From contig VMTC01000063.1 of NCBI GenBank assembly GCA_013791765.1, positions 1-64,000 of the forward strand: DNA of 64,000 nucleotides. The letters run 5' to 3'. Numbering within the stretch: position 1 is the first letter of the stretch; each line of letters begins with the position of its first letter. The position numbers and the translations under genes were made by a program. Below, in pieces: positions 1-64,000 of the stretch. The notes under the pieces are model-generated. The model saw only the letters and a list, made by a program, of their open reading frames with translations, searched no databases and was not told where the DNA came from. Source of the DNA: Rhodoferax sp. (GTDB lineage Bacteria; Pseudomonadota; Gammaproteobacteria; Burkholderiales; Burkholderiaceae_C).

Positions 1-1
1 A

Positions 2-199
2 GCCAATCCGCAGGGCATGGCTTACCGGCTGGTGGAACTGGCCTGCGATGCGCAGCGGGCGCGCGACATGGGACAAGCTGGCCGCCAGCGCGCGCAGTCC
101 AATTTCAGCATGCAGGCGATGGTGTCGACCTACCAGTCGCTCTACGACCAGCAGCTACGCAGGCGTGGTCCTGTGCCTGCAACACTGCAACATCAATAA
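2..199 (+). CDS. Glycosyltransferase, C-terminal end only (XrtA-associated type)
   Basis: Only the last 65 residues are in the window; the gene enters from the left edge. The visible part is a typical GT-B (family 4) C-terminal helix region, with an alternating Ala/Arg-rich helix and an NFSMQAM-type segment just before the end, as in glycosyltransferases that add sugars from nucleotide donors at the cytoplasmic face. It ends six bases before the asparagine-synthetase-type amidotransferase. In XrtA loci the glycosyltransferase between the exosortase and that amidotransferase is usually the TIGR03088-type protein, so this is the likely identity, by position more than by sequence. The exosortase gene would then be expected shortly upstream, outside the window. 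Confidence 0.7.
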   Translation, partial: ANPQGMAYRLVELACDAQRARDMGQAGRQRAQSNFSMQAMVSTYQSLYDQQLRRRGPVPATLQHQ

Positions 200-204
200 A
201 CATC

Positions 205-2124
205 ATGTGTGGCATTACCGGCATTTTTGACACCCGTGGCCGTCGTGATATCGACCGCGCCGTGTTGCAGCGCATGAACGACTCGCAGTTGCACCGTGGT
301 CCTGACGAGGGTCGCTTGCACCTGGAGCCTGGCCTGGGCCTGGGTCACCGGCGCCTGGCGATCATTGACATCGCCACCGGCCAGCAGCCGCTGTTCAATG
401 AAGATGGCTCCGTGGTGGTGGTGTTCAACGGCGAAATCTACAACTACCAACAACTGATCCCAGAACTACAAAAGCTCGGCCATGTGTTTCACACCCGCAG
501 TGACACCGAAGTGATCGTCCACGCCTGGGAGTCCTGGGACGTCAATTGCGTTAAGCGCTTTCGGGGCATGTTTGCTTTTGCGCTGTGGGACCGCAACCAG
601 CAGACCTTCTTCATGGCGCGTGACCGGTTGGGTGTCAAGCCGCTGTACTACGCGTTGCTAGATGACGGCATGCTGCTGTTTGGCTCTGAACTCAAGTCGA
701 TGTTGGCGCATGGAGGTTTGCGACGCGACCTTGATCCGCTGGCAGTGGAAGAATATTTTGCGCTCGGCTATGTGGCCGAGCCGCGCACGATCTTCAAGCA
801 GGCCAAGAAGTTGCCGCCGGCCCACACCTTGTTATTGCGCCGCGGCGAGCGCACCGGTGAGGCGCGCGCCTATTGGGATGTGTGCTTCAGCCTGAATGCA
901 AAAATCAGCGACACGCAAGCATGCGAACAATTGGCCGAGAAGCTGCAGGAGTCGATACGACTGCGCATGATCTCCGAGGTTCCGCTGGGCGCCTTTTTGT
1001 CGGGCGGTGTTGACTCCAGCGCGGTGGTTGCAGTGATGGCCGGGTTGTCAAACGAGCCGGTCAATACCTGCTCCATTGCCTTTGAAGACCCGGCCTTCAA
1101 TGAAGCGGGCTTCGCGCAGGCGGTGGCAGATCGCTATCGCACCCGACACAGTGTTGAGACCGTGCAAAGCGATGATTTTGATTTGATCGACACCTTGGCG
1201 CGTCTGTATGACGAGCCTTATGCTGACAGCTCGGCCATTCCCACCTACCGTGTCTGCCAGTTGGCGCGCAAACATGTCACGGTGGCGCTGTCGGGGGACG
1301 GAGGGGACGAAACTTTTGGCGGCTATCGCCGCTACAAGTTGCATTTGATGGAGGAGCGCATGCGCGCCGCTTTGCCGCTGGGCCTACGTCGCCCGCTCTT
1401 CGGGACCCTGGGGCAGCTCTACCCGAAGGCTGACTGGGCGCCCCGCGTCTTGCGCGGCAAGACCACCTTCGAGGCGCTGGCACGCACTTCGGTGCAAGCC
1501 TATTTCCACAGCATGTCGCTGATACGCGATGCCGACCGTTCCCGGTTGTACAGCAGCACATTCAAGTCGGCGCTAGGTGGGTACAGCGCGCGCGAGGTAT
1601 TTTCCCAGCACGCGGCAAGAGCTGACACCGAGGACCCTTTGGCCTTGATTCAATACATTGACATGCACACCTATCTGGTGGGTGACATCAACACCAAGGT
1701 AGACCGCGCCAGCATGGCCCATTCGCTCGAAGTACGCGAGCCCTTGATGGACCACGAGCTGGTCGAGTGGTTGGCCACGCTGCCGTCGTCTCTCAAGATA
1801 AGAGGGGGTGAGAGCAAGTTCTTGTTGAAAAAAGCGATGGAGCCGCATTTGCCTCATGACATCATGTACCGACCCAAGATGGGCTTTGCCGTGCCGCTGG
1901 CAAATTGGTTTCGCGGACCGCTGCGCGAGCGTGTGCGCGGCGCACTGCTGGATGGACCGTTGGCCGACTCAGGCTGGTTTGATCACACCACGATACGCCA
2001 GATGATCGAACAACATGAGCGTGGCGCACGTGATCACAGTACGCCGCTCTGGACCTTGCTAATGTACGACGCGTTTCTGCGCAACACCTGCGGCGCTGGC
2101 CTTGCGCAAACTGCCGCTGCTTGA
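205..2124 (+). CDS. XrtA-associated glutamine-dependent amidotransferase (asparagine synthetase family)
   Basis: 639 residues with the full class B asparagine synthetase layout. An N-terminal Ntn-type glutaminase domain begins MCGITGIFD, so Cys2 is the nucleophile that releases ammonia from glutamine. A C-terminal ATP-pyrophosphatase domain has the SGGVDSS loop at residues 266-272 and a GDGGDE segment further on. In exosortase A loci this family (TIGR03108 type) is thought to amidate a sugar or glycan carboxylate rather than make free asparagine; that is an inference from context. It is the only one of three family members in the window that keeps Cys2. Start chosen at the ATG that puts Cys at position 2. 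It ends four bases before the next gene's ATG. Confidence 0.88.
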   Translation: MCGITGIFDTRGRRDIDRAVLQRMNDSQLHRGPDEGRLHLEPGLGLGHRRLAIIDIATGQQPLFNEDGSVVVVFNGEIYNYQQLIPELQKLGHVFHTRSDTEVIVHAWESWDVNCVKRFRGMFAFALWDRNQQTFFMARDRLGVKPLYYALLDDGMLLFGSELKSMLAHGGLRRDLDPLAVEEYFALGYVAEPRTIFKQAKKLPPAHTLLLRRGERTGEARAYWDVCFSLNAKISDTQACEQLAEKLQESIRLRMISEVPLGAFLSGGVDSSAVVAVMAGLSNEPVNTCSIAFEDPAFNEAGFAQAVADRYRTRHSVETVQSDDFDLIDTLARLYDEPYADSSAIPTYRVCQLARKHVTVALSGDGGDETFGGYRRYKLHLMEERMRAALPLGLRRPLFGTLGQLYPKADWAPRVLRGKTTFEALARTSVQAYFHSMSLIRDADRSRLYSSTFKSALGGYSAREVFSQHAARADTEDPLALIQYIDMHTYLVGDINTKVDRASMAHSLEVREPLMDHELVEWLATLPSSLKIRGGESKFLLKKAMEPHLPHDIMYRPKMGFAVPLANWFRGPLRERVRGALLDGPLADSGWFDHTTIRQMIEQHERGARDHSTPLWTLLMYDAFLRNTCGAGLAQTAAA

Positions 2125-2128
2125 GCCC

Positions 2129-3331
2129 ATGAAGATTCTCTATCACCACCGCACCGCGTCACGCGACGGGCAATCAACCCATATCGACGAGATGATTGCT
2201 GGACTGCGCGCCGAAGGCCACGACGTGCGCGTGAGCTCACCGCAGGTCGCGAGTCAAAACCAGTCTGGCGGTAGCCCCGGTTGGGTCGGGCAGCTCAAGG
2301 CCCGGATGCCCAGGCAACTCTATGAATTGGCAGAGTTGGCATATTCGGTGTTGGCTTATCGCCGGCTTTGTACAGCGATCAGACAAGACCGGCCTGATGG
2401 CATTTACGAGCGCTACAACCTGTATCTGCTGGCGGGCGTCTGGGCCAAGAAACGCTTTGGCCTGCCTTTGATCCTGGAGGTCAATGCACCCATGGCGCAA
2501 GAGCGCCGTCAATACGGCGGGCTGTCCTGGCCGCGCTTAGCCGATTGGGCCGAACGCTACGTCTGGCAGAACGCCGATGTGCTTTTGCCAGTGACCCAGG
2601 TGCTGGCCGACTCTTTGGTGAGCCAGGGCATTGAGCCGGCGCGCATTCGTGTCATACCGAACGGTATCAATCCAGACCATTACAAAAATCTGCCGTCGGT
2701 GGCGCAGGCCAAAGCACAACTGGGTCTGGGCGATCGCCTGGTGATTGGTTTTACCGGATTTGTGCGCGAATGGGATCGGCTGGACCGCATCATGGTTTGG
2801 GTTGCGCGCAGAGCGGCCCAGCACAATGTGCATCTGCTGGTGATTGGGGATGGGCCGGCACGGGCTGGGATCGAGGCCAGTGCAATTCGGCTTGGCGTGG
2901 CCGACCGGCTCACATTTACCGGCGCGGTGCCGCGCGAACAGGTGCCTGCATTGTCAGTGGCGTTTGACATCGCCCTGCAAACCGCATTGGTGCCCTATGC
3001 CTCGCCACTTTGTCTATTTGAGTATTTGGCCCTAAGCAAAGCCATCGTGGCGCCTGACCAGGCTAATCATCATGAGATATTGACATCGGGCGTAGATGCC
3101 TTGCTGTATGACCCGAATGACCACGCCGGCCTTGAAACGGCCTTGGACGCCTTGTGCCAAGAGCCGGCCTTGCGTGCGCGCATAGGGGCAGCTGCACAAC
3201 AATTGATTGTGCGTAAGCAGTTGACGTGGCGCCACCACGCCCGCAAAGTGGCGGGCCTGGTTGACTGCGCGCGTGCTGCCGGTAAGTTCAAGGTTGGCGC
3301 GGTTGAAACCTTTCCAAGGAACCTGCTGTGA
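2129..3331 (+). CDS. Glycosyltransferase family 4
   Basis: 400 residues from the ATG at 2129; a TTG at 2102 in the same frame would overlap the preceding gene and adds nothing recognisable. GT-B fold: the N-terminal domain starts MKILYHHRTAS and carries the GQSTH donor-side turn typical of GT4 enzymes. The C-terminal domain has VIPNGI near residue 178 and a segment with FEYLALSKAIVAP near 300, matching the conserved nucleotide-sugar binding region. Expected role is sugar transfer to a lipid-linked exopolysaccharide intermediate in the cytoplasm. Donor and acceptor cannot be told from sequence. Its stop overlaps the GTG start of the following broken gene, so they were translated as one unit. 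Confidence 0.8.
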   Translation: MKILYHHRTASRDGQSTHIDEMIAGLRAEGHDVRVSSPQVASQNQSGGSPGWVGQLKARMPRQLYELAELAYSVLAYRRLCTAIRQDRPDGIYERYNLYLLAGVWAKKRFGLPLILEVNAPMAQERRQYGGLSWPRLADWAERYVWQNADVLLPVTQVLADSLVSQGIEPARIRVIPNGINPDHYKNLPSVAQAKAQLGLGDRLVIGFTGFVREWDRLDRIMVWVARRAAQHNVHLLVIGDGPARAGIEASAIRLGVADRLTFTGAVPREQVPALSVAFDIALQTALVPYASPLCLFEYLALSKAIVAPDQANHHEILTSGVDALLYDPNDHAGLETALDALCQEPALRARIGAAAQQLIVRKQLTWRHHARKVAGLVDCARAAGKFKVGAVETFPRNLL

Positions 3332-3699
3332 GTGCAAGAAAAGTCCGTTTGCCGACGGTTTCGACTTTGTACCCCAACAGCGTTCGCCCGGGTCACGGCA
3401 TCTTTGTTGAAACCCGCCGGCGTGAGCTCCTGCGCAGTGGCGAGGTCGAGGTTCGGGTGGTCGCGCCGATACCGTGGTCTTTTTCCACCGACCCGCGTTA
3501 TGGTGATTACGCGCGCATGCTGTCTCAGCGTGGGGGCGGTGCGTTCGCACAGGCCATCAGTGCCTTGCTTGCGTCTTCCCCTGACCGCGCTCAGGTTCGC
3601 TCTTATGCCGAATACTTCAGCTGGCAGAGCACCACCGATGCGCAGCTAGCCTTGTTCCAAAAAATCGCGCTGAAGTGCACGGAGGCCATCCATGCGTGA
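3328..3699 (+). pseudogene. Glycosyltransferase remnant with a large in-frame internal deletion
   Basis: A 123-codon open frame that joins two ends of a GT4 glycosyltransferase. Residues 1 to about 62 read like a normal N-terminus (TLYPNSVRPGHGIFVETR, then VVAPIPW). From about residue 66 the sequence matches the usual C-terminal tail (repeated Ala/Leu, AEYFSWQSTTDAQLALF). The roughly 270 residues expected between, including the donor-binding domain, are absent. The reading frame is kept across the junction near 3515-3535, so there is no stop or frameshift. A GTG start overlaps the previous stop, and the end overlaps the O-ligase start by eight bases, as in an intact operon. A short functional protein is unlikely because no catalytic region is left. 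Confidence 0.75.
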
Positions 3700-4996
3700 C
3701 TATCTTCTGGGTTCGATCATTCTTGTGTTATCAGCCTATGGCTTGCTGCATCCCTGGGTCGGTATCCTGGGCTGGACCTGGATCAGCATCATGAACCCGC
3801 ATGCCTACAGCTGGCAATTGAACAGTTTGCCGGTGGCGGCGGCCATCGCGGGTGCCACCTTGCTGGGCGTGCTGCTCACGCGCGATCGGCGCGAGTTCTT
3901 TGTTACGCGCGAAACCACCGTATTGATGCTCTTTATGTTGTGGATGTGCATCACCTTGCCGTTTTCTTTTTACTTTGATGAAAGCTTTGAATTGTGGAAG
4001 CGGGTCATGAAGATTGACTTGATGGTGCTGGTTGCCATGGTGGTCCTCTATTCCAAGAAACACATCACGTGGCTGGCCTGGATTCTGGCGGCGTCGATCG
4101 GGTTTTTTGGCATCAAGGGAGGATTTTTTACACTGGCAACGGGAGGTACCTATCGGGTTTGGGGTCCGACCGGAACCTACATTGGGGGCAACAACGAGGT
4201 TGCCCTGGCCTTGGTGATGATCATTCCCTTGATGCGCTTTCTGCACCTCACCACGGAGTCGGTCTGGATCAAGCGCGGGCTCATGCTGGCGATGTTGCTG
4301 TGTGCGGCGGCAGCGCTGGGGAGCCAGTCGCGTGGCGCATTGCTCGCTATTGTGGCGATGGCTGGCGTCTTGTGGTGGCGCAGTCACAAAAAAGCGTCGG
4401 GGCTGATCTTTTTGCTGACTGTGGGCGCTGTCCTGCTCACCTTCATGCCGGACAGTTGGTGGAGCCGCATGGGGACGATCAGTGAGTATCAAGGTGACGC
4501 CTCGGCGACGGGGCGCATCAATGCCTGGTGGATGGCCTGGAACCTGGCCAAGGCCAACCTGTTTGGCGGTGGCTTCATGATCTACATGCCCGACCTGTTT
4601 GCCAGGTACGCACCTAACCCTACCGATCTGCACGCCGCCCACAGTATCTATTTCATGGTGCTGGGCGAACACGGTTTCATTGGTCTTTTTCTGTTCCTGC
4701 TGCTATGGATATTTGTCTGGCGCTCTGCCGGGCGCTTGCGGATTCAAGGCCTGCAATTGCCGCAGACCCAGTGGCTGTCGCACCTGGGCGCCATGTGTCA
4801 GGTTAGCCTCGCGGGCTACGCGGTGGGCGGTGCCTTTCTGAGCTTGTCGTATTACGATTTGCCCTACAACATGCTGGTCCTGGTGGTGCTGGGTTGCCGC
4901 TGGATGGACGGTAAGGAGTGGGTGCGAGAGGCGCAGGAGGCGCAGCTGAAACCAGCCGCCGAGGTTCCCAAGCGGGCAAAAGCGGGCGTTGCCTAA
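3692..4996 (+). CDS. Probable O-glycosylation ligase, exosortase A system-associated (O-antigen ligase family)
   Basis: 434 residues, about ten to twelve hydrophobic segments, with the Wzy_C/O-antigen ligase arrangement: a large periplasmic loop before the last membrane helices. The N-terminus with SAYGLLHPWVGILGW and the central GFFGIKGGFFTLATGG segment followed by a GPTGTYIGGNNE loop are the signature of the TIGR03097 family, found only in XrtA loci. The likely role is polymerisation of the exopolysaccharide or its transfer to an acceptor at the periplasmic face of the inner membrane. The start overlaps the preceding remnant by eight bases. The stop codon is followed directly by the deacetylase ATG, which points to coupled translation. 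Confidence 0.87.
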   Translation: MRDYLLGSIILVLSAYGLLHPWVGILGWTWISIMNPHAYSWQLNSLPVAAAIAGATLLGVLLTRDRREFFVTRETTVLMLFMLWMCITLPFSFYFDESFELWKRVMKIDLMVLVAMVVLYSKKHITWLAWILAASIGFFGIKGGFFTLATGGTYRVWGPTGTYIGGNNEVALALVMIIPLMRFLHLTTESVWIKRGLMLAMLLCAAAALGSQSRGALLAIVAMAGVLWWRSHKKASGLIFLLTVGAVLLTFMPDSWWSRMGTISEYQGDASATGRINAWWMAWNLAKANLFGGGFMIYMPDLFARYAPNPTDLHAAHSIYFMVLGEHGFIGLFLFLLLWIFVWRSAGRLRIQGLQLPQTQWLSHLGAMCQVSLAGYAVGGAFLSLSYYDLPYNMLVLVVLGCRWMDGKEWVREAQEAQLKPAAEVPKRAKAGVA

Positions 4997-5944
4997 ATGC
5001 TGCTCAAGCCCATGCTTCAATGCCTGTCGCCCGGTGGTGCCCGAAGCCGCTTGTCGGTGCTGATCTTTCACCGTGTGTTGCTTGAGCCCGACGCACTTTT
5101 TCCGGATGAAATGTATGCCCGGCGCTTCGATGACCTCTGTGGCTGGCTGGCGGCGTGGTTTAACGTGCTGCCGCTGGATCAGGCCGCCGCGCACCTGAAG
5201 GCCGGTACGCTGCCGGCGCGAGCGGCCTGCTTGACCTTCGATGACGGCTACGCCGACAACTACCATGTCGCTTTGCCGATACTGCGGCGCCATGGCCTGA
5301 GTGCAACGTTTTTCATTGCGACCGGCTTTCTTGACGGGGGTCGTATGTGGAACGACAGCATCATCGAGTCGATTCGCGCCTGCCAACGCCCGTTTCTTGA
5401 CCTGTCTGGCCTGGGCCTGGGCCGCCAAGCGCTGGCGGGTGTCCAAGAGCGCCAGGCAGCTATTGCTGCCCTCATCGATCAGATCAAGTACCGACCCGCC
5501 CCGCAGCGGGTTGCCATGACGGAGCAGATTGCTCTGCTGGCGCAGGTGGCGCTACCCCATGACCTGATGATGAGCTCGCACGAGGTCCGGGCCATGCACC
5601 AGGCGGGTATGCAAATTGGCGCACACACGGTCTCCCATCCCATCTTGGCGCGGCTCACCGATGAACAGGCGCGCGACGAGATTCTGGCAGGCAAACAATT
5701 CCTGGAGCAATTGCTCGATGAGCGCGTCAGCCTGTTTGCCTACCCCAATGGCAAGCCGGGTGAGGACTACACGCCCCGCAGCGTGGATCTGGTGCGTGGT
5801 CTGGGTTTTAATGCTGCCGTCAGCACCCGTTGGGGTGCCTGCGCCGTGGGCGATGACCTGTTCCAGATTCGGCGCTTTACGCCGTGGGACACGACCCGAT
5901 TGCGCTTTGGCGCGCGCATGCTCGCCAATCTATGCAGCGCTTGA
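4997..5944 (+). CDS. Polysaccharide deacetylase family protein (NodB domain)
   Basis: 315 residues. The carbohydrate esterase 4 motifs are present: LTFDDGYADN with Asp82-Asp83 (base and metal ligand), the HTVSHP segment near residue 211 giving the two metal-binding His, and a later segment near FAYPNGKPGEDY. No clear signal peptide is visible; the N-terminus (MLLKPMLQCLSPGGARS) is short and basic, so the protein may be cytoplasmic or loosely membrane-bound. Expected reaction is N-deacetylation of an acetamido sugar of the exopolysaccharide or its precursor. It differs from the longer XrtA-locus deacetylase of TIGR03006 type that normally lies near the exosortase. Start is the ATG touching the previous stop. 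Confidence 0.82.
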   Translation: MLLKPMLQCLSPGGARSRLSVLIFHRVLLEPDALFPDEMYARRFDDLCGWLAAWFNVLPLDQAAAHLKAGTLPARAACLTFDDGYADNYHVALPILRRHGLSATFFIATGFLDGGRMWNDSIIESIRACQRPFLDLSGLGLGRQALAGVQERQAAIAALIDQIKYRPAPQRVAMTEQIALLAQVALPHDLMMSSHEVRAMHQAGMQIGAHTVSHPILARLTDEQARDEILAGKQFLEQLLDERVSLFAYPNGKPGEDYTPRSVDLVRGLGFNAAVSTRWGACAVGDDLFQIRRFTPWDTTRLRFGARMLANLCSA

Positions 5945-5972
5945 TTGATAGAAACTAAATTTCAGGAAAACA

Positions 5973-6291
5973 ATGAAAATCACCGTGGTTGGAACTGGCT
6001 GCGTTGGCTTGGTCGGTGGCGCCTGCCAGGTCAATGAAAGCGCGGTGTCCGTGGGCACAACCGACAAGGTGCGCGAAGCCGCCAGTCGGGTGCTGGTCGC
6101 CGACTTGCTGGCGGGCGGCGCCACCGTCACGGCCTACAACCCGGCCGCCATGCCCGAAGCGAAGCGCATTTTTTGGGTCTGGGCCGCGCCTGAGCTGCGC
6201 AGAAACCCCCATGCAGCCGCTCAATGGTGCCGACGCCCTGCTTAAATCGGTGTGCACACCGGGCCTTGAGTATTTCCCGATTGGGCGATAA
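5973..6291 (+). pseudogene. ugd: UDP-glucose 6-dehydrogenase remnant
   Basis: The beginning MKITVVGTGCVGLVGGAC matches the NAD-binding start of UDP-glucose/GDP-mannose 6-dehydrogenases, where the first variable position is normally Tyr. After about 30 residues it jumps to a piece of the C-terminal domain (LLAGGATVTAYNPAAMPEAKRIF). A frameshift near 6205 then moves the similarity to the next frame (MQPLNGADAL), which continues to GLEYFPIGR and a stop at 6289-6291, like the usual end of Ugd. The order of the surviving pieces is correct, so this is one gene shortened by several deletions. The catalytic Cys region and the central dimer domain are gone. An intact ugd may exist elsewhere in the genome. 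Confidence 0.8.
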
Positions 6292-6300
6292 TTTATGAAT

Positions 6301-6348
6301 AATTGGCCTCTAGCCTACGTGTAATCTATGTTAGTAGCTACATAAAAA
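6301..6348. repeat. Short dispersed repeat, copy 1
   Basis: A stretch of about 48 bases between the ugd remnant and the convergent gene. Bases 6323-6340 are the exact reverse complement of 39253-39270 (18 of 18), and similarity continues on both sides through a CTAGAGGCC/CTAGAGCTC-like block and an AATT flank. The pattern, with a TAGCT-type half and a GGCCTCTAG half, resembles the short intergenic repeat I remember as frequent in Comamonadaceae genomes. That comparison is from memory and was not searched. Confidence 0.65.
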
Positions 6349-6358
6349 GGAGCAATCT

Positions 6359-8071
6359 TCAGCCTCTCAGCCTGAAGCGAGGTGCCTTGACTGCCAGCCA
6401 CTGTTCCAGCATGGTCAGAATCCAGACCATCTCGCCGTAGTAGCCCGGGTGCTCAGGCAGCCGTTGGTCCAGCAGATTCTTGACAAAATCATCGCGCACC
6501 ACGCCACGCCCGGCCAGACTGTAGAGCGAGTCGGCAGCCAGTGCCTTGAGGGCAGGGTGAGCGTTGGCCCATACGCCAAATGGCAGGCCGAAGCCCTGCT
6601 TCTTCTTGGCAATGATATCGACAGGCAGAAAGTCGCGCAGTGCCTCTTTGAAGAACCAGCGCAGTTTGAGGCCCTTGAGCTTGTAGCTGGGGGGCAGCCT
6701 TTGCGAGAAGGCCAGCAACCGGTCGTCCAGGAGCGGAAAGCCCACCGCAACGCCCGCCAGGTCGGCCGTGCCCACCACCTTGGGCAGATCACAGTCGGCC
6801 AGCGTGTAGCGCCAGTCAAAAGCCAGCATGCGGTTGACCAGGTTGTCGGTGCGGGCCTGGGCCCAAACCCTGACTTGTTGGCGGCTGGGGTCTTGCTGAT
6901 CAACCTGGGCCAGCAGCTCCGGGGTCAACATGGCGTCTAGCCCCAAGCGAAACAACAGGTTGTAGGTCATCATGCGATCGGGCATGGCAACCTGGGCCTG
7001 GTTCACATAGCTGGCGCCCTTGCGCAGCAGTGGAATCTGGTTCATGACCGAGGACCTTGACACGGGCTCGAGCAGCCCCGTTCGCAGGCGCGCGGGAACA
7101 TGGTCATACCAGCCAAATACTTTCTGTTTGGCATAGCGGGTGTTGCCGCCAAAGAGTTCGTCCCCGCCGTCACCCGCCAGCAGCTTGCTCACGCCGTCTG
7201 CCCGCGCCATTCTTGCGCAGTAGTAGGCGGGCAGGGCCGATGAGTTGCCAAAGGGCTGGTCGTAATGGGCCGCCACAAGCGGGATGCTGCGCACCAGGTC
7301 GTCGGGGGTCACGTAGTACTCGTGGTGCTCGGTGTGGAAGTGCTTGGCTGCGAGGCGGGCAAACGCCATCTCGTCGTAGCCCTGCTCGTCAAATCCAATG
7401 GAGTAAGTAGCCGCCGGCTTGCCACTGGCCAGGGCCACCATGCCGGCCATGGTCGAGCTGTCGGTGCCGCCGCTCAAGAAACAGGCCGCTTTGCTGCCGT
7501 CCAGCTGGCGCGCCACGGCGTCCTTCAGTAGTTGTCGGAACTCATCTTTCAGGTCGCCAAAGGAGGCGCCTTGCTGCACTTCAAAGGTCGCGGTCCAGTA
7601 GGGCGCCACCGTCAGTTGGCCGTTCTCGAACACCGCGCAGTGGCCCGGTGGCAGCCGGAAAATGCCTTTGTAAATGGTGCGTGGTGACGGGATGATGTGA
7701 AAGTAGAGGTAGTCAAATATCGCCTGCGGGTCAATCTCCGTTAAGGCATCAGCGAGTTCATCGGCCCGGGCCGCGAAGCGCAAGGTCCCGGCGTCTACGC
7801 GGTAGCACAACGAGCGGATCGCAAAGCGGTCGACCGCCATCAAGGTGCGGCCACCGGGCTCATGAAAGGCCACTGCAAAGTCGCCAGTCACGCCAGCCAG
7901 GGCGCTGACGGCGTTGTAGGCCAGCGCCTGTCGCCACGCAGCCAAGCAGCCCTGGCTCCTGGCCAGATCATCCAACTCTGCATTGGAGAACTGAGGGGAG
8001 CCAAGATTCAAGGGGAAACCGTTTGCGGACACAGGGTCGCAATCGATTGAACGGGGAGATAACGCTGCCAT
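6359..8071 (-). CDS. Asparagine synthase-related protein without the N-terminal Cys
   Basis: 570 residues from the ATG at 8071; a TTG at 8101 would add ten residues. The N-terminal half keeps the Ntn glutaminase fold outline (GDFAVAFHEPGG, VDRFAIRSLCY) but lacks Cys at position 2, so it should not hydrolyse glutamine. The synthetase half is intact, with SGGTDSS at residues 200-206 and a GDGGDELFGG segment. This combination is seen in family members that use ammonia or another amine as nucleophile, beta-lactam synthetase being the known example. Homologues of this type occur in XrtA loci. It is encoded opposite to its left neighbours and diverges from the VanZ/ligase gene, with about 120 bases between the two starts. 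The substrate is unknown. Confidence 0.78.
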   Translation of the reverse strand: MAALSPRSIDCDPVSANGFPLNLGSPQFSNAELDDLARSQGCLAAWRQALAYNAVSALAGVTGDFAVAFHEPGGRTLMAVDRFAIRSLCYRVDAGTLRFAARADELADALTEIDPQAIFDYLYFHIIPSPRTIYKGIFRLPPGHCAVFENGQLTVAPYWTATFEVQQGASFGDLKDEFRQLLKDAVARQLDGSKAACFLSGGTDSSTMAGMVALASGKPAATYSIGFDEQGYDEMAFARLAAKHFHTEHHEYYVTPDDLVRSIPLVAAHYDQPFGNSSALPAYYCARMARADGVSKLLAGDGGDELFGGNTRYAKQKVFGWYDHVPARLRTGLLEPVSRSSVMNQIPLLRKGASYVNQAQVAMPDRMMTYNLLFRLGLDAMLTPELLAQVDQQDPSRQQVRVWAQARTDNLVNRMLAFDWRYTLADCDLPKVVGTADLAGVAVGFPLLDDRLLAFSQRLPPSYKLKGLKLRWFFKEALRDFLPVDIIAKKKQGFGLPFGVWANAHPALKALAADSLYSLAGRGVVRDDFVKNLLDQRLPEHPGYYGEMVWILTMLEQWLAVKAPRFRLRG

Positions 8072-8193
8072 CGGATCAATTTTCCGGGGCAAGGCGTGCA
8101 ATCACTTGCGAAAAATCATGCGCGGTGTCTTTGGCGTGTTGCCACCGGGCTTTCTCTGGTTAGCATGGACCGACCCAGACCCCATGCCTTGCC
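8072..8193. promoter_or_regulatory. Divergent intergenic spacer
   Basis: About 122 bases separate the starts of the leftward asparagine-synthase homologue and the rightward VanZ/ligase gene, so promoters for both directions should lie here. I see no convincing -35/-10 pair, sigma-54 motif or inverted repeat. The assignment rests only on gene orientation. Confidence 0.4.
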
Positions 8194-11100
8194 ATGACCC
8201 ATACTGATGATCGCGAGCAGGAATCAAGCAAGCTACAAAACTGGCTTGTGTTGCTCTATTTGTCGTTTGTGGTCTATGGCAGCCTGGTGCCACTTCACTA
8301 CGTGGATCGCGCGTGGGGCGACGCAATTCTAGCGTTCAGGAACATCCCCTTTCTGACGCTCGGCATTGATTCGCGCGCCGACTGGGTCTCCAACGGTGTG
8401 CTCTATGTCCCGGTCGGATTCCTCACAGCGCAGGTCCTGAGAAATAGATTCAAAAGCCTGCCACTTGCCCCTTTGCTCGTCTTCGCGGGTGTTTTCTCAA
8501 TGGCGCTGGCGGTGGCGGTGGAGTTTGTCCAATTGTTCTTCCCGCAAAGAACGGTGTCTCTCAACGACATCCTGGCGGAGTGTCTGGGTAGCCTGGTCGG
8601 CTTGGCGTTGTGGGCCCGTTATGCCTCTTGGTTCAGCACCATGATCGCCTCCCTGGTGGGCAAGCCGCAGCGGCTGAAAGTGCTCGCGCTTGACGGTTAT
8701 GCCTTTGCCTACCTTGCCTTTGCTTTGTTTCCTTTCGACTTTGTCGTGTCGTGGTCGGAGCTGGCTGCCCGGGTTGATTCGAACAGTTGGGCTTGGCTGG
8801 TCGCAGGCCATGCACCCTCGCCCATGCTGTTGGTGCTGCGCTTGTTAGCGGAAGTCGGCTTGACCTTGCCCTTTGGTCTCTTGCTGGCGCGCCACGCCGC
8901 CTTCGGTCTGGCCGGTTACAGGCAGGCTGTGCTCCTGGGCCTGTTGTTGGGAGGCGCGGTTGAAGCCTTGCAGTTCCTGATGGCCTCGGGAGTCGCGCAA
9001 GGACTGTCGGTTCTGACCCGATTGGCTGGCGTCTGTGGCGGCTTGGCGCTAAGTCGCTATGGTCATCGTTGGACTGCGGAGCAGTTCGCCGCCACGCTGC
9101 GGCGCTACACACCTGCCCTGGCGGCGGCGTATCTGGCCTTGTTACTTGAGCTCAACGGCTGGTTCACCGCCCATTGGCACGGGCTGGACGATGCAATTGC
9201 GCAGCTGGCGCAAGTCAAATTCATGCCGTTCTACTACCACTATTTCACGACCGAAGCGTTAGCGCTCTTCAGTCTGGTGGTGGTTACTGCGTCCTACATA
9301 CCGGTTGCCCTGCTGGCCTGGGCGCATCGACGTTGCGCTGCCTTTGCCGCCGCCATGGCATCAGTTCTTGCAATGGGTATCGAAGGCGGCAAGCTATTCA
9401 TTGATGGACTTCACCCGGATCCGACCAACATCTTGCTGGCGTGCGCGGCAAGCTGGACCGCGACGCGATTTTTGCAGCTCCTTGACCATCAGCAATCGCG
9501 GTCCATCAAGCCGATGGTCGTACTCCGCCCCTGGCTGCTTTTGTGCCTTGCGGCGATAGGCGTTTGGCTGGCAGCCTTTCCAGCCTTCCCAGTGCTTGTC
9601 GGCGTGGTGCTCGTTGCCTGCGCTGCGATGGTATGGCAGCGCCCCGCGTGGCTATTCGCAATTATTCCGGCAGCCTTGCCTGTATTTGACCTTGCGCCGT
9701 GGAGCGGTCGCTTCTTCTTTGACGAGTTTGACGCACTTGTGGTGGTGTGCCTGGCGCTCGCCTTTAGCCGTGTCCAGGCGCTGCCCCTTGCCAAGTCGCG
9801 CACCGATATTCCTTTCAGCATGGCAGTGGCCCTGGTTGTGCTGAGCTTTGCTGTCAGTGCGGTGCGAGGTCTGTTGCCGTTTCAACTGCCTGACGCAAAC
9901 TCTTTCAACAACTATTACAGCTCCTATAACGCCTTGCGGATAGTCAAGGGCGTGGCATTTGCATGGGCTGCCTATGGCCTGTTCCAGCGCCTTGGGGCGC
10001 ATGGCGTTGATGCGCGCCGCCAGTTTGGCTTTGGCATGGTCATTGGCTTGGGGCTGACCGTGGCCGTGATTTTTTGGGAGCGCGTGGCATTTAGTGGACT
10101 GTGGAATTTCACTGGAAGCTACCGCGTCACCGGCCCATTCTCGGCCATGCACACCGGGGGTGCCTATATCGAATGCTTCCTCGCTGCAGCCACGCCTTTC
10201 CTGGTTGTTCTCATGCTTGGGACAGCTCATCGGGCGCTGAGACTGGCCTGTTTCCTGCTCGTGCTGGCCACCACGTACGCGTTGATGGTCACATTTTCCC
10301 GGAACGGGTTCGTGGCTTTTGCGGTCGCTGTTGGTGTCGTGTTGCTGAGCGAAATGATCAGTGCCAAGCGCTTTGTTCGTCGCAGTATTTTTTTTGCCGG
10401 CATGACAGGCGCCATGTTGCTGGTTGCGCTGCCGATATTTGAGGGTGATTTTGCGCAATCGCGAATGGCAACTGTCAACGCCGATCTTAGGGTTCGCCAA
10501 TCGCATTGGCAGGATGCCGTCCGCATGCGTGATTCCGGTTGGGCCGCCTCAATGTTCGGCATGGGACTTGGACGCTTCCCTGAGACAAGCTATTGGCGAA
10601 GCGTCTCAAGCCCCAGGTCCGGCACCTACAGGCTGGAAGCCGAGGCAAATGGACGCCATTTGCGCTTGGGCGCGGGTGATTCCATTTACCTGGAGCAGTT
10701 GGTGTCGATTGAGCCGGGGAGAAAATATCTTTTGAAGCTCGATGCACGCCCAAACCGCCCCGACGCCAAGATCACGGTTCCGATTTGCGAAAAATGGATG
10801 TTGACCGCCTACAACTGCATTTGGCAGTCTTTCAATTTGGGCAAGGAATTCGGTCATTGGCGCAGCCTCGAAGCAGAAGTCTTCGCCAAAGATATCCCCA
10901 TCAGTCCCTGGTACAGCCAAAGAACCACCAAGCTCTCACTCTATTACGGTGTGCCTCAATCCACCGTCGATATTGATAATGTTCGCCTTGAAGCGGAGAC
11001 CGGCGAAAACCTGATCCGCAATGGCGACTTCAACCAGGGACTGGACCATTGGTTTTTCTCTGCCGATGGTCACCTGCAATGGCACATCAAAAGCTTATTT

Positions 11101-11364
11101 GTTGGCCTGCTCTTTGACCAAGGCTGGTTTGGCCTGGCGGCAATGGGCAACTTGTTCCTGCTCGCACTAGGCCGGGCAGCCATGGACGCATTGAGGGGTG
11201 ACGCCGATGCCAGCGCTGGCCTGGCGGCGCTTTGCAGCCTTTTGGTTGTCGGTCTCTTTGACACGCTCATCGATTCGCCAAGATTTTTGTTGTTGCTGCT
11301 TCTTTTGATGATCATGGCCGCTGCAAGGCCGGTCTTGCGACCGACTTCTGAGCGGCTCTATTGA
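8194..11364 (+). CDS. VanZ-like / O-antigen ligase-like fusion membrane protein with an extracytoplasmic jelly-roll-like insert
   Basis: 1056 residues, unusually long. Residues 1 to about 140 are a VanZ-type membrane unit (YGSLVPLHY, then DWVSNGVLYVPVGF and a segment near SLNDILAE). A second, weaker VanZ-like unit follows at about 170-430. From about 440 to 760 there is an O-antigen ligase/polymerase-like membrane region with a periplasmic GSYRVTGPFSAMHTGGAYIE loop and a TFSRNGF helix start. Residues of about 800-960 are soluble and beta-rich, with a NLIRNGDFNQGLDHWFF segment typical of CBM4/9-like carbohydrate-binding jelly rolls, followed by three more membrane segments. A polymerase or ligase of the exopolysaccharide at the periplasmic face is the most likely role. 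VanZ proteins are common in XrtA loci; the fusion is my reading. Confidence 0.75.
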   Translation: MTHTDDREQESSKLQNWLVLLYLSFVVYGSLVPLHYVDRAWGDAILAFRNIPFLTLGIDSRADWVSNGVLYVPVGFLTAQVLRNRFKSLPLAPLLVFAGVFSMALAVAVEFVQLFFPQRTVSLNDILAECLGSLVGLALWARYASWFSTMIASLVGKPQRLKVLALDGYAFAYLAFALFPFDFVVSWSELAARVDSNSWAWLVAGHAPSPMLLVLRLLAEVGLTLPFGLLLARHAAFGLAGYRQAVLLGLLLGGAVEALQFLMASGVAQGLSVLTRLAGVCGGLALSRYGHRWTAEQFAATLRRYTPALAAAYLALLLELNGWFTAHWHGLDDAIAQLAQVKFMPFYYHYFTTEALALFSLVVVTASYIPVALLAWAHRRCAAFAAAMASVLAMGIEGGKLFIDGLHPDPTNILLACAASWTATRFLQLLDHQQSRSIKPMVVLRPWLLLCLAAIGVWLAAFPAFPVLVGVVLVACAAMVWQRPAWLFAIIPAALPVFDLAPWSGRFFFDEFDALVVVCLALAFSRVQALPLAKSRTDIPFSMAVALVVLSFAVSAVRGLLPFQLPDANSFNNYYSSYNALRIVKGVAFAWAAYGLFQRLGAHGVDARRQFGFGMVIGLGLTVAVIFWERVAFSGLWNFTGSYRVTGPFSAMHTGGAYIECFLAAATPFLVVLMLGTAHRALRLACFLLVLATTYALMVTFSRNGFVAFAVAVGVVLLSEMISAKRFVRRSIFFAGMTGAMLLVALPIFEGDFAQSRMATVNADLRVRQSHWQDAVRMRDSGWAASMFGMGLGRFPETSYWRSVSSPRSGTYRLEAEANGRHLRLGAGDSIYLEQLVSIEPGRKYLLKLDARPNRPDAKITVPICEKWMLTAYNCIWQSFNLGKEFGHWRSLEAEVFAKDIPISPWYSQRTTKLSLYYGVPQSTVDIDNVRLEAETGENLIRNGDFNQGLDHWFFSADGHLQWHIKSLFVGLLFDQGWFGLAAMGNLFLLALGRAAMDALRGDADASAGLAALCSLLVVGLFDTLIDSPRFLLLLLLLMIMAAARPVLRPTSERLY

Positions 11365-11519
11365 ATGTCAGGATGCCATATCTGGATGGTGAGCCCCGTC
11401 GTGTCCGAATTGACATTGATCAAATGGCAACCGTACCTGCAGGCAAACAATTCCCGCTCGTCAGACCGTATGACTACCTTTGCCATCAACTATTGCCGCC
11501 AGGCGAACGGGTGTGCCCT

Positions 11520-12779
11520 ATGAAAGTTTTGTTCTTGACCCTGTGGTATCCCAATCGGCAGAACCCGGTGTCGGGAACCTTCGTGCATGAACAGGCGAAA
11601 TCGTTGCGAGAGGCGGGGTGCGACGTGCGGGTGATGCAGCCGCTCCCGATGACGCCATTCCCATTGCCCCTGTTCAAAAAATCCTACCGGGAATTGGCGT
11701 GCGTGCCTGACGAGGAGGACGATGCCGGTCAGCCGGTCTATCACCCGCGCTACCTGACGCTACCAGGACACAGCCTGTTTGAGCGAGTGGGTGACTGGAT
11801 GTTTCAAGCAATTCAAAATCGGCTGGCGGCCATCTACCAGGACTGGCGATTTGACATCATTCATGCCCACTCCACCTATCCATGCGGCTATGTGGCCAAT
11901 CGCTGCAGGGATGAGATGTTTCCTCACGTCAAGGTCGTGCATACCATTCACCGAACTTGCATCGTTGATGCGCCAAATTACAACCGGGCCTGCTTCAGGA
12001 AAGTCCGGGACAGCTTGGATGGAGCCGACTTCAATGTTTTTGTTAGCGGCGAAGGGATGCGGCTCGGGCATGAATATACGCAGGATCGAATTAGCGCATT
12101 CAGTCAGTACATCACCAACGGCGTGAACACTGAAACGTTCTCCCTTAGCGATGCAGAGCGGCAAGAAGTTGATGAGCTCAAGTCGACCCATGCCAAGAGC
12201 TGGAATCTGGTGTTTGTCGGCTACTTGAAGGAGATCAAAGGCATTAAGGAATTATTGGAGGCAACCAAGAATCTCGTGGCGCAGGGCCAGAAGAATTTGC
12301 GACTGTTTTTGGTAGGGGAAAACCAGTTGGGCTCCTACGTTGACGATTATGTCGCTGCGAGCGGTCTGCAGGATGTGGTGGTGCGGGTTGGCGCGGTGCC
12401 GCACCAGCGAGTAAAAATATGGATGCGTTTTGCCAGCGCCTTTATTCTGCCGTCGCATTCTGAGGGTACGCCGACCGTATTGTTTGAAGCTCTTTTTGTC
12501 GGGGTGCCGAGCATTTTTACCCACGTGGGCGGCGTCGGGGACATTGTGATGGACCGTCAAGAGGCGCTGTTGATACCCCCGCGTTCAGTAGCGGCCATCG
12601 AGAAGGCAATTGCAATTTTGATGCGCGATCCACTCTTGTGCCGCGAACTCGCAGGGCGTGGGCATGAACTCATCAGCGGCAAATTTACCTGGACTTTGAA
12701 TGCACAAGCGCACCAGCAGGTTTACCAACGGCTGCTTGGCATTGGCGCCGCTGGGCAAAGGGATTCGGAGCCAGCGTGA
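11520..12779 (+). CDS. Glycosyltransferase family 4
   Basis: 419 residues from the ATG at 11520, which starts MKVLFLTLWYPN as is normal for this family. An in-frame TTG at 11361 would add 53 unrelated residues and overlap the previous gene, so it is not used. GT-B fold: the N-terminal domain has GTFVHEQAKSL and IIHAHSTYPCGYVA. The C-terminal domain has VFVGYLKEIKGIKELLEA and LPSHSEGTPTVLFEALFVGVP, the latter with the two Glu of the EX7E donor-binding motif. It resembles glycosyltransferases that build exopolysaccharide repeat units on undecaprenyl carriers. The stop overlaps the GTG start of the next glycosyltransferase. The spacer 11365-11519 shows no feature I can name. Confidence 0.82.
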   Translation: MKVLFLTLWYPNRQNPVSGTFVHEQAKSLREAGCDVRVMQPLPMTPFPLPLFKKSYRELACVPDEEDDAGQPVYHPRYLTLPGHSLFERVGDWMFQAIQNRLAAIYQDWRFDIIHAHSTYPCGYVANRCRDEMFPHVKVVHTIHRTCIVDAPNYNRACFRKVRDSLDGADFNVFVSGEGMRLGHEYTQDRISAFSQYITNGVNTETFSLSDAERQEVDELKSTHAKSWNLVFVGYLKEIKGIKELLEATKNLVAQGQKNLRLFLVGENQLGSYVDDYVAASGLQDVVVRVGAVPHQRVKIWMRFASAFILPSHSEGTPTVLFEALFVGVPSIFTHVGGVGDIVMDRQEALLIPPRSVAAIEKAIAILMRDPLLCRELAGRGHELISGKFTWTLNAQAHQQVYQRLLGIGAAGQRDSEPA

Positions 12780-14059
12780 AAAAAATCCTGATGATTGCCT
12801 ACCACTTTCCGCCATTGGCAGGCAGCAGTGGCATACAACGCACACTGCGCTTTGTGCAGCATCTGCCGGCGCTGGGTTGGCAGCCGCTGGTGCTAAGCGC
12901 TGACCCCCGTGCCTATGAGAAAAGCAGTGGCGATTTGATGGCTGATGTCCCGCAGGGCACCGTGGTTCGCCGCGCGTTTGCGCTGGACACGGCGCGGCAC
13001 CTGCAACTCGGTGGACGTTACCTCGGCTGGATGGCCAGGCCGGACCGCTGGATCAGTTGGAAGTTCGCCGCCATCCGCGAGGGGCGCAGGATGATCGATG
13101 AGTTCAAACCGGATGTCATTTGGTCCACGTACCCGATTGCCACTGCGCATGTAATTGCGTCGGCGCTGCATCGAAAGACGGGTATTGCGTGGGTTGCGGA
13201 CTTTCGCGATCCGATGGCGCATGCGGGCTATCCCGCCGATCCGCGTACTTGGCGCAGCTATCAAGCCATTGAAGAAGATGCGCTCACTCGGGCAAGCTAC
13301 AGCGTGTTTACCACGCCCGGTGCGGCACACATGTACCAACAGCGCTACCCGGCTGCGGCCGAGCGCATCGTGGTGCTTGAAAACGGCTATGACGAGGAAA
13401 GTTTTTCTGCCCTCGCGCCACTGCAATCCGATGAATTGCGGGCCGTAGGCGTCGGCACGCGCCCTTTGTTGCTGCTGCACAGCGGCATTGTTTATCCATC
13501 GGAGCGGGACCCGACGCAACTGTTTGCTGCGCTTGGCCGTCTAAAAAAAGAGGGCGTGTTAACGACGGCTGATCTACGCATCCGGTTTCGTGCCTGCGTT
13601 CATGATGAACTCCTGCAACATCTGGCGAAAACTCATGGCGCCCAGGATTTCATTGAACTGTGTCCCGCAATACCCTACCGCGCGGCGCTCGCTGAAATGA
13701 TGGCGGTCGACGCGCTTCTGGTGATGCAAGCGCGCAATTGCAATGCCCAGATTCCCGCAAAAATCTATGAATACTTGCGCGCTGGCAAGCCCATTCTTGG
13801 GCTCACCGATGCCGCTGGCGACACGGCTGCCGTGCTGCGCGGGGCCGGGTTGAGTGACATCGCTGCACTTGATTCGGTCGATGCAATAGCCCACGTCCTG
13901 CCGACGCTGGTGCGCGACTGGCGACGCGGCAATTTGCGACTGCCGAAAGCGCTGGCGGTTCAGAAGGCATCGCGGCGCGGAAGATCAGAGTCCTTGGTAT
14001 CGCTTCTGGAACAGGTGGCACACCAAAGAGAGAGGAATTTTGTGCCCGTGTCAGGCTGA
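12776..14059 (+). CDS. Glycosyltransferase (GT-B, family 4-like)
   Basis: 427 residues with a GTG start at 12776 that overlaps the previous stop by four bases. The N-terminus (MIAYHFPPLAGSSGIQRTLRF) and the following PDVIWSTYPIATAHVIA and WVADFRDPMA segments are typical of a GT4 subgroup often found in exopolysaccharide clusters. The C-terminal domain has a HSGIVYPSERDP strand-loop and PAKIYEYLRAGKPILGL, which contains the acidic donor-binding region. It is likely cytoplasmic and acts on a lipid-linked acceptor. Sugar specificity cannot be predicted. A spacer of 126 bases follows before the next gene, the only real break in this run of glycosyltransferases. Confidence 0.8.
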   Translation: MKKILMIAYHFPPLAGSSGIQRTLRFVQHLPALGWQPLVLSADPRAYEKSSGDLMADVPQGTVVRRAFALDTARHLQLGGRYLGWMARPDRWISWKFAAIREGRRMIDEFKPDVIWSTYPIATAHVIASALHRKTGIAWVADFRDPMAHAGYPADPRTWRSYQAIEEDALTRASYSVFTTPGAAHMYQQRYPAAAERIVVLENGYDEESFSALAPLQSDELRAVGVGTRPLLLLHSGIVYPSERDPTQLFAALGRLKKEGVLTTADLRIRFRACVHDELLQHLAKTHGAQDFIELCPAIPYRAALAEMMAVDALLVMQARNCNAQIPAKIYEYLRAGKPILGLTDAAGDTAAVLRGAGLSDIAALDSVDAIAHVLPTLVRDWRRGNLRLPKALAVQKASRRGRSESLVSLLEQVAHQRERNFVPVSG

Positions 14060-14185
14060 CAAGCAAGTAAGCAGGCCCTTGCGCCGAGGACGTCCGATAT
14101 GTGATGCCCCAATTGACATTGATCAACTCAGGCTCTGGCGTCCCAGCCAAAAATTCCTCAACCAAGGCTCACAGAACTCCCTTCC

Positions 14186-15151
14186 ATGCACCGTGTCTCC
14201 ATCGTCATTCCTGTCTACCAAGGGGCCAGCACATTGCCCATTCTGGTCGAAGAGATTGCGCCTCTGACGCGTCAGCAGACCACGCCTGGCGCCAGGAGCT
14301 TCGTTGTTTGCGAAATCTTGCTGGTTCACGACTGCGGACCAGACCGGTCGGATAAAGCCATTGAATCTATTTGCGCTCAATATCCTTTTGCCAAGTCGGT
14401 CTGGTTGTCCCGAAATTACGGGCAACACGCCGCAACCTTGGCTGGCATGGCCAGCGCCACCGGCGACTGGGTGGTCACCATGGATGAAGATGGACAGCAA
14501 AACCCGGCAGACATTGGCCCGATGCTTGACTATGCCCTGGACTCGTCGCTGCAGCTGGTTTACGCCAAGCCCATCAACGCGGCGCCGCATGGCTGGCTTC
14601 GCAATGCCTTAAGTCAGGCCGCAAAAGCAATCAGCACTCAACTGTTGGGCAACAGCGCGATCGGACGCTTCAATAGTTTTCGCCTGGTCGATGGTGAAAT
14701 TGCACGAACCCTGGCCGCCTACTGTGGCAATGGTGTCTATCTGGACGTTGGGCTGTTCTGGGTCAGCGGCAGGATCGGACACTGTCCGGTTCGCCTGCGA
14801 AACGAATTAGACCGCCCCTCTGGCTATTCTTACTTCAAGCTATTGGGTCACTTCTGGAACCTGATACTGACCACCGGCACACGTCCGCTAAGGCTGATCA
14901 CCATCATGGGTTTCTTTTCCATGATTCTGGCGGTCGTCATTTCAGCCTATGCGCTGTACGGCAAGATATTCGGCCAGGTACCGGTTCAGGGCTGGGCCTC
15001 AATGCTAATTGTTGTCTCCTTTTTCTCGGGCAGCATTCTGACGGCTCTTGGCGTGATCGCCGAGTACCTGGCAGTCACAATGGGAATCGTCATGGGCAAG
15101 CCGTTGTATGTGGTGAGCACCAAACCAACGCGCCCGCCCGTTCTGCCATGA
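14186..15151 (+). CDS. Glycosyltransferase family 2, polyprenyl-phosphate sugar transferase-like, with C-terminal membrane helices
   Basis: 321 residues. The GT-A domain begins VSIVIPVYQGASTLPILVEE and has the DCGPDRS turn and the TMDEDGQQNP segment, in which the DED acidic cluster takes the place of the DXD motif. Two strong membrane helices lie at about 235-260 and 270-295, the layout of dolichyl/undecaprenyl-phosphate glycosyltransferases such as ArnC, GtrB and DPM1. It may load a sugar on undecaprenyl phosphate for a periplasmic modification. The GtrA family protein at 17892, the usual partner of such enzymes in flipping the loaded lipid, supports this. Its stop overlaps the start of the epimerase gene by four bases. 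Confidence 0.82.
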   Translation: MHRVSIVIPVYQGASTLPILVEEIAPLTRQQTTPGARSFVVCEILLVHDCGPDRSDKAIESICAQYPFAKSVWLSRNYGQHAATLAGMASATGDWVVTMDEDGQQNPADIGPMLDYALDSSLQLVYAKPINAAPHGWLRNALSQAAKAISTQLLGNSAIGRFNSFRLVDGEIARTLAAYCGNGVYLDVGLFWVSGRIGHCPVRLRNELDRPSGYSYFKLLGHFWNLILTTGTRPLRLITIMGFFSMILAVVISAYALYGKIFGQVPVQGWASMLIVVSFFSGSILTALGVIAEYLAVTMGIVMGKPLYVVSTKPTRPPVLP

Positions 15152-16098
15152 TGATCTCATGGGTCATCGGGAGCGGCGGGCTGTTGGGGACGGCACTTTG
15201 CCGTGCGTTGCATCGCAAGGGTGACGAACTTTTTGTGCCTGATAAGCGCCTTTGCTGGGGGGACGACCAAGCCCTGGCGGATCAAGTGGCAACGACCGTT
15301 GACAAGTTTGCATCAAGGGTGCAAGCCGTTGACCAGTGGCAACTCTATTGGGCTGCAGGTGTTGGAACGATGAGCAGTTCAGCCCAGGCGCTTGAGCCAG
15401 AAGCGCGCGCCCTGACTCAGGTCTTGAAGTCGATTGAGTCGCACCCACAAATCATGGCCAAGCCCGGCGCCATCGCCTTTGCCAGTTCGGCCGGCGCGAT
15501 TTACGCTGAGTCATCAGATGAAGTGATTACCGAGCGTTCGCAGCCGACACCAACAACCGCCTATGCTCGCGCGAAGCTGCTGCAAGAGGAACTGCTCGCT
15601 TCCTTTGTGAAAAGAAATCGTTGTGCGAGCGCGCTCATTGCAAGAATATCCACGCTGTATGGCCCCGGGCAGGCGAGCGCAAAGAAGCAGGGCCTGCTGA
15701 CGCACATGGCGCGCTGCATCCTGCGCAATCAGCCCATCCAAATCTATGTTCCGTTCGACACCATCCGTGACTACATTGCCGCTGACGATGCCGCGGAGGC
15801 GATGATCCGTGCCTTGGCTCGGATCGGCGAGCCACAACAGACTGTGATCAGAATTGTGGCCTCGGAGCGACCCACCACGATCGCAGAAATTGTTTCAATT
15901 TTCAAGCGAATTGCGCGACGTGGGCCGCGCATCGTGACCAGCGCGAGCCGTCTCTCAGGTCTGTACACACGGCGTGTGCAATTTCGCTCGATGGCGACAC
16001 AGGCAAGCCCCAGCCCGCCTGCCATGAGCCTCGCCGTTGGCATTGCGCAGCTGATGCTTCAAGAGCGTGTCAATCTGGCCCGTGGTGGCTCGCAATGA
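15148..16098 (+). CDS. NAD(P)-dependent epimerase/dehydratase family protein
   Basis: 316 residues of extended SDR type. The nucleotide-binding turn is GSGGLLGTALC close to the N-terminus, less canonical than GXXGXXG. The catalytic YXXXK appears as YARAK in TAYARAKLLQEELL, with the AFASSAGAIYAES strand supplying the Ser. The RISTLYGPGQ segment after it is typical of sugar epimerases and dehydratases. It probably makes or modifies a nucleotide sugar for the polymer; the exact reaction cannot be called. It starts inside the end of the GT2 gene (ATG at 15148, second ATG at 15151) and is followed after 27 bases by another GT2, so it sits in the same transcription unit. Confidence 0.75.
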   Translation: MMISWVIGSGGLLGTALCRALHRKGDELFVPDKRLCWGDDQALADQVATTVDKFASRVQAVDQWQLYWAAGVGTMSSSAQALEPEARALTQVLKSIESHPQIMAKPGAIAFASSAGAIYAESSDEVITERSQPTPTTAYARAKLLQEELLASFVKRNRCASALIARISTLYGPGQASAKKQGLLTHMARCILRNQPIQIYVPFDTIRDYIAADDAAEAMIRALARIGEPQQTVIRIVASERPTTIAEIVSIFKRIARRGPRIVTSASRLSGLYTRRVQFRSMATQASPSPPAMSLAVGIAQLMLQERVNLARGGSQ

Positions 16099-16125
16099 CT
16101 GGCACCAGACAGTGAGTCAACCACG

Positions 16126-16947
16126 ATGAAACCGCAAGTGTCTGTCTGCATACCGACTTATCGTGGGGTGGAGTTTCTGGGGAAAACGATCGACTCGGTC
16201 TTGAATCAAAGTTACCCCAATTTCGAGTTGTACATACTCGATGACAACTCCCCGGACGAGACGCCGAGCCTCATGTCGCGTTATGACGATCCACGTATCC
16301 GATACATCAGACACGCCTGCAACCTGGGCCCGCAAGGCAATTGGAATCGTTGCCTGGAGGTGGCCCAGGGCAAGTACTTCAAACTGCTACCGCATGACGA
16401 TTTGCTTGCGCCGGATTGTCTTGAAAAGCAGGTCGCGGTGCTGGAAAACGATCCCGCAGAACAGATTGCGCTGGTATTTGGCGCGCGCGACATCATCGAC
16501 ACCGATGGGCGGGTGTTGATGAGGCGCCGCCTCGGGCGGGACAAAGCCGGGCGAATTGAAAGCCGAGTCTTGATCAAGCGCTGCATTCGCGCTGGCACCA
16601 ATTTGATCGGTGAACCGGGCAACGGCCTGATCCGCCACGAGCTTATCAAAACCGTAGGGACCTATGACGCAAGTCATCCCTATCTGGTCGATCTGGACTA
16701 TTGGTTCAGGGTGCTTGCCCATGGCGACGGCTACTACACGTCGACGCAGACCTCCGCGTTTCGGGTCAGCCCAGGCTCCTGGAGTGTGGCCATTGGCGGA
16801 AAACAACATCGGGACTTCAAGGGCTTTGTCGACAAATTCAGGGCGGACACCAGATTCTGCATCTCGGGGGCAGACCGGACCATTGGTCTGGCCAAGGCTC
16901 ACCTCAATACCATCGCCCGCGCTGCTGTGTATCAGCTGATCTTCTGA
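16126..16947 (+). CDS. Glycosyltransferase family 2
   Basis: 273 residues, one GT-A domain and no membrane helix. It begins VSVCIPTYRGVEFLGKTIDSVLNQSYPNFE, continues with the DDNSPDETP loop, and has KLLPHDDLLAPDCL, in which the HDD stands for the metal-binding DXD. The region around GEPGNGLIRHELIKTVG and DLDYWFRVLAHGDGYY fits the acceptor side of exopolysaccharide GT2 enzymes. It likely adds one residue of the repeat unit in the cytoplasm. Neighbours are the epimerase upstream and a methyltransferase downstream in the same direction. Confidence 0.82.
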   Translation: MKPQVSVCIPTYRGVEFLGKTIDSVLNQSYPNFELYILDDNSPDETPSLMSRYDDPRIRYIRHACNLGPQGNWNRCLEVAQGKYFKLLPHDDLLAPDCLEKQVAVLENDPAEQIALVFGARDIIDTDGRVLMRRRLGRDKAGRIESRVLIKRCIRAGTNLIGEPGNGLIRHELIKTVGTYDASHPYLVDLDYWFRVLAHGDGYYTSTQTSAFRVSPGSWSVAIGGKQHRDFKGFVDKFRADTRFCISGADRTIGLAKAHLNTIARAAVYQLIF

Positions 16948-16971
16948 AAACATCCAAAAAATACGCTTGCT

Positions 16972-17895
16972 ATGCAGATGACGCCCGAATTTTCCTGTAT
17001 TCAATGCACCAGTTCTGCGGCTGTTCCTGTGTGGTCTGATTGCAAAGACTACTACCTGCAAAAGCCCTTGCGGGTCAGCTACGCCCGCTGTGTCAGTTGT
17101 GGTCTGATTCAACAGACGCCCATTCCAGCAGATGTGGCCGCTCTGTATGGCGCGTACCCGATTCATAAAAAGAAGTCGTGGCTGTACCGGCTTATGCGCG
17201 CGTGGGTCATGGGCTCCTGCTACTTTGACGCGCGAGGGTTTATTAGGGAATTCAAGAAGCCTGCATTGTTGCTTGACTTTGGTTGCGGCGATGGCTGGTT
17301 CCTGGATGAGAATAGGGCAAGAAACCTCAATCTCATTGGCTTCGAACCCGACCCTGCTCATGCGGCACTACTCTCACAGGTGCTTAAACTTCGTGTCTAT
17401 GCTGACGAACGAGACCTTGTGCGTGATCACGCGGGACTGGTGAACGTCGTCACCATGCACTTCGTGCTTGAGCATATTACGGACATCAATCATGCTTTTG
17501 AAACGGTCCATAAGCTCCTGAAACCAGATGGCATCTTCTATTTTGTTATTCCGAATATAGGCTCTTGGGAGGCGCGCCTCTTTGGCAAGAAGTGGCATAA
17601 CCTTGACGCACCGAGACACATCAGTTTTCCGCAAGCACCTTCGATCAAGCAACTTTCTGAGCGTTGGGGTTTCGATGTCGTCAAGAGCCAGTCGGCATCT
17701 TTTCCAAATGGTGTGGCTGCCAGCCTGTCGGTCGTGCTGACTGGGCGCTTCCGGTTCCCAGTCTATTTGCTGTTCCTGCCGGTTGGAATATTGCTTTCGC
17801 ATCTCTTTCCAAGTGGAAACACAGGGTATTTCCTGCGCAAAACTGGACCGAGGACGGCTGTTGATCGAGGGCGTCAGCCCGCCCGACCCCAATGA
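16972..17895 (+). CDS. Class I SAM-dependent methyltransferase with N-terminal zinc-ribbon-like Cys pairs
   Basis: 307 residues. Residues 1-50 carry two CXXC pairs (SCIQC and ARCVSC), as in sugar-modifying C- or O-methyltransferases that have a small zinc-binding N-terminus. The Rossmann core begins with LLLDFGCGDGWFL, the glycine-rich SAM-binding motif I, followed by the acidic strand end GFEPDP and the post-motif HFVLEHI. A hydrophobic stretch near residues 262-285 may anchor the C-terminus to the membrane. Likely role: methylation of a sugar of the repeat unit or of its lipid-linked intermediate. Its stop overlaps the GtrA gene by four bases (ATGA). Confidence 0.78.
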   Translation: MQMTPEFSCIQCTSSAAVPVWSDCKDYYLQKPLRVSYARCVSCGLIQQTPIPADVAALYGAYPIHKKKSWLYRLMRAWVMGSCYFDARGFIREFKKPALLLDFGCGDGWFLDENRARNLNLIGFEPDPAHAALLSQVLKLRVYADERDLVRDHAGLVNVVTMHFVLEHITDINHAFETVHKLLKPDGIFYFVIPNIGSWEARLFGKKWHNLDAPRHISFPQAPSIKQLSERWGFDVVKSQSASFPNGVAASLSVVLTGRFRFPVYLLFLPVGILLSHLFPSGNTGYFLRKTGPRTAVDRGRQPARPQ

Positions 17896-18305
17896 GCCTC
17901 CTCAGCACAATCTCCAGACAGGGCCGCAAGACCGTGCTCGTGCGATTTGTTCTGGTCGGAATTCTCAATACCTGCGTGAGCTATCTCATTTACGCGTTGC
18001 TGTTATCTGTGGGCCTGCGTTACCAAATGGCCAACCTCATTGCTCTGGTCATCGGCATCCTGTTCAGTTTCAAGACACAAGGCCATCTGGTGTTCAACAA
18101 CCGAAATAATCGTTTGCTGGGGCGCTTCATATTGAGTTGGACGGTTATCTATGTATGTGTCATTTTCATGATCGGACGGATCATTGCTCTTGGCTTTGAC
18201 GCCTATGCAGCGGGTGCCCTGGTTTTGCCCTTCAGCGCTGCCTTGTCGTATGTGATTCAAAAGTACTTTGTCTTTAAGGGGTCGTCCCAGCCGACGCAAG
18301 GGTAG
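17892..18305 (+). CDS. GtrA family membrane protein
   Basis: 137 residues with four hydrophobic segments, the size and layout of GtrA/DPMS-type proteins. The first helix region is RFVLVGILNTCVSYLIYALL and the last ends in a SYVIQKYFVFK motif typical of the family. GtrA proteins are thought to help move undecaprenyl-phosphate sugars across the inner membrane. The GT2 enzyme with two C-terminal helices at 14186-15151 is the probable partner. Start overlaps the methyltransferase stop. It is followed by 88 bases of spacer with no clear signal. Confidence 0.85.
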   Translation: MSLLSTISRQGRKTVLVRFVLVGILNTCVSYLIYALLLSVGLRYQMANLIALVIGILFSFKTQGHLVFNNRNNRLLGRFILSWTVIYVCVIFMIGRIIALGFDAYAAGALVLPFSAALSYVIQKYFVFKGSSQPTQG

Positions 18306-18393
18306 CGCTGGACTCGCAGTTGCGCTCTGGGCCGTATGCCTGACTGAGGCACGGTGCGCCCAGTCATTGGGTTTTATTGGGTGAGCTATTTGT

Positions 18394-19407
18394 ATGAATA
18401 AAAACTATCAAAAAGCAATTGGTTTTTTACTCTTGTCGTGGCTGCTGGCGACTATCACAATCAGTATGCAAACCTGGATCGGTGATCAAACCATATACGC
18501 CAAAAAACTGGAGAAGCAGCGTGAAGAACTGCACTTTGGCATCCTGGAAAACAAGGCGCCAGGCGGCAAAGGATGGACCGCACTTGGGGCCACCTCGATT
18601 CAAAAGCGAATAGGGATTGTGTATTTAGCAGAGTCCATCCGAATTCACACCGGCTTAACCGTTGCCAAAACCTACAAGTTGCTCGATACGGTGTTTTTAT
18701 TTGTTGGTCTGTTGGCTTTGTACTTCTATCTGAAGAAATGGTTGCCAGATCATTATTGTTTGCTGGGTGTTCTGTATTTCTGCGCGGCGTTGCCCCTGAC
18801 CTACTTCTTTGCGCTATTTCATCCCTGGGACAGGCTTCAACTGGTGCTCTGGATTGGGCTTCTCTATCTGGTCGCCGAAAGAAATTTCTGGGTCTTGATG
18901 TTCTGTCTATTTCTTAGCGTTTTAGTCAAATTCGACACCATCTTGCTTCCGTTTCTTTACTTCCTGGTTCACGTCGACAAGAACAGTTGGCTCAAGACCT
19001 GCCTGGAGACCCTTGCCCTGTTGGTGATCGCGTTCGGCACCTATATGGCGTTGGGTCAGCTGTTTCCATCTCCGGTGGATGGCACCTATTACAACCTGCA
19101 GGGCGCCTTGACGACCCTTTGGAGTAATGCCGGAAAACTGGTGGACATGAACCTTCGCTACCCGCCTTTGCTGGTTCACGCCCTGCCCGCTCTTCTTGCC
19201 CTGTTCTTTCTGCCCTCCAAGCAGCGCTTTGTTGTGGCATCGGTCGCATTTGCATTCGGCTTGAGTGTGGTCTACATGGTCTTTTCAAACTACGAAGAGG
19301 TGCGCGCACACATGGTGGTTCTGGTGCTGGTGCTGCCGTCCGCCCTGTTGACCTTAAAGAGATTCGTGGACAGCGCTGCGAGCGGGTCGCCGGTCCTCGC
19401 AGGCTAA
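18394..19407 (+). CDS. Polytopic membrane protein of unknown function
   Basis: 337 residues, with an N-terminal signal-anchor-like helix followed by about eight more hydrophobic segments. Early on there is a soluble loop rich in Lys and Glu (about residues 30-60), then a GATSIQKRIGIVYLAESI segment and alternating helices. The overall plan recalls GT-C type glycosyltransferases or glucosyltransferase-like membrane proteins with a first periplasmic loop, but I see no acidic motif at the start of that loop that would confirm this. Codon use in the first part looks more AT-rich than its neighbours, which may point to separate acquisition. It lies just before the acyl-modification genes and in the same direction. 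Confidence 0.6.
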   Translation: MNKNYQKAIGFLLLSWLLATITISMQTWIGDQTIYAKKLEKQREELHFGILENKAPGGKGWTALGATSIQKRIGIVYLAESIRIHTGLTVAKTYKLLDTVFLFVGLLALYFYLKKWLPDHYCLLGVLYFCAALPLTYFFALFHPWDRLQLVLWIGLLYLVAERNFWVLMFCLFLSVLVKFDTILLPFLYFLVHVDKNSWLKTCLETLALLVIAFGTYMALGQLFPSPVDGTYYNLQGALTTLWSNAGKLVDMNLRYPPLLVHALPALLALFFLPSKQRFVVASVAFAFGLSVVYMVFSNYEEVRAHMVVLVLVLPSALLTLKRFVDSAASGSPVLAG

Positions 19408-19433
19408 GAACCAGCCGATCATTGAGCGAAAAA

Positions 19434-20282
19434 ATGGATGCATTTAAGGGAATGAAGACGCGAACCAAGCGGCACCTCAAGGTGTTGAGGCGCATGTTCA
19501 TCAATACCATGTGGTCTTTTGGCCCGGATGAGTTGCAGCGCCAGCTGCTTGGGCTGGGTGTCGGGCGAGGTGAGACGGTGCTGGTCCACAGTTCTTTCGA
19601 CGCCTTTAAAGGCTTTCAGGGCAAGCCGAGCGATGTCATAGCCGTGCTGCAAGCTGCGGTCGGCATCGAGGGTGTGCTCATGATGCCGACCATGACGTTC
19701 TCTGGCACCGCTGTCGCCTACGCCCGAAGCGATCCACTGTTTGATGCAGCGCGTACACCGTCAAAGATGGGCCTGCTGACCGAACTGTTCAGACGCTCGC
19801 CGCAGGTGCTGCGCAGTGTGCACCCGACTCACTCGGTGGCGCTTTGGGGGCGTGATGCCGCAGTCGTCGCTAGCGGGCACCATCTCGCGCGCACACCTTG
19901 CGGAGTCGGCACGCCATTTGATGCCCTGCTCAAACGCAACGGCAAAATTCTCTTGCTGGGTACAGATATCGGTGTACTGACCTTCTTTCACTTGCTGGAA
20001 GAGACGTTTGAAACCGAACTGCCTGTGGCGCCGTTCACGCAAGAGGTCTTTCATTTGCGCTCGAAAACCATGGACGGTCGCATCTTGGACAGCAGTTGCC
20101 GCCTGTTTGAAGCAACGGTCTCGCGGCGTCGCAATTTACACAAGATGGTTCCCTATTTAAAGAGGGACGGGGCCTGGCGCGAGGCCAAGGTTGGGGGCTT
20201 AAGGGTCACCGTATTGTCTGCCGCAGCGGTAGAACAGGCAGTGGGGCAAATGATTCAGCAAGGAGTTTATTGTTATGACTGA
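19434..20282 (+). CDS. AAC(3)-family N-acyltransferase-like protein
   Basis: 282 residues from the ATG at 19434; an upstream TTG and an ATG at 19452 are alternatives. The aminoglycoside 3-N-acetyltransferase family motifs are present: VLVHSSFDAF at the acyl-CoA binding start, SVHPTHSVALWG with the catalytic His region, and TPCGVGTPFDALL. Family members outside resistance genes acylate amino groups of sugars and other small molecules, and several occur in polysaccharide clusters. Together with the FkbH-like protein and the ACP immediately downstream, it probably transfers an acyl group to an amino sugar of the repeat unit. A role in antibiotic resistance is not suggested by context. Its end overlaps the FkbH-like gene by eight bases. 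Confidence 0.8.
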   Translation: MDAFKGMKTRTKRHLKVLRRMFINTMWSFGPDELQRQLLGLGVGRGETVLVHSSFDAFKGFQGKPSDVIAVLQAAVGIEGVLMMPTMTFSGTAVAYARSDPLFDAARTPSKMGLLTELFRRSPQVLRSVHPTHSVALWGRDAAVVASGHHLARTPCGVGTPFDALLKRNGKILLLGTDIGVLTFFHLLEETFETELPVAPFTQEVFHLRSKTMDGRILDSSCRLFEATVSRRRNLHKMVPYLKRDGAWREAKVGGLRVTVLSAAAVEQAVGQMIQQGVYCYD

Positions 20283-22248
20283 GAGTAACAACGTCGTATT
20301 GCCCAAACGCACTGCTGACAATAGTGCCGAGTTGCGCAACTCGATTTCGCAGAGTCTCAAGGAGGGTGCGATGGCATCGGCGCATCAGGGTGCGCGCGCC
20401 TTGCTGAACAGCAGCTCTGGTCTGCTCAATTACAGATTTCTGCGACAACTTGTGAAGGAAATGCCGCCCCAATTGCAAGGGATCAAGCGCTACCGGGTGG
20501 CATTGCTTTCGTCGTTCTCGATTGAATTCATTCAGGATGCGCTGATCGCCTATGGCTTTGCCAATGGCCTGCGCATTGAAATCTACCAGTCAGGATTTGG
20601 CTTGATTAGCCAGGAGATACTGGATCCATGCAGCGGTCTCTACGCGTTTGCCCCGGATGTAGTGGTTCTGGCCATAGAGGGTGAAGACTGGCTGCCTGAG
20701 GTCTATACCGATTTCATGGATGCTGATCAGGCCAGCGTCGAGCTTGAGCAGCTTGTCGATAATTTCAAGAAAAAAATGGCTGGCTTGCTGCGCACTTTTC
20801 GAGCCGCGAGCACCGCGCCTTTGCTGATTCACAACCTGGCGCAACCCCGATTTCGAAGGGCTGGCATTGCTGATATGGGCCTGACGCGTGGGCAGGCAAG
20901 ACTGGTCATAGAGCTGAATCTCGCCCTGGCCGATGCAAGTGCCGACATCGTCGCTGCACATGTCGTGGATTACGCCGGGCTGGTGACCCAGTATGGCGCG
21001 CAGCATTGGTACGACGCCCGAATGCGCTTGTACGCCAAGGCGCCCATCGCGATGGGTGCGCTCGAAAATTTGGCGCAAGAGTACCTGCGGTATTTTCGGG
21101 CGCTCACGGGCTTGAGCAAGAAGTGTCTCGTGGTTGACCTTGATAACACGCTTTGGGGTGGCGTCCTCGGTGAGGACGGAATTGACGGAATTCAACTCGG
21201 GGCCAATTACCCCGGCAGTGCTTTTGTCGAGTTTCAACGGGCCATTCTTGACCTTTATCGGCGCGGTGTCATATTGGCCGTTGCCAGCAAGAACAACCCG
21301 GCCGATGTGGAAGCCGTGTTTTCGAATCACCGTTTCATGATGATTCGCAAAGCGCATTTTTCCGAGCTGCAAATACACTGGAATCCCAAGAGCGATTCAA
21401 TCCAGACAATTGCCGCTCGACTCAATATTGGTCTGGAACACATGGTTTTTGTTGATGACAATCCGGCTGAATGTGAACAGGTTCGGCGTGAATTGCCCAT
21501 GGTCACCGTCATTGAGTTGCCGCCGAGACCCGAACTTTATGTGCAGACTCTTTGTTCGCAAGGCTGGTTTGACACCCTGGGTCAGTCCGATGAAGATCGA
21601 CGTCGGGGCCAGTTGTACCAGCAGCGTGCCATGGCCGAATCGGCGCGCTCTGCCAGCACCAGTCTCGAAGACTATTACCGCGATTTGGACATGCAGCTAA
21701 CCCTCGCATCGGTTGATTCCAGGTCGCGAACGCGGGCTGCTCAGCTCACCCAGAAGACGAATCAGTTCAATGTCACAACGGTTCGGTACAGCGAGGCGGA
21801 GCTGGATGCCCGCCTCGGTGATCCTGATCACCTGCTTGTGACCGTCGGCGTTCTTGATCGTTTTGGCGACAACGGCATCGTCGGCCTCATGATGGCGCGC
21901 GCTGATGCCAGTCGACTCGCTATTGACACTTTCTTGCTCAGTTGCCGTGTCATCGGGCGCACCGTGGAGACGGCCATGCTGGCTTACCTCTGCGAGGCCG
22001 CGCGCCAGCGGGGGCTCAGCAAGCTGTGCGGGCATGTGGTGCCGACCGAGAAAAATGTGCCAGCGCGCGATCTGTTTGAGAAACATGGCTTTCGTAAGCT
22101 GGGCGAAGATGAATCTGGCACCACCACTTGGGAGTTGGATCTGGCCACGACCACGGTGCAAGCACCTGACTGGTTCGAGATGCAGGCGTCACCCGCCATC
22201 AGCAAGTTGGCCGATCTGGCCCCCACCCCGGAGCCCATGCATGTCTAA
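20275..22248 (+). CDS. FkbH-like HAD-IIIC family protein with N-terminal SGNH-like and C-terminal GNAT-like domains
   Basis: 657 residues. Residues of about 70-270 resemble the N-terminal region of FkbH-like proteins. The HAD domain starts at LVVDLDNTLWGG, with the DLDNT nucleophile motif at 288-292, VASKNNP as motif II and MVFVDDNPAEC as motif III/IV. The C-terminal part (about 480-650) has a GNAT-like layout ending in DLFEKHGFRKLG. FkbH proteins load a three-carbon unit from 1,3-bisphosphoglycerate on an acyl carrier protein to give glyceryl-ACP in polyketide pathways. The adjacent ACP gene, which overlaps it by eight bases, fits such a role here, probably for an acyl substituent of the polysaccharide. 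The exact acyl group is not predictable. Confidence 0.85.
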   Translation: MTESNNVVLPKRTADNSAELRNSISQSLKEGAMASAHQGARALLNSSSGLLNYRFLRQLVKEMPPQLQGIKRYRVALLSSFSIEFIQDALIAYGFANGLRIEIYQSGFGLISQEILDPCSGLYAFAPDVVVLAIEGEDWLPEVYTDFMDADQASVELEQLVDNFKKKMAGLLRTFRAASTAPLLIHNLAQPRFRRAGIADMGLTRGQARLVIELNLALADASADIVAAHVVDYAGLVTQYGAQHWYDARMRLYAKAPIAMGALENLAQEYLRYFRALTGLSKKCLVVDLDNTLWGGVLGEDGIDGIQLGANYPGSAFVEFQRAILDLYRRGVILAVASKNNPADVEAVFSNHRFMMIRKAHFSELQIHWNPKSDSIQTIAARLNIGLEHMVFVDDNPAECEQVRRELPMVTVIELPPRPELYVQTLCSQGWFDTLGQSDEDRRRGQLYQQRAMAESARSASTSLEDYYRDLDMQLTLASVDSRSRTRAAQLTQKTNQFNVTTVRYSEAELDARLGDPDHLLVTVGVLDRFGDNGIVGLMMARADASRLAIDTFLLSCRVIGRTVETAMLAYLCEAARQRGLSKLCGHVVPTEKNVPARDLFEKHGFRKLGEDESGTTTWELDLATTTVQAPDWFEMQASPAISKLADLAPTPEPMHV

Positions 22249-22477
22249 AAATATTGAGCAAACGGTACGCGATGTGATGTCGATCATTCTGAATTTGGAT
22301 GCAGCCGAGATCAGTGACAACACGTCGATGGACAACACGCCAGGTTGGGACTCGGCCAACCACATCAATCTCGTTCTGGCCCTGGAGGAGGAGTTCTCGA
22401 TCTCGTTCGAGGTCTCTGAATTCGAATTGATGGTGTCGTATTTTGACGTTGTCCAGGTTGTGAGCGCCAAGCTTTAG
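22241..22477 (+). CDS. Acyl carrier protein
   Basis: 78 residues, start at the ATG at 22241, which overlaps the end of the FkbH-like gene. It has the four-helix ACP size and the phosphopantetheine site in GWDSANHINL, where Ser38 would carry the prosthetic group. The DSA form of the site is common in ACPs of small biosynthetic clusters, while fatty-acid ACPs usually have DSL. The acidic helix ALEEEFSISFE after it is typical for partner binding. It should carry the acyl unit made or loaded by FkbH-like and MaoC-SDR proteins and deliver it to the acyltransferase. Confidence 0.88.
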   Translation: MSKNIEQTVRDVMSIILNLDAAEISDNTSMDNTPGWDSANHINLVLALEEEFSISFEVSEFELMVSYFDVVQVVSAKL

Positions 22478-22506
22478 CCTGGCTGCGCGATCATCAAGGC
22501 AATCAG

Positions 22507-23742
22507 ATGAATCAGAAATTTTTGGCGCCTGCGCAGCTTAAGTTCGACGATATTGCCGTCGGCCAAAGCTTTGAGGTGTGGCGAACTTTTTCCTCGCAGG
22601 ACGTAGACGCGTTCGCAACCCTGAGTGGCGACTACAGCCCCCTGCATGTGGACGCTGCCTACGCTGCTGGCACCGAGTTTGGGGCGCCGGTCGTGCATGG
22701 GATGCTGTTAGCGTCGCTGTTCTCGCAGCTTGTGGGTATGCGTGTGCCGGGCAAACACGCGCTGTATTTGGGGCAAGACCTCAGCTTTCGACGGCCGGTG
22801 CGCATTGATGAGCCGGTGCGCGCCGTCGTCAAAGTGGTGGGTAAGAGTGATGCGACCCGCACTCTCGTGCTCAATACCGAGATCCGCAGCGTGGACGACA
22901 AGGTGCTGGTCATGGGCAGCGCAAAGGTCAAGGTCAGGGACGACTCGCCGCCAACGCAGGTGCTTGGGGAACGGCTGGCGTCCGCGCCAATTCAGTCGGG
23001 TCGACCGGTAGCGTTGGTGACGGGGGCATCCCGAGGGATCGGTGCGGAGATTGCCAGAACGCTGGCCAAGAATGGTTATGCAGTGGCGCTGAACTATTTT
23101 CGCAGTGAGGAACGGGCACGGCAAGTGGTGCGAGAGATAGAGCTCGCCGGCGGCATAGCCTTCGCCGTGCAAGCGGATGTACGCGACGCTGAGTCGGTGT
23201 CAGGGTTGCTGGCGGAAGTGTTGCAGACGCTTGGCCCGCCGCGCGTGCTGGTCAATGCAGCGGTGGGGGAACTCATCAACCGTCCACTGGGCGAACTCTG
23301 CTGGCCCGATTTTGAGAACCACATGGCGTATCAAGTCAAGGCGGTGTTGCAGTTGTGCCAAGCGGTCTATCCCGCCATGAAAGCTGCCGGCGGTGGCGCT
23401 GTCGTCAATATTTTGTCGCAAGTGACCGCTGGGGTTCCGGCTACCGGCATGGCCGACTATGTGTGCGCCAAATACGCGCTGTTGGGCCTGTCCAAGGCCA
23501 TGGCGGCTGAGTGGGCCGATGCGCATATTCGGGTCAATATGGTCTCGCCCGGCCTGACACGGACCGACTTGACAGAACACTATCAGGAGCGTGTCTTCAA
23601 GATGGAAGCCGCAAGGACTCCCCTGAAGAGAATTGCGACGCCGGCCGATGTGGCCCATGCAGTGGCTTATCTGGTGGCTGACGAGGCCTCGTTTCTGACC
23701 GGCGTCAACCTGTTGGTGGCCGGTGGTCAAGTCATGTTTTAA
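22507..23742 (+). CDS. MaoC-like hydratase and short-chain dehydrogenase fusion
   Basis: 411 residues in two domains. Residues 1-145 are a MaoC/R-hydratase hot-dog domain with the hydratase site SGDYSPLHVD (Asp42 and His47). Residues 165-411 are a classical SDR with TGASRGIG at 172-179, an NAA replacing NNAG, and the catalytic Tyr318 and Lys322 in YVCAK. The two activities, enoyl hydration and 3-oxoacyl reduction, act on neighbouring steps around 3-hydroxyacyl thioesters, so the fusion may make or use a 3-hydroxyacyl-ACP on the adjacent carrier protein. 3-Hydroxybutyryl groups are known N-substituents of bacterial polysaccharide sugars, so this is a reasonable inference. A purifying Shine-Dalgarno is not obvious at its ATG. 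Confidence 0.83.
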   Translation: MNQKFLAPAQLKFDDIAVGQSFEVWRTFSSQDVDAFATLSGDYSPLHVDAAYAAGTEFGAPVVHGMLLASLFSQLVGMRVPGKHALYLGQDLSFRRPVRIDEPVRAVVKVVGKSDATRTLVLNTEIRSVDDKVLVMGSAKVKVRDDSPPTQVLGERLASAPIQSGRPVALVTGASRGIGAEIARTLAKNGYAVALNYFRSEERARQVVREIELAGGIAFAVQADVRDAESVSGLLAEVLQTLGPPRVLVNAAVGELINRPLGELCWPDFENHMAYQVKAVLQLCQAVYPAMKAAGGGAVVNILSQVTAGVPATGMADYVCAKYALLGLSKAMAAEWADAHIRVNMVSPGLTRTDLTEHYQERVFKMEAARTPLKRIATPADVAHAVAYLVADEASFLTGVNLLVAGGQVMF

Positions 23743-23752
23743 GGAATGCCAT

Positions 23753-25051
23753 ATGAAGCCGGTCACCATTGCACGCATCCTTCGCCACCAATACCTGCGC
23801 GGTGGCGTGCGAAGCGCTTATTGGGCTGCGGCTGCGGTCACGCGGGAGCTTCGCGCGCTGGTGCCAGCCCACAAGCAAGCCTTTCGCAGCGAAGTGATTC
23901 GCAGCCAGTGGCAGTTTGCCACCGCGATGCCGCAACCTGTGCACGGCGAAACACAAGAGCGCGCGCGGGCTGCCGTGCAGTGGCTGCTGCAGGCGCAGGC
24001 CGCGAGCCCGGATGATGGCGTGTCGCTGGGCTACTTTCCATGCGACAGCGACAAAAGCCGGGAGGGGGCAGGGTGGCGCGCCTCGTACCCCGAGACCACC
24101 GGCTACATCATTACCTCTCTGCTGGCCTTCTCGGCAGAGTTTGACGACGCAGCCGTGGCCGCAGCGGCGATGCGCATGGCTGCGTGGGAAACGGCAGTAC
24201 AGATGCCATCTGGCGCCGTCCAAGGTGGGCCGGTTTGTCCGCCCGAAAGACAGACCGCCGCGATATTCAATACTGGCATGGTGCTGGACGGCTGGTGTTC
24301 CGCCTACCGCCATTCAGGTGACCCAAAGCTGATGGTTGCTGCGAGAAAGGCCGCAGACTTTCTGGTGGGCGATCTGGACGAGCAGGGCTATTTCAAAACC
24401 AATGGCGCCTTCGTCAGTGCGGGCGAGATCAAGACCTACAGTTGTCTGTGCGCCTGGTCCATTTACCGCTTTGGAGAATTGGCCCAGGACGAGTCCTACC
24501 AGCGCGCGGCGGTTCGAGTCATCGAAGCCGCGTTGCGCCAGCAGCAGCCCAATGGCTGGTTTGCCCACAATTGTCTGACCCATTCCGACGCACCACTCAC
24601 GCACACGATTGGCTACACCCTGCAGGGCGTTCTTGAGGTCGGTGCTCTCGCCGGGCGTCCCGACTTCATTCACGCTGTTCGGCGCAGCGTTGATGCGATT
24701 CTGCCGCGCATCGAGAGCAACGGCTACCTGCCGGGGCGCTTCTATGCCGACTGGGAGCCCGCCGGTTTTTCCTCCTGCCTGACCGGTTCGGCGCAGATCG
24801 CCATCGTGGCATACCGCTTGTTCGATTTGACCGGGCAGACCAGCTACCGCCTACAGGCTGACAAGCTGGTAGATTTTTTAAAGGCGCTGCAGTTGCGCCA
24901 GTCCGATGATGCCGCCGTGGTGGGGGCGTTGGCGGGGTCGTTTCCGCTTATGGGCTCTTACATGCGGGCAGGTTATCCGAACTGGGCTACCAAGTATTTG
25001 CTCGACGCGCTGTTGCTGCAGCAGCGTTTTGACAGCGCCGCCCAATCATGA
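23753..25051 (+). CDS. Six-hairpin (alpha/alpha barrel) glycosidase-like protein of unknown function
   Basis: 432 residues from the ATG at 23753, which has AAGGA eight bases upstream. The protein is mostly helical, with repeated pairs of Ala-rich helices and conserved aromatic loops (FPCDSDKSREGAGWRASYPETTGY, then NTGMVLDGW, and SCLTGSAQIAIVAYRL). This is the look of the six-hairpin glycosidase superfamily, which also includes epimerases and lyases. No signal peptide is visible, so it may act in the cytoplasm or at the inner face of the membrane. Related proteins occur next to acyl-modification and flippase genes in polysaccharide loci. Its stop overlaps the flippase start by four bases. The catalytic activity is unknown. 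Confidence 0.6.
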   Translation: MKPVTIARILRHQYLRGGVRSAYWAAAAVTRELRALVPAHKQAFRSEVIRSQWQFATAMPQPVHGETQERARAAVQWLLQAQAASPDDGVSLGYFPCDSDKSREGAGWRASYPETTGYIITSLLAFSAEFDDAAVAAAAMRMAAWETAVQMPSGAVQGGPVCPPERQTAAIFNTGMVLDGWCSAYRHSGDPKLMVAARKAADFLVGDLDEQGYFKTNGAFVSAGEIKTYSCLCAWSIYRFGELAQDESYQRAAVRVIEAALRQQQPNGWFAHNCLTHSDAPLTHTIGYTLQGVLEVGALAGRPDFIHAVRRSVDAILPRIESNGYLPGRFYADWEPAGFSSCLTGSAQIAIVAYRLFDLTGQTSYRLQADKLVDFLKALQLRQSDDAAVVGALAGSFPLMGSYMRAGYPNWATKYLLDALLLQQRFDSAAQS

Positions 25052-26520
25052 GCCTGCGCGCTCAAGCCCTCTCGGGATTTCGTTGGACCGCCAGCGTCAG
25101 GCTGCTTAGCCAGGTGATTACCTGGGGAATCACCCTGGTGGTGATCCGGCTGCTAACGCCTGCGGACTATGGTCTGCTCGCCATGGCCACGGTGTTTGTG
25201 TCCTTTCTCGCCATGTTTTCCGAGTTGGGTCTAGGCGCGGCCGTCGTGCAAAAAGCCGATGTGGATGAGCAGCTGCTCAAGCGGGCGTTCGCGCTGATTC
25301 TTGTGATTCATTTCCTGTTGGCCGCACTGCTGCTGCTGTCGGCGCCACTGATCGGGACTTTCTATAACGAGCCACGTGTGGTCCCCGTTATCCGCGTCCT
25401 GTCGCTGCAATTTGTTCTTGCCGGCTTTGCCGTCATCCCAGACGCGCAGCTGCAACGCCGAATGGAGTTTCGCAACCGATCCCTGCTTGACCTGGCCGGC
25501 GCCATCGTGGCCAGCATCACCACGCTGTTCATGGCGCTGGGCGGGGCGGGTGTCTGGGCGCTGGTGTCTGGATTCGTTCTTAGCCAGCTCGTCAAAACCA
25601 TAGGCTCAAACTGGCTCTCGCCGTTCCGGCACTGGCCTGAATTCTCTGTGAATGGAATGAGATCGTTGCTGCGTTTTGGTGGCTACTTCACTGCCATTCA
25701 GGCGCTCTCGACCTACTTCTCTCAAATCGACATGCTCATTTGCGCCAAGCTGCTTGGTAAAGAAGTCCTTGGCATCTATTCGGTCGCCATGCACCTGGCC
25801 TCCTTGCCGGTTCAGCGTATTTCAGGGCTTGTCAATCAAGTTGCCTTTCCGACCTTTTCCCGGATGCAAGAGGACTTGCACAGAGTGGGTACCAATGTGT
25901 TGTCAGGCGCACGAATTTTGAGCGTATTTGCGTTCCCCCTTCTGTGGGGCATGTCAAGCGTCGCGCCTGAAATCGCTGAGGTGATTCTGGGCGCCAAATG
26001 GACATCTGCAACTTTTCCGTTACAGGTTTTGGCAACGATCCTTCCATTGAGAATGGTGGGGAACTTCGTTGCAACTGCGGTGCAGGGCGTTGGGCGCTCC
26101 GATATCGTGCTGCGTAATGTGGTCTGGGTGTCTTTGCTGTCGCCGTTTGCATTCTTTGTTGGTGCTAACTGGTGGGGGCTGCCCGGACTTTGCTTCGCCT
26201 GGCTGCTGATTTCCCCCCTCGCTTTTTTGCAAGGAATGATGCGCAATTTGCCTGCGCTTGGCCTGCGACTGGGTCAAATGGCCATGGTGATGGTGCCGGC
26301 TGCTGCTGCTGCTTCCATCATGTACGGCGCCATTGCGGCAACACGGCAAGTGCTACTGGCCGGGCAAGGGGGCGTGATTCGGCTGGTCGTTCTGGTGGGT
26401 GTCGGCGCTTTTGTCTACTGCGCCGCGTCGCTCGCGATTAACCGCAGAGGCTCGCAAGAATTGATCGAAATGCTGCGGAGCATCGTCTCAGTTAAGCGGG
26501 AAAAATTATCCGAGGGATAG
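25048..26520 (+). CDS. Oligosaccharide flippase, MOP superfamily (WzxC-like)
   Basis: 490 residues, about twelve to fourteen membrane helices. The start SGFRWTASVRLLSQVITWGITLVVIRLLTPADYGLLAMA is a typical polysaccharide transporter N-terminus, and the GLGAAVVQ stretch near residue 62 is characteristic of the WzxC/colanic acid subgroup. Its role is to move the undecaprenyl-diphosphate-linked repeat unit from the cytoplasmic to the periplasmic face, before polymerisation by the O-antigen-ligase-like proteins encoded at 3692 or 8194. The end is three bases before the start of the first Mur ligase-Pth fusion gene, with the GAGGG ribosome site of that gene inside its last codons. Confidence 0.88.
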   Translation: MSLRAQALSGFRWTASVRLLSQVITWGITLVVIRLLTPADYGLLAMATVFVSFLAMFSELGLGAAVVQKADVDEQLLKRAFALILVIHFLLAALLLLSAPLIGTFYNEPRVVPVIRVLSLQFVLAGFAVIPDAQLQRRMEFRNRSLLDLAGAIVASITTLFMALGGAGVWALVSGFVLSQLVKTIGSNWLSPFRHWPEFSVNGMRSLLRFGGYFTAIQALSTYFSQIDMLICAKLLGKEVLGIYSVAMHLASLPVQRISGLVNQVAFPTFSRMQEDLHRVGTNVLSGARILSVFAFPLLWGMSSVAPEIAEVILGAKWTSATFPLQVLATILPLRMVGNFVATAVQGVGRSDIVLRNVVWVSLLSPFAFFVGANWWGLPGLCFAWLLISPLAFLQGMMRNLPALGLRLGQMAMVMVPAAAAASIMYGAIAATRQVLLAGQGGVIRLVVLVGVGAFVYCAASLAINRRGSQELIEMLRSIVSVKREKLSEG

Positions 26521-26523
26521 CAG

Positions 26524-28536
26524 ATGCAAATTGAAATAGAGACGAAAAAGCTCGGCCAGCGAAGCTCTATGGAGATCGTCAGTAGGCTCTCGGAGGGCGC
26601 GCGCTGGCGGCTACGCTGGGTCTATTTGCACACCGTGTATTGGCTTTACACGCAGTGTCTGTATTGGGTGAGTTTTGTTTACCGCAGAACGCTTCAGCAA
26701 CCGGTGTTTATAGGCGTCACGGGAAGCGCCGGCAAGTCCACGGCAAAGGACATCACGGCAAGTATCCTCGCGCTGCACCTCAAAAAGGGTCGAAAGGTCC
26801 AGGGTAGCGCAAACGGGCTGATGGACGTGATCCGTCTTATCCTCGGCACGGAGCACTCGGATGCCTACAGCATTGCCGAAATCGCCACAACCGGTCCCGG
26901 GTCGCTGGATCGAATGCTGGCGCTCTTCAAACCAACCGTAGCGGTGGTGACCAATATCGGTGGTGACCACCTGTCCGCGTTTCGCAGTCTTGATGCTATT
27001 GCTGACGAAAAGGGAAAGTTGGTTAAATCCCTGCCCACCACTGGCCTTGCAATTCTGAATGCAGACGATCCCCGTGTACTTAACATGCGCTCAAATTTTC
27101 CGGGCCGATCAGTGACCTACGGCTTGAGCGCTGACGCTATGCTGCGGGCTGAATCAGTCAATGCGGTCTGGCCAGATCGACTCTCCATGACGGTGACCTG
27201 GAATGGACACACCGCACGAGTGAAAACACAACTTTGCGGCGATCACTGGGTGTCTGCGGTGCTCGCAGCTTTGGCGACTGGGCTGGCATTGGGTGTGCCA
27301 TTGTCTGTTGCTGTGCAGGCGGTAGCCGCTGTGGAGCCGTTCGAAGGGCGCATGAGTCCTGTCCAACTTGGCGACGGCGTGACCTTCATACGGGATGACT
27401 GGAAGGCGCCGTTGTGGACCGTCGCGCCCACCTTCGCGTTCATGCGGCACGCGTTTGCCAAACGAAAGATCATCGTGATGGGGACCATCTCGGACTATGT
27501 TGGTGATTCCAGCAAGCGCTATGTAGAAGTCGCACGCCAGGCGCTGGCGGTTGCCGACGCCGTCTTGTTTGTCGGTTCCCGATCATCCGCCTGCCTACGC
27601 GCCAAGAAAGGTATCGCCGATCAGTTGTTTGCATTCCCTTCACTTCGGAACGCTTCGACATTTCTACAGAGCTATCTCCAGCCGGGCGACTTGATTCTAT
27701 TAAAGGGGTCGACCCGGCCCGATCACCTGGAGCGCCTGATCTTCGCACGGACAATCGGGGTGAAATGCTGGCGCTCGGACTGTGGCTACATGGTGTTCTG
27801 CAATGCATGCGACCGCTTCCATGTGGCGTATGGCCAGGATAGTGCGCAAGCTGAAAGCAACACGACCCACGCACCAACCACGCCGATGCCCACCGGTGTT
27901 GACCTGTCGGCAAGCCGGTCGCCACCCCTGTTCGTTGTTGGGTTGGGGAACCCGCAAGAGCGCTATGAGTCCACGCCACACAATGTTGGTCGCAGCGTCG
28001 TAAACATCCTGGCGCAACGCCTTGATCAAGTCTGGGAGCCCGCGGGTGGGTCTGCGATGATCGTCAGGACTCGCCTGAACGGACTTCAGATTTGTTTGAT
28101 CAAGCTTCTCACGCCGATGAACCACGCCGGGTCAACCCTGCGCGGTCTTGCCCAGGATTTCGGTCTTGGCTTCAATTTGGCCAGTTGCATTCTTGTGCAT
28201 GATGACTTGGAATTGCCCATCGGAACAGTGCGGGTGCGTATGCGCGGGGGCGATGGCGGACACCGTGGTGTGCAATCGATAGTCCAGGCTTTTCAAGATG
28301 ACCAGTGCCGCCGCGTCAAAATTGGTGTGGGTCGGCCGCCGCCTGGTCTACCGGTGCTTGATTACGTGCTCTCGCCCTTCGCATCTGCCCATCTAGAGAG
28401 CATCGACAGAGCCTACGGCACGGCGATCGACCGGGTTATTGACCTGATTCGGCAGGAGTCAGCGGCAAGACTGTTAATGGCCCCGAGTCGACCGCGCCAC
28501 GGGCGAGTATCGAACTCCAAGGAGTTGACCCCATGA
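26524..28536 (+). CDS. Mur ligase (MurF-like) and peptidyl-tRNA hydrolase-like fusion protein, copy 1
   Basis: 670 residues. The Mur ligase central domain begins with the ATP loop GVTGSAGKST at 64-73 and continues with VAVVTNIGGDHL and LNADDPRV. The C-terminal ligase domain follows with FIRDDWKAP and VMGTISDYVGDSSKRY, the MurF counterpart of the DSYNANP and GDM-EL regions. The MurF substrate-recognition N-domain is missing. A linker holds Cys415, Cys420, Cys426, Cys429 and His433. Residues 470-655 are a Pth fold: GLGNP with Asn476, His486 of TPHNVG, PMNHAG and HDDLELP with Asp560. These match the E. coli catalytic set Asn10, His20, Asn68 and Asp93; Arg581 replaces Asn114. The start has GAGGG seven bases upstream. 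Function unknown; ATP-dependent amide formation is likely. Confidence 0.85.
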   Translation: MQIEIETKKLGQRSSMEIVSRLSEGARWRLRWVYLHTVYWLYTQCLYWVSFVYRRTLQQPVFIGVTGSAGKSTAKDITASILALHLKKGRKVQGSANGLMDVIRLILGTEHSDAYSIAEIATTGPGSLDRMLALFKPTVAVVTNIGGDHLSAFRSLDAIADEKGKLVKSLPTTGLAILNADDPRVLNMRSNFPGRSVTYGLSADAMLRAESVNAVWPDRLSMTVTWNGHTARVKTQLCGDHWVSAVLAALATGLALGVPLSVAVQAVAAVEPFEGRMSPVQLGDGVTFIRDDWKAPLWTVAPTFAFMRHAFAKRKIIVMGTISDYVGDSSKRYVEVARQALAVADAVLFVGSRSSACLRAKKGIADQLFAFPSLRNASTFLQSYLQPGDLILLKGSTRPDHLERLIFARTIGVKCWRSDCGYMVFCNACDRFHVAYGQDSAQAESNTTHAPTTPMPTGVDLSASRSPPLFVVGLGNPQERYESTPHNVGRSVVNILAQRLDQVWEPAGGSAMIVRTRLNGLQICLIKLLTPMNHAGSTLRGLAQDFGLGFNLASCILVHDDLELPIGTVRVRMRGGDGGHRGVQSIVQAFQDDQCRRVKIGVGRPPPGLPVLDYVLSPFASAHLESIDRAYGTAIDRVIDLIRQESAARLLMAPSRPRHGRVSNSKELTP

Positions 28537-30506
28537 AGCCCGTTGAACACGACCCAGGCGGGTCGTACGCTGGTGAATCGAATTGGGGAAGAGACCTTGC
28601 CAAAAAACTGGTGGGTTTCGGGAAAATGCGCATCCCAAAAATGCTTGGGAAGCTTTCGGGCGGGGTTGGTTGGCGCCTGCGCCAACTCTATGATCAGGCC
28701 TTGTATCGGCTCACTTTTATCCATCGTCGCAGCCTGTCCAACACCGTGTTCATTGGTGTGACCGGGAGTGCCGGAAAGACGACTACCAAGGACTTGATTG
28801 CCAGTGTTCTGGAGCGGAGTTTCAGCAAGGGTCGAAAGAATCCAGGTTCGCTGAACTGGCCTGAAGACATGGTTCGCATGGTGCTGAGCACACGCCAGTC
28901 GGATGCCTTTTGTATAGCAGAAATATCCGCCCACAGGCCGGGGGCAATGGACTTACCGCTGGCGCTGGTTCGTCCCAAGGTGGGGGTTGTGACCAATATT
29001 GGGTCCGATCACATTTCCGCTTACAAGAACCGCGATGCCATCGCTGATGAAAAAGGCAAGCTGATCAGGTCGCTGCCAAGCGGCGGTGTCGCCATCTTGA
29101 ATGCTGATGACCCGCGGGTACTCGCGATGCGGTCATTGTTTGCAGGGCGAACTGTCACCTACGGGCTGTCCAGTGATGCGCAACTTCATGGCGAGGCGAT
29201 TCACTCCGCCTGGCCCAAGCGCTTGTCCTTGACGGCCACATGGCATGACGAGTCCGTTCAGGTGACAACTCAACTCTGTGGCGTCCATTGGGCTCCTGCC
29301 GTGTTGGCGGCGCTGGCAACCGGTGTTGCGCTTGGCGTGCCTCTGCGTGTTGCGGCGCAGGCGGTTGCGGACGTTCCTGCTTTTGAAGGGCGCATGGCCC
29401 CGGTTGAAGTGGATGGCATCACGTTCATTCGTGATGATTGGAAGGCGCCGCTGTCGACCATCGAGCCGGCATTCGAATTCATGCGTTCAGCCCAGGCTAA
29501 GCGCCGGGTTGTGGTGTTGGGAACCATCTCGGACTACCAGGGCGACTCTACCCGACGCTACGTCGAAATAGGCGAGTCGGCGCTGGCATTCGCCGACTGC
29601 GTGGTCTTTGTCGGTCCCCGGGCGTCAGCATCGCTGCGTGCGAAACGGGATGGGAACGCCGAGTTTCGTGCCTTTGCCTCACTGCGCGACGCATCTACGT
29701 ACCTACGCGCCTATCTCAAGGCTGGCGACCTGGTGCTGCTCAAGGGTTCACATAAAGCGGACCACATACAGCGCCTTATCATTCAATTGAAGACCGAGGT
29801 GCAATGCTGGCGATCAGACTGTGGTCGCCTGCAATCCTGTGAGACTTGTGAGCTCCTTCATGTTCCGTCGGGTCCGCAGGCGACAGACGCGGTTTTGATC
29901 AGCTCGTTCGCTAGCGCCGAATTGGCGCAAGCTGCTGAGGCTGTAACCGGCTTGCACCCGTCAACCGTCGTGCTTGTTGGCCTCGGTAATCCGGAGGCCG
30001 GCCGTTTTGATACGCCCCACAATGTCGGCTATCGCGCGCTGGACAGTCTGGCGCAACGCATGGCCCAGCCGTGGCACCGCGACGCAGACCTGGCGCTGGT
30101 GGTTCAGTGCCGGTGGCAGGGTGCAACGATTCTGATGATCAAGCCTCTGGCGCCGATGAACGAGATTGGCCCGGTACTCATCAAGCTGGCGAAGAAACTC
30201 GCATTCGAGGTGCGTCAATGTATTTTGGTTCACGATGATTTAGATCTCCCGATTGGCTCCGTGCGTGCGCGCTTGCGCGGTGGCGACGGCGGGCATCGTG
30301 GTGTGCGTTCGATTCTCCAGAGCTTTCAGGACGACAAATTTCGTCGGGTAAAGATTGGTGTTGGACAGCCCGAAGCGGGCCAATCCGTCATTGATTACGT
30401 GCTGACACCATTCCCGGCGACGCAGCATGCTGCCGTCGAGGCAGCCAACCGAACTGCAGTAGACCGGATTGTTGAGTTGATCCGCCAGGGTGTGACTGCG
30501 CCATGA
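28533..30506 (+). CDS. Mur ligase (MurF-like) and peptidyl-tRNA hydrolase-like fusion protein, copy 2
   Basis: 657 residues, the paralogue of the preceding gene along the whole length, starting in its stop codon (ATGA). The ATP loop GVTGSAGKTT lies at 75-84. The Cys4-His linker motif has the same spacing as in copy 1. The Pth-like part has GLGNP with Asn486, His496 of TPHNVG, PMNEIG, Asp568 in HDDLDLP, and again Arg (589) in place of Asn114. By eye about half to two thirds of aligned residues are identical over the ligase core, so the duplication is old enough for divergence of specificity. Both copies keep their catalytic residues, suggesting two enzymes with different substrates or a heteromer. 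It is followed after 61 bases by an asparagine-synthase homologue. Confidence 0.85.
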   Translation: MKPVEHDPGGSYAGESNWGRDLAKKLVGFGKMRIPKMLGKLSGGVGWRLRQLYDQALYRLTFIHRRSLSNTVFIGVTGSAGKTTTKDLIASVLERSFSKGRKNPGSLNWPEDMVRMVLSTRQSDAFCIAEISAHRPGAMDLPLALVRPKVGVVTNIGSDHISAYKNRDAIADEKGKLIRSLPSGGVAILNADDPRVLAMRSLFAGRTVTYGLSSDAQLHGEAIHSAWPKRLSLTATWHDESVQVTTQLCGVHWAPAVLAALATGVALGVPLRVAAQAVADVPAFEGRMAPVEVDGITFIRDDWKAPLSTIEPAFEFMRSAQAKRRVVVLGTISDYQGDSTRRYVEIGESALAFADCVVFVGPRASASLRAKRDGNAEFRAFASLRDASTYLRAYLKAGDLVLLKGSHKADHIQRLIIQLKTEVQCWRSDCGRLQSCETCELLHVPSGPQATDAVLISSFASAELAQAAEAVTGLHPSTVVLVGLGNPEAGRFDTPHNVGYRALDSLAQRMAQPWHRDADLALVVQCRWQGATILMIKPLAPMNEIGPVLIKLAKKLAFEVRQCILVHDDLDLPIGSVRARLRGGDGGHRGVRSILQSFQDDKFRRVKIGVGQPEAGQSVIDYVLTPFPATQHAAVEAANRTAVDRIVELIRQGVTAP

Positions 30507-30567
30507 AGATTCTGCTGCTCTGAAGCGCGGTGCTTCTTTCAAAAAATACTCTCGAAAGGGACAACAC

Positions 30568-32361
30568 ATGACAATTCTCGCAGGCGTCTTCAGTCGAGGG
30601 TCTTTGGCTCAAATTCCGGATTCAATTTGTGAGTCACTGAGAAAAAATATTTCGCGCGATCCCAATGATCGACCGATCGAATTTCGCGACACCCATGCAT
30701 TTTTGATCAAGGTTGACATCGGCGCATTCGATCGCCCGGCGCACCGCGTTGCACCCACAGGTTCTATCGCCATTCTTGCAGGCGAGCCGCTCCTCACTTG
30801 CCACGGCCCGACCGGCGTGGAACGCGATGCCCACCTGGCGTATCTGCAAAGCAAGTGGGATGAGGGCGACCTGCAAGCCCTGCGCAGCGCCAGTGGCACG
30901 TTTTGTGCCGCTTACTACAACGCAGCGAAAGGCATTGGCTATCTCGTGGCAGATCGGTTGGGGCTGCGCACTCTCTATTATTGTGTGCTCGACGATTTTG
31001 TCTATTTCGCCACCGCCTTGCGGATTTTGGAGGCGATCCCCGAGGTCCCCAAGGTGCTTGATATTCTGGCTGTGGCAGAAGCAACTGGCTTTGGCTATCC
31101 TTTTGGGGGTGGCACAGCCTACGCTGACATCAAGATGCTTATGCCTTGCGAGGTCTTGGCGCTTGAGCAAGGCGTTGTCACGGCAAGCCGGTACTTCAAT
31201 TGGGAAGCTATTGAGCCAATACGTTGCACGCAAGAAGAGGCAATGAGCAAGACCTACGGGCTGTTCGTGTCTGCAGTGCGCCGACGACTGCGCAGTGACA
31301 AGACGACATTTGCGTATCTCAGCGGCGGGCTGGATTCTCGTTGTGTGGTCGCAGCGCTTCGTTCAGAGGGTGCCAGGGCCTATACGTTCAATTTCTCATT
31401 GGCCAACACTCAAGACCAGGCCTTTGCATTGGCTTACGCGGAGAAAAGCGGCACCATTCACCACGAGTTGCCCACGGAGCCGGGACCAAACTGGTCGGCG
31501 GTGATGGCCGACACCTGGCGCTCGTGGCCTGGGCGACATCAACAGATGCCGGAGCATCCCAGTCTGGCCTGGACGGGCGAGGGCGGCAGCGTTGGACTTG
31601 GCCACGTCTATATCAGCCCGGAGATAGTGGCTCATCTGCGATCGGGGGATATGGACGGCGCTATTGACATCTATCTGCGCCAACAGAGCAAGACAATTCT
31701 GACCAGGATTCTGGAGCCTGAGCTTGGGGCGCAACTTCATGGTCATTTGCACGCGCGCTTGCTTAAGGAGCTTCGGGAGATTCGCTGTGCGGATCCCGTG
31801 CGAGCGTTCTACATTTTCTTGAACCTGAACGGTCCGAGACGGCACCTGGTCAATCACTTTGACACAATTGACCAGCATCGACTTGAGTTTCAAGTGCCTT
31901 TTTATGACAGTGAGCTGCTCGAGTACCTGACAGCGCTTCCTGCTGACCCTTGCCTGTACCACCAGTTCTACGTCAAGTGGCTGGCGCTGTTCGACCCTGC
32001 CGTTCGCGCGGTACCCTGGCAGACCTATCCGGGACATGTCCCCAGCCCGATTCCAATACCGCAGGACCTGCCTGACCAGTGGCGAGCGCCGGCGTCAGCC
32101 GATCATCGAACGAGGCTGGAGCACGAGTTGATGACGCGCAGCGCGGCCATGTTGTCTTGCGAAAATTTTCCGAGCTGCGTGCTCAGAAAAGTTAATCTGC
32201 AGGCCATGCGCTGGGCCTGCAAGCTTGGGCTCGGGAACTACAGCTACGCGCTTAAGGCTGCGCTGGCCTACTACCACTACTGGAATATCGCAGGCGGCAG
32301 ATATCAGTTGCCACCCGCTGTTGCGTCAGGGCGTCAAGCTAAGCTTGGTCACTTGGACTGA
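30568..32361 (+). CDS. Asparagine synthase-like protein lacking the glutaminase Cys
   Basis: 597 residues with GAAAGGG about eight bases before the ATG. The first half has an Ntn-like outline (TFCAAYYNAAKGIGYLVADRLGLRTLYY) but begins MTILAGVFSRG, so the nucleophilic Cys2 is absent. The second half has the pyrophosphatase loop SGGLDSR at 252-258, in place of SGGXDSS, and a segment near WTGEGGSVGLGH in the position of the GDGGDE region. Glutamine-dependent amidation is unlikely; acyl adenylation followed by attack of another amine fits better, as in beta-lactam and lasso-peptide cyclases of this family. Because it follows the two ligase-Pth fusions in the same direction, it may belong to the same pathway. 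Its last 13 bases overlap tail to tail with the TPR gene. Confidence 0.75.
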   Translation: MTILAGVFSRGSLAQIPDSICESLRKNISRDPNDRPIEFRDTHAFLIKVDIGAFDRPAHRVAPTGSIAILAGEPLLTCHGPTGVERDAHLAYLQSKWDEGDLQALRSASGTFCAAYYNAAKGIGYLVADRLGLRTLYYCVLDDFVYFATALRILEAIPEVPKVLDILAVAEATGFGYPFGGGTAYADIKMLMPCEVLALEQGVVTASRYFNWEAIEPIRCTQEEAMSKTYGLFVSAVRRRLRSDKTTFAYLSGGLDSRCVVAALRSEGARAYTFNFSLANTQDQAFALAYAEKSGTIHHELPTEPGPNWSAVMADTWRSWPGRHQQMPEHPSLAWTGEGGSVGLGHVYISPEIVAHLRSGDMDGAIDIYLRQQSKTILTRILEPELGAQLHGHLHARLLKELREIRCADPVRAFYIFLNLNGPRRHLVNHFDTIDQHRLEFQVPFYDSELLEYLTALPADPCLYHQFYVKWLALFDPAVRAVPWQTYPGHVPSPIPIPQDLPDQWRAPASADHRTRLEHELMTRSAAMLSCENFPSCVLRKVNLQAMRWACKLGLGNYSYALKAALAYYHYWNIAGGRYQLPPAVASGRQAKLGHLD

Positions 32362-33095
32362 CCAGTGGACTCCACAGCGGCCTGTGGCCCAGGCTCTTCC
32401 CACTTGCCGACACTTTTTAGCTGCTCGCGCAGATTGGGCATGCCCAACCCCAGGGCGTAGGCTTTGTGGGCGTGCACCAGGGCCTGGCCGTAGCTCTTCA
32501 TGTCAAAGTAAATCAGGCCCAGATTGTTGTGCGTCATCGGGTTGTCTTTGGCCTGACTGGCGGCGATGCCGAGTTGCTGCTCGGCTTCATCGATGCGCTT
32601 TGACTTGGCAAGGTACCTGGCGTAGATCATGTGAACGATGTTGTCATCGGGTCGCCAGGTGACCGCACGCCGAAAATAGCAATCTACCGAAAATCGTGCG
32701 CCATCGGGTTTGTCGGTCTTCTCCTTGTCGCTCAGCGCCGCCATGGCCAGCAGGGCGCGATGGTGGTTGGGGAAAACGCCCAGGGTATAAGAGATGTCAT
32801 TGCCGGGCGTAGTGCTGGTTTTTCCCCGAATCAGCATTTCGACATCGGGCGTGAAGTGTGCGTTTTCCACAATGCCCAGCAGCGCCCGGTGCGAGCGGTA
32901 GGTGTTCTCGGGTATGTACCGGTCGGGCCGGTAATCAAACGGCCCCCAGGATTGTTTCAATGACCCGCAGCCACCAGGGACGTCTTGTGCGTTTGCGCAT
33001 GGATGGAAAAACGTCAAAAGGCCCAGAAGAATGGTACTCATTGCCTGCGTTGATGACGACAGACGATGATGGATAAACGATGCGCTGAATCTCAT
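32349..33095 (-). CDS. Exported tetratricopeptide repeat protein
   Basis: 248 residues from the ATG at 33095, preceded by GAAAGGA at a good distance; a TTG at 33110 is less likely. An N-terminal signal peptide with a hydrophobic core ending near CANAQD is visible. The mature part starts CGSLKQSWGPFDYRP, a segment I associate with a small protein family of polysaccharide/XrtA loci, and has two TPR-like helix pairs at about 150-225. Probably periplasmic and a scaffold for polymer assembly or export. It is the last gene of the leftward accessory operon, and its 3' end overlaps the convergent asparagine-synthase homologue by 13 bases. Confidence 0.7.
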   Translation of the reverse strand: MRFSASFIHHRLSSSTQAMSTILLGLLTFFHPCANAQDVPGGCGSLKQSWGPFDYRPDRYIPENTYRSHRALLGIVENAHFTPDVEMLIRGKTSTTPGNDISYTLGVFPNHHRALLAMAALSDKEKTDKPDGARFSVDCYFRRAVTWRPDDNIVHMIYARYLAKSKRIDEAEQQLGIAASQAKDNPMTHNNLGLIYFDMKSYGQALVHAHKAYALGLGMPNLREQLKSVGKWEEPGPQAAVESTGQSK

Positions 33096-33212
33096 GTTAG
33101 ATCCTTTCAAGAAAAGAGGACGCGGATGTCCACGTCGTTAGGAATCGCTATAACGCCGTACTTCCTGGCAGAGCTTGAGGCGATGGCAAAGGCCTTGTTC
33201 ATGAACGCCCGG

Positions 33213-34433
33213 CTATCGACCTTTTTCTTTTAGTTGGTTTGCCAGCGCATGTGCATGCGCCACAGCGGTCTTGACCGCTCGGCCCAGAAATTCTCGGTTC
33301 ATGCCCAACAGCCCCCGAAATGTTCTGGGGTTGTAGGCCACGATGCCCCAGCGCTCTCGGCGATGGCTCATCCAAGCTTTCTTGTACGGGTCATCGCCGA
33401 TCAGGTAGTCGACTTCCGCGACCTGATCTCGCTCGATCACATGTTGCATCAGCATGGCCGTCAGCAGTGTTCCCGGTGCGTATTTCTTCTCGCTCTTGTC
33501 ATAGGCCAACTTGTAAATGCTCGCTTTGCCGTTGGCAACAATCCAGAGTTGGGCGGCAATGGCCTCACCATTGAGCCAGGCCAGGCCGAGGCGCAGCCAG
33601 CCGCGCTCGGCACAAGCGCGTATCAGACCGGGCATGAAATCCGGGTAGGGTTCCGCCTGCTTCCAACTTGCGGCATAGACTCGCAGGTAGGCATTGATTG
33701 CGCGCTCCAGGTTTGAGCCTCCTGTGACAAGCTCCAGAGTTCCGCCGGCTGTGGTAAACGCCTTGCCGGTGCGTTTGATGGTGTTGCGAATCTTGCTCTC
33801 GCGGCTGCGAAAATAGGTGGACCAATCGCTGCTGACAGGCAAGTACCAGTTGCCAAAGCAGAAGAACTCAAAGGCGGGCAGGCCGGCAATCTTCAGTGCG
33901 CCAAGCAGGAGTTGGTAGCTTCTGGCCTGCGGATTCATCGGCGCCAGCTGCAGGGACGTCAGCGCTGACTGGCCATCATGCAAGGTCTTCAGCAGCACGG
34001 CCAGATCATGGGTCGTCACTTGGGGTGCGAAAAACGGCGCATAAAGTGTGGTGTAGTAATTGCTGAGCGCCTTGATGCAATGTCCCCCTGGCTGACCTTG
34101 CGCCAGCACTGGAAGTAGCGCAATGGCTTGGTCATTTTTTCTCAGAAGGTAGATGGACAGTCCGTTGTGATCCGGGTAGACGGACTTGACCAGATTCTTG
34201 TACCAGCCCAGCCCTGATTCGACGTTTTCGTGCTCTGCGTGCGCAAATAATGGTGCTGCATCCGATGGGATTTCATCGAACTGGTGCAGCACCTCGACGC
34301 TGAGCGCGGGCTCTGCCAAACCATCGCCAGGCTGTGGATCGCGCGTCAGCGTCTGCGCGCGCTGTCTATCCCCCGGCGCCGCAGCTGCCAGGCCCCGCTC
34401 AACTGCTTGCCTGATGTTCGAGTTCAGCATCAT
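33213..34433 (-). CDS. GNAT family acetyltransferase, FemAB/CelD-like
   Basis: 406 residues. The C-terminal half has the double-GNAT look of the FemAB/CelD (BioF2-like) group: RSRESKIRNTIKRTGKAF, then AASWKQAEPYPDFM, LGLAWLNGEAIAAQLWIV and YKLAYDKSEKKYAPGTLL, which forms the acyl-CoA or aminoacyl donor pocket. FemAB-like members transfer amino acids from aminoacyl-tRNA to cell-wall precursors, while CelD-like members occur in exopolysaccharide loci, where their donor is not known. An XrtA role in acylation of the polymer is inferred. Two ATG codons are available (34433 and 34430); the first overlaps the stop of the aminotransferase gene. Member of the leftward accessory operon. Confidence 0.75.
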   Translation of the reverse strand: MMLNSNIRQAVERGLAAAAPGDRQRAQTLTRDPQPGDGLAEPALSVEVLHQFDEIPSDAAPLFAHAEHENVESGLGWYKNLVKSVYPDHNGLSIYLLRKNDQAIALLPVLAQGQPGGHCIKALSNYYTTLYAPFFAPQVTTHDLAVLLKTLHDGQSALTSLQLAPMNPQARSYQLLLGALKIAGLPAFEFFCFGNWYLPVSSDWSTYFRSRESKIRNTIKRTGKAFTTAGGTLELVTGGSNLERAINAYLRVYAASWKQAEPYPDFMPGLIRACAERGWLRLGLAWLNGEAIAAQLWIVANGKASIYKLAYDKSEKKYAPGTLLTAMLMQHVIERDQVAEVDYLIGDDPYKKAWMSHRRERWGIVAYNPRTFRGLLGMNREFLGRAVKTAVAHAHALANQLKEKGR

Positions 34434-35638
34434 TTGTGATTTGGTGAAAAATCGAGCATGGCTCGCTTGAGCGCAGCGGTCATCCAGGTCATCTGGAGTG
34501 CAGACAGTTCCTGATGGCAGGGCAAATGCAGGAGCTGTAGGCGGTAATTGGCGGCGGTGCGGCAGTCAGAGATCGCCATGTCATCCCAGCGCCCAACAGG
34601 AATGCCGAGTTGCTTCAGAATATAAAAATGGGGCTGTGGATGACTGATGCACAGCGGGAACACGTAGGGCACGCTGTCATTGTTCAGCTGCGGAAACAGT
34701 GATCGGCAATGGGGCAAGTGGGCGACCGCGCTGACCCATTGGCGGTAGTGCGCACGGCGCCGGCTGGCGATGCGTGCCAGATTGCTATGGCGTACTACCC
34801 AGCGCGACCAGGCCAGTCCGGGATTGGGCTCGTCGACGGCGTTGTAGGCAGGCGATGTGCGCTGGTCCAGGGTCAACAGGTCGCTGCCGACGCGGGCGAG
34901 CTTGCTGCTAAGCGCTTTGAGGTCGGCATTGAGCGCCCCAACATCGGGGCTTGCAGTGTGCTGGCAGGCGCAGATCAAAGAATGGGCAAAGCTCTTGATT
35001 TCCTGTGCGCTATCGGGTTCGCGCTGCTGCGCCCAGGCAGCTGGTGCATCCTGGTTGGTCCAGAGCACGCCACCGTCTGCGCAGGGAAAGAACTTGGACG
35101 GGCTGGAGACAGAGAAACGCCCGCGCGTGCCCACCTTGCCCCTTTCAGTGTCCCCCGTCGCACCTGGCCAGAGCGAGTGCGAGCAGTCTTCAATCAAGGT
35201 GATGCCGTGCTCGTCGCAAAAGCGCGCGATCGGCTCAAGCTCTTGGGCGAAGCCGAAGTAATGCGGCAGCAGCAGCGCCTTGACGGGTTGTTGGCAAGCG
35301 CTCAGACTGGTCGTTAAGGCTTGCAGGTCTGGCGCGAGGTCAGCGTGCAATGGATAGAGCGTGATCTGCGCGCCCAGGCTGATCGCAGGGTCCAGCATGG
35401 TGCGGCAGTGGTACGTCGGTGCCATCAGTGCGCCGTCGGGACCCACGCCGCACAGACGGTAGGCTTCCCGCAGGGCATAGCGTGCTCGACTGAAGAAGCG
35501 AAGTTTTGCGCCAGCAGTGGCGGTTTTTTGCGCGCTGGCTGGTCCATACCCGAGCGTGTGCCGACTAAAGATCGGGAGCATGGGGACACGGGCCTTGGGG
35601 AAATCGCAGCCGCTGGGGTCAAAGCGCTGGTAGAGCAT
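34430..35638 (-). CDS. DegT/DnrJ/EryC1/StrS-family aminotransferase-like protein
   Basis: 402 residues from the ATG at 35638, placed just after the stop of the hydrolase 1 gene; an upstream in-frame start would overlap it. Fold type I PLP enzyme: an APTYHCRTMLDPAISLGA substrate region, LIEDCSHSLWPG with Asp151 for the PLP ring nitrogen, and the Schiff-base Lys182 in SVSSPSKFFPCADGG. Members normally aminate a keto sugar nucleotide. In XrtA loci this protein is linked with the two hydrolases and the ACP, so it may act on a different keto substrate. The stop overlaps the acetyltransferase start. Confidence 0.78.
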   Translation of the reverse strand: MLYQRFDPSGCDFPKARVPMLPIFSRHTLGYGPASAQKTATAGAKLRFFSRARYALREAYRLCGVGPDGALMAPTYHCRTMLDPAISLGAQITLYPLHADLAPDLQALTTSLSACQQPVKALLLPHYFGFAQELEPIARFCDEHGITLIEDCSHSLWPGATGDTERGKVGTRGRFSVSSPSKFFPCADGGVLWTNQDAPAAWAQQREPDSAQEIKSFAHSLICACQHTASPDVGALNADLKALSSKLARVGSDLLTLDQRTSPAYNAVDEPNPGLAWSRWVVRHSNLARIASRRRAHYRQWVSAVAHLPHCRSLFPQLNNDSVPYVFPLCISHPQPHFYILKQLGIPVGRWDDMAISDCRTAANYRLQLLHLPCHQELSALQMTWMTAALKRAMLDFSPNHK

Positions 35639-35639
35639 G

Positions 35640-36524
35640 TCAGGCCACCACCGCGTCATGGCTGCGTTGGCCTCGTGCCGATTGCTGTGTCAACCAGTCC
35701 AGCGTGAGTTGCTCAACCCGCTGGCGTGATACCGCGCTGGAGCAGGTGTGATCGACCTCGGACAAGCTATGGCGCTGCAAATGGGGGTGGGCCCAAGTGT
35801 CTTTCCAGGCGGCATCCGTGTTGACGTATTCCAAAAATTCCTTGGCCACGTAGTCATCGCCGCTTAACAGCAGCAAAATCTGGCCCTCAAAGCGCTGCCA
35901 GGCCTGCGCCATGCTGTGTTGAAAGCTTTGCTTTTCAGCGCGCAGCCAGCCTGAACCCGAGGTGGACAACCGGATGTTGTCGGTCAGATCACTCAGCGCG
36001 CCCAGCGCCATCTTGCCACTGAGTAATTTCTGCCAGAAGCTCTTTTGCATCAGGCGCTGCGTGTAGTAGTGCTTGATCTGGGTGCGCGCCAGACTGGCCT
36101 CGGAGCGTACCCAGGGGTTGAGCAGACACAAACCGGTCACGCGCGGGTCCTGCTTTTCAAAACAATAGAGCAACGCCGCCGAGGCGCCGTCGCACAGGCC
36201 CCATAAGACCACTTGCCGGACCGACGCCACACGTTGCTGCAGAGCGTCAATAGCCGCCGCAATGTCTGCGCTGACCGACTCAAACTGCCTGGGTTGACCT
36301 TCGCTGTCGCCCATGCCGCGGTAATCAAAACGCAGCACGGCAAAGCCGGCATTAGCCAAGGCGCGTGCCAACAACACAAACTGCCGATGGCTGCCAACGC
36401 GGTATTGGGGGCCACCCACCACCACCACCACGCCAATTTGGGCCGGGGTGTCGGGCTGACTGAGTATGCCCACCAGGCGCTCGCCCTCGGAGGCGAATGA
36501 GGCGGTCTCTTCGGTGTAACTCAT
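35640..36524 (-). CDS. Hydrolase 1, exosortase A system-associated (alpha/beta hydrolase)
   Basis: 294 residues from the ATG at 36524, inside the hydrolase 2 stop (ATGA). Alpha/beta hydrolase of the TIGR03100 type: the strand VVVVVGGPQYRVGSHRQFVLLAR gives the oxyanion region, DYRGMGDSEG the next turn, and the nucleophile elbow is WGLCDGASA, where Cys stands in the place of Ser (G-X-C-X-G). The family is restricted to XrtA loci and is thought to act on a thioester or ester of the ACP-bound acyl group; the substrate has not been shown. The Cys in the elbow suggests thioester chemistry like that of dienelactone hydrolases. Part of the leftward accessory operon. Confidence 0.85.
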   Translation of the reverse strand: MSYTEETASFASEGERLVGILSQPDTPAQIGVVVVVGGPQYRVGSHRQFVLLARALANAGFAVLRFDYRGMGDSEGQPRQFESVSADIAAAIDALQQRVASVRQVVLWGLCDGASAALLYCFEKQDPRVTGLCLLNPWVRSEASLARTQIKHYYTQRLMQKSFWQKLLSGKMALGALSDLTDNIRLSTSGSGWLRAEKQSFQHSMAQAWQRFEGQILLLLSGDDYVAKEFLEYVNTDAAWKDTWAHPHLQRHSLSEVDHTCSSAVSRQRVEQLTLDWLTQQSARGQRSHDAVVA

Positions 36525-37444
36525 GCGGCCAATACCTCTGCGCCAGCAGCGCAATGAAAAGTCGAGCTGACGCCCTGCGTGCTGCCAAACGCGACGGCGG
36601 CGGTAGTCGCTGTAATCAGCGCCGGCACATCCTCGATCTCTGCGCTTTGCCAGAAGGCGGGACCGTTGATGAGCCGGCTGCGTACCTCAAAGCCGCGCTG
36701 CTGCCATTGGGTCAGGGCTTCATTGGAGGCCGGGCTCAAAACGGCGTTTGTTCGGGTGGACATCTCAAACCATTCCAGGCGTCCCGGCTTCGTGGCTGGT
36801 CCGGGTAACAACACCGACTGTTCCAGGCCGCGGGCCAGCTCGGGCGCCAATTGGTAGCCGGCGACCTCCACTGGGGAGCCCTCATTCAACTGTTGGCGCA
36901 GACCCGCCATCACGTTCTTGGCCTGGTTGCTTTGCAAGTCAGCGGCCGCCTTCAGGCGCAGGAACTGTTGCAGCAGGGGCCGCCCAGCCGGCGGGGGCTG
37001 CCAGAACAGAAGGTGGCAGGGCTCGCTCATTTGACTGGCCGCCTCGACCGCCAGCAGGCAGCCGGCGCGCAAGCCCCACAGCCACAGTGGTGGGTTGCGG
37101 CCTTGTGGCCCGGGCGCGTGGTGGCGCTGGTGCAACCATCGACTGCCCCGCACCACGTCGTTGACCCAGCTTTGCCAGGTGGCGTCGCCGAAGTCACCCG
37201 AGCTGTCGCCACAGCCCAGCAGGTCGATTTGGAGCACCGCGCAGCCCGCCTGCGCCAGCGCGCGCGCCTGCAGTGCGGCCATGCGGCGTGCCTTGTTCAT
37301 CTCCTCAGAAAATGGATGAATATAGAGCACCAGGGCGCGCGCAGTGGGGCCCTGAGCCGCATAGAAGACGCAAAACCGTTGGTCAGCCGCGTTGGCCGCC
37401 GTCGCCCCAGCGGGCAGGAAGAAGCACTCGGCAGAAGCAGGCAT
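36521..37444 (-). CDS. Hydrolase 2, exosortase A system-associated (alpha/beta hydrolase)
   Basis: 307 residues from the ATG at 37444, seven bases after the ACP stop; an in-frame codon at 37480 would overlap the ACP gene. TIGR03101-type alpha/beta hydrolase: YIHPFSEEMNKARRM is the family signature in the oxyanion loop, DLLGCGDSSGDF the strand turn, and the elbow is LWGLRAGCLLA, which has Ala-Gly in place of Ser/Cys-X-Gly. With no nucleophile at the elbow it may be a non-catalytic partner of hydrolase 1, whose gene overlaps it, or use a different residue. The pair is always adjacent in XrtA loci as far as I recall. Confidence 0.84.
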   Translation of the reverse strand: MPASAECFFLPAGATAANAADQRFCVFYAAQGPTARALVLYIHPFSEEMNKARRMAALQARALAQAGCAVLQIDLLGCGDSSGDFGDATWQSWVNDVVRGSRWLHQRHHAPGPQGRNPPLWLWGLRAGCLLAVEAASQMSEPCHLLFWQPPPAGRPLLQQFLRLKAAADLQSNQAKNVMAGLRQQLNEGSPVEVAGYQLAPELARGLEQSVLLPGPATKPGRLEWFEMSTRTNAVLSPASNEALTQWQQRGFEVRSRLINGPAFWQSAEIEDVPALITATTAAVAFGSTQGVSSTFHCAAGAEVLAA

Positions 37445-37451
37445 AGGGAAC

Positions 37452-37706
37452 TCAGGCAACGGCGAGTTTGCGGCTGACAAAGTCGCTCAGCGACCCGAGC
37501 GTGGCAAAGGTGGCGCCGTCGATGTCATCGTCGTCCACGACCAATCCAAACTGGTCTTCCAGCGTGGTGATCAGTGCCACGACCGCCATCGAATCGAGTT
37601 CAGGGATGGCACCGAGCAGCGGTGTATCACGCGTGAAACTGGCGCTGCGCCCGTTCAAACATAGAGATTCGTCAATAACACGACGGACAGCTTGTGTGAT
37701 ATTCAA
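37452..37706 (-). CDS. Acyl carrier protein, XrtA-associated
   Basis: 84 residues. The start chosen is the TTG at 37706, because AAGGGAG lies six bases upstream and the helix NITQAVRRVIDESL begins directly after it; longer frames extend into the divergent promoter region. The phosphopantetheine site is PELDSMAVV with Ser39, and the following helix LITTLEDQFGLVVDDDDID is strongly acidic, as in ACPs. It is the first gene of the leftward operon, facing the acyl-CoA ligase across 126 bases. The ligase, the two hydrolases and the decarboxylase are its likely partners in making an acyl or amino-acyl unit for the polymer. Confidence 0.83.
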   Translation of the reverse strand: MNITQAVRRVIDESLCLNGRSASFTRDTPLLGAIPELDSMAVVALITTLEDQFGLVVDDDDIDGATFATLGSLSDFVSRKLAVA

Positions 37707-37832
37707 TTCAAACTCCCTTGGAACTGCGAGCTGACTGATGACAAAAATGATTGCAGGAGTCAAGGGCCCAAGGGTGCCGCGCCAGAAAGTTCTGGGCTTG
37801 CGTTTTCTCAACCATCACGATTGTTTGTCACC
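37707..37832. promoter_or_regulatory. Divergent spacer of the two XrtA accessory operons
   Basis: 126 bases between the TTG start of the ACP (leftward) and the ATG of the acyl-CoA ligase (rightward). Both operons must have promoters in or near this spacer. There is an AT-rich tract around 37741-37756, but no -35/-10 pair stands out. A TGAC...TTGCA pair at about 37738-37754 has the wrong spacing for sigma-54. Assigned by gene arrangement only. Confidence 0.4.
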
Positions 37833-39488
37833 ATGATCGAATCGACCCTGTTGCCAGAGCTTATTACCGTCACTGCCCGGCGCACGCCGCAGGCGCTGGC
37901 CTTGACGTGTGGCGCTTTCAGTCTCAGCTACTCTGAGCTGCAATCGCAGGTCAGCCGCTTTGCCAGCGGCCTGATGCGTCTGGACCTGAGGCGCAGTGAG
38001 CGCGTCGGCATCTATCTCGACAAGCGTTTTGAGACCGTGATCGCCAGCTTTGGCGCGCCTGCGGCCGGTGGCGTGTTTGTGCCGATCAACCCCCTGCTCA
38101 AGCCTGAGCAGGTGGCTTTCATCCTGCGCGACTGCAATGTGCGCGTGCTGGTCACATCGCCCGAGCGGCTGACCCTGCTGCAGGCGTCTTTGGCCACTTG
38201 TCCGGACCTGCAACACGTGGTCCTGACCAGCAACACTGCAACCGAAGGTTCCCGGCCCGCCAGCGCCGCGTGGCGCGTCACCCCATGGGCCGAGCTGCTG
38301 CAGGGCCCGGTTCTTGCGGGACATCGGGTCATCGACACCGACATGGCGGCCATTCTCTACACCTCGGGCAGCACCGGCAAGCCCAAAGGCGTGGTGCTGT
38401 CACATCGCAACATGGTGGCCGGTGCCAAGAGCGTGGCGTCTTACCTGGAGAACGTGGCGCAGGACACGCTGCTGGCGGCGTTGCCCTTGTCCTTTGACGC
38501 GGGCTTCAGCCAGCTCACCACGGCCTTTCATGTGGGTGCGCGGGTGGTGTTGCTCAACTACCTGCTGCCGCGCGACGTGATCAAGACCATGGCGCGCGAA
38601 GGCGTGACCGGCCTGACGGCGGTGCCGCCCTTGTACATTCAGCTGGCGCAACTCGATTGGCCCGATGCGATCAACGAAACGTTGCGCTACTTCGCCAACA
38701 CCGGCGGGCGCATGCCACGTGAAACGCTCAATCAGCTGCGTCAGCGCGTGCCGCAGGCCAAGCCATTCCTGATGTATGGCTTGACTGAGGCGTTCCGCTC
38801 CACCTACTTGCCACCCGAAGAGGTGGACCGGCGCCCTGACTCGATTGGCAAGGCGATTCCGAACGCCGAGATTTTGGTGCTGCGTGAAGATGGCTCCCCC
38901 TGTGACGCCAACGAGCCGGGTGAACTGGTGCACCGGGGAGCCCTGGTCGGCATGGGTTACTGGAACGATGTCGAAAAGACCGCCGAACGTTACAAGCTGC
39001 TGCCGCCCGACGCGCCAGGGCGCCAGCCAGGCCTGCCCTTGCCCGAGTACGCGGTGTTCTCGGGTGACACGGTGCGCCAGGATGCACAGGGCTATCTGTA
39101 TTTCATTGGTCGGCGCGACGAGATGATGAAGACATCGGGCTACCGCGTCAGCCCGACCGAAGTGGAAGAAATCTTGTACGCGACCCAACTGGTGGGTGAA
39201 TGCGTGGCCTTTGGTGTGGCCCATCCCGTCTTGGGGTCCGCTATACAAATAATAGCTACTAACATAGATTCCAAGAGGTCTAGAGCTCAATTTGATATAA
39301 ATTTATTGCTAAATGAATGCCGCCTGCGGATGCCGACCTATATGGTGCCAGCGGGTATTGAGTTGGTGACGGGGCCGTTGCCGCGCAACCCCAACGGCAA
39401 GATCGATCGCAAGTTGCTGGCCAGCGAGTGGCTGGCGCGCCAGCAAGAGTCGCCAGTCGTCACCGGAGCCGACCATGTTGCTCGATGA
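37833..39488 (+). CDS. Acyl-CoA ligase (AMP-forming), exosortase A system-associated
   Basis: 551 residues from the ATG at 37833; longer in-frame starts would run into the ACP operon. ANL superfamily: the AMP-binding loop ILYTSGSTGKPKGVVLSH, the YGLTEAFRST motif, the hinge GRRDEMMKTSGYRVSPTEVEE and the C-terminal lysine motif PRNPNGKIDRK. It is the TIGR03098 type. The likely reaction is adenylation of a carboxylic acid and its transfer to CoA or the ACP encoded divergently. Bases 39247-39300 inside the gene are a copy of a dispersed repeat, which supplies an AT-rich in-frame segment (AIQIIATNIDSKRSRAQFD) in the C-terminal domain between HPVLGS and CRLRMP. The stop overlaps the decarboxylase by 14 bases. 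Confidence 0.87.
   Translation: MIESTLLPELITVTARRTPQALALTCGAFSLSYSELQSQVSRFASGLMRLDLRRSERVGIYLDKRFETVIASFGAPAAGGVFVPINPLLKPEQVAFILRDCNVRVLVTSPERLTLLQASLATCPDLQHVVLTSNTATEGSRPASAAWRVTPWAELLQGPVLAGHRVIDTDMAAILYTSGSTGKPKGVVLSHRNMVAGAKSVASYLENVAQDTLLAALPLSFDAGFSQLTTAFHVGARVVLLNYLLPRDVIKTMAREGVTGLTAVPPLYIQLAQLDWPDAINETLRYFANTGGRMPRETLNQLRQRVPQAKPFLMYGLTEAFRSTYLPPEEVDRRPDSIGKAIPNAEILVLREDGSPCDANEPGELVHRGALVGMGYWNDVEKTAERYKLLPPDAPGRQPGLPLPEYAVFSGDTVRQDAQGYLYFIGRRDEMMKTSGYRVSPTEVEEILYATQLVGECVAFGVAHPVLGSAIQIIATNIDSKRSRAQFDINLLLNECRLRMPTYMVPAGIELVTGPLPRNPNGKIDRKLLASEWLARQQESPVVTGADHVAR
39247..39300. repeat. Short dispersed repeat, copy 2, inside a coding sequence
   Basis: An AT-rich segment in an otherwise GC-rich gene. 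Bases 39253-39270 match the reverse complement of 6323-6340 exactly, and flanking bases (an AAGAGGTCTAGAGCTCAATT block) align with the rest of copy 1. It lies in frame in the acyl-CoA ligase gene and introduces no stop. The translated segment replaces the variable loop normally present in this part of the C-terminal domain. Confidence 0.7.
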
Positions 39489-40731
39489 AATTGGCCCCGA
39501 ACGAGCGCTGCCCGTGCATGCGGCCATGGACCAGTTTGCGGTGTGTGCGGGGGAGCTGAGAGTTGGCGGCGAGCCTCTGTCACGGCTGGCAGCGCGGGTT
39601 GGGCAAACCCCGTTTTACGCCTACGACCGCGCGTTGTTGCGCACGCGTGTGCAGCAAGTGCGCGCAGTGCTACCCAAGTCAGTCAAGCTGCACTACGCCA
39701 TGAAGGCCAATCCGATGCCCGCGCTGGTGGGTCTGATGGCTGGCCTGGTGGACGGCATTGACGTGGCCTCGGCCGGTGAGCTCAAAGTGGCGCTCGATGC
39801 CGGCGCCAACCCACAGGAGGTGAGCTTTGCCGGCCCGGGCAAACGCGAGGCCGAACTGCGCCAGGCGGTGGCAGCGCGCGTGCTGATCAACGTCGAGTCA
39901 TTTCGCGAAGTGGTGGCGCTGCAGGCCATTGGCAGCGAATTGGGCCTGCGCGCGCGCGTGGCGGTGCGCGTCAACCCGGACTTTGAACTCAAGGGCTCGG
40001 GCATGAAAATGGGCGGAGGACCCAAACCTTTTGGCGTCGATGTAGAGCAAATCCCCGCGCTGCTGGACAACATCGGACGCGCCGGTCTGGACTTTGAGGG
40101 CTTTCACCTGTTTGCCGGATCGCAGAATTTGCGTGCAGATGCGATCTGCGAAGCTCAGCAAAAGTCGTTCGAACTGGCGCTGCGGCTGGCCCAGGCGGCA
40201 CCCGCGCCGGTGCGCTTGCTGAATCTGGGCGGTGGCTTTGGCATTCCCTACTTTCCAGGTGAACAGCGGCTTGACCTGGCGCCGATTGGGGACAATCTGG
40301 CCCGCCTGGCGCAGCGCGCGGGCAGCGAGCTGCCTGGCGCCGCGCTGGTGATCGAATTGGGTCGCTATCTGGTGGGCGAAGCCGGGGTTTACGTGGCGCG
40401 CATTGTGGACCGCAAGATCTCGCGCGGGCAGGTCTACCTGGTGGCCGATGGCGGGCTGCATCACCATTTGTCAGCCTCTGGCAATTTTGGCCAAGTGATA
40501 CGCAAGAACTACCCAGTCACCATTGGCAACAAGGCGGATGCCCGCAGCACAGAAACCGCGTCCGTGGTGGGGCCGTTGTGCACGCCGCTGGACCTGCTGG
40601 CCGATCGCATGACGCTGGCGGTGGCGCAGGTCGGTGATCTGGTGGTGGTATTTCAGTCCGGCGCCTACGGGGCCAGCGCCAGCCCACAAGGGTTTCTGGG
40701 CCACCCGCCGTGCCTCGAAGTGCTGGTTTGA
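39475..40731 (+). CDS. Pyridoxal-dependent decarboxylase, exosortase A system-associated
   Basis: 418 residues. Fold type III PLP enzyme related to diaminopimelate and ornithine decarboxylases. The Schiff-base Lys77 lies in HYAMKANP, the phosphate-binding glycine stretch is NLGGGFGIPYF, and the region GRYLVGEAGVYVARI and the late PLCTPLDLLADR and GAYGASAS segments complete the active site at the dimer interface. This is the TIGR03099 family, found with the acyl-CoA ligase of XrtA loci. The amine it would produce from an amino acid is probably used with the ACP-linked acyl unit, but the substrate is not known. The start lies 14 bases inside the ligase gene. Confidence 0.87.
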   Translation: MLLDEIGPERALPVHAAMDQFAVCAGELRVGGEPLSRLAARVGQTPFYAYDRALLRTRVQQVRAVLPKSVKLHYAMKANPMPALVGLMAGLVDGIDVASAGELKVALDAGANPQEVSFAGPGKREAELRQAVAARVLINVESFREVVALQAIGSELGLRARVAVRVNPDFELKGSGMKMGGGPKPFGVDVEQIPALLDNIGRAGLDFEGFHLFAGSQNLRADAICEAQQKSFELALRLAQAAPAPVRLLNLGGGFGIPYFPGEQRLDLAPIGDNLARLAQRAGSELPGAALVIELGRYLVGEAGVYVARIVDRKISRGQVYLVADGGLHHHLSASGNFGQVIRKNYPVTIGNKADARSTETASVVGPLCTPLDLLADRMTLAVAQVGDLVVVFQSGAYGASASPQGFLGHPPCLEVLV

Positions 40732-40855
40732 GCGCACTCGCACTGACGCGCCGCCCGCCCAAACTGCGATTCTCGTGATCGATTGCGAATAATCAAGCGC
40801 CATCAGGCGCTGCAGCGCAGACTCAAGTTCAGGCAAGGGAGAGTGGAGTTTGAAC

Positions 40856-42238
40856 ATGATAAAAATCTTTGATCATTATTTTCACCGGCGGACTTTTCTG
40901 CAAATGTGTTTTGATCTGGGGCTGCTGGTCGTGACCGTCGTGGTCGCGGTTCTGTCGCAGGCAACGCACCCGGCTTCAGCGTCTCCCGTGGTGCTTATGG
41001 TGTCTGTCTTGTCGGCCATCGGCATTCTGGTGATCAACATGGCACTGGGCTTCTACCAACGCGTGCATCACCGCACCTTGGGGCAGACACGCGCGCGTGC
41101 CGTGCTGTCCTTGTGCCTTTCCTTGTCACTGGCCTACCTCATCTTTCGCCTGTCCCCGCTGAGCCTGGAGGACGAGAAGATGTTTCTACTGGCCCTGATT
41201 GCTGCCGTGGCTCTGATGCTGATCCACCGCATCTACATGGCGCACGCCACACCGCGAGCCATGATGCGCCAGCGGGTCTTGGTCTTTGGCTCTGGGGAAA
41301 AGGCCAGGCTGGTTGGGCGCACCTTGAAGAGCTCGGATCCCAGTGTTGATCTGGTCGGCTATTACGCCAGCCCCACGGAATCAAGGGGTGAGATCAGCGG
41401 GCGGTAACTGCTCTCATCTGCAAAGTCGCTGACCGACATTGTCATGGACGAGCGCGTTGATGAAATTGTGGTGGCACTGGGCGAGCGGCGCGGCGGCAGC
41501 ATGCCCTTGCGCGAGTTGCTCGACTGCAAGTTGCATGGGGTGCGCGTGGTCGACATTGCCACACACTTTGAAAAGACGCTAGGCCAGATTCGCCGTGATG
41601 CAGTGTCTGCGGGCTGGCTCATTTTTGGCGATGGTTTCAAACAAGGCTGGGTGCGCACCGTGGTCAAGCGCATTTTTGATCTGCTGTGTGCCACGCTGCT
41701 GATCGTGCTCGCCTTGCCGGTGATGCTGATCACAGGGGTCTTGATACTGCTCGAGAGCAGTGGCCCCGTCTTGTACCGACAGGAGCGGGTCGGCTTGAAC
41801 GGTCGGCTCTTCAATGTGATCAAGTTTCGCAGCATGCGATGCGATGCCGAGCAGGACGGCAAGCCGCGCTGGGCCATGGCAGCGGACGACCGCGTGACGC
41901 GGGTGGGGCGCACGATCCGCAAGCTGCGCATCGATGAATTGCCGCAACTGTTCAGCGTGCTCACTGGGGACATGAGCTTGGTCGGGCCGCGCCCGGAGCG
42001 CCCCTATTTTGTGGATCAGCTGACGCAGGAGCTCCCGTATTACGCGGTACGCCAAAGTGTGAAACCGGGCGTCACCGGCTGGGCACAGGTGCGCTACCAC
42101 TACGGGGCGTCGGTTGAAGATGCGGCTGAAAAGCTGCAATACGACCTGTATTACGTCAAAAATCACTCCCTGTTCCTGGACCTGATCGTGTTGTTTGAAA
42201 CGGTGGGCGTCGTCTTGATGGGCAAGGGTGCGCACTAG
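40856..42238 (+). pseudogene. XrtA-type undecaprenyl-phosphate sugar transferase (TIGR03013 type) interrupted by an in-frame TAA
   Basis: The start is the ATG at 40856 with GGAG seven bases upstream. The N-terminal part (MIKIFDHYFHRRTFLQ, four membrane helices, then a nucleotide-binding-like region ending near ASPTESRGEISGR) runs to a TAA at 41405-41407. The same frame then goes on without loss as LLSSAKSLTDIV to the bacterial sugar transferase domain: KRIFDLLCATLLIVLALPVM, RQERVGLNGRLFNVIKFRSMR, KLRIDELPQLFSVLTGDMSLVGPRPERP. The total of 461 codons is normal length for the family. One base change would restore it. An ATG at 41444 could allow a separate C-terminal polypeptide that keeps the catalytic region. 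This enzyme should start repeat-unit assembly by putting the first sugar phosphate on undecaprenyl phosphate. Confidence 0.85.
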
Positions 42239-42290
42239 CATGGCGTTCATTTCTGCGATCAGGCCACCGTCATGCGCCAGGGCCTGAGCC

Positions 42291-44402
42291 ATGGATAGCG
42301 CCGGTTTGGCCCTGACGACTTGGAGCTATGGCTTGGTGGGCTTGGCGTATTCCGCCTTTGCCTTGCGACTGCTTCATCTCGGCTACGGGGGCTTCACGCG
42401 CGAGTGGTCCAAAACAGCGGTGCTGGCGGCCGTGTCAGCGAGCGCGCTGTGGGGCTGGTTCGGCTTGGCACTGTTGTTCACAGGTGCACCCTGGTTGCTG
42501 ATGCTGAGCACGGTGGCAGACCTGCTGCGTTACGCCTGTTGGTACGCCTTTTTTCTGGTCCTGTTGCGGCCGAGTCGGGTCACGGGCAAAGCGGTCGGCA
42601 TGGCCTGGATGGTGCCACTGGCGGCCGCGGTGGTGGGTTTTGGCCTGCTGGCGCTCGGGTTCGCCGCCTGGGGCATCAAAGCCTGGGGCGACGCCTCAAA
42701 ATTGATCCTGCTGAGCGCCATGGCGTCGTCGGTATTGGCGCTGGTCTTGCTGGAGCAGGTATTCAGAAACGTGGCAGAGGAGGCGCGCTGGAACATCAAG
42801 CCCCTGTGCCTGGGGCTGGGCGGGGCGTTCTTGTTCGACCTGTATCTGTTTTCCGAGGCCACGCTGTTCAATCGACTCGATGGCGATGCGCTCAGCATCC
42901 GCGGGCTGGTCCACACCTTGGTGGTGCCGCTGCTGCTGCTCTCCACCACGCGCCGCAGCGACTGGATCGCCAACATCCGCCTGTCACCCACGGCCGCTTT
43001 CCATTCGGCGACCTTGCTCATTGCCGGCCTGTATTTGATGTTCATCGCCGGTGTCGGCTACTACGTGCGCTATTTTGGTGGCGAGTGGGGGCGGGCGCTG
43101 CAGTTGGCCTTGGTATTTTCGGGCCTGGTGATGTTGCTGGTACTCGTGTTGTCGGGCTCGCTGCGGGCCCGTTTGCGGGTCTTTCTGGGCAAACATTTTT
43201 TCCGCTATCGCTTTGACTACCGCGAAGAATGGCTCAAGTTCACCCGCACTCTGGCGGCTCAGGATTCGCCTCAGGAGATGGGACAGCAGGTGATTCGGGG
43301 CCTGGCCAATATGCTGGAAAGTCCTGCGGGGGGCTTGTGGATGCGGGCCAAGGGCGAAGCCGCGTTCAGCCAGACGGCGCGCTGGAATCTGGCGCAGTCG
43401 CTGGACAAGGAAGATGCCGATTCGCCGCTCTGCCAATTCCTCGTCAGCAGTGGCTGGGTCGTCAATTTGGAAGAGTACCGTTCCTACTCGCGCCGCTATG
43501 GCGCATTGAAGTTGCCGCTCTGGCTGCAGCAACTGGCACAGGCCTGGCTGGTGGTGCCGTTGATGGTGGGGCAGGAACTCATTGGCTTTGTGGTGTTGTC
43601 CAGCGCGCGCACGCGCATTGACGTGAACTGGGAGGTGATTGACCTTTTGAAGACGGCAGGCCAGCAGGCCGCCAGCTTTTTGGCGCAGATGCAAGCGACC
43701 GAGGCGCTGTTGGAGGTCCGCAAGTTTGACGCCTTCAACCGCATGTCGGCGTTCGTGGTGCACGACCTCAAGAACATTGTGACGCAGCTCTCGCTCATGC
43801 TGAAAAATGCCAAGCGTCTGGGACATAACCCGGAATTCCAGCAAGACATGTTGCTCACCATTGAGAACTCGCTGGACCGCATGCGCCAGTTGATGCTGCA
43901 GTTGCGCGAAGGCGCAACGCCGCCCGGAACGGCATTCGGCGTCAACCTGGGCGGCATCATTCAACGCATTGAGGCGCACGCGGCGGGGCAGGGCAGAACG
44001 CTGGAGGTGAAGTTGACGGAGCCGGTCGTGACGCGCGGGCATGCGGAGCGCCTGGAGCGGGTCATTGGCCATGTGGTGCAAAACGCCCTGGATGCGACCG
44101 ACCCAACGGGGCGGGTCTGGCTCAATCTGGACCGTACGCGCGGGCAAGCCAGGATTGTCGTGGGCGACACCGGGCAGGGCATGTCCCAGGACTTCATTCG
44201 CGAACGCCTGTTCAAGCCATTTCAGACTACCAAGTCGTCCGGCATGGGCATTGGGGCCTATGAGAGCTTCCAATATGTCAAAGAGCTGGGAGGCCAGATT
44301 GAAGTCGATAGCCAGGTAAACCAAGGTACGACGGTCAGGATGCTGTTGCCGCTGTTCGAGGCGCAACAGGGCTCAGACCTGCACGCGCTGGAGGCGGCAT
44401 GA
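42291..44402 (+). CDS. prsK: PEP-CTERM system histidine kinase PrsK
   Basis: 703 residues. The N-terminal 280 or so residues hold about eight membrane helices, followed by a GAF-like domain at about 330-460. The dimerisation segment is AFVVHDLKNIVTQLSLML with phospho-acceptor His491. The ATPase domain has the N box HVVQNALDATD, the G1 box VVGDTGQGM and the GMGIGAYESFQYV segment. This matches the TIGR02916 PrsK family. It should sense a membrane or envelope signal and phosphorylate PrsR, whose gene overlaps it (ATGA). A 52-base gap separates it from the broken sugar transferase. Confidence 0.9.
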   Translation: MDSAGLALTTWSYGLVGLAYSAFALRLLHLGYGGFTREWSKTAVLAAVSASALWGWFGLALLFTGAPWLLMLSTVADLLRYACWYAFFLVLLRPSRVTGKAVGMAWMVPLAAAVVGFGLLALGFAAWGIKAWGDASKLILLSAMASSVLALVLLEQVFRNVAEEARWNIKPLCLGLGGAFLFDLYLFSEATLFNRLDGDALSIRGLVHTLVVPLLLLSTTRRSDWIANIRLSPTAAFHSATLLIAGLYLMFIAGVGYYVRYFGGEWGRALQLALVFSGLVMLLVLVLSGSLRARLRVFLGKHFFRYRFDYREEWLKFTRTLAAQDSPQEMGQQVIRGLANMLESPAGGLWMRAKGEAAFSQTARWNLAQSLDKEDADSPLCQFLVSSGWVVNLEEYRSYSRRYGALKLPLWLQQLAQAWLVVPLMVGQELIGFVVLSSARTRIDVNWEVIDLLKTAGQQAASFLAQMQATEALLEVRKFDAFNRMSAFVVHDLKNIVTQLSLMLKNAKRLGHNPEFQQDMLLTIENSLDRMRQLMLQLREGATPPGTAFGVNLGGIIQRIEAHAAGQGRTLEVKLTEPVVTRGHAERLERVIGHVVQNALDATDPTGRVWLNLDRTRGQARIVVGDTGQGMSQDFIRERLFKPFQTTKSSGMGIGAYESFQYVKELGGQIEVDSQVNQGTTVRMLLPLFEAQQGSDLHALEAA

Positions 44403-45760
44403 CGAATGAGACGGTGCGCTCCTTGCTGATCGTGGAGGACGATCTGGCCCTGCAAAAGCAGATCAAGTGGTCGCTTGACCGCTTTGAATCATCGACTGCC
44501 CATGATCGCAGCAGCGCCTTGCTGCAATTGCGCAAGTACCTGCCAGCGGTGGTCACGATGGACCTGGGGCTGCCACCCGATGCCGATTCGGTGTCTGAAG
44601 GGCTCAAGCTGCTGGAGCAGGTGATGGCCTTTGACCCCGACATCAAGGTGATCGTGCTCACCGGTCAGAACGACCAGGCGCATGCGCTGCGTGCGGTCGC
44701 CATGGGGGCCTATGACTTCTTTGCCAAACCGTTCGAGCCGGAGTTGCTCAATCTGACGGTCGAGCGCGCCTTCAAGATGTTTGAGCTGCAACGGGAAAAC
44801 CGGCGGTTGCAGGCGCTGCATCAACCCGATGCCCTGGCGGGCCTGATGACGCGCGACCCCGACATGCTGCGAATTTGCCGCACGATCGAGAAGGTAGCCA
44901 GCAGCAATGCCACCGTCATGTTGCTGGGTGAAAGCGGCACCGGCAAGGAGGTGCTGGCGCGTGGGCTGCACCAGGCATCTCCCCGGCGGGCCGAGAAATT
45001 CGTTGCCATCAACTGTGCCGCTATCCCCGAGAACCTGCTTGAAAGCGAGTTGTTTGGCTATGAAAAAGGGGCTTTCACCGGTGCGGGCAAGTTGACGTTG
45101 GGCAAGATCGAGATGGCCCATGGCGGCACCCTGATGCTCGATGAAATCGGTGATTTGCCCCTGTCATTGCAGGCCAAGCTGCTGCGATTCTTGCAGGAAA
45201 GAGTGATCGAGCGCGTCGGCGGGCGGCACGAAATCGCGGTCGATGTGCGCATCGTTTGTGCGACCCATCAGGACCTGGGGGCGTTAAGCAAAGACGGACG
45301 CTTCCGTGAAGATCTCTACTACCGCCTGGCCGAGATCGTAGTCAAAATCCCGCCGCTGCGCGCGCGTGTGGGCGACGCGGCCCTGCTGGCGCACGCCTTT
45401 GCGCGGCGCTTTGCCCAAGAGCAGAACCGTTGTGCCATGACGCTGACTGAAGATGCGGTGCAGGCGGTTGAAAACCATGCCTGGCCCGGCAACATTCGCG
45501 AGCTTGAGAACTGCATCAAACGCGCCACCATCATGACCGACGGTAGCCAGATTGGCTGTGACGACCTTGGCCTGACCCAGGGGCAGACCGATGGTTTTGA
45601 TAGTTCGCTGGACCTGCGCGAAATTCGAGACAAGGCTGAAAAGCGGGCGATTGTGGCAGCGCTCGGGCGCGTCAACGGCAACATGGTCAGAGCGGCCGAA
45701 TTGCTGGGCGTGAGTCGCCCGACCTTGTATGACTTGATGCACCGGCTCGCCTTGAAATGA
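44399..45760 (+). CDS. prsR: PEP-CTERM-box response regulator PrsR (sigma-54 activator)
   Basis: 453 residues in three parts. The receiver domain has Asp55 in TMDLGLP as phosphorylation site and a Lys in DFFAKPFEP. The AAA+ domain has Walker A GESGTGKE at 177-184, the sigma-54 contact loop GAFTGA at 224-229 and GGTLMLDEIGDLP as Walker B. A Fis-type helix-turn-helix (VRAAELLGVSRPTLYDLMHRL) ends the protein. It is the TIGR02915 family, expected to activate sigma-54 promoters of PEP-CTERM and polysaccharide genes. A candidate target promoter lies at 48667-48682. The start overlaps prsK by four bases and the gene runs on into prsT after 38 bases. Confidence 0.92.
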   Translation: MTNETVRSLLIVEDDLALQKQIKWSLDRFESSTAHDRSSALLQLRKYLPAVVTMDLGLPPDADSVSEGLKLLEQVMAFDPDIKVIVLTGQNDQAHALRAVAMGAYDFFAKPFEPELLNLTVERAFKMFELQRENRRLQALHQPDALAGLMTRDPDMLRICRTIEKVASSNATVMLLGESGTGKEVLARGLHQASPRRAEKFVAINCAAIPENLLESELFGYEKGAFTGAGKLTLGKIEMAHGGTLMLDEIGDLPLSLQAKLLRFLQERVIERVGGRHEIAVDVRIVCATHQDLGALSKDGRFREDLYYRLAEIVVKIPPLRARVGDAALLAHAFARRFAQEQNRCAMTLTEDAVQAVENHAWPGNIRELENCIKRATIMTDGSQIGCDDLGLTQGQTDGFDSSLDLREIRDKAEKRAIVAALGRVNGNMVRAAELLGVSRPTLYDLMHRLALK

Positions 45761-45798
45761 GTCTGTTTTCTTCTTCAACTTCACATCAGGGTAACTTT

Positions 45799-48570
45799 AT
45801 GAAATTCAAAACCACCACGGCCCGGATCGCCGTGACGCTGCTGCTGGCGTCGTTGCTGGCAGCCTGCAACGACAAGCCCGAACTGATGCTCAGCTCAGCG
45901 AAAGACTATCTTGCAAAGAATGACAGCAAAGCGGCTGTCATTCAGATCAAGAATGCGCTGCAGAGCAACCCCGACCTGCCCGAGGCGCGCTATTTGCTGG
46001 GGACCGCACTGCTCGACAGCGGTGACCCGGCGGGCGCGGAGTTGGAGCTGCGCAAGGCGCTGGACATGAAATACCCGCAAGATGCGGTGGTGCCGAAGTT
46101 GGCCAAGGCCTTGCTGGCGCAGGGTCACGCGCGCAAGGTGACCGAGGAGTTTGCCAAGACGGATATCGTCGAACCATCGGCCAAAGCCAGTTTGCAGGTG
46201 TCGCTCACCTCGGCTTATGCGCTGCAGGGCAAGACCGAGCAGTCACAGGCGAGCCTGAATGCTGCCTTGCTGGCGGACCCGGGCTTCGCGCCGGCCTTGC
46301 TGCTGCAAGCGCGGCAAAAGGCGGGGCAGCGCGAATTTGATCAGGCGCTGGCCATGACTGAGGAAGTATTGGTGAAGTCGCCTGCCAGCACCGAGGCCTG
46401 GATGTTCAAGGGCGATTTGTTGATGTATGCCAAAAGTCAGCCCGAGCAGGCCATGGCGGCCTATCGCAAGGCACTGGAAATCAAACCCGATTTCATGCCG
46501 GCCCAGGTGTCTGTGATCACCTTGTTGCTGCAACAAAGCAAACTGCTTGACGCCGCACAGCAAATTGAGCATCTCAAAAAGACCGCTGCGCGGCACCCGC
46601 AAACCCAATTTTTGGAAGCGCAGCTGGCTTACCAGAAGAAAGACTTCAAATTGGCTCGGCAGATCATGCTGCCAGTCCTGCAGTTGGTGCCCAACAGTGC
46701 ACAGGCCTTACAGCTTTCGGGTCTGGTCGAACTGCAGCTCAATGCCTGGCCGGCGGCCCAGGACTATTTGAGCCGGGTGCTGCAGGCAGCGCCGAATTCC
46801 ACGCTGGCGCGCCGGGCGCTGGTGGTGAGCTATGTGCGCGCCGGGCAAGCGGCCGAAGCTTTGAAAGCGCTGCTACCCGGCCTCAACCGGGACAACGTGG
46901 ATCCCGATCTGCTGTCCGTGGCGGGCGAGGTCTACTTGCTCAATGGCGACCTGCAAAAGGCGCAAGAGTATTTTGCGAAGGCAGCCCGGCAGTCGCCGCA
47001 GGACGGCAGAAAGCGCACCTCGCTGGCACTGACCCGATTGATGGGCGGCGCCACTGAAGCGGGCTTTGACGAGTTGCAGAAAATCGCGGACTCCGACACC
47101 GGCACCAGCGCCGACCTGGCGCTGATCAGTGCCCACTTGAAAAGGCGAGAATTTGATGCGGCCCTCAAAGCCATTGACGCGCTGGAGAAGAAGCAGCCCG
47201 ACAAGCCCTTTGCCGCGCAGTTGCGAGCCAGAACGCTGCTGGCTAAAGGCGATGTGAACGGGGCAAGAAAGAGTTTCGAACGTGCCCTGGCGCTGGACCC
47301 CCACTATTTCCCGGCCGTGGCGAGTCTGGCCGGCCTTGATTTCGCTGAGAAGAAGCCGGAGGTGGCCAAAAAACGCTTTGAGGCGGTGCTGACGCAGGAC
47401 CCTAAAAGTGGCCAGGCGTGGTTGGCACTGGCCGAACTTGCCAGCAGAACGGGGGCCACCAAAGATGAAACCGCCAAGCTCATCAGCAATGCGGTCACTG
47501 CCAACCCCACGGACGTGAAGTCGCGTTTGTTGCTCATTGACTTCAATTTACGCCAGCAAGATGTCAAGGCGGCAGTGGCTGCGGCCCAGGACGGCGCGGT
47601 CGCACTGCCAGATAGCCCCGAGTTACTCGATGCTTTGGGTCGCACGCAGCAGGCCGCAGGCGAGCTCAATCAGGCCATTGCCACTTACACCAAGCTGGTC
47701 GCCCTGCAGCCGCTGTCGGCGCTGCCCCACATGCGTCTGGCTGATGCGCACCTGGCGGGCAAGAATAAAGAGGCAGCGCTGGCCAGTCTGCACCGGGCAC
47801 TTGAGACCAAGCCTGATCTGTTGGAGGCGCAGCGGGCCTTGATCGCGCTGATGCTCGACAGTAAAAAACCGCAGGACGCCTTGACCCTGGCGCGCGCAGT
47901 GCAGCAACAGCGCCCGCAAGAGGCAGTGGGCTACAGCCTGGAGGGCGACATCCACGCCGCTCAAAAAGACTGGGTCAACTCTACCGCCGCCTACCGCAGC
48001 GGACTTAAGCGCGTGATTGCGCCAGAATTGGCGGTCAGGCTGCATGCTGTCTTAGGCATGGCAGACCAAGGCGCTGAGGCGAGCAAGTTTGCCAGCAGTT
48101 GGCAGAGAGAGCATCCCAAAGACGCTGTTTTTCAGCTCTATCTCGGTGACACCGCACTGTCGCGCAAGGATTACGCCAGTGCCGAAAAACACTATGCGGC
48201 CGTGGTCAGCTTGCAACCGAATAGCGCCATGGCCTACAACAACCTAGCCTGGGTGAGCGCAAAACTCAACAGGGAGGGTGCGATTGGTTTTGCCGAAAAG
48301 GCCAATGCCCTGGCACCCAACCAGCCCGCATTCATGGACACGCTGGCGCTGTTGTTGTCAGACAAAGGTGAGTACGCCAAAGCGCTGGCGCTGCAGAACC
48401 AGGCGCTGGCGCTGCAGCCACAAAACGCCTTGTTCAAGCTCAATCTGGCCAAAATTCACCTCAAGGCAGGAGCTAAGGAGCAGGCGAGGAAGGAACTCGC
48501 CGAGCTCGACAAATTGGGTGACAAGTTTGGGGGCCAGACGGAGGTGGCGAGCTTGTTGAAGAATCTATAG
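45799..48570 (+). CDS. prsT: PEP-CTERM system TPR-repeat lipoprotein PrsT
   Basis: 923 residues from the ATG at 45799, preceded by AGGG at a good distance; an in-frame ATG at 45757 overlaps prsR and would put residues before the signal peptide. The signal peptide ends with the lipobox LLAAC (Cys22), so the mature protein should be lipid-anchored, in the outer membrane by the usual sorting rule (Asn at +2). The rest is an array of about twenty TPR units, mainly of the A-L-x-x-x-P-D type, for example near the C-terminus with PNSAMAYNNLAWV. Matches TIGR02917. TPR lipoproteins commonly organise polysaccharide secretion machinery; the partners are not known. Confidence 0.9.
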   Translation: MKFKTTTARIAVTLLLASLLAACNDKPELMLSSAKDYLAKNDSKAAVIQIKNALQSNPDLPEARYLLGTALLDSGDPAGAELELRKALDMKYPQDAVVPKLAKALLAQGHARKVTEEFAKTDIVEPSAKASLQVSLTSAYALQGKTEQSQASLNAALLADPGFAPALLLQARQKAGQREFDQALAMTEEVLVKSPASTEAWMFKGDLLMYAKSQPEQAMAAYRKALEIKPDFMPAQVSVITLLLQQSKLLDAAQQIEHLKKTAARHPQTQFLEAQLAYQKKDFKLARQIMLPVLQLVPNSAQALQLSGLVELQLNAWPAAQDYLSRVLQAAPNSTLARRALVVSYVRAGQAAEALKALLPGLNRDNVDPDLLSVAGEVYLLNGDLQKAQEYFAKAARQSPQDGRKRTSLALTRLMGGATEAGFDELQKIADSDTGTSADLALISAHLKRREFDAALKAIDALEKKQPDKPFAAQLRARTLLAKGDVNGARKSFERALALDPHYFPAVASLAGLDFAEKKPEVAKKRFEAVLTQDPKSGQAWLALAELASRTGATKDETAKLISNAVTANPTDVKSRLLLIDFNLRQQDVKAAVAAAQDGAVALPDSPELLDALGRTQQAAGELNQAIATYTKLVALQPLSALPHMRLADAHLAGKNKEAALASLHRALETKPDLLEAQRALIALMLDSKKPQDALTLARAVQQQRPQEAVGYSLEGDIHAAQKDWVNSTAAYRSGLKRVIAPELAVRLHAVLGMADQGAEASKFASSWQREHPKDAVFQLYLGDTALSRKDYASAEKHYAAVVSLQPNSAMAYNNLAWVSAKLNREGAIGFAEKANALAPNQPAFMDTLALLLSDKGEYAKALALQNQALALQPQNALFKLNLAKIHLKAGAKEQARKELAELDKLGDKFGGQTEVASLLKNL

Positions 48571-48666
48571 ACGGTCAAGGCGGCACTGTCGAAAAAATTG
48601 ACAGAGCGTTTCCTGGTCTATTTGATTGCTGTGGAAATTTCTTATGAATCAATGGGTTGCTATGCC

Positions 48667-48682
48667 TGGCGCAGTAATTGCT
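48667..48682 (+). promoter_or_regulatory. Sigma-54 (-24/-12) promoter
   Basis: The sequence TGGCGC-AGTAA-TTGCT has the GG and GC dinucleotides of the -24 and -12 elements at the correct spacing (consensus TGGCAC-N5-TTGCW) and a C before the first T. It lies about 145 bases before the ATG of the Tat-signal protein gene in the 256-base spacer after prsT. A sigma-54 activator of the right type, PrsR, is encoded just upstream. The PrsR binding site was not identified. Confidence 0.65.
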
Positions 48683-48826
48683 TGAAGCAGAGCAAGGGCT
48701 TGATGCATTCGGGTTGTTTGAGTTTTGTCAAGGCTTGCAACCTGGCATCAACGTCAAATCGGCTTAACTTGAAAGACGCGGAGTGGCGTGGTCGAGCCGA
48801 CAGAGTATGTAACCTGAGGTGCTCTT

Positions 48827-49393
48827 ATGAGTGATATTCAATCTGAATTGCCGCCTGTGCGAAAGGCTGTAGAACAAAGCGGCCATGGTCGCAGGCGCCT
48901 GTTGCGTGCCGGGCTGGCGGGGCCGGTCGTCTTGACGGTCGGATCGCGCTCGGCGTTGGCGAATGGGGGCTGTCTTTCTACTTCTGCAAGTGCCTCGATC
49001 AATCTATACCAGAGTCGCCCCGATCGTGAACTTGATCCGTGCCCCTTAGGTCGTTCGCCAGGCTATTGGGGCAATGCTGCCCAAACCCATAGCAATACAT
49101 TGGCGCGCGATACACAGTTCAGCGATCCTTACAGTCTCGGATTTCAGGGTAAGAGCATTGAGGCGGTCATCAAGTTGGATGGGAACGACGATTCGCAACA
49201 ACTCGGTGCGCACCTGGGTGCCGCCTGGTGCAACCTAAGGATGGGTTGGGTACCCGAGTCGCTGCTGAGTCTGCAAACGCTTCAGGCGATGTGGGACGGC
49301 CGAAGCCAAGGCTTTCACCCGGTGGCAGGTGCTGACTTGCCCGTTTGGGATCGCAGTCAAGTGGTGGATTATTTGAAGACGACCATGGCTTGA
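48827..49393 (+). CDS. Tat-signal secreted protein of unknown function, HPr-rel-A cluster
   Basis: 188 residues. The N-terminus has a twin-arginine motif, GRRRLLRAG, followed by a hydrophobic stretch and a SALANGG cleavage region near residue 46, so the protein is probably exported folded. The mature part begins CLSTSASASIN and contains CPLGRSPGYWGN, a motif similar to the GYWKN segments of other secreted proteins; three Cys are visible in the mature chain. No enzyme family is recognised. It is the first gene after a sigma-54 type promoter, and the PqqD-like, HprK-like and nucleotidyltransferase genes follow directly, so it is the best candidate for the substrate of that cluster. Confidence 0.65.
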   Translation: MSDIQSELPPVRKAVEQSGHGRRRLLRAGLAGPVVLTVGSRSALANGGCLSTSASASINLYQSRPDRELDPCPLGRSPGYWGNAAQTHSNTLARDTQFSDPYSLGFQGKSIEAVIKLDGNDDSQQLGAHLGAAWCNLRMGWVPESLLSLQTLQAMWDGRSQGFHPVAGADLPVWDRSQVVDYLKTTMA

Positions 49394-49420
49394 GGCGGGG
49401 AATTTAGATAGGCATCACCT

Positions 49421-49696
49421 GTGGATTCCCCTGTTCTGGCAGATCGTTGGCTACAGGCCTGCCCGGGGCTGACGCTACGTGCCTGCGATGAGGGGGCTCT
49501 TGTTTTTGATGACAAAGATGGACGAACAATTTTACTCAATCATCAGGGCGCGCTTGTGTTGTTCGCCTTGTGCGCCGCGCCTGGTGTCGGGGCGGCGCAA
49601 TTGCAAGGGGCATTGAGCATGGACAACGAGCGCGACACGGCGGCATTTCAAGCCTTGATGGCCTCACTAACGCTGGCTGGATTGATCGCTGCTTGA
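49421..49696 (+). CDS. PqqD-like protein of the HPr-rel-A system
   Basis: 91 residues with a GTG start at 49421. It has the PqqD/RRE outline: a beta-hairpin part with ACDEGALVFDDKDGRTILLNHQGALVLFAL followed by short helices. PqqD domains bind leader peptides of ribosomally made, modified peptides and present them to the modifying enzyme. The match is to the version found next to HprK-related kinases (HPr-rel-A system). The stop TGA overlaps the next ATG by one base, so translation is coupled to the kinase. Confidence 0.8.
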   Translation: MDSPVLADRWLQACPGLTLRACDEGALVFDDKDGRTILLNHQGALVLFALCAAPGVGAAQLQGALSMDNERDTAAFQALMASLTLAGLIAA

Positions 49697-50607
49697 TGAG
49701 GCTTGAAAATTTTACGGCCAGCGAAATCAGACGAGCAACACGCGGTGGCAAGCTTCGTCTGCATATTGGTCGTTTCACGCTGAAAGTCTCCAGCGTTCTG
49801 CCTGAGTTTGAAAGTGCTTTGAGGCAGCTTTACGCGCATTACCCGTCCTCGCTTGAAGGTGGCGCTTACGACTACGACGTGGCTATTTCACCGCCTTCCT
49901 TTTTGCGTCGTTGGGTGCGTCGCAATTCATCGTTCCACCTGTCGGGCCAGGCGCCCTTCCTTCCGATGGAAGTGGGACACGCGCACGCCCTGTTTGAATG
50001 GGGGCTTAACTGGACTCTGGGGACTTATGCCCACAATTTTTTGATCCTGCATTCGGCGGTGGTCGAGTTCAATGGATGCGGCGTTCTATTGGCCGCAAGC
50101 TCTGGCAGTGGAAAGAGCACCCTCGCCGCTGAACTCGCCTTGCAGGGCTGGCGTTTGCTTTCTGATGAAATGGCTTTGATCGACAAAGACCTGTGTCTGG
50201 TACCTTGCGCGCGGCCGATCAGTCTCAAAAACCAGTCGATAGACCTCATTCGGGCCAGACACCCGGGCGCGAGTCTGGGCCCCTTGGCGCGTGACACGCA
50301 CAAGGGATGCATCGCGCATCTACCCGCGCCGAACGCATCAGTGGCGCGCAATCTTGAGCCTGCCACGCCGAAATTGATCATCTTTCCGAAATGGACTGCG
50401 CACGCTTGCTTACGCCTGGAGCCGATTGGGTCGGGTCAGGCGGCCCTGCGTTTGATCGACCAGTCCTTTAACTACCCGGTGTTGGGGCGGCAAGGCTTTG
50501 AGCGCATGGCCGATCTGGTTGCTGCGGCACAGGCCTGGGAGCTTGAGTACTCGTCGCTGGACGATGCCCGGATGGCTTTAGCGCAGTTGGTGTCCGACCA
50601 TGGCTAA
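49696..50607 (+). CDS. HprK-related kinase A
   Basis: 303 residues, start at the ATG at 49696 in the PqqD stop. A P-loop domain related to HPr kinase: ILHSAVVEFNGCGVLLAASSGSGKSTLAAEL, with the Walker A at 135-142, then WRLLSDEMALID, where the Asp pair matches the HprK region that binds metal. The true HPr kinase C-terminal signature is not evident, and there is no HPr gene nearby. Relatives of HprK in lasso-peptide clusters phosphorylate the precursor peptide. A similar role on an unknown peptide or protein, guided by the PqqD-like partner, is likely. It overlaps the nucleotidyltransferase gene by eight bases. Confidence 0.85.
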   Translation: MRLENFTASEIRRATRGGKLRLHIGRFTLKVSSVLPEFESALRQLYAHYPSSLEGGAYDYDVAISPPSFLRRWVRRNSSFHLSGQAPFLPMEVGHAHALFEWGLNWTLGTYAHNFLILHSAVVEFNGCGVLLAASSGSGKSTLAAELALQGWRLLSDEMALIDKDLCLVPCARPISLKNQSIDLIRARHPGASLGPLARDTHKGCIAHLPAPNASVARNLEPATPKLIIFPKWTAHACLRLEPIGSGQAALRLIDQSFNYPVLGRQGFERMADLVAAAQAWELEYSSLDDARMALAQLVSDHG

Positions 50608-51667
50608 GAGCTCGCCGTTGTTGAATTTACTGGCGGGTACCTTTGCCTTGGAGCAATGGGATGCCGAGCGTGGTAGTTTGCTCCTGGCGGAGGCAAGGGC
50701 CAGTGGCTTGCTGGGTCGGGTAGCGCATCTCTTGGCCAGTTCGCAGCAGACCGGCGCGCTGGCGCCGCAACTTCAAGCGCAGTTAACAGCGGCCACCATT
50801 CACGCCAATCGATTCAGGCAGGATGTCTGGCGTGAACTCGGCGCTGTTGAGCAGGCACTGTCAGGCTTGAGAGCCCCCGTTATCCTGCTCAAGGGCGCGT
50901 CCTATGTCCTGTTGGGGTTGCCAGCGGCTCCGGGAAGAGTCTTTAACGACATCGACATTCTTGTGCCCAAGAACCAGATGGCTTTCGCCGAGGCGGCCTT
51001 GATGCTCGGTGGCTGGGCCATTGGCAAGCTCGATGCCTATGATCAGCGCTATTACCGGCAGTGGTCGCATGAAATTCCACCCATGACGCACCTGCGGCGC
51101 GGAACAACCCTTGATTTGCACCATTCGCTGGTGATGCCCACCTGCCGCGTGCAGGTGGATTCATCCCGGATGATTGCCGCTGCGGTACCAGTGCGTGGCA
51201 GTGGACTCTGGTGGCGGCTCCAGGATGAAGATATGGTCTTGCATGCAGCCAGTCACTTGATGTTGAACTCCGAGTTTGATCGCGGCTTGCGAGATATCGG
51301 CGACATTGATTCTCTGTACCGACACTTCACTTCGTTGTCGTTGGACTTCCCCGCACGATTGCTTGCCCGCGCCCAGGAGCTTGGCCTGGCGCCGATTTTG
51401 ACGCAAGTGCTATGGCTGGCGTCGGTGTTCTTCAAAACGCCACTGCCGCCAGGTCTGCTGCCCATTAAGAATAGCTTGTTTCTGCGCTTGGTGGCCCGGG
51501 CTGCATCAACCCGTCATCCCGACACCCGACCTGTGGGACAAAGCTGGGCAGATCTGGTATTGCTGCTGCGAGAGATGTATCTGCGATTGCCCAACAGACT
51601 GTTGCTGGTTCATCTTTTGCACAAAATGTCGTTTTCATTCTCAAAGGTTGAAAAGGTGGCGGCTTAA
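50600..51667 (+). CDS. Nucleotidyltransferase family protein, HPr-rel-A cluster
   Basis: 355 residues. The polymerase beta-type fold core is visible: VILLKGASYVLLGL, followed by RVFNDIDILVPK with the metal-binding Asp117 and Asp119, and a later TTLDLHHSLV strand that may give the third Asp. This is the family often annotated as uncharacterised nucleotidyltransferase (NTP_transf_5-like). Homologues occur with HprK-like kinases in lasso-peptide clusters. It may transfer a nucleotide to the substrate or to a phosphate put on by the kinase. Overlap with the kinase gene argues for joint function. Confidence 0.8.
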   Translation: MAKSSPLLNLLAGTFALEQWDAERGSLLLAEARASGLLGRVAHLLASSQQTGALAPQLQAQLTAATIHANRFRQDVWRELGAVEQALSGLRAPVILLKGASYVLLGLPAAPGRVFNDIDILVPKNQMAFAEAALMLGGWAIGKLDAYDQRYYRQWSHEIPPMTHLRRGTTLDLHHSLVMPTCRVQVDSSRMIAAAVPVRGSGLWWRLQDEDMVLHAASHLMLNSEFDRGLRDIGDIDSLYRHFTSLSLDFPARLLARAQELGLAPILTQVLWLASVFFKTPLPPGLLPIKNSLFLRLVARAASTRHPDTRPVGQSWADLVLLLREMYLRLPNRLLLVHLLHKMSFSFSKVEKVAA

Positions 51668-51705
51668 AGGGGTAAGGGCTAAGGGGTCCCAATGGAATTC
51701 AAAAA

Positions 51706-52491
51706 ATGAAATTCGAAATAGTTCTTCTGGTGCTGGCGGGCCTCTTTTTTGCCGGGCCGCTCAGGGCTGATTTGCCTGGTGCAATCGCCAAAGTCAAACC
51801 ATCGGTGCTGTTGGTGGGCCTCTACAAAAGCACCAACAGCCCGCGTTTTACCTTGCGGGGAACCGGTTTTGTCGTCGCCGATGGCAATCCAGGTGGCAGC
51901 AATCTGCTCATCACCAACGCCCATGTGCTGCCACAGCCGGCGCAAGACGATACGGAGTCGGCGCTGGTGGTCCAACTCCAGGTCGGCGAAAACGGCTGGC
52001 AGATGCGCCCGGCCGCCGTGCTGGAAGTTGACAAACTGCATGACCTGGCTTTGTTGCGCTTTGAGGGCCCGGTGGCACCAGCCTTGCGGCTGGGCGATTC
52101 AGGCGCGGTGCGCGAGGGGCAGGCGATTGCCTTCATGGGTTTCCCGATTGGCGGCGCCTTGGGTTTCTCGCCGGTCACGCACCGCGGTATGGTGTCTTCA
52201 ATTGCCGCCGCAGCCTTGCCCACAGCCACGGCGCAGCGCCTCAATGAACAAACGATACGCAGCTTGCGTGGTGGCAACAGCTTCGATATCTTTCAACTTG
52301 ACGGCACCGCCTATCCCGGCAACAGCGGCGGGCCCCTATTTGACCCCGACACGGGTGATGTGCTGGGGGTCGTCAACATGGTGTTTATCAAGGGCACGCG
52401 AGAGTCGGCTTTGACTCATCCCTCGGGTATCAGCTATGCCATACCCTCGGGTTTCATCCTGCAGTTGCTGCAACGCAGGCAGAACAACTGA
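51706..52491 (+). CDS. Exported trypsin-like serine protease (S1C-like, no PDZ)
   Basis: 261 residues with a signal peptide (hydrophobic core LLVLAGLFFAG, cleavage after about residue 21). The catalytic triad is complete: His73 in ITNAHVL, Asp113 in LHDLALLRFEG and Ser207 in YPGNSGGP. The chain ends about fifty residues after the Ser, so there is no PDZ domain, unlike DegP or DegS. Likely periplasmic. It is the last gene of the HPr-rel-A type cluster, 38 bases after the nucleotidyltransferase, and could remove a leader from the Tat-exported protein, but that is an inference. It converges with manC, 24 bases away. Confidence 0.85.
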   Translation: MKFEIVLLVLAGLFFAGPLRADLPGAIAKVKPSVLLVGLYKSTNSPRFTLRGTGFVVADGNPGGSNLLITNAHVLPQPAQDDTESALVVQLQVGENGWQMRPAAVLEVDKLHDLALLRFEGPVAPALRLGDSGAVREGQAIAFMGFPIGGALGFSPVTHRGMVSSIAAAALPTATAQRLNEQTIRSLRGGNSFDIFQLDGTAYPGNSGGPLFDPDTGDVLGVVNMVFIKGTRESALTHPSGISYAIPSGFILQLLQRRQNN

Positions 52492-52515
52492 GTGCCCCCC
52501 TTCGCGAACGACCCG

Positions 52516-53985
52516 TCAGCGCCCGTACACGTCCTCAAAGCGCACGATATCGTCCTCGCCCAGGTAGGAGCCAGACTGCACCTCAATCATCTCCAGCGCT
52601 ACGCGGCCCGGGTTTTCCAGCCGGTGCGTGGTGCCCAGCGGGATGAAGGTGGACTGGTTTTCCGACAACAAGAAGGCCTTGTCGCCACAAGTGACCCGGG
52701 CGGTGCCGCTGACCACAATCCAGTGCTCGGCGCGGTGGTGGTGCATCTGCAGTGACAGCGTGCCCCCCGGCTTGACCACAATGCGCTTGACCTGAAAACG
52801 TTCGCCGGCGTCGACACCGTCATACCAACCCCAAGGCCTAAATACCTTGCGGTGGATGGTGCCCTCGGCGCGGCCTTGCGCCTTGAGGCGGTCGACAATT
52901 TTCTTCACGTCCTGGGTCTTGTCTTTGTGCGCCACCAAAATGGCGTCCGCCGTTTCCACCACCACCAGATCGCTCACGCCCACGCAGGCGATCAAGCGGC
53001 CCTCCGACAGTGCCAGTGTGTTTTCGCAGTCTTGCAGCAGCACATCGCCCTGGCTGACGTTGCCGCAGGCGTCTTTGGGCAGCACCTGCCACAGTGCATC
53101 CCAGGCGCCAACGTCCGACCAGCCGGCGCTCATGGGGATCACGACACCCGTGGGCAGCGTTGCGCCAGAGTCGCAGGTGCGTGCCGCAATTCGCTCCATC
53201 ACCGCGTAATCGATCGAGTCACTCGGGCACTGGGTGAAGCCCTCTTTGCCGACGCGCACAAAGTCGCCATCGATTGAGCCCTGCCCCCAGGCCGACTGAC
53301 AGGCTGCCAGAATGTCGGGGCGGCAACTCTTCATGGCATCGAGCCAGACCGAGGCGCGCAGCATGAACAGGCCGCTGTTCCACAGGTAAGAGCCGGCGGC
53401 CAGATAGGCTTGCGCGGTGCTGAGGTCGGGCTTTTCGACGAAGCGGGCCATCAGGCAAGCACCTGAGTCGGGTGCGCCGGCATAAGCAGCGCCGCACTGG
53501 ATGTAGCCGTAACCGGTTTCGGGCGTATCTGGCGTGATGCCAAAGGTGACCACCGCGCCCCCAGCGGCAAGCTGCGCACCCGCGCTGACCACGCGTTGGA
53601 ATGCGGCGATGTCGGTAATGACGTGGTCCGCTGGCATCACCAACAAGACCGGGTCTGCCCCATTTTTAATAGCTGCCAAGGCAGACAGTGTGAGGGCTGG
53701 GGCCGTATTTCTTCCGCAAGGTTCCAGCAAAATGGTGCCTGGTTTTCCCAAGAGGCGCAGTTGCTCGGCAATCACAAATCGGTATTCCTCGTTGCACACC
53801 ACCATGGGTGGCGCGAGCTGCGCGTCGGCGATGCCTTCGACGCGGCGCACGGTGGCTTGCAAGAGCGAGTCGGCGCCCATCAAGGGCAGCAGTTGCTTGG
53901 GGTACTTCTCGCGCGAGAGAGGCCACAGGCGCGTGCCGGAGCCACCGGAGAGAATTACTGGCTGGATCAATACAGTCGTTGTCAT
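52516..53985 (-). CDS. manC: Mannose-1-phosphate guanylyltransferase / mannose-6-phosphate isomerase
   Basis: 489 residues, the normal length of the two-domain type II enzyme. The pyrophosphorylase domain begins PVILSGGSGTRLWPLSREKYPKQ with the nucleotide loop at 14-24 and has ARFVEKPD for sugar binding. The C-terminal cupin domain has FRPWGWYD, then RFQVKRIVVKPGGTLSLQMHHHRAEHW with the metal-binding His residues. It makes GDP-mannose from mannose 1-phosphate and GTP and interconverts Man-6-P and Fru-6-P, supplying mannose or its derivatives for the polymer. First of four genes for nucleotide sugars transcribed leftward, the last by direction of transcription. Confidence 0.93.
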   Translation of the reverse strand: MTTTVLIQPVILSGGSGTRLWPLSREKYPKQLLPLMGADSLLQATVRRVEGIADAQLAPPMVVCNEEYRFVIAEQLRLLGKPGTILLEPCGRNTAPALTLSALAAIKNGADPVLLVMPADHVITDIAAFQRVVSAGAQLAAGGAVVTFGITPDTPETGYGYIQCGAAYAGAPDSGACLMARFVEKPDLSTAQAYLAAGSYLWNSGLFMLRASVWLDAMKSCRPDILAACQSAWGQGSIDGDFVRVGKEGFTQCPSDSIDYAVMERIAARTCDSGATLPTGVVIPMSAGWSDVGAWDALWQVLPKDACGNVSQGDVLLQDCENTLALSEGRLIACVGVSDLVVVETADAILVAHKDKTQDVKKIVDRLKAQGRAEGTIHRKVFRPWGWYDGVDAGERFQVKRIVVKPGGTLSLQMHHHRAEHWIVVSGTARVTCGDKAFLLSENQSTFIPLGTTHRLENPGRVALEMIEVQSGSYLGEDDIVRFEDVYGR

Positions 53986-54019
53986 GTCAAGGTAAAAAAA
54001 GTGGGCAAGTTAGTGGCGA

Positions 54020-55144
54020 TCAGGCGCGGGCATCGCCCCAGCGCAACTGGCAGGTATCGTCGCCGCGGTACAGGGTTTCACCATGCCGATCCACGCAGTA
54101 TTCGGGCGAGACAATCATCTCGGAAAAGCGCATGTCGGCCGCGATGCGGGTGTACTCAAACAAGATGCTGCGCACCACCTTGGCGCCGGTTCGGATGTGA
54201 CTGCCGTGCCCAATCCAGGCCGGTCCGGTGATACAAGCGCCGGGCTCGATGCGCACGCCCGCGCCGATGTAGACCGGGCCTTCAATCGTCACCTCATCCC
54301 AGGCAATGCTGGTGTTGAGCCCGACCCAGATGCCGGGCTTGACTTGGTGCCCGGGCATCTTCATCTGCGCCACTTCACCGCGCAGCACGCGCTGCAGCAC
54401 CGACCAATAGTCGCTGACGCGGCCAATGTCGATCCAGTCAAAGGGCCGGTTTTGTACATAGAACGGCAGCTTCTGCTCCACCAGTTGTGGAAACAACTGT
54501 GAGCCGATGTCATACACCGTGTTGGGCGGCACCAGGTTCAGCACTTCGGGTTCAAAAATATAGATGCCGGTGCTGGCCAGCGTGGATTTGGCATCAATCG
54601 GTGCGGGCTTTTCCTGGAAAGCCTCGATGCGACCATCGGGTGCCGCGACCACAATGCCGTAGGACTGCACCTCGGCCAGCGGCACATCGAGTGCGACCAC
54701 GCTGGCGATGGCGCCCTTGGCCTTGTGTTCGGCCACTGCGGCGGTGATGTCGAGATCAATCAAAGCATCGGCGCACAGCACCAGCGTGGTTTGATCAAAA
54801 AAACCGCCAAAGTCCTGGATGCGGCGCATGCCACCGGCCGAGCCCATGGGCCTGGGCAGAATGTCGCCGTGATCTCGCACGCCCTCGTAGGAATAGCCAA
54901 TCTCCACGCCCCAACGACTGCCATCGCCAAAGTATTCTTCAATCTTCTGGTGGTGATAAGCGACGTTGACCATGATCTCGGTGATTCCGTGGCGCGCCAG
55001 GTGCTCGATCAGGTACTCCATCACCGGCTTGCCCAGAATCGGCACCATCGGCTTGGGCAGGTCGAGCGTGAGCGGGCGCACGCGAGTGCCTTGCCCGGCG
55101 GCCAGAATCATGCCCTTGGTCATCGTCGTGCTCTTTTTTTTCAT
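54020..55144 (-). CDS. Sugar-1-phosphate nucleotidyltransferase with C-terminal hexapeptide repeats
   Basis: 374 residues from the ATG at 55144, which has AAGGGA six bases upstream; longer in-frame reading runs into galE and is not used. The N-terminal domain is MILAAGQGTRVRPLTLDLPKPMVPI, with VLCADALIDLDI as the metal site (usually GDXL/GD) and AFQEKP for the sugar. The C-terminal part (about 265-350) has hexapeptide-like turns (IEGPVYIGAGVRIEPGACITGPAWIG), as in left-handed beta-helix pyrophosphorylases such as GMP-PP/GMPPB-like enzymes. It probably makes an NDP-hexose, most likely GDP-mannose or a glucose form; specificity is not certain. Confidence 0.83.
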   Translation of the reverse strand: MKKKSTTMTKGMILAAGQGTRVRPLTLDLPKPMVPILGKPVMEYLIEHLARHGITEIMVNVAYHHQKIEEYFGDGSRWGVEIGYSYEGVRDHGDILPRPMGSAGGMRRIQDFGGFFDQTTLVLCADALIDLDITAAVAEHKAKGAIASVVALDVPLAEVQSYGIVVAAPDGRIEAFQEKPAPIDAKSTLASTGIYIFEPEVLNLVPPNTVYDIGSQLFPQLVEQKLPFYVQNRPFDWIDIGRVSDYWSVLQRVLRGEVAQMKMPGHQVKPGIWVGLNTSIAWDEVTIEGPVYIGAGVRIEPGACITGPAWIGHGSHIRTGAKVVRSILFEYTRIAADMRFSEMIVSPEYCVDRHGETLYRGDDTCQLRWGDARA

Positions 55145-55166
55145 GTTTTCCCTTGATGTTTTCAAT

Positions 55167-56186
55167 TCAGGCTGGCGTGTAGCCCTGCGGGTTGTTGCTC
55201 TGCCAGCGCCAGGCGTCTGCGCACATGGCGTCCAAGCCGCGCTCAGCACGCCAGCCCAGCAATGACAAGGCCAGCGCGGGATCAGCGTAACACGCCGCAA
55301 TGTCACCGGCGCGGCGTGGCCCCACTTGGTAGGGTACTGCCTTGGCGCTGGCCTGCTCAAAGGCGCGCACCATGTCCAGCACGCTGTAGCCCACGCCGGT
55401 GCCCAGGTTGATGGCCTGGCACTCGGTGTGTTGTTGCAATCGCTCCAGCGCTTTGAGGTGGCCAAGTGCCAAATCGACCACGTGGATGTAGTCGCGCACA
55501 CCGGTGCCATCTGGAGTGGCGTAGTCATCACCCCACACATTCAGAAACTCGCGCCGCCCGACGGCGACCTGGGCCACAAAGGGCAGCAGGTTGTTGGGCG
55601 TGCCCTGCGGGTCTTCACCGATCAGGCCGCTGGCGTGCGCGCCGACCGGGTTGAAGTAGCGCAGCAGGCTGATGCGCCACGTTGGGTCGCTCTGGTACAA
55701 ATCGCGCAGCATGTTCTCAATGACCAGCTTGGTCTGGCCATAGGGGTTGGTGGCGGACAAGGGATGGTCTTCGCTTAGAGGCAGGCGCTGCGGGTCGCCA
55801 TAGACCGTGGCCGAGGAACTGAACACCAGCGACTTGACACCACACACCGTCATCGCTTCCAACAGTCGCAGCGTGCCGACCACGTTGTTGTCGTAATAGC
55901 TCAGCGGCTGTTGCACCGATTCGCCGACGGCCTTGAGACCAGCGAAATGGATCACGGCGGTGGCGCCGCTCTGCGCCAAGGCGGCGACCAGCGCATCACG
56001 GTCACGGATGTCGCCTTGCACCAGCTGGGGTGCTTTGCCGGCAATGCGCTGTACCCGCGCCAGCGCTTCGGGCTGGCTGTTGCAGAAGTTGTCAAACACG
56101 GTGAGCTCATAGCCCGCATTAAGCAGTTCGACGCAGGTGTGGGAGCCGATGTAACCGGCGCCGCCAGTAATGAAAACAGAGGTCAT
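55167..56186 (-). CDS. galE: UDP-glucose 4-epimerase
   Basis: 339 residues, the usual length of GalE. It begins [19 protein letters not shown] with the NAD-binding glycine motif, followed by [19 protein letters not shown] is a GalE signature, SSSATVYG and YGQTK supply the Ser and Tyr-Lys of the active site, and YFNPVGAH with [12 protein letters not shown] completes the substrate region. It interconverts UDP-glucose and UDP-galactose, possibly also the N-acetyl forms. Lies between the pyrophosphorylase and rfbD genes with short gaps, all leftward. Confidence 0.92.
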
Positions 56187-56223
56187 GGTGCGCTGGTTCA
56201 GTTGAGGGTGGTGTGGCGCAGAG

Positions 56224-57129
56224 CTACTTGAGGGTTTCGGTCAGCATGCGCGCCACGCCTTGCTGCCACTGGGGCAAGACCAGCCCGAAAGCGCTTTGGA
56301 GTTTGCGCGTGTCCAGGCGTGAATTGAGCGGGCGACGTGCCGGCGTCGGGTAGCTGGCCGTCGCCGTGGGCGACACTTGATCCGGCCCGGCCTTGAGTGG
56401 GCAACCCAGTGCCTGGGCCTGGCCCAGTACATAGCGGGCGTAGCCGTACCAACTGGTCTCACCGCCGGCCACGCAGTGGTACAGGCCAGCCAGCTCCGGT
56501 TGGCGCAGCGCCTTGACCAGGGCCTGCGCCGTCACATCCGCCAGTAGCTCGGCGCAAGTGGGTGCGCCGATCTGGTCGTCAATCACGCTCAAGGATTCGC
56601 GCTCGCCCGCCAGGCGCAGCATAGTCTTGGCGAAGTTGCCGCCGCGTGCGGCATAGACCCAGCTGGTACGCAAAATCAGGTGCTTGGTGCAAGCTGCAAC
56701 CAACTGTTCGCCCTCGAGCTTCGTCTGGCCGTAGACGCTCAAGGGGCCAGTGGCGTCACTCTCGTGCCAGGCTTTAACACCGCTGCCGTCAAACACATAG
56801 TCGGTCGAATAATGCACCAGCCAGGCACCCAGTTTTTGCGCCTCCAGGGCCAGTACGCCGGGCGCGAGCGCGTTCAGGGTGCGGGCCAGTTCGGGCTCGG
56901 TCTCGGCCTTGTCCACGGCGGTGTGGGCAGCGGCGTTGACGATCACGTCGGGGTTGACACGTCGGATACTCTCGGCCAGCCCGGGCAGGTTGCTGAAGTC
57001 ACCACACAAACCATCCGGGTTGTGGGCCAGGTCAAAGTCCAGTGCCACCAGGTCGCCCAGCACCGCCAGACTGCGTTGTAGTTCCCAGCCAACCTGGCCA
57101 CCACAGCCAAAAAGAAGAATTTTCATCAT
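56224..57129 (-). CDS. rfbD: dTDP-4-dehydrorhamnose reductase
   Basis: 301 residues with two possible ATG codons (57129 and 57126). RmlD signatures are present: [20 protein letters not shown] for [25 protein letters not shown] and [10 protein letters not shown] with the Tyr-Lys pair, and RTSWVYA. It makes dTDP-L-rhamnose in the last step of that pathway. rfbA, rfbB and rfbC are not next to it in this window, so they must be elsewhere if rhamnose is made. First gene of the leftward nucleotide-sugar group; its upstream region holds a dispersed repeat. Confidence 0.9.
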
Positions 57130-57148
57130 GATCAGTATGTTTCTGAAT

Positions 57149-57213
57149 TTTTTATGCTATAAAAATAGAAGCTGCTTAGGCATATGGCACGCGGGCTGGA
57201 GCTTGAATTGTCA
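57149..57213. repeat. Probable dispersed repeat, copy 3 (divergent)
   Basis: An AT-rich start with TATAAAAATAGAAGCTGCT followed about 20 bases later by GGGCTGGAGCTTGAATTG. The order of the blocks (AGCTGCT, GC-rich middle, GGCTGGAG, AATTG) follows the same plan as copies 1 and 2, but it is not identical to them. It lies in the 288-base spacer upstream of rfbD. The rest of the spacer, 57214-57417, has a GC-rich part without a feature I can name. Confidence 0.5.
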
Positions 57214-57417
57214 TAAATTATTGCGTGCGTGCCTTATCAACGAGCTGGCCGGACCGCATCTTCGCTGCCTCGCATGCAGGCGCCGCCGCCGTGGGTGTCG
57301 CTCACGGCGCTCAGACCTGCTGGAGTTTAGCCAAAAGATGGAAATGGTCGCAAAGTTTGACTTTGAAAGAGACATTGCCGCGGTGGGCGAGAGCCGGCCA
57401 GCATGAACCTCAAGCCC

Positions 57418-58191
57418 TCAGTCTTCCAGTTCGACTCGGGCCATTTCCACATCAAGCCGTTCCATGGCATCGATCGGCTTGGCAGCGGCGGCTTGCTGGT
57501 ACAGGCGGGTCGCCTCCTTCATCATCTTGTCGCCATCGAGCATGAGCATGGCGTTGGCGTACTCAATCATGCCAATGGCCGATTGGAAGTTCAGCTTGAG
57601 GGCCTCCTGGAACAGCCGCAGGCCGGTGTCTTTCTTGGCGCCATAGGTCATGCCACCGATCAGCGAGCCCACCTTGTCAATCACCTCGGCATGAAAAGAG
57701 CCCAGGGCGATGCGTGCATCTGCGTGCTTGGGTTCGATATTGATGACGTGTTCCAGCTCCTTTTTGACCTTGCTGCCCAGCCCCTGGGCCAGCGCCTTGG
57801 CGACGCTGATGCCCTGGCTGTAGCGGCTCAGTGCATAGGCTTGCCAGTAAAGGGCGTTGAAATTTTTTGGATCTTCTGCGGCTTGGGCACTGGCGCGACG
57901 GGCTACTTCCATGTAGAGGTCGAGCCGGGCTTTTTCTTGTTGTTCCAGGTAGGTGGCGTAAATGCAGGCGGCCTTGTTGGCCACGGTCAGGCCGGCACCG
58001 CCGACTTTAAGCCCCAGCTCCCGCGCTTTCTGGAATTCGCCATTGTGGAACAGCGCCCACGCTTGCAGAACTTTGGCATCTTTGGGCAGCGGCTCGGCAT
58101 CACCCAGATGCAGCCGCTCCCAGTTTTTCTTGACGCTGGCAGGGGTAAAAACATAATCACCCGCGAACGGGAACGCAGTCCATTTGGCCAT
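57418..58191 (-). CDS. Conserved hypothetical protein, helical, TPR-like
   Basis: 257 residues from the ATG at 58191, which has GGAG seven bases upstream; an ATG at 58203 is less well placed. The sequence is helical and has weak TPR-like pairs (AWALFHNGEFQKARELG, then NFNALYWQAYALSRYSQG and IEPKHADARIALGSFHAEV), with no signal peptide. Small conserved Burkholderiales proteins of this kind are known only as hypothetical. It follows the TetR gene in the same direction, with a hairpin between. Function unknown. Confidence 0.65.
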   Translation of the reverse strand: MAKWTAFPFAGDYVFTPASVKKNWERLHLGDAEPLPKDAKVLQAWALFHNGEFQKARELGLKVGGAGLTVANKAACIYATYLEQQEKARLDLYMEVARRASAQAAEDPKNFNALYWQAYALSRYSQGISVAKALAQGLGSKVKKELEHVINIEPKHADARIALGSFHAEVIDKVGSLIGGMTYGAKKDTGLRLFQEALKLNFQSAIGMIEYANAMLMLDGDKMMKEATRLYQQAAAAKPIDAMERLDVEMARVELED

Positions 58192-58205
58192 TTTTGTCTC
58201 CATTG

Positions 58206-58227
58206 GCCGGTGTGACCGGCTTTTTTT
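58206..58227 (+). terminator. Intrinsic terminator-like hairpin oriented to the plus strand
   Basis: GCCGGT (58206-58211), a GTG loop and ACCGGC (58215-58220) are followed by seven T on the plus strand. This is a good rho-independent terminator for rightward transcription, although both flanking genes run leftward. On the minus strand the hairpin has no T tract after it. Confidence 0.55.
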
Positions 58228-58888
58228 ATTTCTCGCCGTTATTGTAGGCGCCCACCAATTGCAGCAAGTGAAGGCGTTGGCCTGGCTCCAGGTAGGGCAC
58301 CAGCAGGTTCAATACGTGGTGCGCACCGCGCAGCAAAGCTGCTTGCGCGTTTTCCGGCTCCAGTGCCCGTCGCGGGTCGCGCACATATTCAAAACTCAAC
58401 CAGTAGGTCAGCACCACCACCATGCTGGTGGCGGTCGCTTCAACCTCCCGGGAATCAATGCGCACGGCGCCCGTTCGGCTCATTCCATCGAGCAAGGCTT
58501 TGATGGCCCGGGTCTTGCTCTTCAGGACAGATTGGAAATGGGTCTCCAACCGGCGGTTCTTGCTCAGCAAATCATTCAGGTCTCGGTACAGGAATCGGTA
58601 CTGCCAGATCAACTCGAAAAGGCTGTGCATGAAGAACCAGGCGTCTTCGACGTCGCGCACGCCGTCGCTGGCGTTGAGCAGTTCGTTCAAGGCGCGCTCG
58701 TAGCGGTCAAACAGCGAATTGATGAGTTCGTCTTTGGCCGGGTAGTGATAGTAGAGATTGCCTGGGCTGATGCCCAGTTCGGCCGAGATCAGGGTGGTGG
58801 AGACGTTGGGCTCGCCAAAGCGGTTGAAAAGCTCCTGCGTGACCTCCAGAATCCGCTCGGCGGTGCGCCGTGGCGCTTTTTTCACCAT
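58226..58888 (-). CDS. TetR/AcrR family transcriptional regulator
   Basis: 220 residues from the ATG at 58888, which overlaps the end of the patatin gene by seven bases. The DNA-binding part is TAERILEVTQELFNRFGEPNVSTTLISAELGISPGNLYYHYPAKDELI, a clear TetR helix-turn-helix. The rest is a helical ligand domain of the size seen in regulators of lipid metabolism. Coupling to a patatin-like lipase, and nearby phasin and acyl-reductase genes, suggest a fatty-acid or lipid ligand. Its target is not known. Confidence 0.87.
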   Translation of the reverse strand: MVKKAPRRTAERILEVTQELFNRFGEPNVSTTLISAELGISPGNLYYHYPAKDELINSLFDRYERALNELLNASDGVRDVEDAWFFMHSLFELIWQYRFLYRDLNDLLSKNRRLETHFQSVLKSKTRAIKALLDGMSRTGAVRIDSREVEATATSMVVVLTYWLSFEYVRDPRRALEPENAQAALLRGAHHVLNLLVPYLEPGQRLHLLQLVGAYNNGEK

Positions 58889-60144
58889 GAAGGCTTCGAC
58901 TGGTGTGACACAGAGCGCACGACATGGCCCAGATCGTCCATGATTTCCTGCAGATTTGCAATCGCACGCCCCACTTGGCTGGCGGGCTTGGCGGGCGCGC
59001 TGAGGTGTCGTTTGGGGTCGTCCAGTGTCTCGTGATGCAAACTGATCCCATGTCGCCACAGTTTCTCAGAGAGACCGGTCTTGTTGGAGCGCAGCATCTT
59101 GCGCGTTTGCTGGTAGGCGTGCTCGGCCAGATTGCGGCGCTGCGAGTAGCTGAATGTGTTGGCCAGATACATCTCGGGGTCGCGGTGGTCGGGCTCGATC
59201 AAAATGATGTCGGTGTCGGGGTAAAGGCGCTCATAGCGCTCCATGCCCAGGCTGATGCGAGAGTGAATCATGGAGCGAAAGGTCTGGCTCAGCACTGCGG
59301 GCAAGCCGCCATCAATGATCCGCGGAATGTGGTGCATTTCAGATGACAAACCACCTCGCATGACTTTGGCGACCTGGGGTGCTGTGGCATCAAAGGGCAC
59401 CAGCGGGTTCAGGCAGAGCATCAAGTCAACGCCGTCCGCCAGGGCCACGGAGGCGTGCATGGTTTTTTTCAGGGCACCATCGACATAGTAATTGTCATCA
59501 ATTTCAACCGGTGGAAACAGGCCCGGGAGTGCCGCGCTGGCTTGCACCGCTTTGGAGATCGGCACGTGGTCCCAGCCCGGGCGACCAAAGGGTACCGCCT
59601 GGCTGCTGTCCAAGTTGGTGGCTACCAGGGTGAGCTGGGTCTTGAGTTCGCGGAAGTCATTGGTGCGACCTTCGCGTGCGTACAGCCGGGCCAGTTCAAC
59701 ATGAATCTGCTCATTGGAAAAAACGCCGGTAGGCAGGCCGGGACTCAGGCGCTCCAGCGCCCGGATGAACGACTTTCTGCCAGCCGTGAAATTCCACACG
59801 GCTGAGAGCAACAAACCCGGAAACATGATGGCGCGGCGCGCAAACTCGCCATAGGCGGGTTCGAGCAGCCAGGAAGGATCGAAGGTGTCGGTGCGATCGG
59901 CGCTCTTGTCATCGTTCTCGATGAATGACGCACACAACTCCTGCGGCGTGATGCCGTTGGCCAAGCCAGCGGCAATGAAACCGCCAGCAGATACGCCTAC
60001 ATAGTGCTGCAACTTGGTGAAGTCGATGCCGTTAAGCGACTCCTGCAGCGCACACAGTGCACCGATCTCGTAAATAGCACCCAACGGCCCCCCACCTGCC
60101 AGTGCCAGTGCAATTTTTGGGGAATGAGATATTTCTGATTTCAT
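58882..60144 (-). CDS. Patatin-like phospholipase family protein
   Basis: 420 residues from the ATG at 60144; a longer frame to 60219 has no better signal. Patatin motifs are complete: oxyanion loop GGGPLG at 17-22, nucleophile Ser52 in GVSAGG, and the catalytic Asp in YYVDGALKKT. The remainder (RRNLAEHAYQQTRKMLRS) is helical and basic. Likely an acyl hydrolase acting on membrane lipids or storage polymer, located in the cytoplasm since no signal peptide is seen. It is co-transcribed with the TetR regulator. The spacer 60145-60376 to the next gene contains the phasin terminator. Confidence 0.88.
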   Translation of the reverse strand: MKSEISHSPKIALALAGGGPLGAIYEIGALCALQESLNGIDFTKLQHYVGVSAGGFIAAGLANGITPQELCASFIENDDKSADRTDTFDPSWLLEPAYGEFARRAIMFPGLLLSAVWNFTAGRKSFIRALERLSPGLPTGVFSNEQIHVELARLYAREGRTNDFRELKTQLTLVATNLDSSQAVPFGRPGWDHVPISKAVQASAALPGLFPPVEIDDNYYVDGALKKTMHASVALADGVDLMLCLNPLVPFDATAPQVAKVMRGGLSSEMHHIPRIIDGGLPAVLSQTFRSMIHSRISLGMERYERLYPDTDIILIEPDHRDPEMYLANTFSYSQRRNLAEHAYQQTRKMLRSNKTGLSEKLWRHGISLHHETLDDPKRHLSAPAKPASQVGRAIANLQEIMDDLGHVVRSVSHQSKPSW

Positions 60145-60283
60145 AAGTGCAAAGTGTAGAGGTGATGGATGAAGGCAGTTGCTGCATTGCAGCACGGGCA
60201 TTCTCGGCACTATTTCCAATCAGCCGGGGGCGGAGCATGCTTGCGTCAAGTACTAGCACTAGCCGCCTATCAAAGACTAAAGA

Positions 60284-60307
60284 GAAAAAAGGGCGCCTAA
60301 GCGCCCT
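60284..60307 (-). terminator. Rho-independent terminator of the phasin gene
   Basis: On the minus strand AGGGCGC, a four-base loop and GCGCCCT form a perfect seven-base-pair stem, followed by six T. It lies about 70 bases after the stop of the phasin gene in the direction of its transcription. Confidence 0.8.
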
Positions 60308-60376
60308 CCCGAGAAGTCATCTGCTCCCTGCCACGCGCAGAAAAAGCTGTGTCGGCGGCTTCACGACATGCTGCTA

Positions 60377-60967
60377 TCAGGCTTGGGTTGCAGCAGCTTC
60401 AACCGTTTCGACTGTCGCTGCCTTGCGTGCGGGTGCTGCACGTTTGGCCGCCGGCTTGGGCATTGCTTTGACGAGGGGTTTTGCAACCGATTTGGGCGCG
60501 GCCTTTGCCACCTTGGCAGGCGCTGTCTTGGCAGCGGCTTTGGGCGCCGACTCCTTTGTCGAAAGTCTTTGCACACTCTTGTTGAGCTCGTCAATGCGGG
60601 CAATCAGGGCATTGACGTCTTTGGCCGACGGCACACCAAGCTTGTTAAGGGCTTTTGCCACGCGATCCTCAAAAATATTCTCCAACTTATCCCACTGACC
60701 GGAGGCCTTGGATGAAATGTCGGTGGCCATCGTCGTCATTTTTGTGGTGGCTTCGGAGATTTTTTCTTCAGCGACGGATTGCGTCTTGCGTTGCAAGCTC
60801 ACGCCTTCCTTGACCAGTGCTTCAAAAGCCTTGGAACCTTCGGCCTGAGCCTTGTTGAAAGCGCCCAAACCCGCCTGCCAGATTTGCTGGGCCGAATCCT
60901 TCACGGAGCCCTTGAGCGCCGTGTTGGCATTTTTTTGCGGGGTAATTTTTTTCAATTTTTTGACCAT
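60377..60967 (-). CDS. Phasin family protein with Lys/Ala-rich C-terminal tail
   Basis: 196 residues from the ATG at 60967, preceded by GGAGC six bases upstream. The phasin part (about 15-115) has the helices with QQIWQAGLGAFNKAQAEGSKAFEALVKEG and WDKLENIFEDRVAKALNKLGVP, as in PhaF/PhaI-like granule proteins. The tail from about 137 is rich in Ala, Lys and Pro (AAKTAPAKVAKAAPK), like histone H1-type tails that bind DNA. It should coat polyhydroxyalkanoate granules and perhaps link them to the nucleoid. An inverted repeat 41 bases upstream is a likely operator. Confidence 0.85.
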   Translation of the reverse strand: MVKKLKKITPQKNANTALKGSVKDSAQQIWQAGLGAFNKAQAEGSKAFEALVKEGVSLQRKTQSVAEEKISEATTKMTTMATDISSKASGQWDKLENIFEDRVAKALNKLGVPSAKDVNALIARIDELNKSVQRLSTKESAPKAAAKTAPAKVAKAAPKSVAKPLVKAMPKPAAKRAAPARKAATVETVEAAATQA

Positions 60968-61007
60968 GAAGTGCTCCAGATAGGGTGTTGAATTGTTTAA
61001 ATCAGAT

Positions 61008-61029
61008 TGCACCAAAAAAATTTGGTGCA
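61008..61029. promoter_or_regulatory. Perfect inverted repeat upstream of the phasin gene
   Basis: TGCACCAAA at 61008-61016 and its exact reverse complement TTTGGTGCA at 61021-61029, with four A between. It lies 41-62 bases before the phasin ATG and about 147 bases before the divergent SDR gene. There is no T tract that would make it a terminator. A regulator of phasin genes (PhaR type) is the first candidate, since its known sites are TGC/GCA-rich; this is an inference. Confidence 0.6.
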
Positions 61030-61092
61030 CAACCTCACTTTAATGGCTGGTGGTCGGCTCGTGTAGACGGGGCATCCTAATTCTCTAAGGCG

Positions 61093-61121
61093 TTGGCTCT
61101 AGTCAGGGGCGGGTTTATGCT
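61093..61121 (+). promoter_or_regulatory. Possible sigma-70 type promoter for the acyl-reductase-like gene
   Basis: TTGGCT (61093-61098), a 17-base spacer and TATGCT (61116-61121) are a plausible -35/-10 pair, 55 bases before the ATG at 61176. Neither hexamer is a full match, so this is tentative. Confidence 0.4.
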
Positions 61122-61175
61122 TAATAGACATTGCTCATATTTGAGCCAGAATAGGCCATCTAATTGGAGGCCTTC

Positions 61176-63173
61176 ATGCAGTATTTCGTTACCGGTGCTA
61201 CCGGATTCATCGGCAAGCGTCTCGTCAAAAAGCTTCTTGAGCGCAAGGGCTCAGTCGTGCACTTTCTGATTCGCCAAGAGAGCGAGGGCAAGGTGGCGGG
61301 CCTGCGCAAGTTCTGGGGTGTCAGCGCGGCGCGGGTGGTGCCGGTGTTCGGTGACCTGACCGCCAAGAAGTTGGGTGTTTCTGCCGAGGCCATCAAACTG
61401 CTCAAGGGCAAAATCGACCATTTTTACCATTTAGCCGCCGTTTACGATCTCGGGGCCGATGAAGCCAGCCAGGTCGCTGTCAACATTGACGGCACCCGCA
61501 ACACGGTGGAACTGGCCGGCGCGATCCAGGCCGCGCATTTCCATCTCGTCAGTTCGATTGCAGCAGCCGGTTTGTACGAGGGCGTTTTCCGCGAGGATAT
61601 GTTTGAGGAGGCTGAGAACTACGACCACCCTTATTTCCGCACCAAGCATGAAAGTGAAAAAATCGTGCGCGAGGAGTGCAAACTGCCGTGGTCGGTGTAC
61701 CGGCCGGCCATGGTCGTGGGCGACAGCAACACGGGCGAGATGGACAAGATTGATGGTCCTTACTATTTCTTCAAGCTGATTCAACGCATGCGTCAGGTGT
61801 TGCCGCCCTGGATGCCTTCAGTGGGGCTAGAAGGCGGGCGCGTCAATATTGTGCCGGTCGACTTTGTAGTGGACGCGCTTGACAGCATCAGCCACCAGAA
61901 GGGAATCGCCAAGAAATGCTATCACCTGGTCGACCCGGTGGGCTACCGCGTGGGCGATGTGCTCGACATTTTCAGCCGCGCCGCGCACGCCCCCAAGATG
62001 AATCTGTTCATCAACGCCGCCTTGCTCGGGTTTATTCCGCGCAGTGTCACCAAGGGCCTGATGGCACTGGCGCCGGTGCGCCGGGTACGCCAGGCCATCC
62101 TGAAGGACCTGGGGCTGCCCGAAGATATGCTCACTTTTGTGAACTATCCCACGCGCTTTGACTGCCGCGAAACCTTGGCAGCGCTCAAGGGCTCGGGCGT
62201 CGAATGTCCCAACCTCAAAGAGTACGCTTGGCGCTTGTGGGATTACTGGGAGCGTCATCTCGACCCCGCGTTGCACATTGACCATACCCTGCGTGGCACG
62301 GTGGCCGGCAAAGTGGTTTTGATTACCGGTGGCTCATCGGGCATCGGCTTGGCGACTGCGCACAAGTTTGCCGAGGCTGGGGCTGTCACCGTGATCTGCG
62401 GACGCGACCTTGACAAGCTCGAAGAGGCCTGCAAGGAGGCTAAAGCCAAGGGCTACAGTTTCGTGTCTTACGCGGTGGATATTGCCGACATGACAGACTG
62501 CGACCGTTTCATCAAGCAGTTGATTGAAGACCATGGCGGCGTTGATTTCCTGATCAATAACGCAGGCCGCTCCATCCGCCGTGCCATTGAGTCAAGCTAT
62601 GACCGTTTCCACGACTTTGAGCGCACCATGCAGCTCAATTATTTCGGTTGTCTGCGCGTCACCATGGGTCTGTTGCCCAGCATGGTGGCCAAACACCACG
62701 GCCATGTGGTCAACATCAGTTCGATCGGCGTGCTCACCAACGCACCGCGTTTCAGTGCCTACGTGGCGTCCAAGGCCGCGCTGGAGGCCTGGGCGCGCTG
62801 CGCGTCCAGTGAGTTTGCCGATCAAGGCGTGACCTTTACCACCATCAACATGCCTCTGGTGCGCACCCCCATGATTGCGCCGACCGGGCTGTACAACAAT
62901 GTGCCTACGCTGGCGCCCGAAGAAGCAGCCGACATGATTGCCGAAGCCTGCATTTTCAAGCCGGTGCGAGTTGCCACTCGCCTGGGCATTACCGGCCAGA
63001 TTCTGCATGCCGTGTTGCCCCGGGTGGCGCAAATCGCGATGAATACGAGTTTCAGGATGTTCCCTGATTCGGGCGCAGCAAAAGGCGCAAAGCCGGGCGA
63101 TAAAGTAATCAAGCAACACTTGTCGCCTGAGGCTGTCGCCATGCAGCAGATGATGCGCGGGATTCATTTTTGA
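61176..63173 (+). CDS. Two-domain SDR protein, fatty acyl-CoA reductase-like
   Basis: 665 residues from the ATG at 61176, which has a perfect GGAGG five bases upstream. Residues 1-370 are an extended SDR/NAD_binding_4 domain starting MQYFVTGATGFIGKRLV, with HLAAVYDL and a YFRTKHESEK catalytic Tyr-Lys pair. Residues 376-665 are a classical SDR: VVLITGGSSGIGLATAHKFAEAG, NNAGRSIRR and YVASKAALEAW with Tyr and Lys. The fusion resembles bacterial fatty acyl-CoA reductases (FAR/Acr-like), which make aldehydes or alcohols from acyl-CoA. Phasin and patatin genes beside it support a link to lipid storage. Confidence 0.83.
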   Translation: MQYFVTGATGFIGKRLVKKLLERKGSVVHFLIRQESEGKVAGLRKFWGVSAARVVPVFGDLTAKKLGVSAEAIKLLKGKIDHFYHLAAVYDLGADEASQVAVNIDGTRNTVELAGAIQAAHFHLVSSIAAAGLYEGVFREDMFEEAENYDHPYFRTKHESEKIVREECKLPWSVYRPAMVVGDSNTGEMDKIDGPYYFFKLIQRMRQVLPPWMPSVGLEGGRVNIVPVDFVVDALDSISHQKGIAKKCYHLVDPVGYRVGDVLDIFSRAAHAPKMNLFINAALLGFIPRSVTKGLMALAPVRRVRQAILKDLGLPEDMLTFVNYPTRFDCRETLAALKGSGVECPNLKEYAWRLWDYWERHLDPALHIDHTLRGTVAGKVVLITGGSSGIGLATAHKFAEAGAVTVICGRDLDKLEEACKEAKAKGYSFVSYAVDIADMTDCDRFIKQLIEDHGGVDFLINNAGRSIRRAIESSYDRFHDFERTMQLNYFGCLRVTMGLLPSMVAKHHGHVVNISSIGVLTNAPRFSAYVASKAALEAWARCASSEFADQGVTFTTINMPLVRTPMIAPTGLYNNVPTLAPEEAADMIAEACIFKPVRVATRLGITGQILHAVLPRVAQIAMNTSFRMFPDSGAAKGAKPGDKVIKQHLSPEAVAMQQMMRGIHF

Positions 63174-63421
63174 GCCTGTTTTTTCTTTTAAAAAATGGAT
63201 TCAAACGGTCCTTTGATGTTTTTGAACTGTTTTCGGAGATTTGGTTTGATATTAAATCGTTAAGTACCTCCTTTTAATGGTTAAAAATGAAGTCATATTC
63301 TTGCTTAAGCTTGAAGGCTGGGGTTTGAAATAATGTGACTCGATTAGAATCGGGCGTGAAAAAAGGCAGGTCAAAGCCTGCTCGCATATTGATTATTAAT
63401 TTTTAACACAAAGGTTTTAGC

Positions 63422-63793
63422 ATGAGCGATTTGATCGAGATTCAGAGTCAGATAGAAAAATTGCAAAAACAGGCCACGGAAATCAAGGCGCGTGAATTTG
63501 GCAAAACGGTGCAGGAAATTCTGGTCAAAATGCAAGCCTTTGGTATCACCCTGAAGGATTTGCAGCCGGGCAAGGCGCGCGGGGCCAAGGGCAAAGGAAA
63601 AACCATCAAGATCGCCAAGGGCAGCGCGCTTGACAAACCTGCTGGTGCAGCCAAGAAAGTCGCAGCGCCCGTGGCTGCCAAATACGTCGGCCCGAACGGC
63701 GAAAGCTGGAGCGGGCGCGGTTTGACGCCGCGTTGGTTGACGGCCTTGCTGGTTGATGGCAAAAGTAGAGAAGATTTTGCCGTCAAAAGCTAA
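63422..63793 (+). CDS. H-NS family nucleoid protein
   Basis: 123 residues. A short N-terminal coiled-coil oligomerisation part (about 2-45, with IEIQSQIEKLQKQATEIKARE) is followed by a Lys/Ala/Gly-rich linker and the C-terminal DNA-binding part YVGPNGESWSGRGLTPRWL, typical for beta-proteobacterial H-NS proteins. AAAGG lies about ten bases before the ATG. The 248-base spacer 63174-63421 is AT-rich at 63200-63300 and 63380-63420, as often upstream of hns genes; no clear promoter is assigned. Confidence 0.88.
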   Translation: MSDLIEIQSQIEKLQKQATEIKAREFGKTVQEILVKMQAFGITLKDLQPGKARGAKGKGKTIKIAKGSALDKPAGAAKKVAAPVAAKYVGPNGESWSGRGLTPRWLTALLVDGKSREDFAVKS

Positions 63794-63847
63794 ATTCATC
63801 GGGCTGTCAAGCGATGCTCGCGGCACTATCCGCACCCCCAACCATAG

Positions 63848-64000
<153 letters not shown>

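Follow-up and report, generated by a model that had tools for sequence, protein, structure and literature searches.

Mur ligases, in which a P-loop, an acidic Glu, a D/EH motif and a KG motif have catalytic roles, as a rule take free amino acids as nucleophiles. A known route from charged tRNA into cell-surface polymers is that of the FemABX-type transferases; peptide aminoacyl-tRNA ligases (PEARLs) use ATP, and we know of no peptidyl-tRNA hydrolase (Pth) domain in them. Plant CRS2 is held to be a non-catalytic adaptor with the Pth fold. Sugar-transfer-associated ATP-grasp proteins (ATPgrasp_ST) have a role in glycan loci. The sheath polymer of Leptothrix and Sphaerotilus contains a Cys-containing peptide, and to our knowledge no ligases of this sheath have been described. 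For Pth itself, a review places N114 at the catalytic water and the oxyanion, assigns to N10 the discrimination between N-blocked and free aminoacyl-tRNA, and names K103, K105 and R133 as acceptor-stem contacts (PMC11202043).

Here we analyze two adjacent genes, P1 and P2, in a 64,000-nucleotide stretch of Rhodoferax sp. DNA (the window). Judged from their sequences, they appear to unite in one chain an enzyme that builds amide bonds and one that cleaves tRNA, a rare combination. The original prediction knew of no described system with this architecture; consistent with this, our literature search, with most subscription journals outside its coverage, returned no paper on a Mur-ligase/Pth fusion, and papers on amidoligases, ATP-grasp proteins and exopolysaccharide peptides, judged by their titles and the opening of their abstracts, did not deal with such fusions.

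Results

Architecture of the two fusion genes

The two reading frames and their domains are as follows.

26524..28536, + strand: P1, Mur-ligase / Cys4 / Pth fusion, 670 aa (ORF and profile matches)
26716..27279, + strand: P1 Mur ligase middle (ATP-binding) domain, P-loop GSAGKS (Pfam PF08245, residues 65-252; alignment)
27346..27711, + strand: P1 Mur ligase C-terminal domain (Pfam PF02875, residues 275-396)
27766..27810, + strand: P1 Cys4 element CWRSDCGYMVFCNAC (sequence; alignment)
27934..28458, + strand: P1 Pth domain (Pfam PF01195)
28533..30506, + strand: P2, second Mur-ligase / Cys4 / Pth fusion, 657 aa (ORF and profile matches)
28758..29321, + strand: P2 Mur ligase middle domain, P-loop GSAGKT (Pfam; alignment)
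29388..29753, + strand: P2 Mur ligase C-terminal domain (Pfam)
29805..29849, + strand: P2 Cys4 element CWRSDCGRLQSCETC (sequence)
29973..30491, + strand: P2 Pth domain (Pfam; fold match)

The frames and their Pfam domains bear out the predicted pair of adjacent MurF-like/Pth-like fusion paralogues. P1 and P2 are 54% identical, the stop codon of P1 overlaps the start codon of P2 (ATGA), and translation of P2 may instead begin later, at a GTG at 28611. Both have the same domain order: a MurF-like ligase lacking the UDP-binding domain, a Cys4 element, and a Pth1-fold domain. Structure was predicted with AF2 for P2 only, from the internal GTG at 28611 (631 aa), with a mean pLDDT of 79.4. The host genome has separate pth and mur genes of its own, and most of its other Mur ligase genes are clustered elsewhere.

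In the ligase half, the Pfam E-values for Mur_ligase_M and Mur_ligase_C are 2.6e-30 and 2.4e-08 for P1, and 5.9e-32 and 7.1e-12 for P2. The N-terminal Mur_ligase (UDP-substrate) domain gave no Pfam match in either protein at E up to 1, as expected from the earlier claim that the N-terminal recognition domain is missing. The best ligase profile is TIGR01143 (murF), yet the scores of 175 and 190 bits fall under its cut-off of 288.6; in Foldseek, MurF 4qf5 is the top match of the P2 model. In an alignment with the host MurF, P1 and P2 keep every one of the Mur-ligase motifs: P-loop, acidic Glu, DH and KG. Both also carry a Lys after the DH motif (EKG); this Lys is missing from some array copies and from the host MurF, and we therefore dropped the idea that array copies without it are dead.

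Before the P-loop region lie 63 residues in P1, and in P2 48 residues from the GTG at 28611 or 74 from the first ATG. This extension is present in all 25 aligned rows, with a length of 33-94 residues (the start codons of P2, G021_a, G985_a, G985_b and G1164_2 being picked by eye) and a net charge of +5 to +12; the first 100 residues of L131 were trimmed before the alignment counts. A transmembrane anchor was rejected: the mean Eisenberg hydrophobicity does not exceed 0.48 in any 19-residue stretch of this extension.

The Cys4 element follows the Mur C-terminal domain, in a region of low model confidence (pLDDT about 50-68). Its pattern, CWxxxCx5CxxC, occurs in 19/19 fusions, and the four Cys are kept in 25/25 aligned rows. 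The original prediction had overlooked this element.

The Pth half

The Pth assignment is supported at the levels of both profile and fold. Pfam Pept_tRNA_hydro E-values are 9.5e-40 (P1) and 2.2e-41 (P2), TIGR00447 (pth) reaches 131 bits against a cut-off of 100, and the P2 model matches Pth 2z2i with a TM-score of 0.93 over the target length (Foldseek). The outcome that would have refuted the original prediction, a C-terminal region of another fold, was thus not observed. CRS2 appears among the PDB matches. The domain had been described as complete, with catalytic residues of both halves retained. This is correct for the fold, but the fused halves end before the C-terminus of housekeeping Pths; it is correct for the ligase motifs and for N10, H20, N68 and D93, each kept in 19/19 fused copies, but not for N114, which is replaced in all 19, by Arg in 17 and by Lys in 2. 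H113 is invariant (19/19). Other clade-wide changes surround the active site: R19 is P or V and F/Y66 is lost (both 19/19), E94 is D, and D118 is S. At the position of the lid lysine, K142, only 7/19 have a basic residue. Because N114 is Arg or Lys throughout, hydrolysis of normal peptidyl-tRNA may be impaired.

We compared the basic surface with that of a canonical set, nine housekeeping Pths from the host's bacterial family. Only 4 of 17 basic positions conserved in that set are kept in the fusions, and they include all three acceptor-stem contacts: K103 (basic in 17/19), K105 (19/19) and R133 (19/19). With "kept" defined as basic in at least 17/19 copies, a threshold fixed after the data had been seen, this gives p = 0.006 (0.015 at 15/19), the alignment columns not being independent. 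The same three positions had emerged from an earlier analysis of 18 copies that used a cruder alignment. The patch adjoins the active site and could be retained for structure. In a tree, the fused Pth halves form a clade apart from the nine housekeeping Pths (100/100), and a Pth with a housekeeping score is present in 8/8 genomes checked and in the window's own genome.

Genomic setting

P1 and P2 lie among genes of an XrtA/PEP-CTERM exopolysaccharide system; an Aquincola strain depends on such a system to form flocs.

205..2124, + strand: XrtA/PEP-CTERM system amidotransferase TIGR03108 (above cut-off)
3692..4996, + strand: O-glycosylation ligase, exosortase A system-associated, TIGR03097 (above cut-off)
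19422..20282, + strand: Antibiotic_NAT-type N-acyltransferase (profile match)
20275..22248, + strand: FkbH-domain protein (profile match)
22241..22477, + strand: acyl-carrier-protein-like ORF, 78 aa (sequence read by eye)
22507..23742, + strand: short-chain reductase, 3-oxoacyl-ACP reductase type (below cut-offs of the models shown)
25048..26520, + strand: MOP/Wzx-like flippase, directly upstream of P1 (below the models' cut-offs)
30568..32361, + strand: asparagine-synthase-like protein, directly downstream of P2 (profile match)
35640..36554, - strand: hydrolase 1, exosortase A system, TIGR03100 (above cut-off)
36521..37480, - strand: hydrolase 2, exosortase A system, TIGR03101 (above cut-off)
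37692..39488, + strand: AMP-forming acyl ligase, exosortase A system, TIGR03098 (above cut-off)
39475..40731, + strand: PLP decarboxylase, exosortase A system, TIGR03099 (above cut-off)
42291..48570, + strand: PrsK, PrsR and PrsT, XrtA/PEP-CTERM system (above cut-off)

The asparagine-synthase-like protein lacks an N-terminal Cys, since it starts MTILAG, whereas the XrtA amidotransferase at 205 starts MCGITG. An exosortase XrtA gene gave no match among the 29 window ORFs searched against NCBIfam (E limits 1e-3, 1e-25 and 1e-10).

The predicted exopolysaccharide setting thus holds for the window, with its XrtA markers above cut-off, but only in part across genomes: the fusion lies among XrtA-type exopolysaccharide genes in 6/9 genomes and elsewhere in 3/9 (L040, G021 and G985), where no polysaccharide genes were seen nearby by comparison with window genes or by eye. 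These three carry the XrtA marker, and also an ATP-grasp gene, at a distance from the fusion. Overall, the marker TIGR03098 is above cut-off in 9/9 fusion genomes versus 34/147 family genomes without the fusion (Fisher 0.014, calculated on the 3 fusion genomes of the 147-genome family sample). The fusion is not required for an XrtA-type locus, because 3 of 4 other genomes checked in the window's genus have the marker without it. ATPgrasp_ST is found in 7/9 fusion genomes versus 0/4 XrtA-positive, fusion-free genomes that share a genus with the window or G021 (Fisher 0.02). The fusions in L041, L035 and L129 have two ATPgrasp_ST genes next to them, and the L042 genome has two on the same contig; there is no match at E 1e-12 in the window or L039 genomes.

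Distribution, relatives and selection

The survey of genomes that had been suggested as a check yielded at least 19 fusions, some of them paralogues, across 9 genomes, with tandem arrays of 2 or 4 copies in 5. It used drawn samples between which the same genomes recur; parts of it scored 4 candidates per genome, L039-L043 were read from the best 80 loci of one sample, and L132 (the second G459 match), L119-L128 and L137-L144 are known from their matches only.

Both domains are under purifying selection, and the linker is freer. In the P2/L039 and P2/L040 pairs, omega is 0.07-0.15 for both domains, and in the P1/P2 pair it rises to 0.22 for Pth, with dS saturated; for the linker it is much higher, 0.57-0.71 in 4 of 5 pairs, the fifth giving no value. 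This selection and the presence of fusions in 9 genomes rule out a pseudogene or chance frame.

Standalone relatives occur in glycan loci: one on a Gemmobacter plasmid, and L130, which has no Pth half. The L130 locus resembles those of the fusions, and L130 falls inside the fused clade of the Mur tree (100/99), indicating that the Pth half is dispensable; its genome has a single Pth, of housekeeping score. Since relatives without a Pth half exist, a Cys4 Mur-ligase family probably came first and acquired this half later.

Discussion

A proposed role in glycan decoration

We tentatively favor the reading, somewhat short of an even chance, that P1 and P2 act as ATP-dependent amide ligases and put amino acids, or amino-acid-like amines, on the precursor of an XrtA-type exopolysaccharide. 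Starting from the observed domains, residue patterns, tandem copies and locus, we infer a membrane contact, a glycan acceptor, an amino-acid donor, the use of tRNA and an order of steps. The short basic N-terminal helix that replaces the UDP-binding domain would perhaps keep the Mur half near the membrane. The Mur half would turn a carboxylate, belonging to a uronate, an N-acyl group or the residue added before, into an acyl phosphate and couple it to the amine of an aminoacyl-tRNA, each ligase adding one residue. The product would be an N-blocked aminoacyl-tRNA, the substrate class recognized by Pth, and the Pth half would then cut the ester, so that the tRNA is released and the next ligase is offered a fresh carboxylate.

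The amide-ligase chemistry is proposed because the catalytic motifs are kept in both window copies; the glycan setting, because of the XrtA marker, ATPgrasp_ST and the standalone relatives in glycan loci; and the role of tRNA, because N10 and the three acceptor-stem contacts are kept. The tandem arrays also count for glycan decoration. Against the tRNA-hydrolysis step count the changes at N114, F/Y66 and R19 and the sparsely basic K142; against glycan decoration with a Pth cycle count L130 and the three genomes with fusions outside exopolysaccharide genes. The original suggestion that amino acids, perhaps from aminoacyl-tRNA, are joined to a glycan is partly supported as an interpretation; it has to be revised for the altered Pth active site, the Cys4 element, the fusions outside polysaccharide loci in 3/9 genomes and the relatives without a Pth half.

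It is possible, though doubtful, that the ligases use free amino acids or amines for glycan decoration, as is general among Mur ligases, and that the Pth fold now serves as an esterase or deacylase; its target would be an ester in the glycan precursor, and R/K114 would hold a carboxylate. The uniform replacement of N114 and the clade-wide remodeling at R19, F/Y66, E94 and D118 fit such a change of substrate, which leaves unexplained, however, why acceptor-stem contacts survive among the few basic positions kept. An unlikely alternative dispenses with Pth chemistry altogether: the Pth half would be a tRNA- or protein-binding adaptor, comparable to CRS2, and the Mur half would do all the chemistry. 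The loss of N114 agrees with this, as does L130, Pth-less yet inside the fused clade in a genome whose one Pth is of housekeeping score, but the invariance of N10, H20, N68, D93 and H113 and the purifying selection on the Pth half do not.

An editing function would account both for N10 with the kept tRNA patch and for the relatives without Pth: the ligase would use free amino acids and sometimes acylate aminoacyl-tRNA, and the Pth half would recycle the jammed tRNA. We regard this as improbable; the housekeeping-score Pths in 8/8 genomes and the window's own should do the same in trans, and it does not explain why each tandem copy has a Pth. Least probable is a function in peptidoglycan synthesis or another non-glycan process. 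The absence of visible polysaccharide genes near the fusion in L040, G021 and G985 would suit it, but each of these genomes has the XrtA marker at another site, and the host has other Mur ligase genes, mostly clustered elsewhere; with these and a separate pth, we rejected peptidoglycan as the main reading. The XrtA marker, the ATP-grasp genes and the acceptor-stem contacts lead us to prefer amino-acid addition to a glycan over these rivals.

A more far-reaching version, itself doubtful, is a tRNA-dependent peptide assembly line on the exopolysaccharide, independent of ribosome and NRPS, in which each fusion would add one aminoacyl-tRNA residue via its Mur half and release the tRNA via its Pth half, the number (2 or 4) and order of copies setting the peptide sequence.

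On present sequence evidence, the fusions may enable bacteria to use tRNA in attaching amino acids to a sugar polymer at their surface. They suggest that, beyond translation quality control, a Pth fold has a second role alongside an amide ligase in the same chain. Should the tRNA step prove right, they would be a new route from charged tRNA to cell-surface polymers, with amino-acid specificity set by the tRNA. The question of which groups XrtA-type exopolysaccharides bear becomes testable, and the results draw attention to Cys4 Mur ligases as a family of glycan loci; we saw no NCBIfam model for this family.

Comparison with known systems

MurF is both the best sequence model and the best fold match of the ligase half; P1 and P2 differ in lacking the UDP-binding domain, in scoring below the MurF cut-off, and in the added Cys4 and Pth parts, and where the host MurF has DSYNAN the alignment shows DD[WFY]KAP. 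With Pth1 the fused halves share the fold, N10, H20, N68, D93 and the acceptor-stem patch, but they differ at N114, R19 and F/Y66, have a shorter C-terminus, are joined to a ligase and form a separate clade. ATPgrasp_ST proteins are likewise of ligase type and belong to glycan loci, but have another fold.

MurT, of the MurT/GatD lipid II amidotransferase, also combines Mur central and C-terminal domains with a four-cysteine element, which is zinc-ribbon-like, and has a hydrolase partner, GatD, which supplies nitrogen (PMC6085368). MurT has its Cys-rich part as an insertion that helps to form the interface with GatD (PMC6085368), whereas the Cys4 element of the fusions, a possible counterpart, follows the C-terminal domain. 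The partner there is a glutaminase, in contrast to a Pth in the same chain, and P1 and P2 score 22.8 and 24 bits against the MurT profile NF052464, far below its cut-off of 800. PEARLs resemble the fusions in proposed logic only, joining a carboxyl end to an amino acid from aminoacyl-tRNA; they are kin to tRNA-Glu-dependent dehydratases, have another fold and act on peptides (PMC11920963). Finally, Leptothrix and Sphaerotilus, related bacteria, have a thiopeptidoglycan sheath whose glycoconjugate has thiol, carboxyl and amino groups (PMC8264430). An exopolymer with amino and thiol groups is a surface product of the kind proposed here, and a link of the Leptothrix sheath to the fusions is a lead.

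Results

As originally predicted, two adjacent genes each join a MurF-like ligase to a peptidyl-tRNA hydrolase (Pth) domain:

26524-28536, + strand: P1, fusion protein of 670 aa
28533-30506, + strand: P2, fusion protein of 657 aa

The stop codon of P1 overlaps the start of P2, and the two products are 54% identical. Pfam search matched all three expected domains in both proteins: the Mur ligase middle domain (Mur_ligase_M), the Mur ligase C-terminal domain (Mur_ligase_C) and Pth, the last with E ~1e-40 in each. In NCBIfam, the nearest model for the ligase half is MurF, with a score far under its cut-off, and the Pth half exceeds the Pth cut-off. We modeled P2 with AlphaFold2 from the GTG at 28611, using a 10-row alignment (mean pLDDT 79.4, with the ligase and Pth parts mostly >70); the model has a long helix at its N-terminus. 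When this model was compared with the PDB by Foldseek, MurF was the top match, and Pth structures among the 50 matches listed gave TM-scores up to 0.93 over the target, so that the C-terminal region has the proposed Pth fold.

The two-part description was incomplete: ligase and Pth halves are both present, but between them lies a four-cysteine element (Cys4), CWxxxCx5CxxC, in all 19 fusions. The four cysteines occur in 25/25 aligned rows (18 fused, 7 standalone ligases lacking Pth), with CA in place of CW in one standalone protein (L131), and are absent from the host's MurF in the same alignment. A relative on a Gemmobacter plasmid likewise has them.

Alignment with the host MurF shows that P1 and P2 retain these ligase features: P-loop, acidic Glu, DH motif and the KG of the C-terminal domain. 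The DSYNAN of host MurF corresponds to DD[WFY]KAP in the aligned ligase halves, and RDD[WFY]KAP occurs in 19/19 fusions. The extension that replaces the UDP domain carries a net charge of +5 to +12 in all 25 rows, none of which has a strongly hydrophobic segment there. Host MurF itself (7716-9158 of its locus, L147) has Asn at the position of the carbamylated Lys of many Mur ligases.

To characterize the Pth half, we compared 19 fused copies with nine housekeeping Pths; residue numbers follow E. coli Pth. The expectation that the catalytic residues are kept holds for N10, H20, N68 and D93, which are retained, as is H113, in 19/19 copies, but fails for N114, which is R in 17 and K in 2. R19 is replaced by P in 18 and V in 1; F/Y66 is changed, E94 is D and D118 is S in every copy. 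Y15 is present in 14/19, and a basic residue occupies the lid lysine position, K142, in 7/19. Seventeen positions carry a basic residue in at least 8/9 housekeeping Pths, and of these only K103, K105, R131 and R133 are still basic in at least 17/19 fused copies. Three of these, K103, K105 and R133, are acceptor-stem contacts according to the review PMC11202043. All three such contacts thus fall among the four kept positions (p = 0.006; p = 0.015 at a threshold of 15/19, where a fifth position joins the set), the columns being non-independent. The kept contacts, together with the changed active-site residues, suggest that the tRNA-side surface is retained and that the acyl side has been rebuilt; this rebuilding seems to put positive charge near the place of the carbonyl group.

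In the host genome (136 contigs totalling 4.17 Mb), contig 62 carries a separate pth whose score is that of a housekeeping gene; there are also seven more matches to Mur ligases, of which four sit together on contig 44, so the fusions are extra. The surroundings were correctly recognized as an exopolysaccharide locus, here of the exosortase A (XrtA)/PEP-CTERM type: TIGR03108, TIGR03097, TIGR03100, TIGR03101, TIGR03098, TIGR03099, PrsK, PrsR and PrsT all score above curated cut-offs. The window ORFs that were scanned gave no match to the exosortase itself. In an Aquincola strain, floc formation requires PrsT and a PEP-CTERM-associated sugar transferase, as PMC9850573 reports. Near P1 and P2 are genes for a flippase, an Antibiotic_NAT-type acyltransferase, an FkbH protein, a reductase and, reading by eye, an ACP-like ORF. 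Directly downstream of P2 lies:

30568-32361: asparagine-synthase-like protein that lacks the customary Cys at its N-terminus

The XrtA amidotransferase in the window does have this Cys. Because it is absent from the 30568-32361 product, the amine used there is probably not glutamine-derived ammonia, and a third amide-forming step is possible.

Other ORFs of the locus include one of 1056 aa (8194-11364) that has no NCBIfam match at 1e-25, and two (23756-25051 and 18394-19407) that have no Pfam match at 1e-3. A protein 74% identical to the 23756-25051 product is encoded in L039, a Rhodoferax MAG locus whose gene order equals that of the window over the compared part.

We found at least 19 fusion copies across at least 9 genomes, including the Betaproteobacteria Rhodoferax, Undibacterium and Propionivibrio.

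Table. Genomes with fusions, position of the sugar-transfer-associated ATP-grasp family (ATPgrasp_ST), and whether the fusion lies within exopolysaccharide genes.
Genome; fusions; ATPgrasp_ST; exopolysaccharide genes
Own; 2; no match; yes
Rhodoferax (L039); 1; no match; yes
Undibacterium (L040); 1; elsewhere; none seen within 10-20 kb
Propionivibrio (L041); 4; adjoining; yes
Burkholderiaceae Sulfur_bin.5 (L042); 2, ~40 kb apart; same contig; yes
G027, host's family; 4; adjoining; yes, from three genes common to the window
G021, host's family; 2; elsewhere; none seen within 10-20 kb
G985, host's family; 2; elsewhere; none seen within 10-20 kb
G328, host's order; 1; adjoining; yes

Fusions occur in 4/399 genomes sampled from the host's family (own included), in 1/22 from the family of G328, and in 0/4 other genomes of the host's genus among those listed. 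The ligase profile matched 4/399 genomes in the order sample (own and G328 with fusions, G254 and G459 without) and 5/398 in the phylum sample (own and four of one genus without Pth). The occurrence is patchy, as it would be for genes that move by transfer, and further fusion genomes are likely.

Two neighbouring copies in L041 (8436-10382 and 10366-12258) share an identical 375-base stretch, against 79% blastn identity over 1697 columns. This resembles the outcome of gene conversion, but assembly of the MAG could also have produced it.

Standalone Cys4 ligases occur in L043 (a Gammaproteobacteria MAG), L130 (G254), L131 (G459), L133-L136 and on the Gemmobacter plasmid. L130 adjoins ATP-grasp genes, with an XrtA amidotransferase homologue nearby; the Gemmobacter gene neighbours glycosyltransferases and a pyruvyltransferase. 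No genes resembling the window's glycan genes were seen around L043 and L133-L136. L133-L136 represent lone ligases in four genomes of one genus, and a short-chain-reductase-like gene adjoins those of L133 and L134. Among the genomes with standalone ligases, five were checked for Pth (G254, G459, G588, G608 and the L043 genome), and each has a single one, with a housekeeping score. In the Mur tree L130 and the L042 fusion are sisters (100/99), and 18 fused Pth halves split from nine housekeeping Pths (100/100); these trees, which leave out the second L042-genome fusion, contain several weak forks and two standalone rows on long branches. The simplest account of these trees would be one fusion event, then loss of Pth in the L130 line. 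Adjoining the L042 fusion is a further Mur-type ligase (11832-13346, 504 aa) with middle and C-terminal domains by Pfam, no Pth and, by eye, no Cys4.

The locus marker TIGR03098 scores above cut-off in 14/18 chosen genomes: all nine with fusions, G254, and four of five relatives without fusion (G967, G1036, G1098 and G149, not G121); it is under cut-off or absent in G459, G588 and the L043 genome. It occurs in 37/150 genomes of the family sample, in 3/3 with fusion versus 34/147 without (Fisher 0.014, kinship uncorrected). The fusion thus goes with the XrtA locus, yet most such loci lack it. Six of the nine fusion genomes have it within exopolysaccharide genes (kinship uncorrected). ATPgrasp_ST was found in 8/14 chosen genomes, namely seven of the nine with fusions and G254; the comparison with XrtA-positive relatives lacking the fusion (7/9 versus 0/4) gives Fisher 0.02, kinship uncorrected.

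Discussion

We consider it probable that the fusions are amide ligases in exopolysaccharide synthesis. How might a ligase and a Pth work together there? The Mur half would activate a carboxylate, which the amine of an aminoacyl-tRNA would attack; the product of this first step would be an N-blocked aminoacyl-tRNA, exactly the known substrate class of Pth, and the Pth half would then release the product. Tandem copies could add successive residues. This sequence of activation, attack and release draws on all the features, though we hold the tRNA-dependent cycle only tentatively, at somewhat under even chances, and regard an ordered assembly line as unlikely. The Pth half could instead be an esterase, an adaptor or a clean-up domain.

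If tRNA-dependent glycan-peptide assembly is true, it would be a categorically new system. In keeping with the anticipated absence of a described precedent, no NCBIfam model among the P1 and P2 matches spans the Mur ligase/Cys4/Pth architecture, and we found no paper on a Mur ligase-Pth fusion in the literature searched. The component families are already known; their combination and setting are new to us. A precedent is MurT/GatD, in which, according to PMC6085368, a Mur-type ligase bears four cysteines in one element and works with a second enzyme on a substrate linked to lipid.
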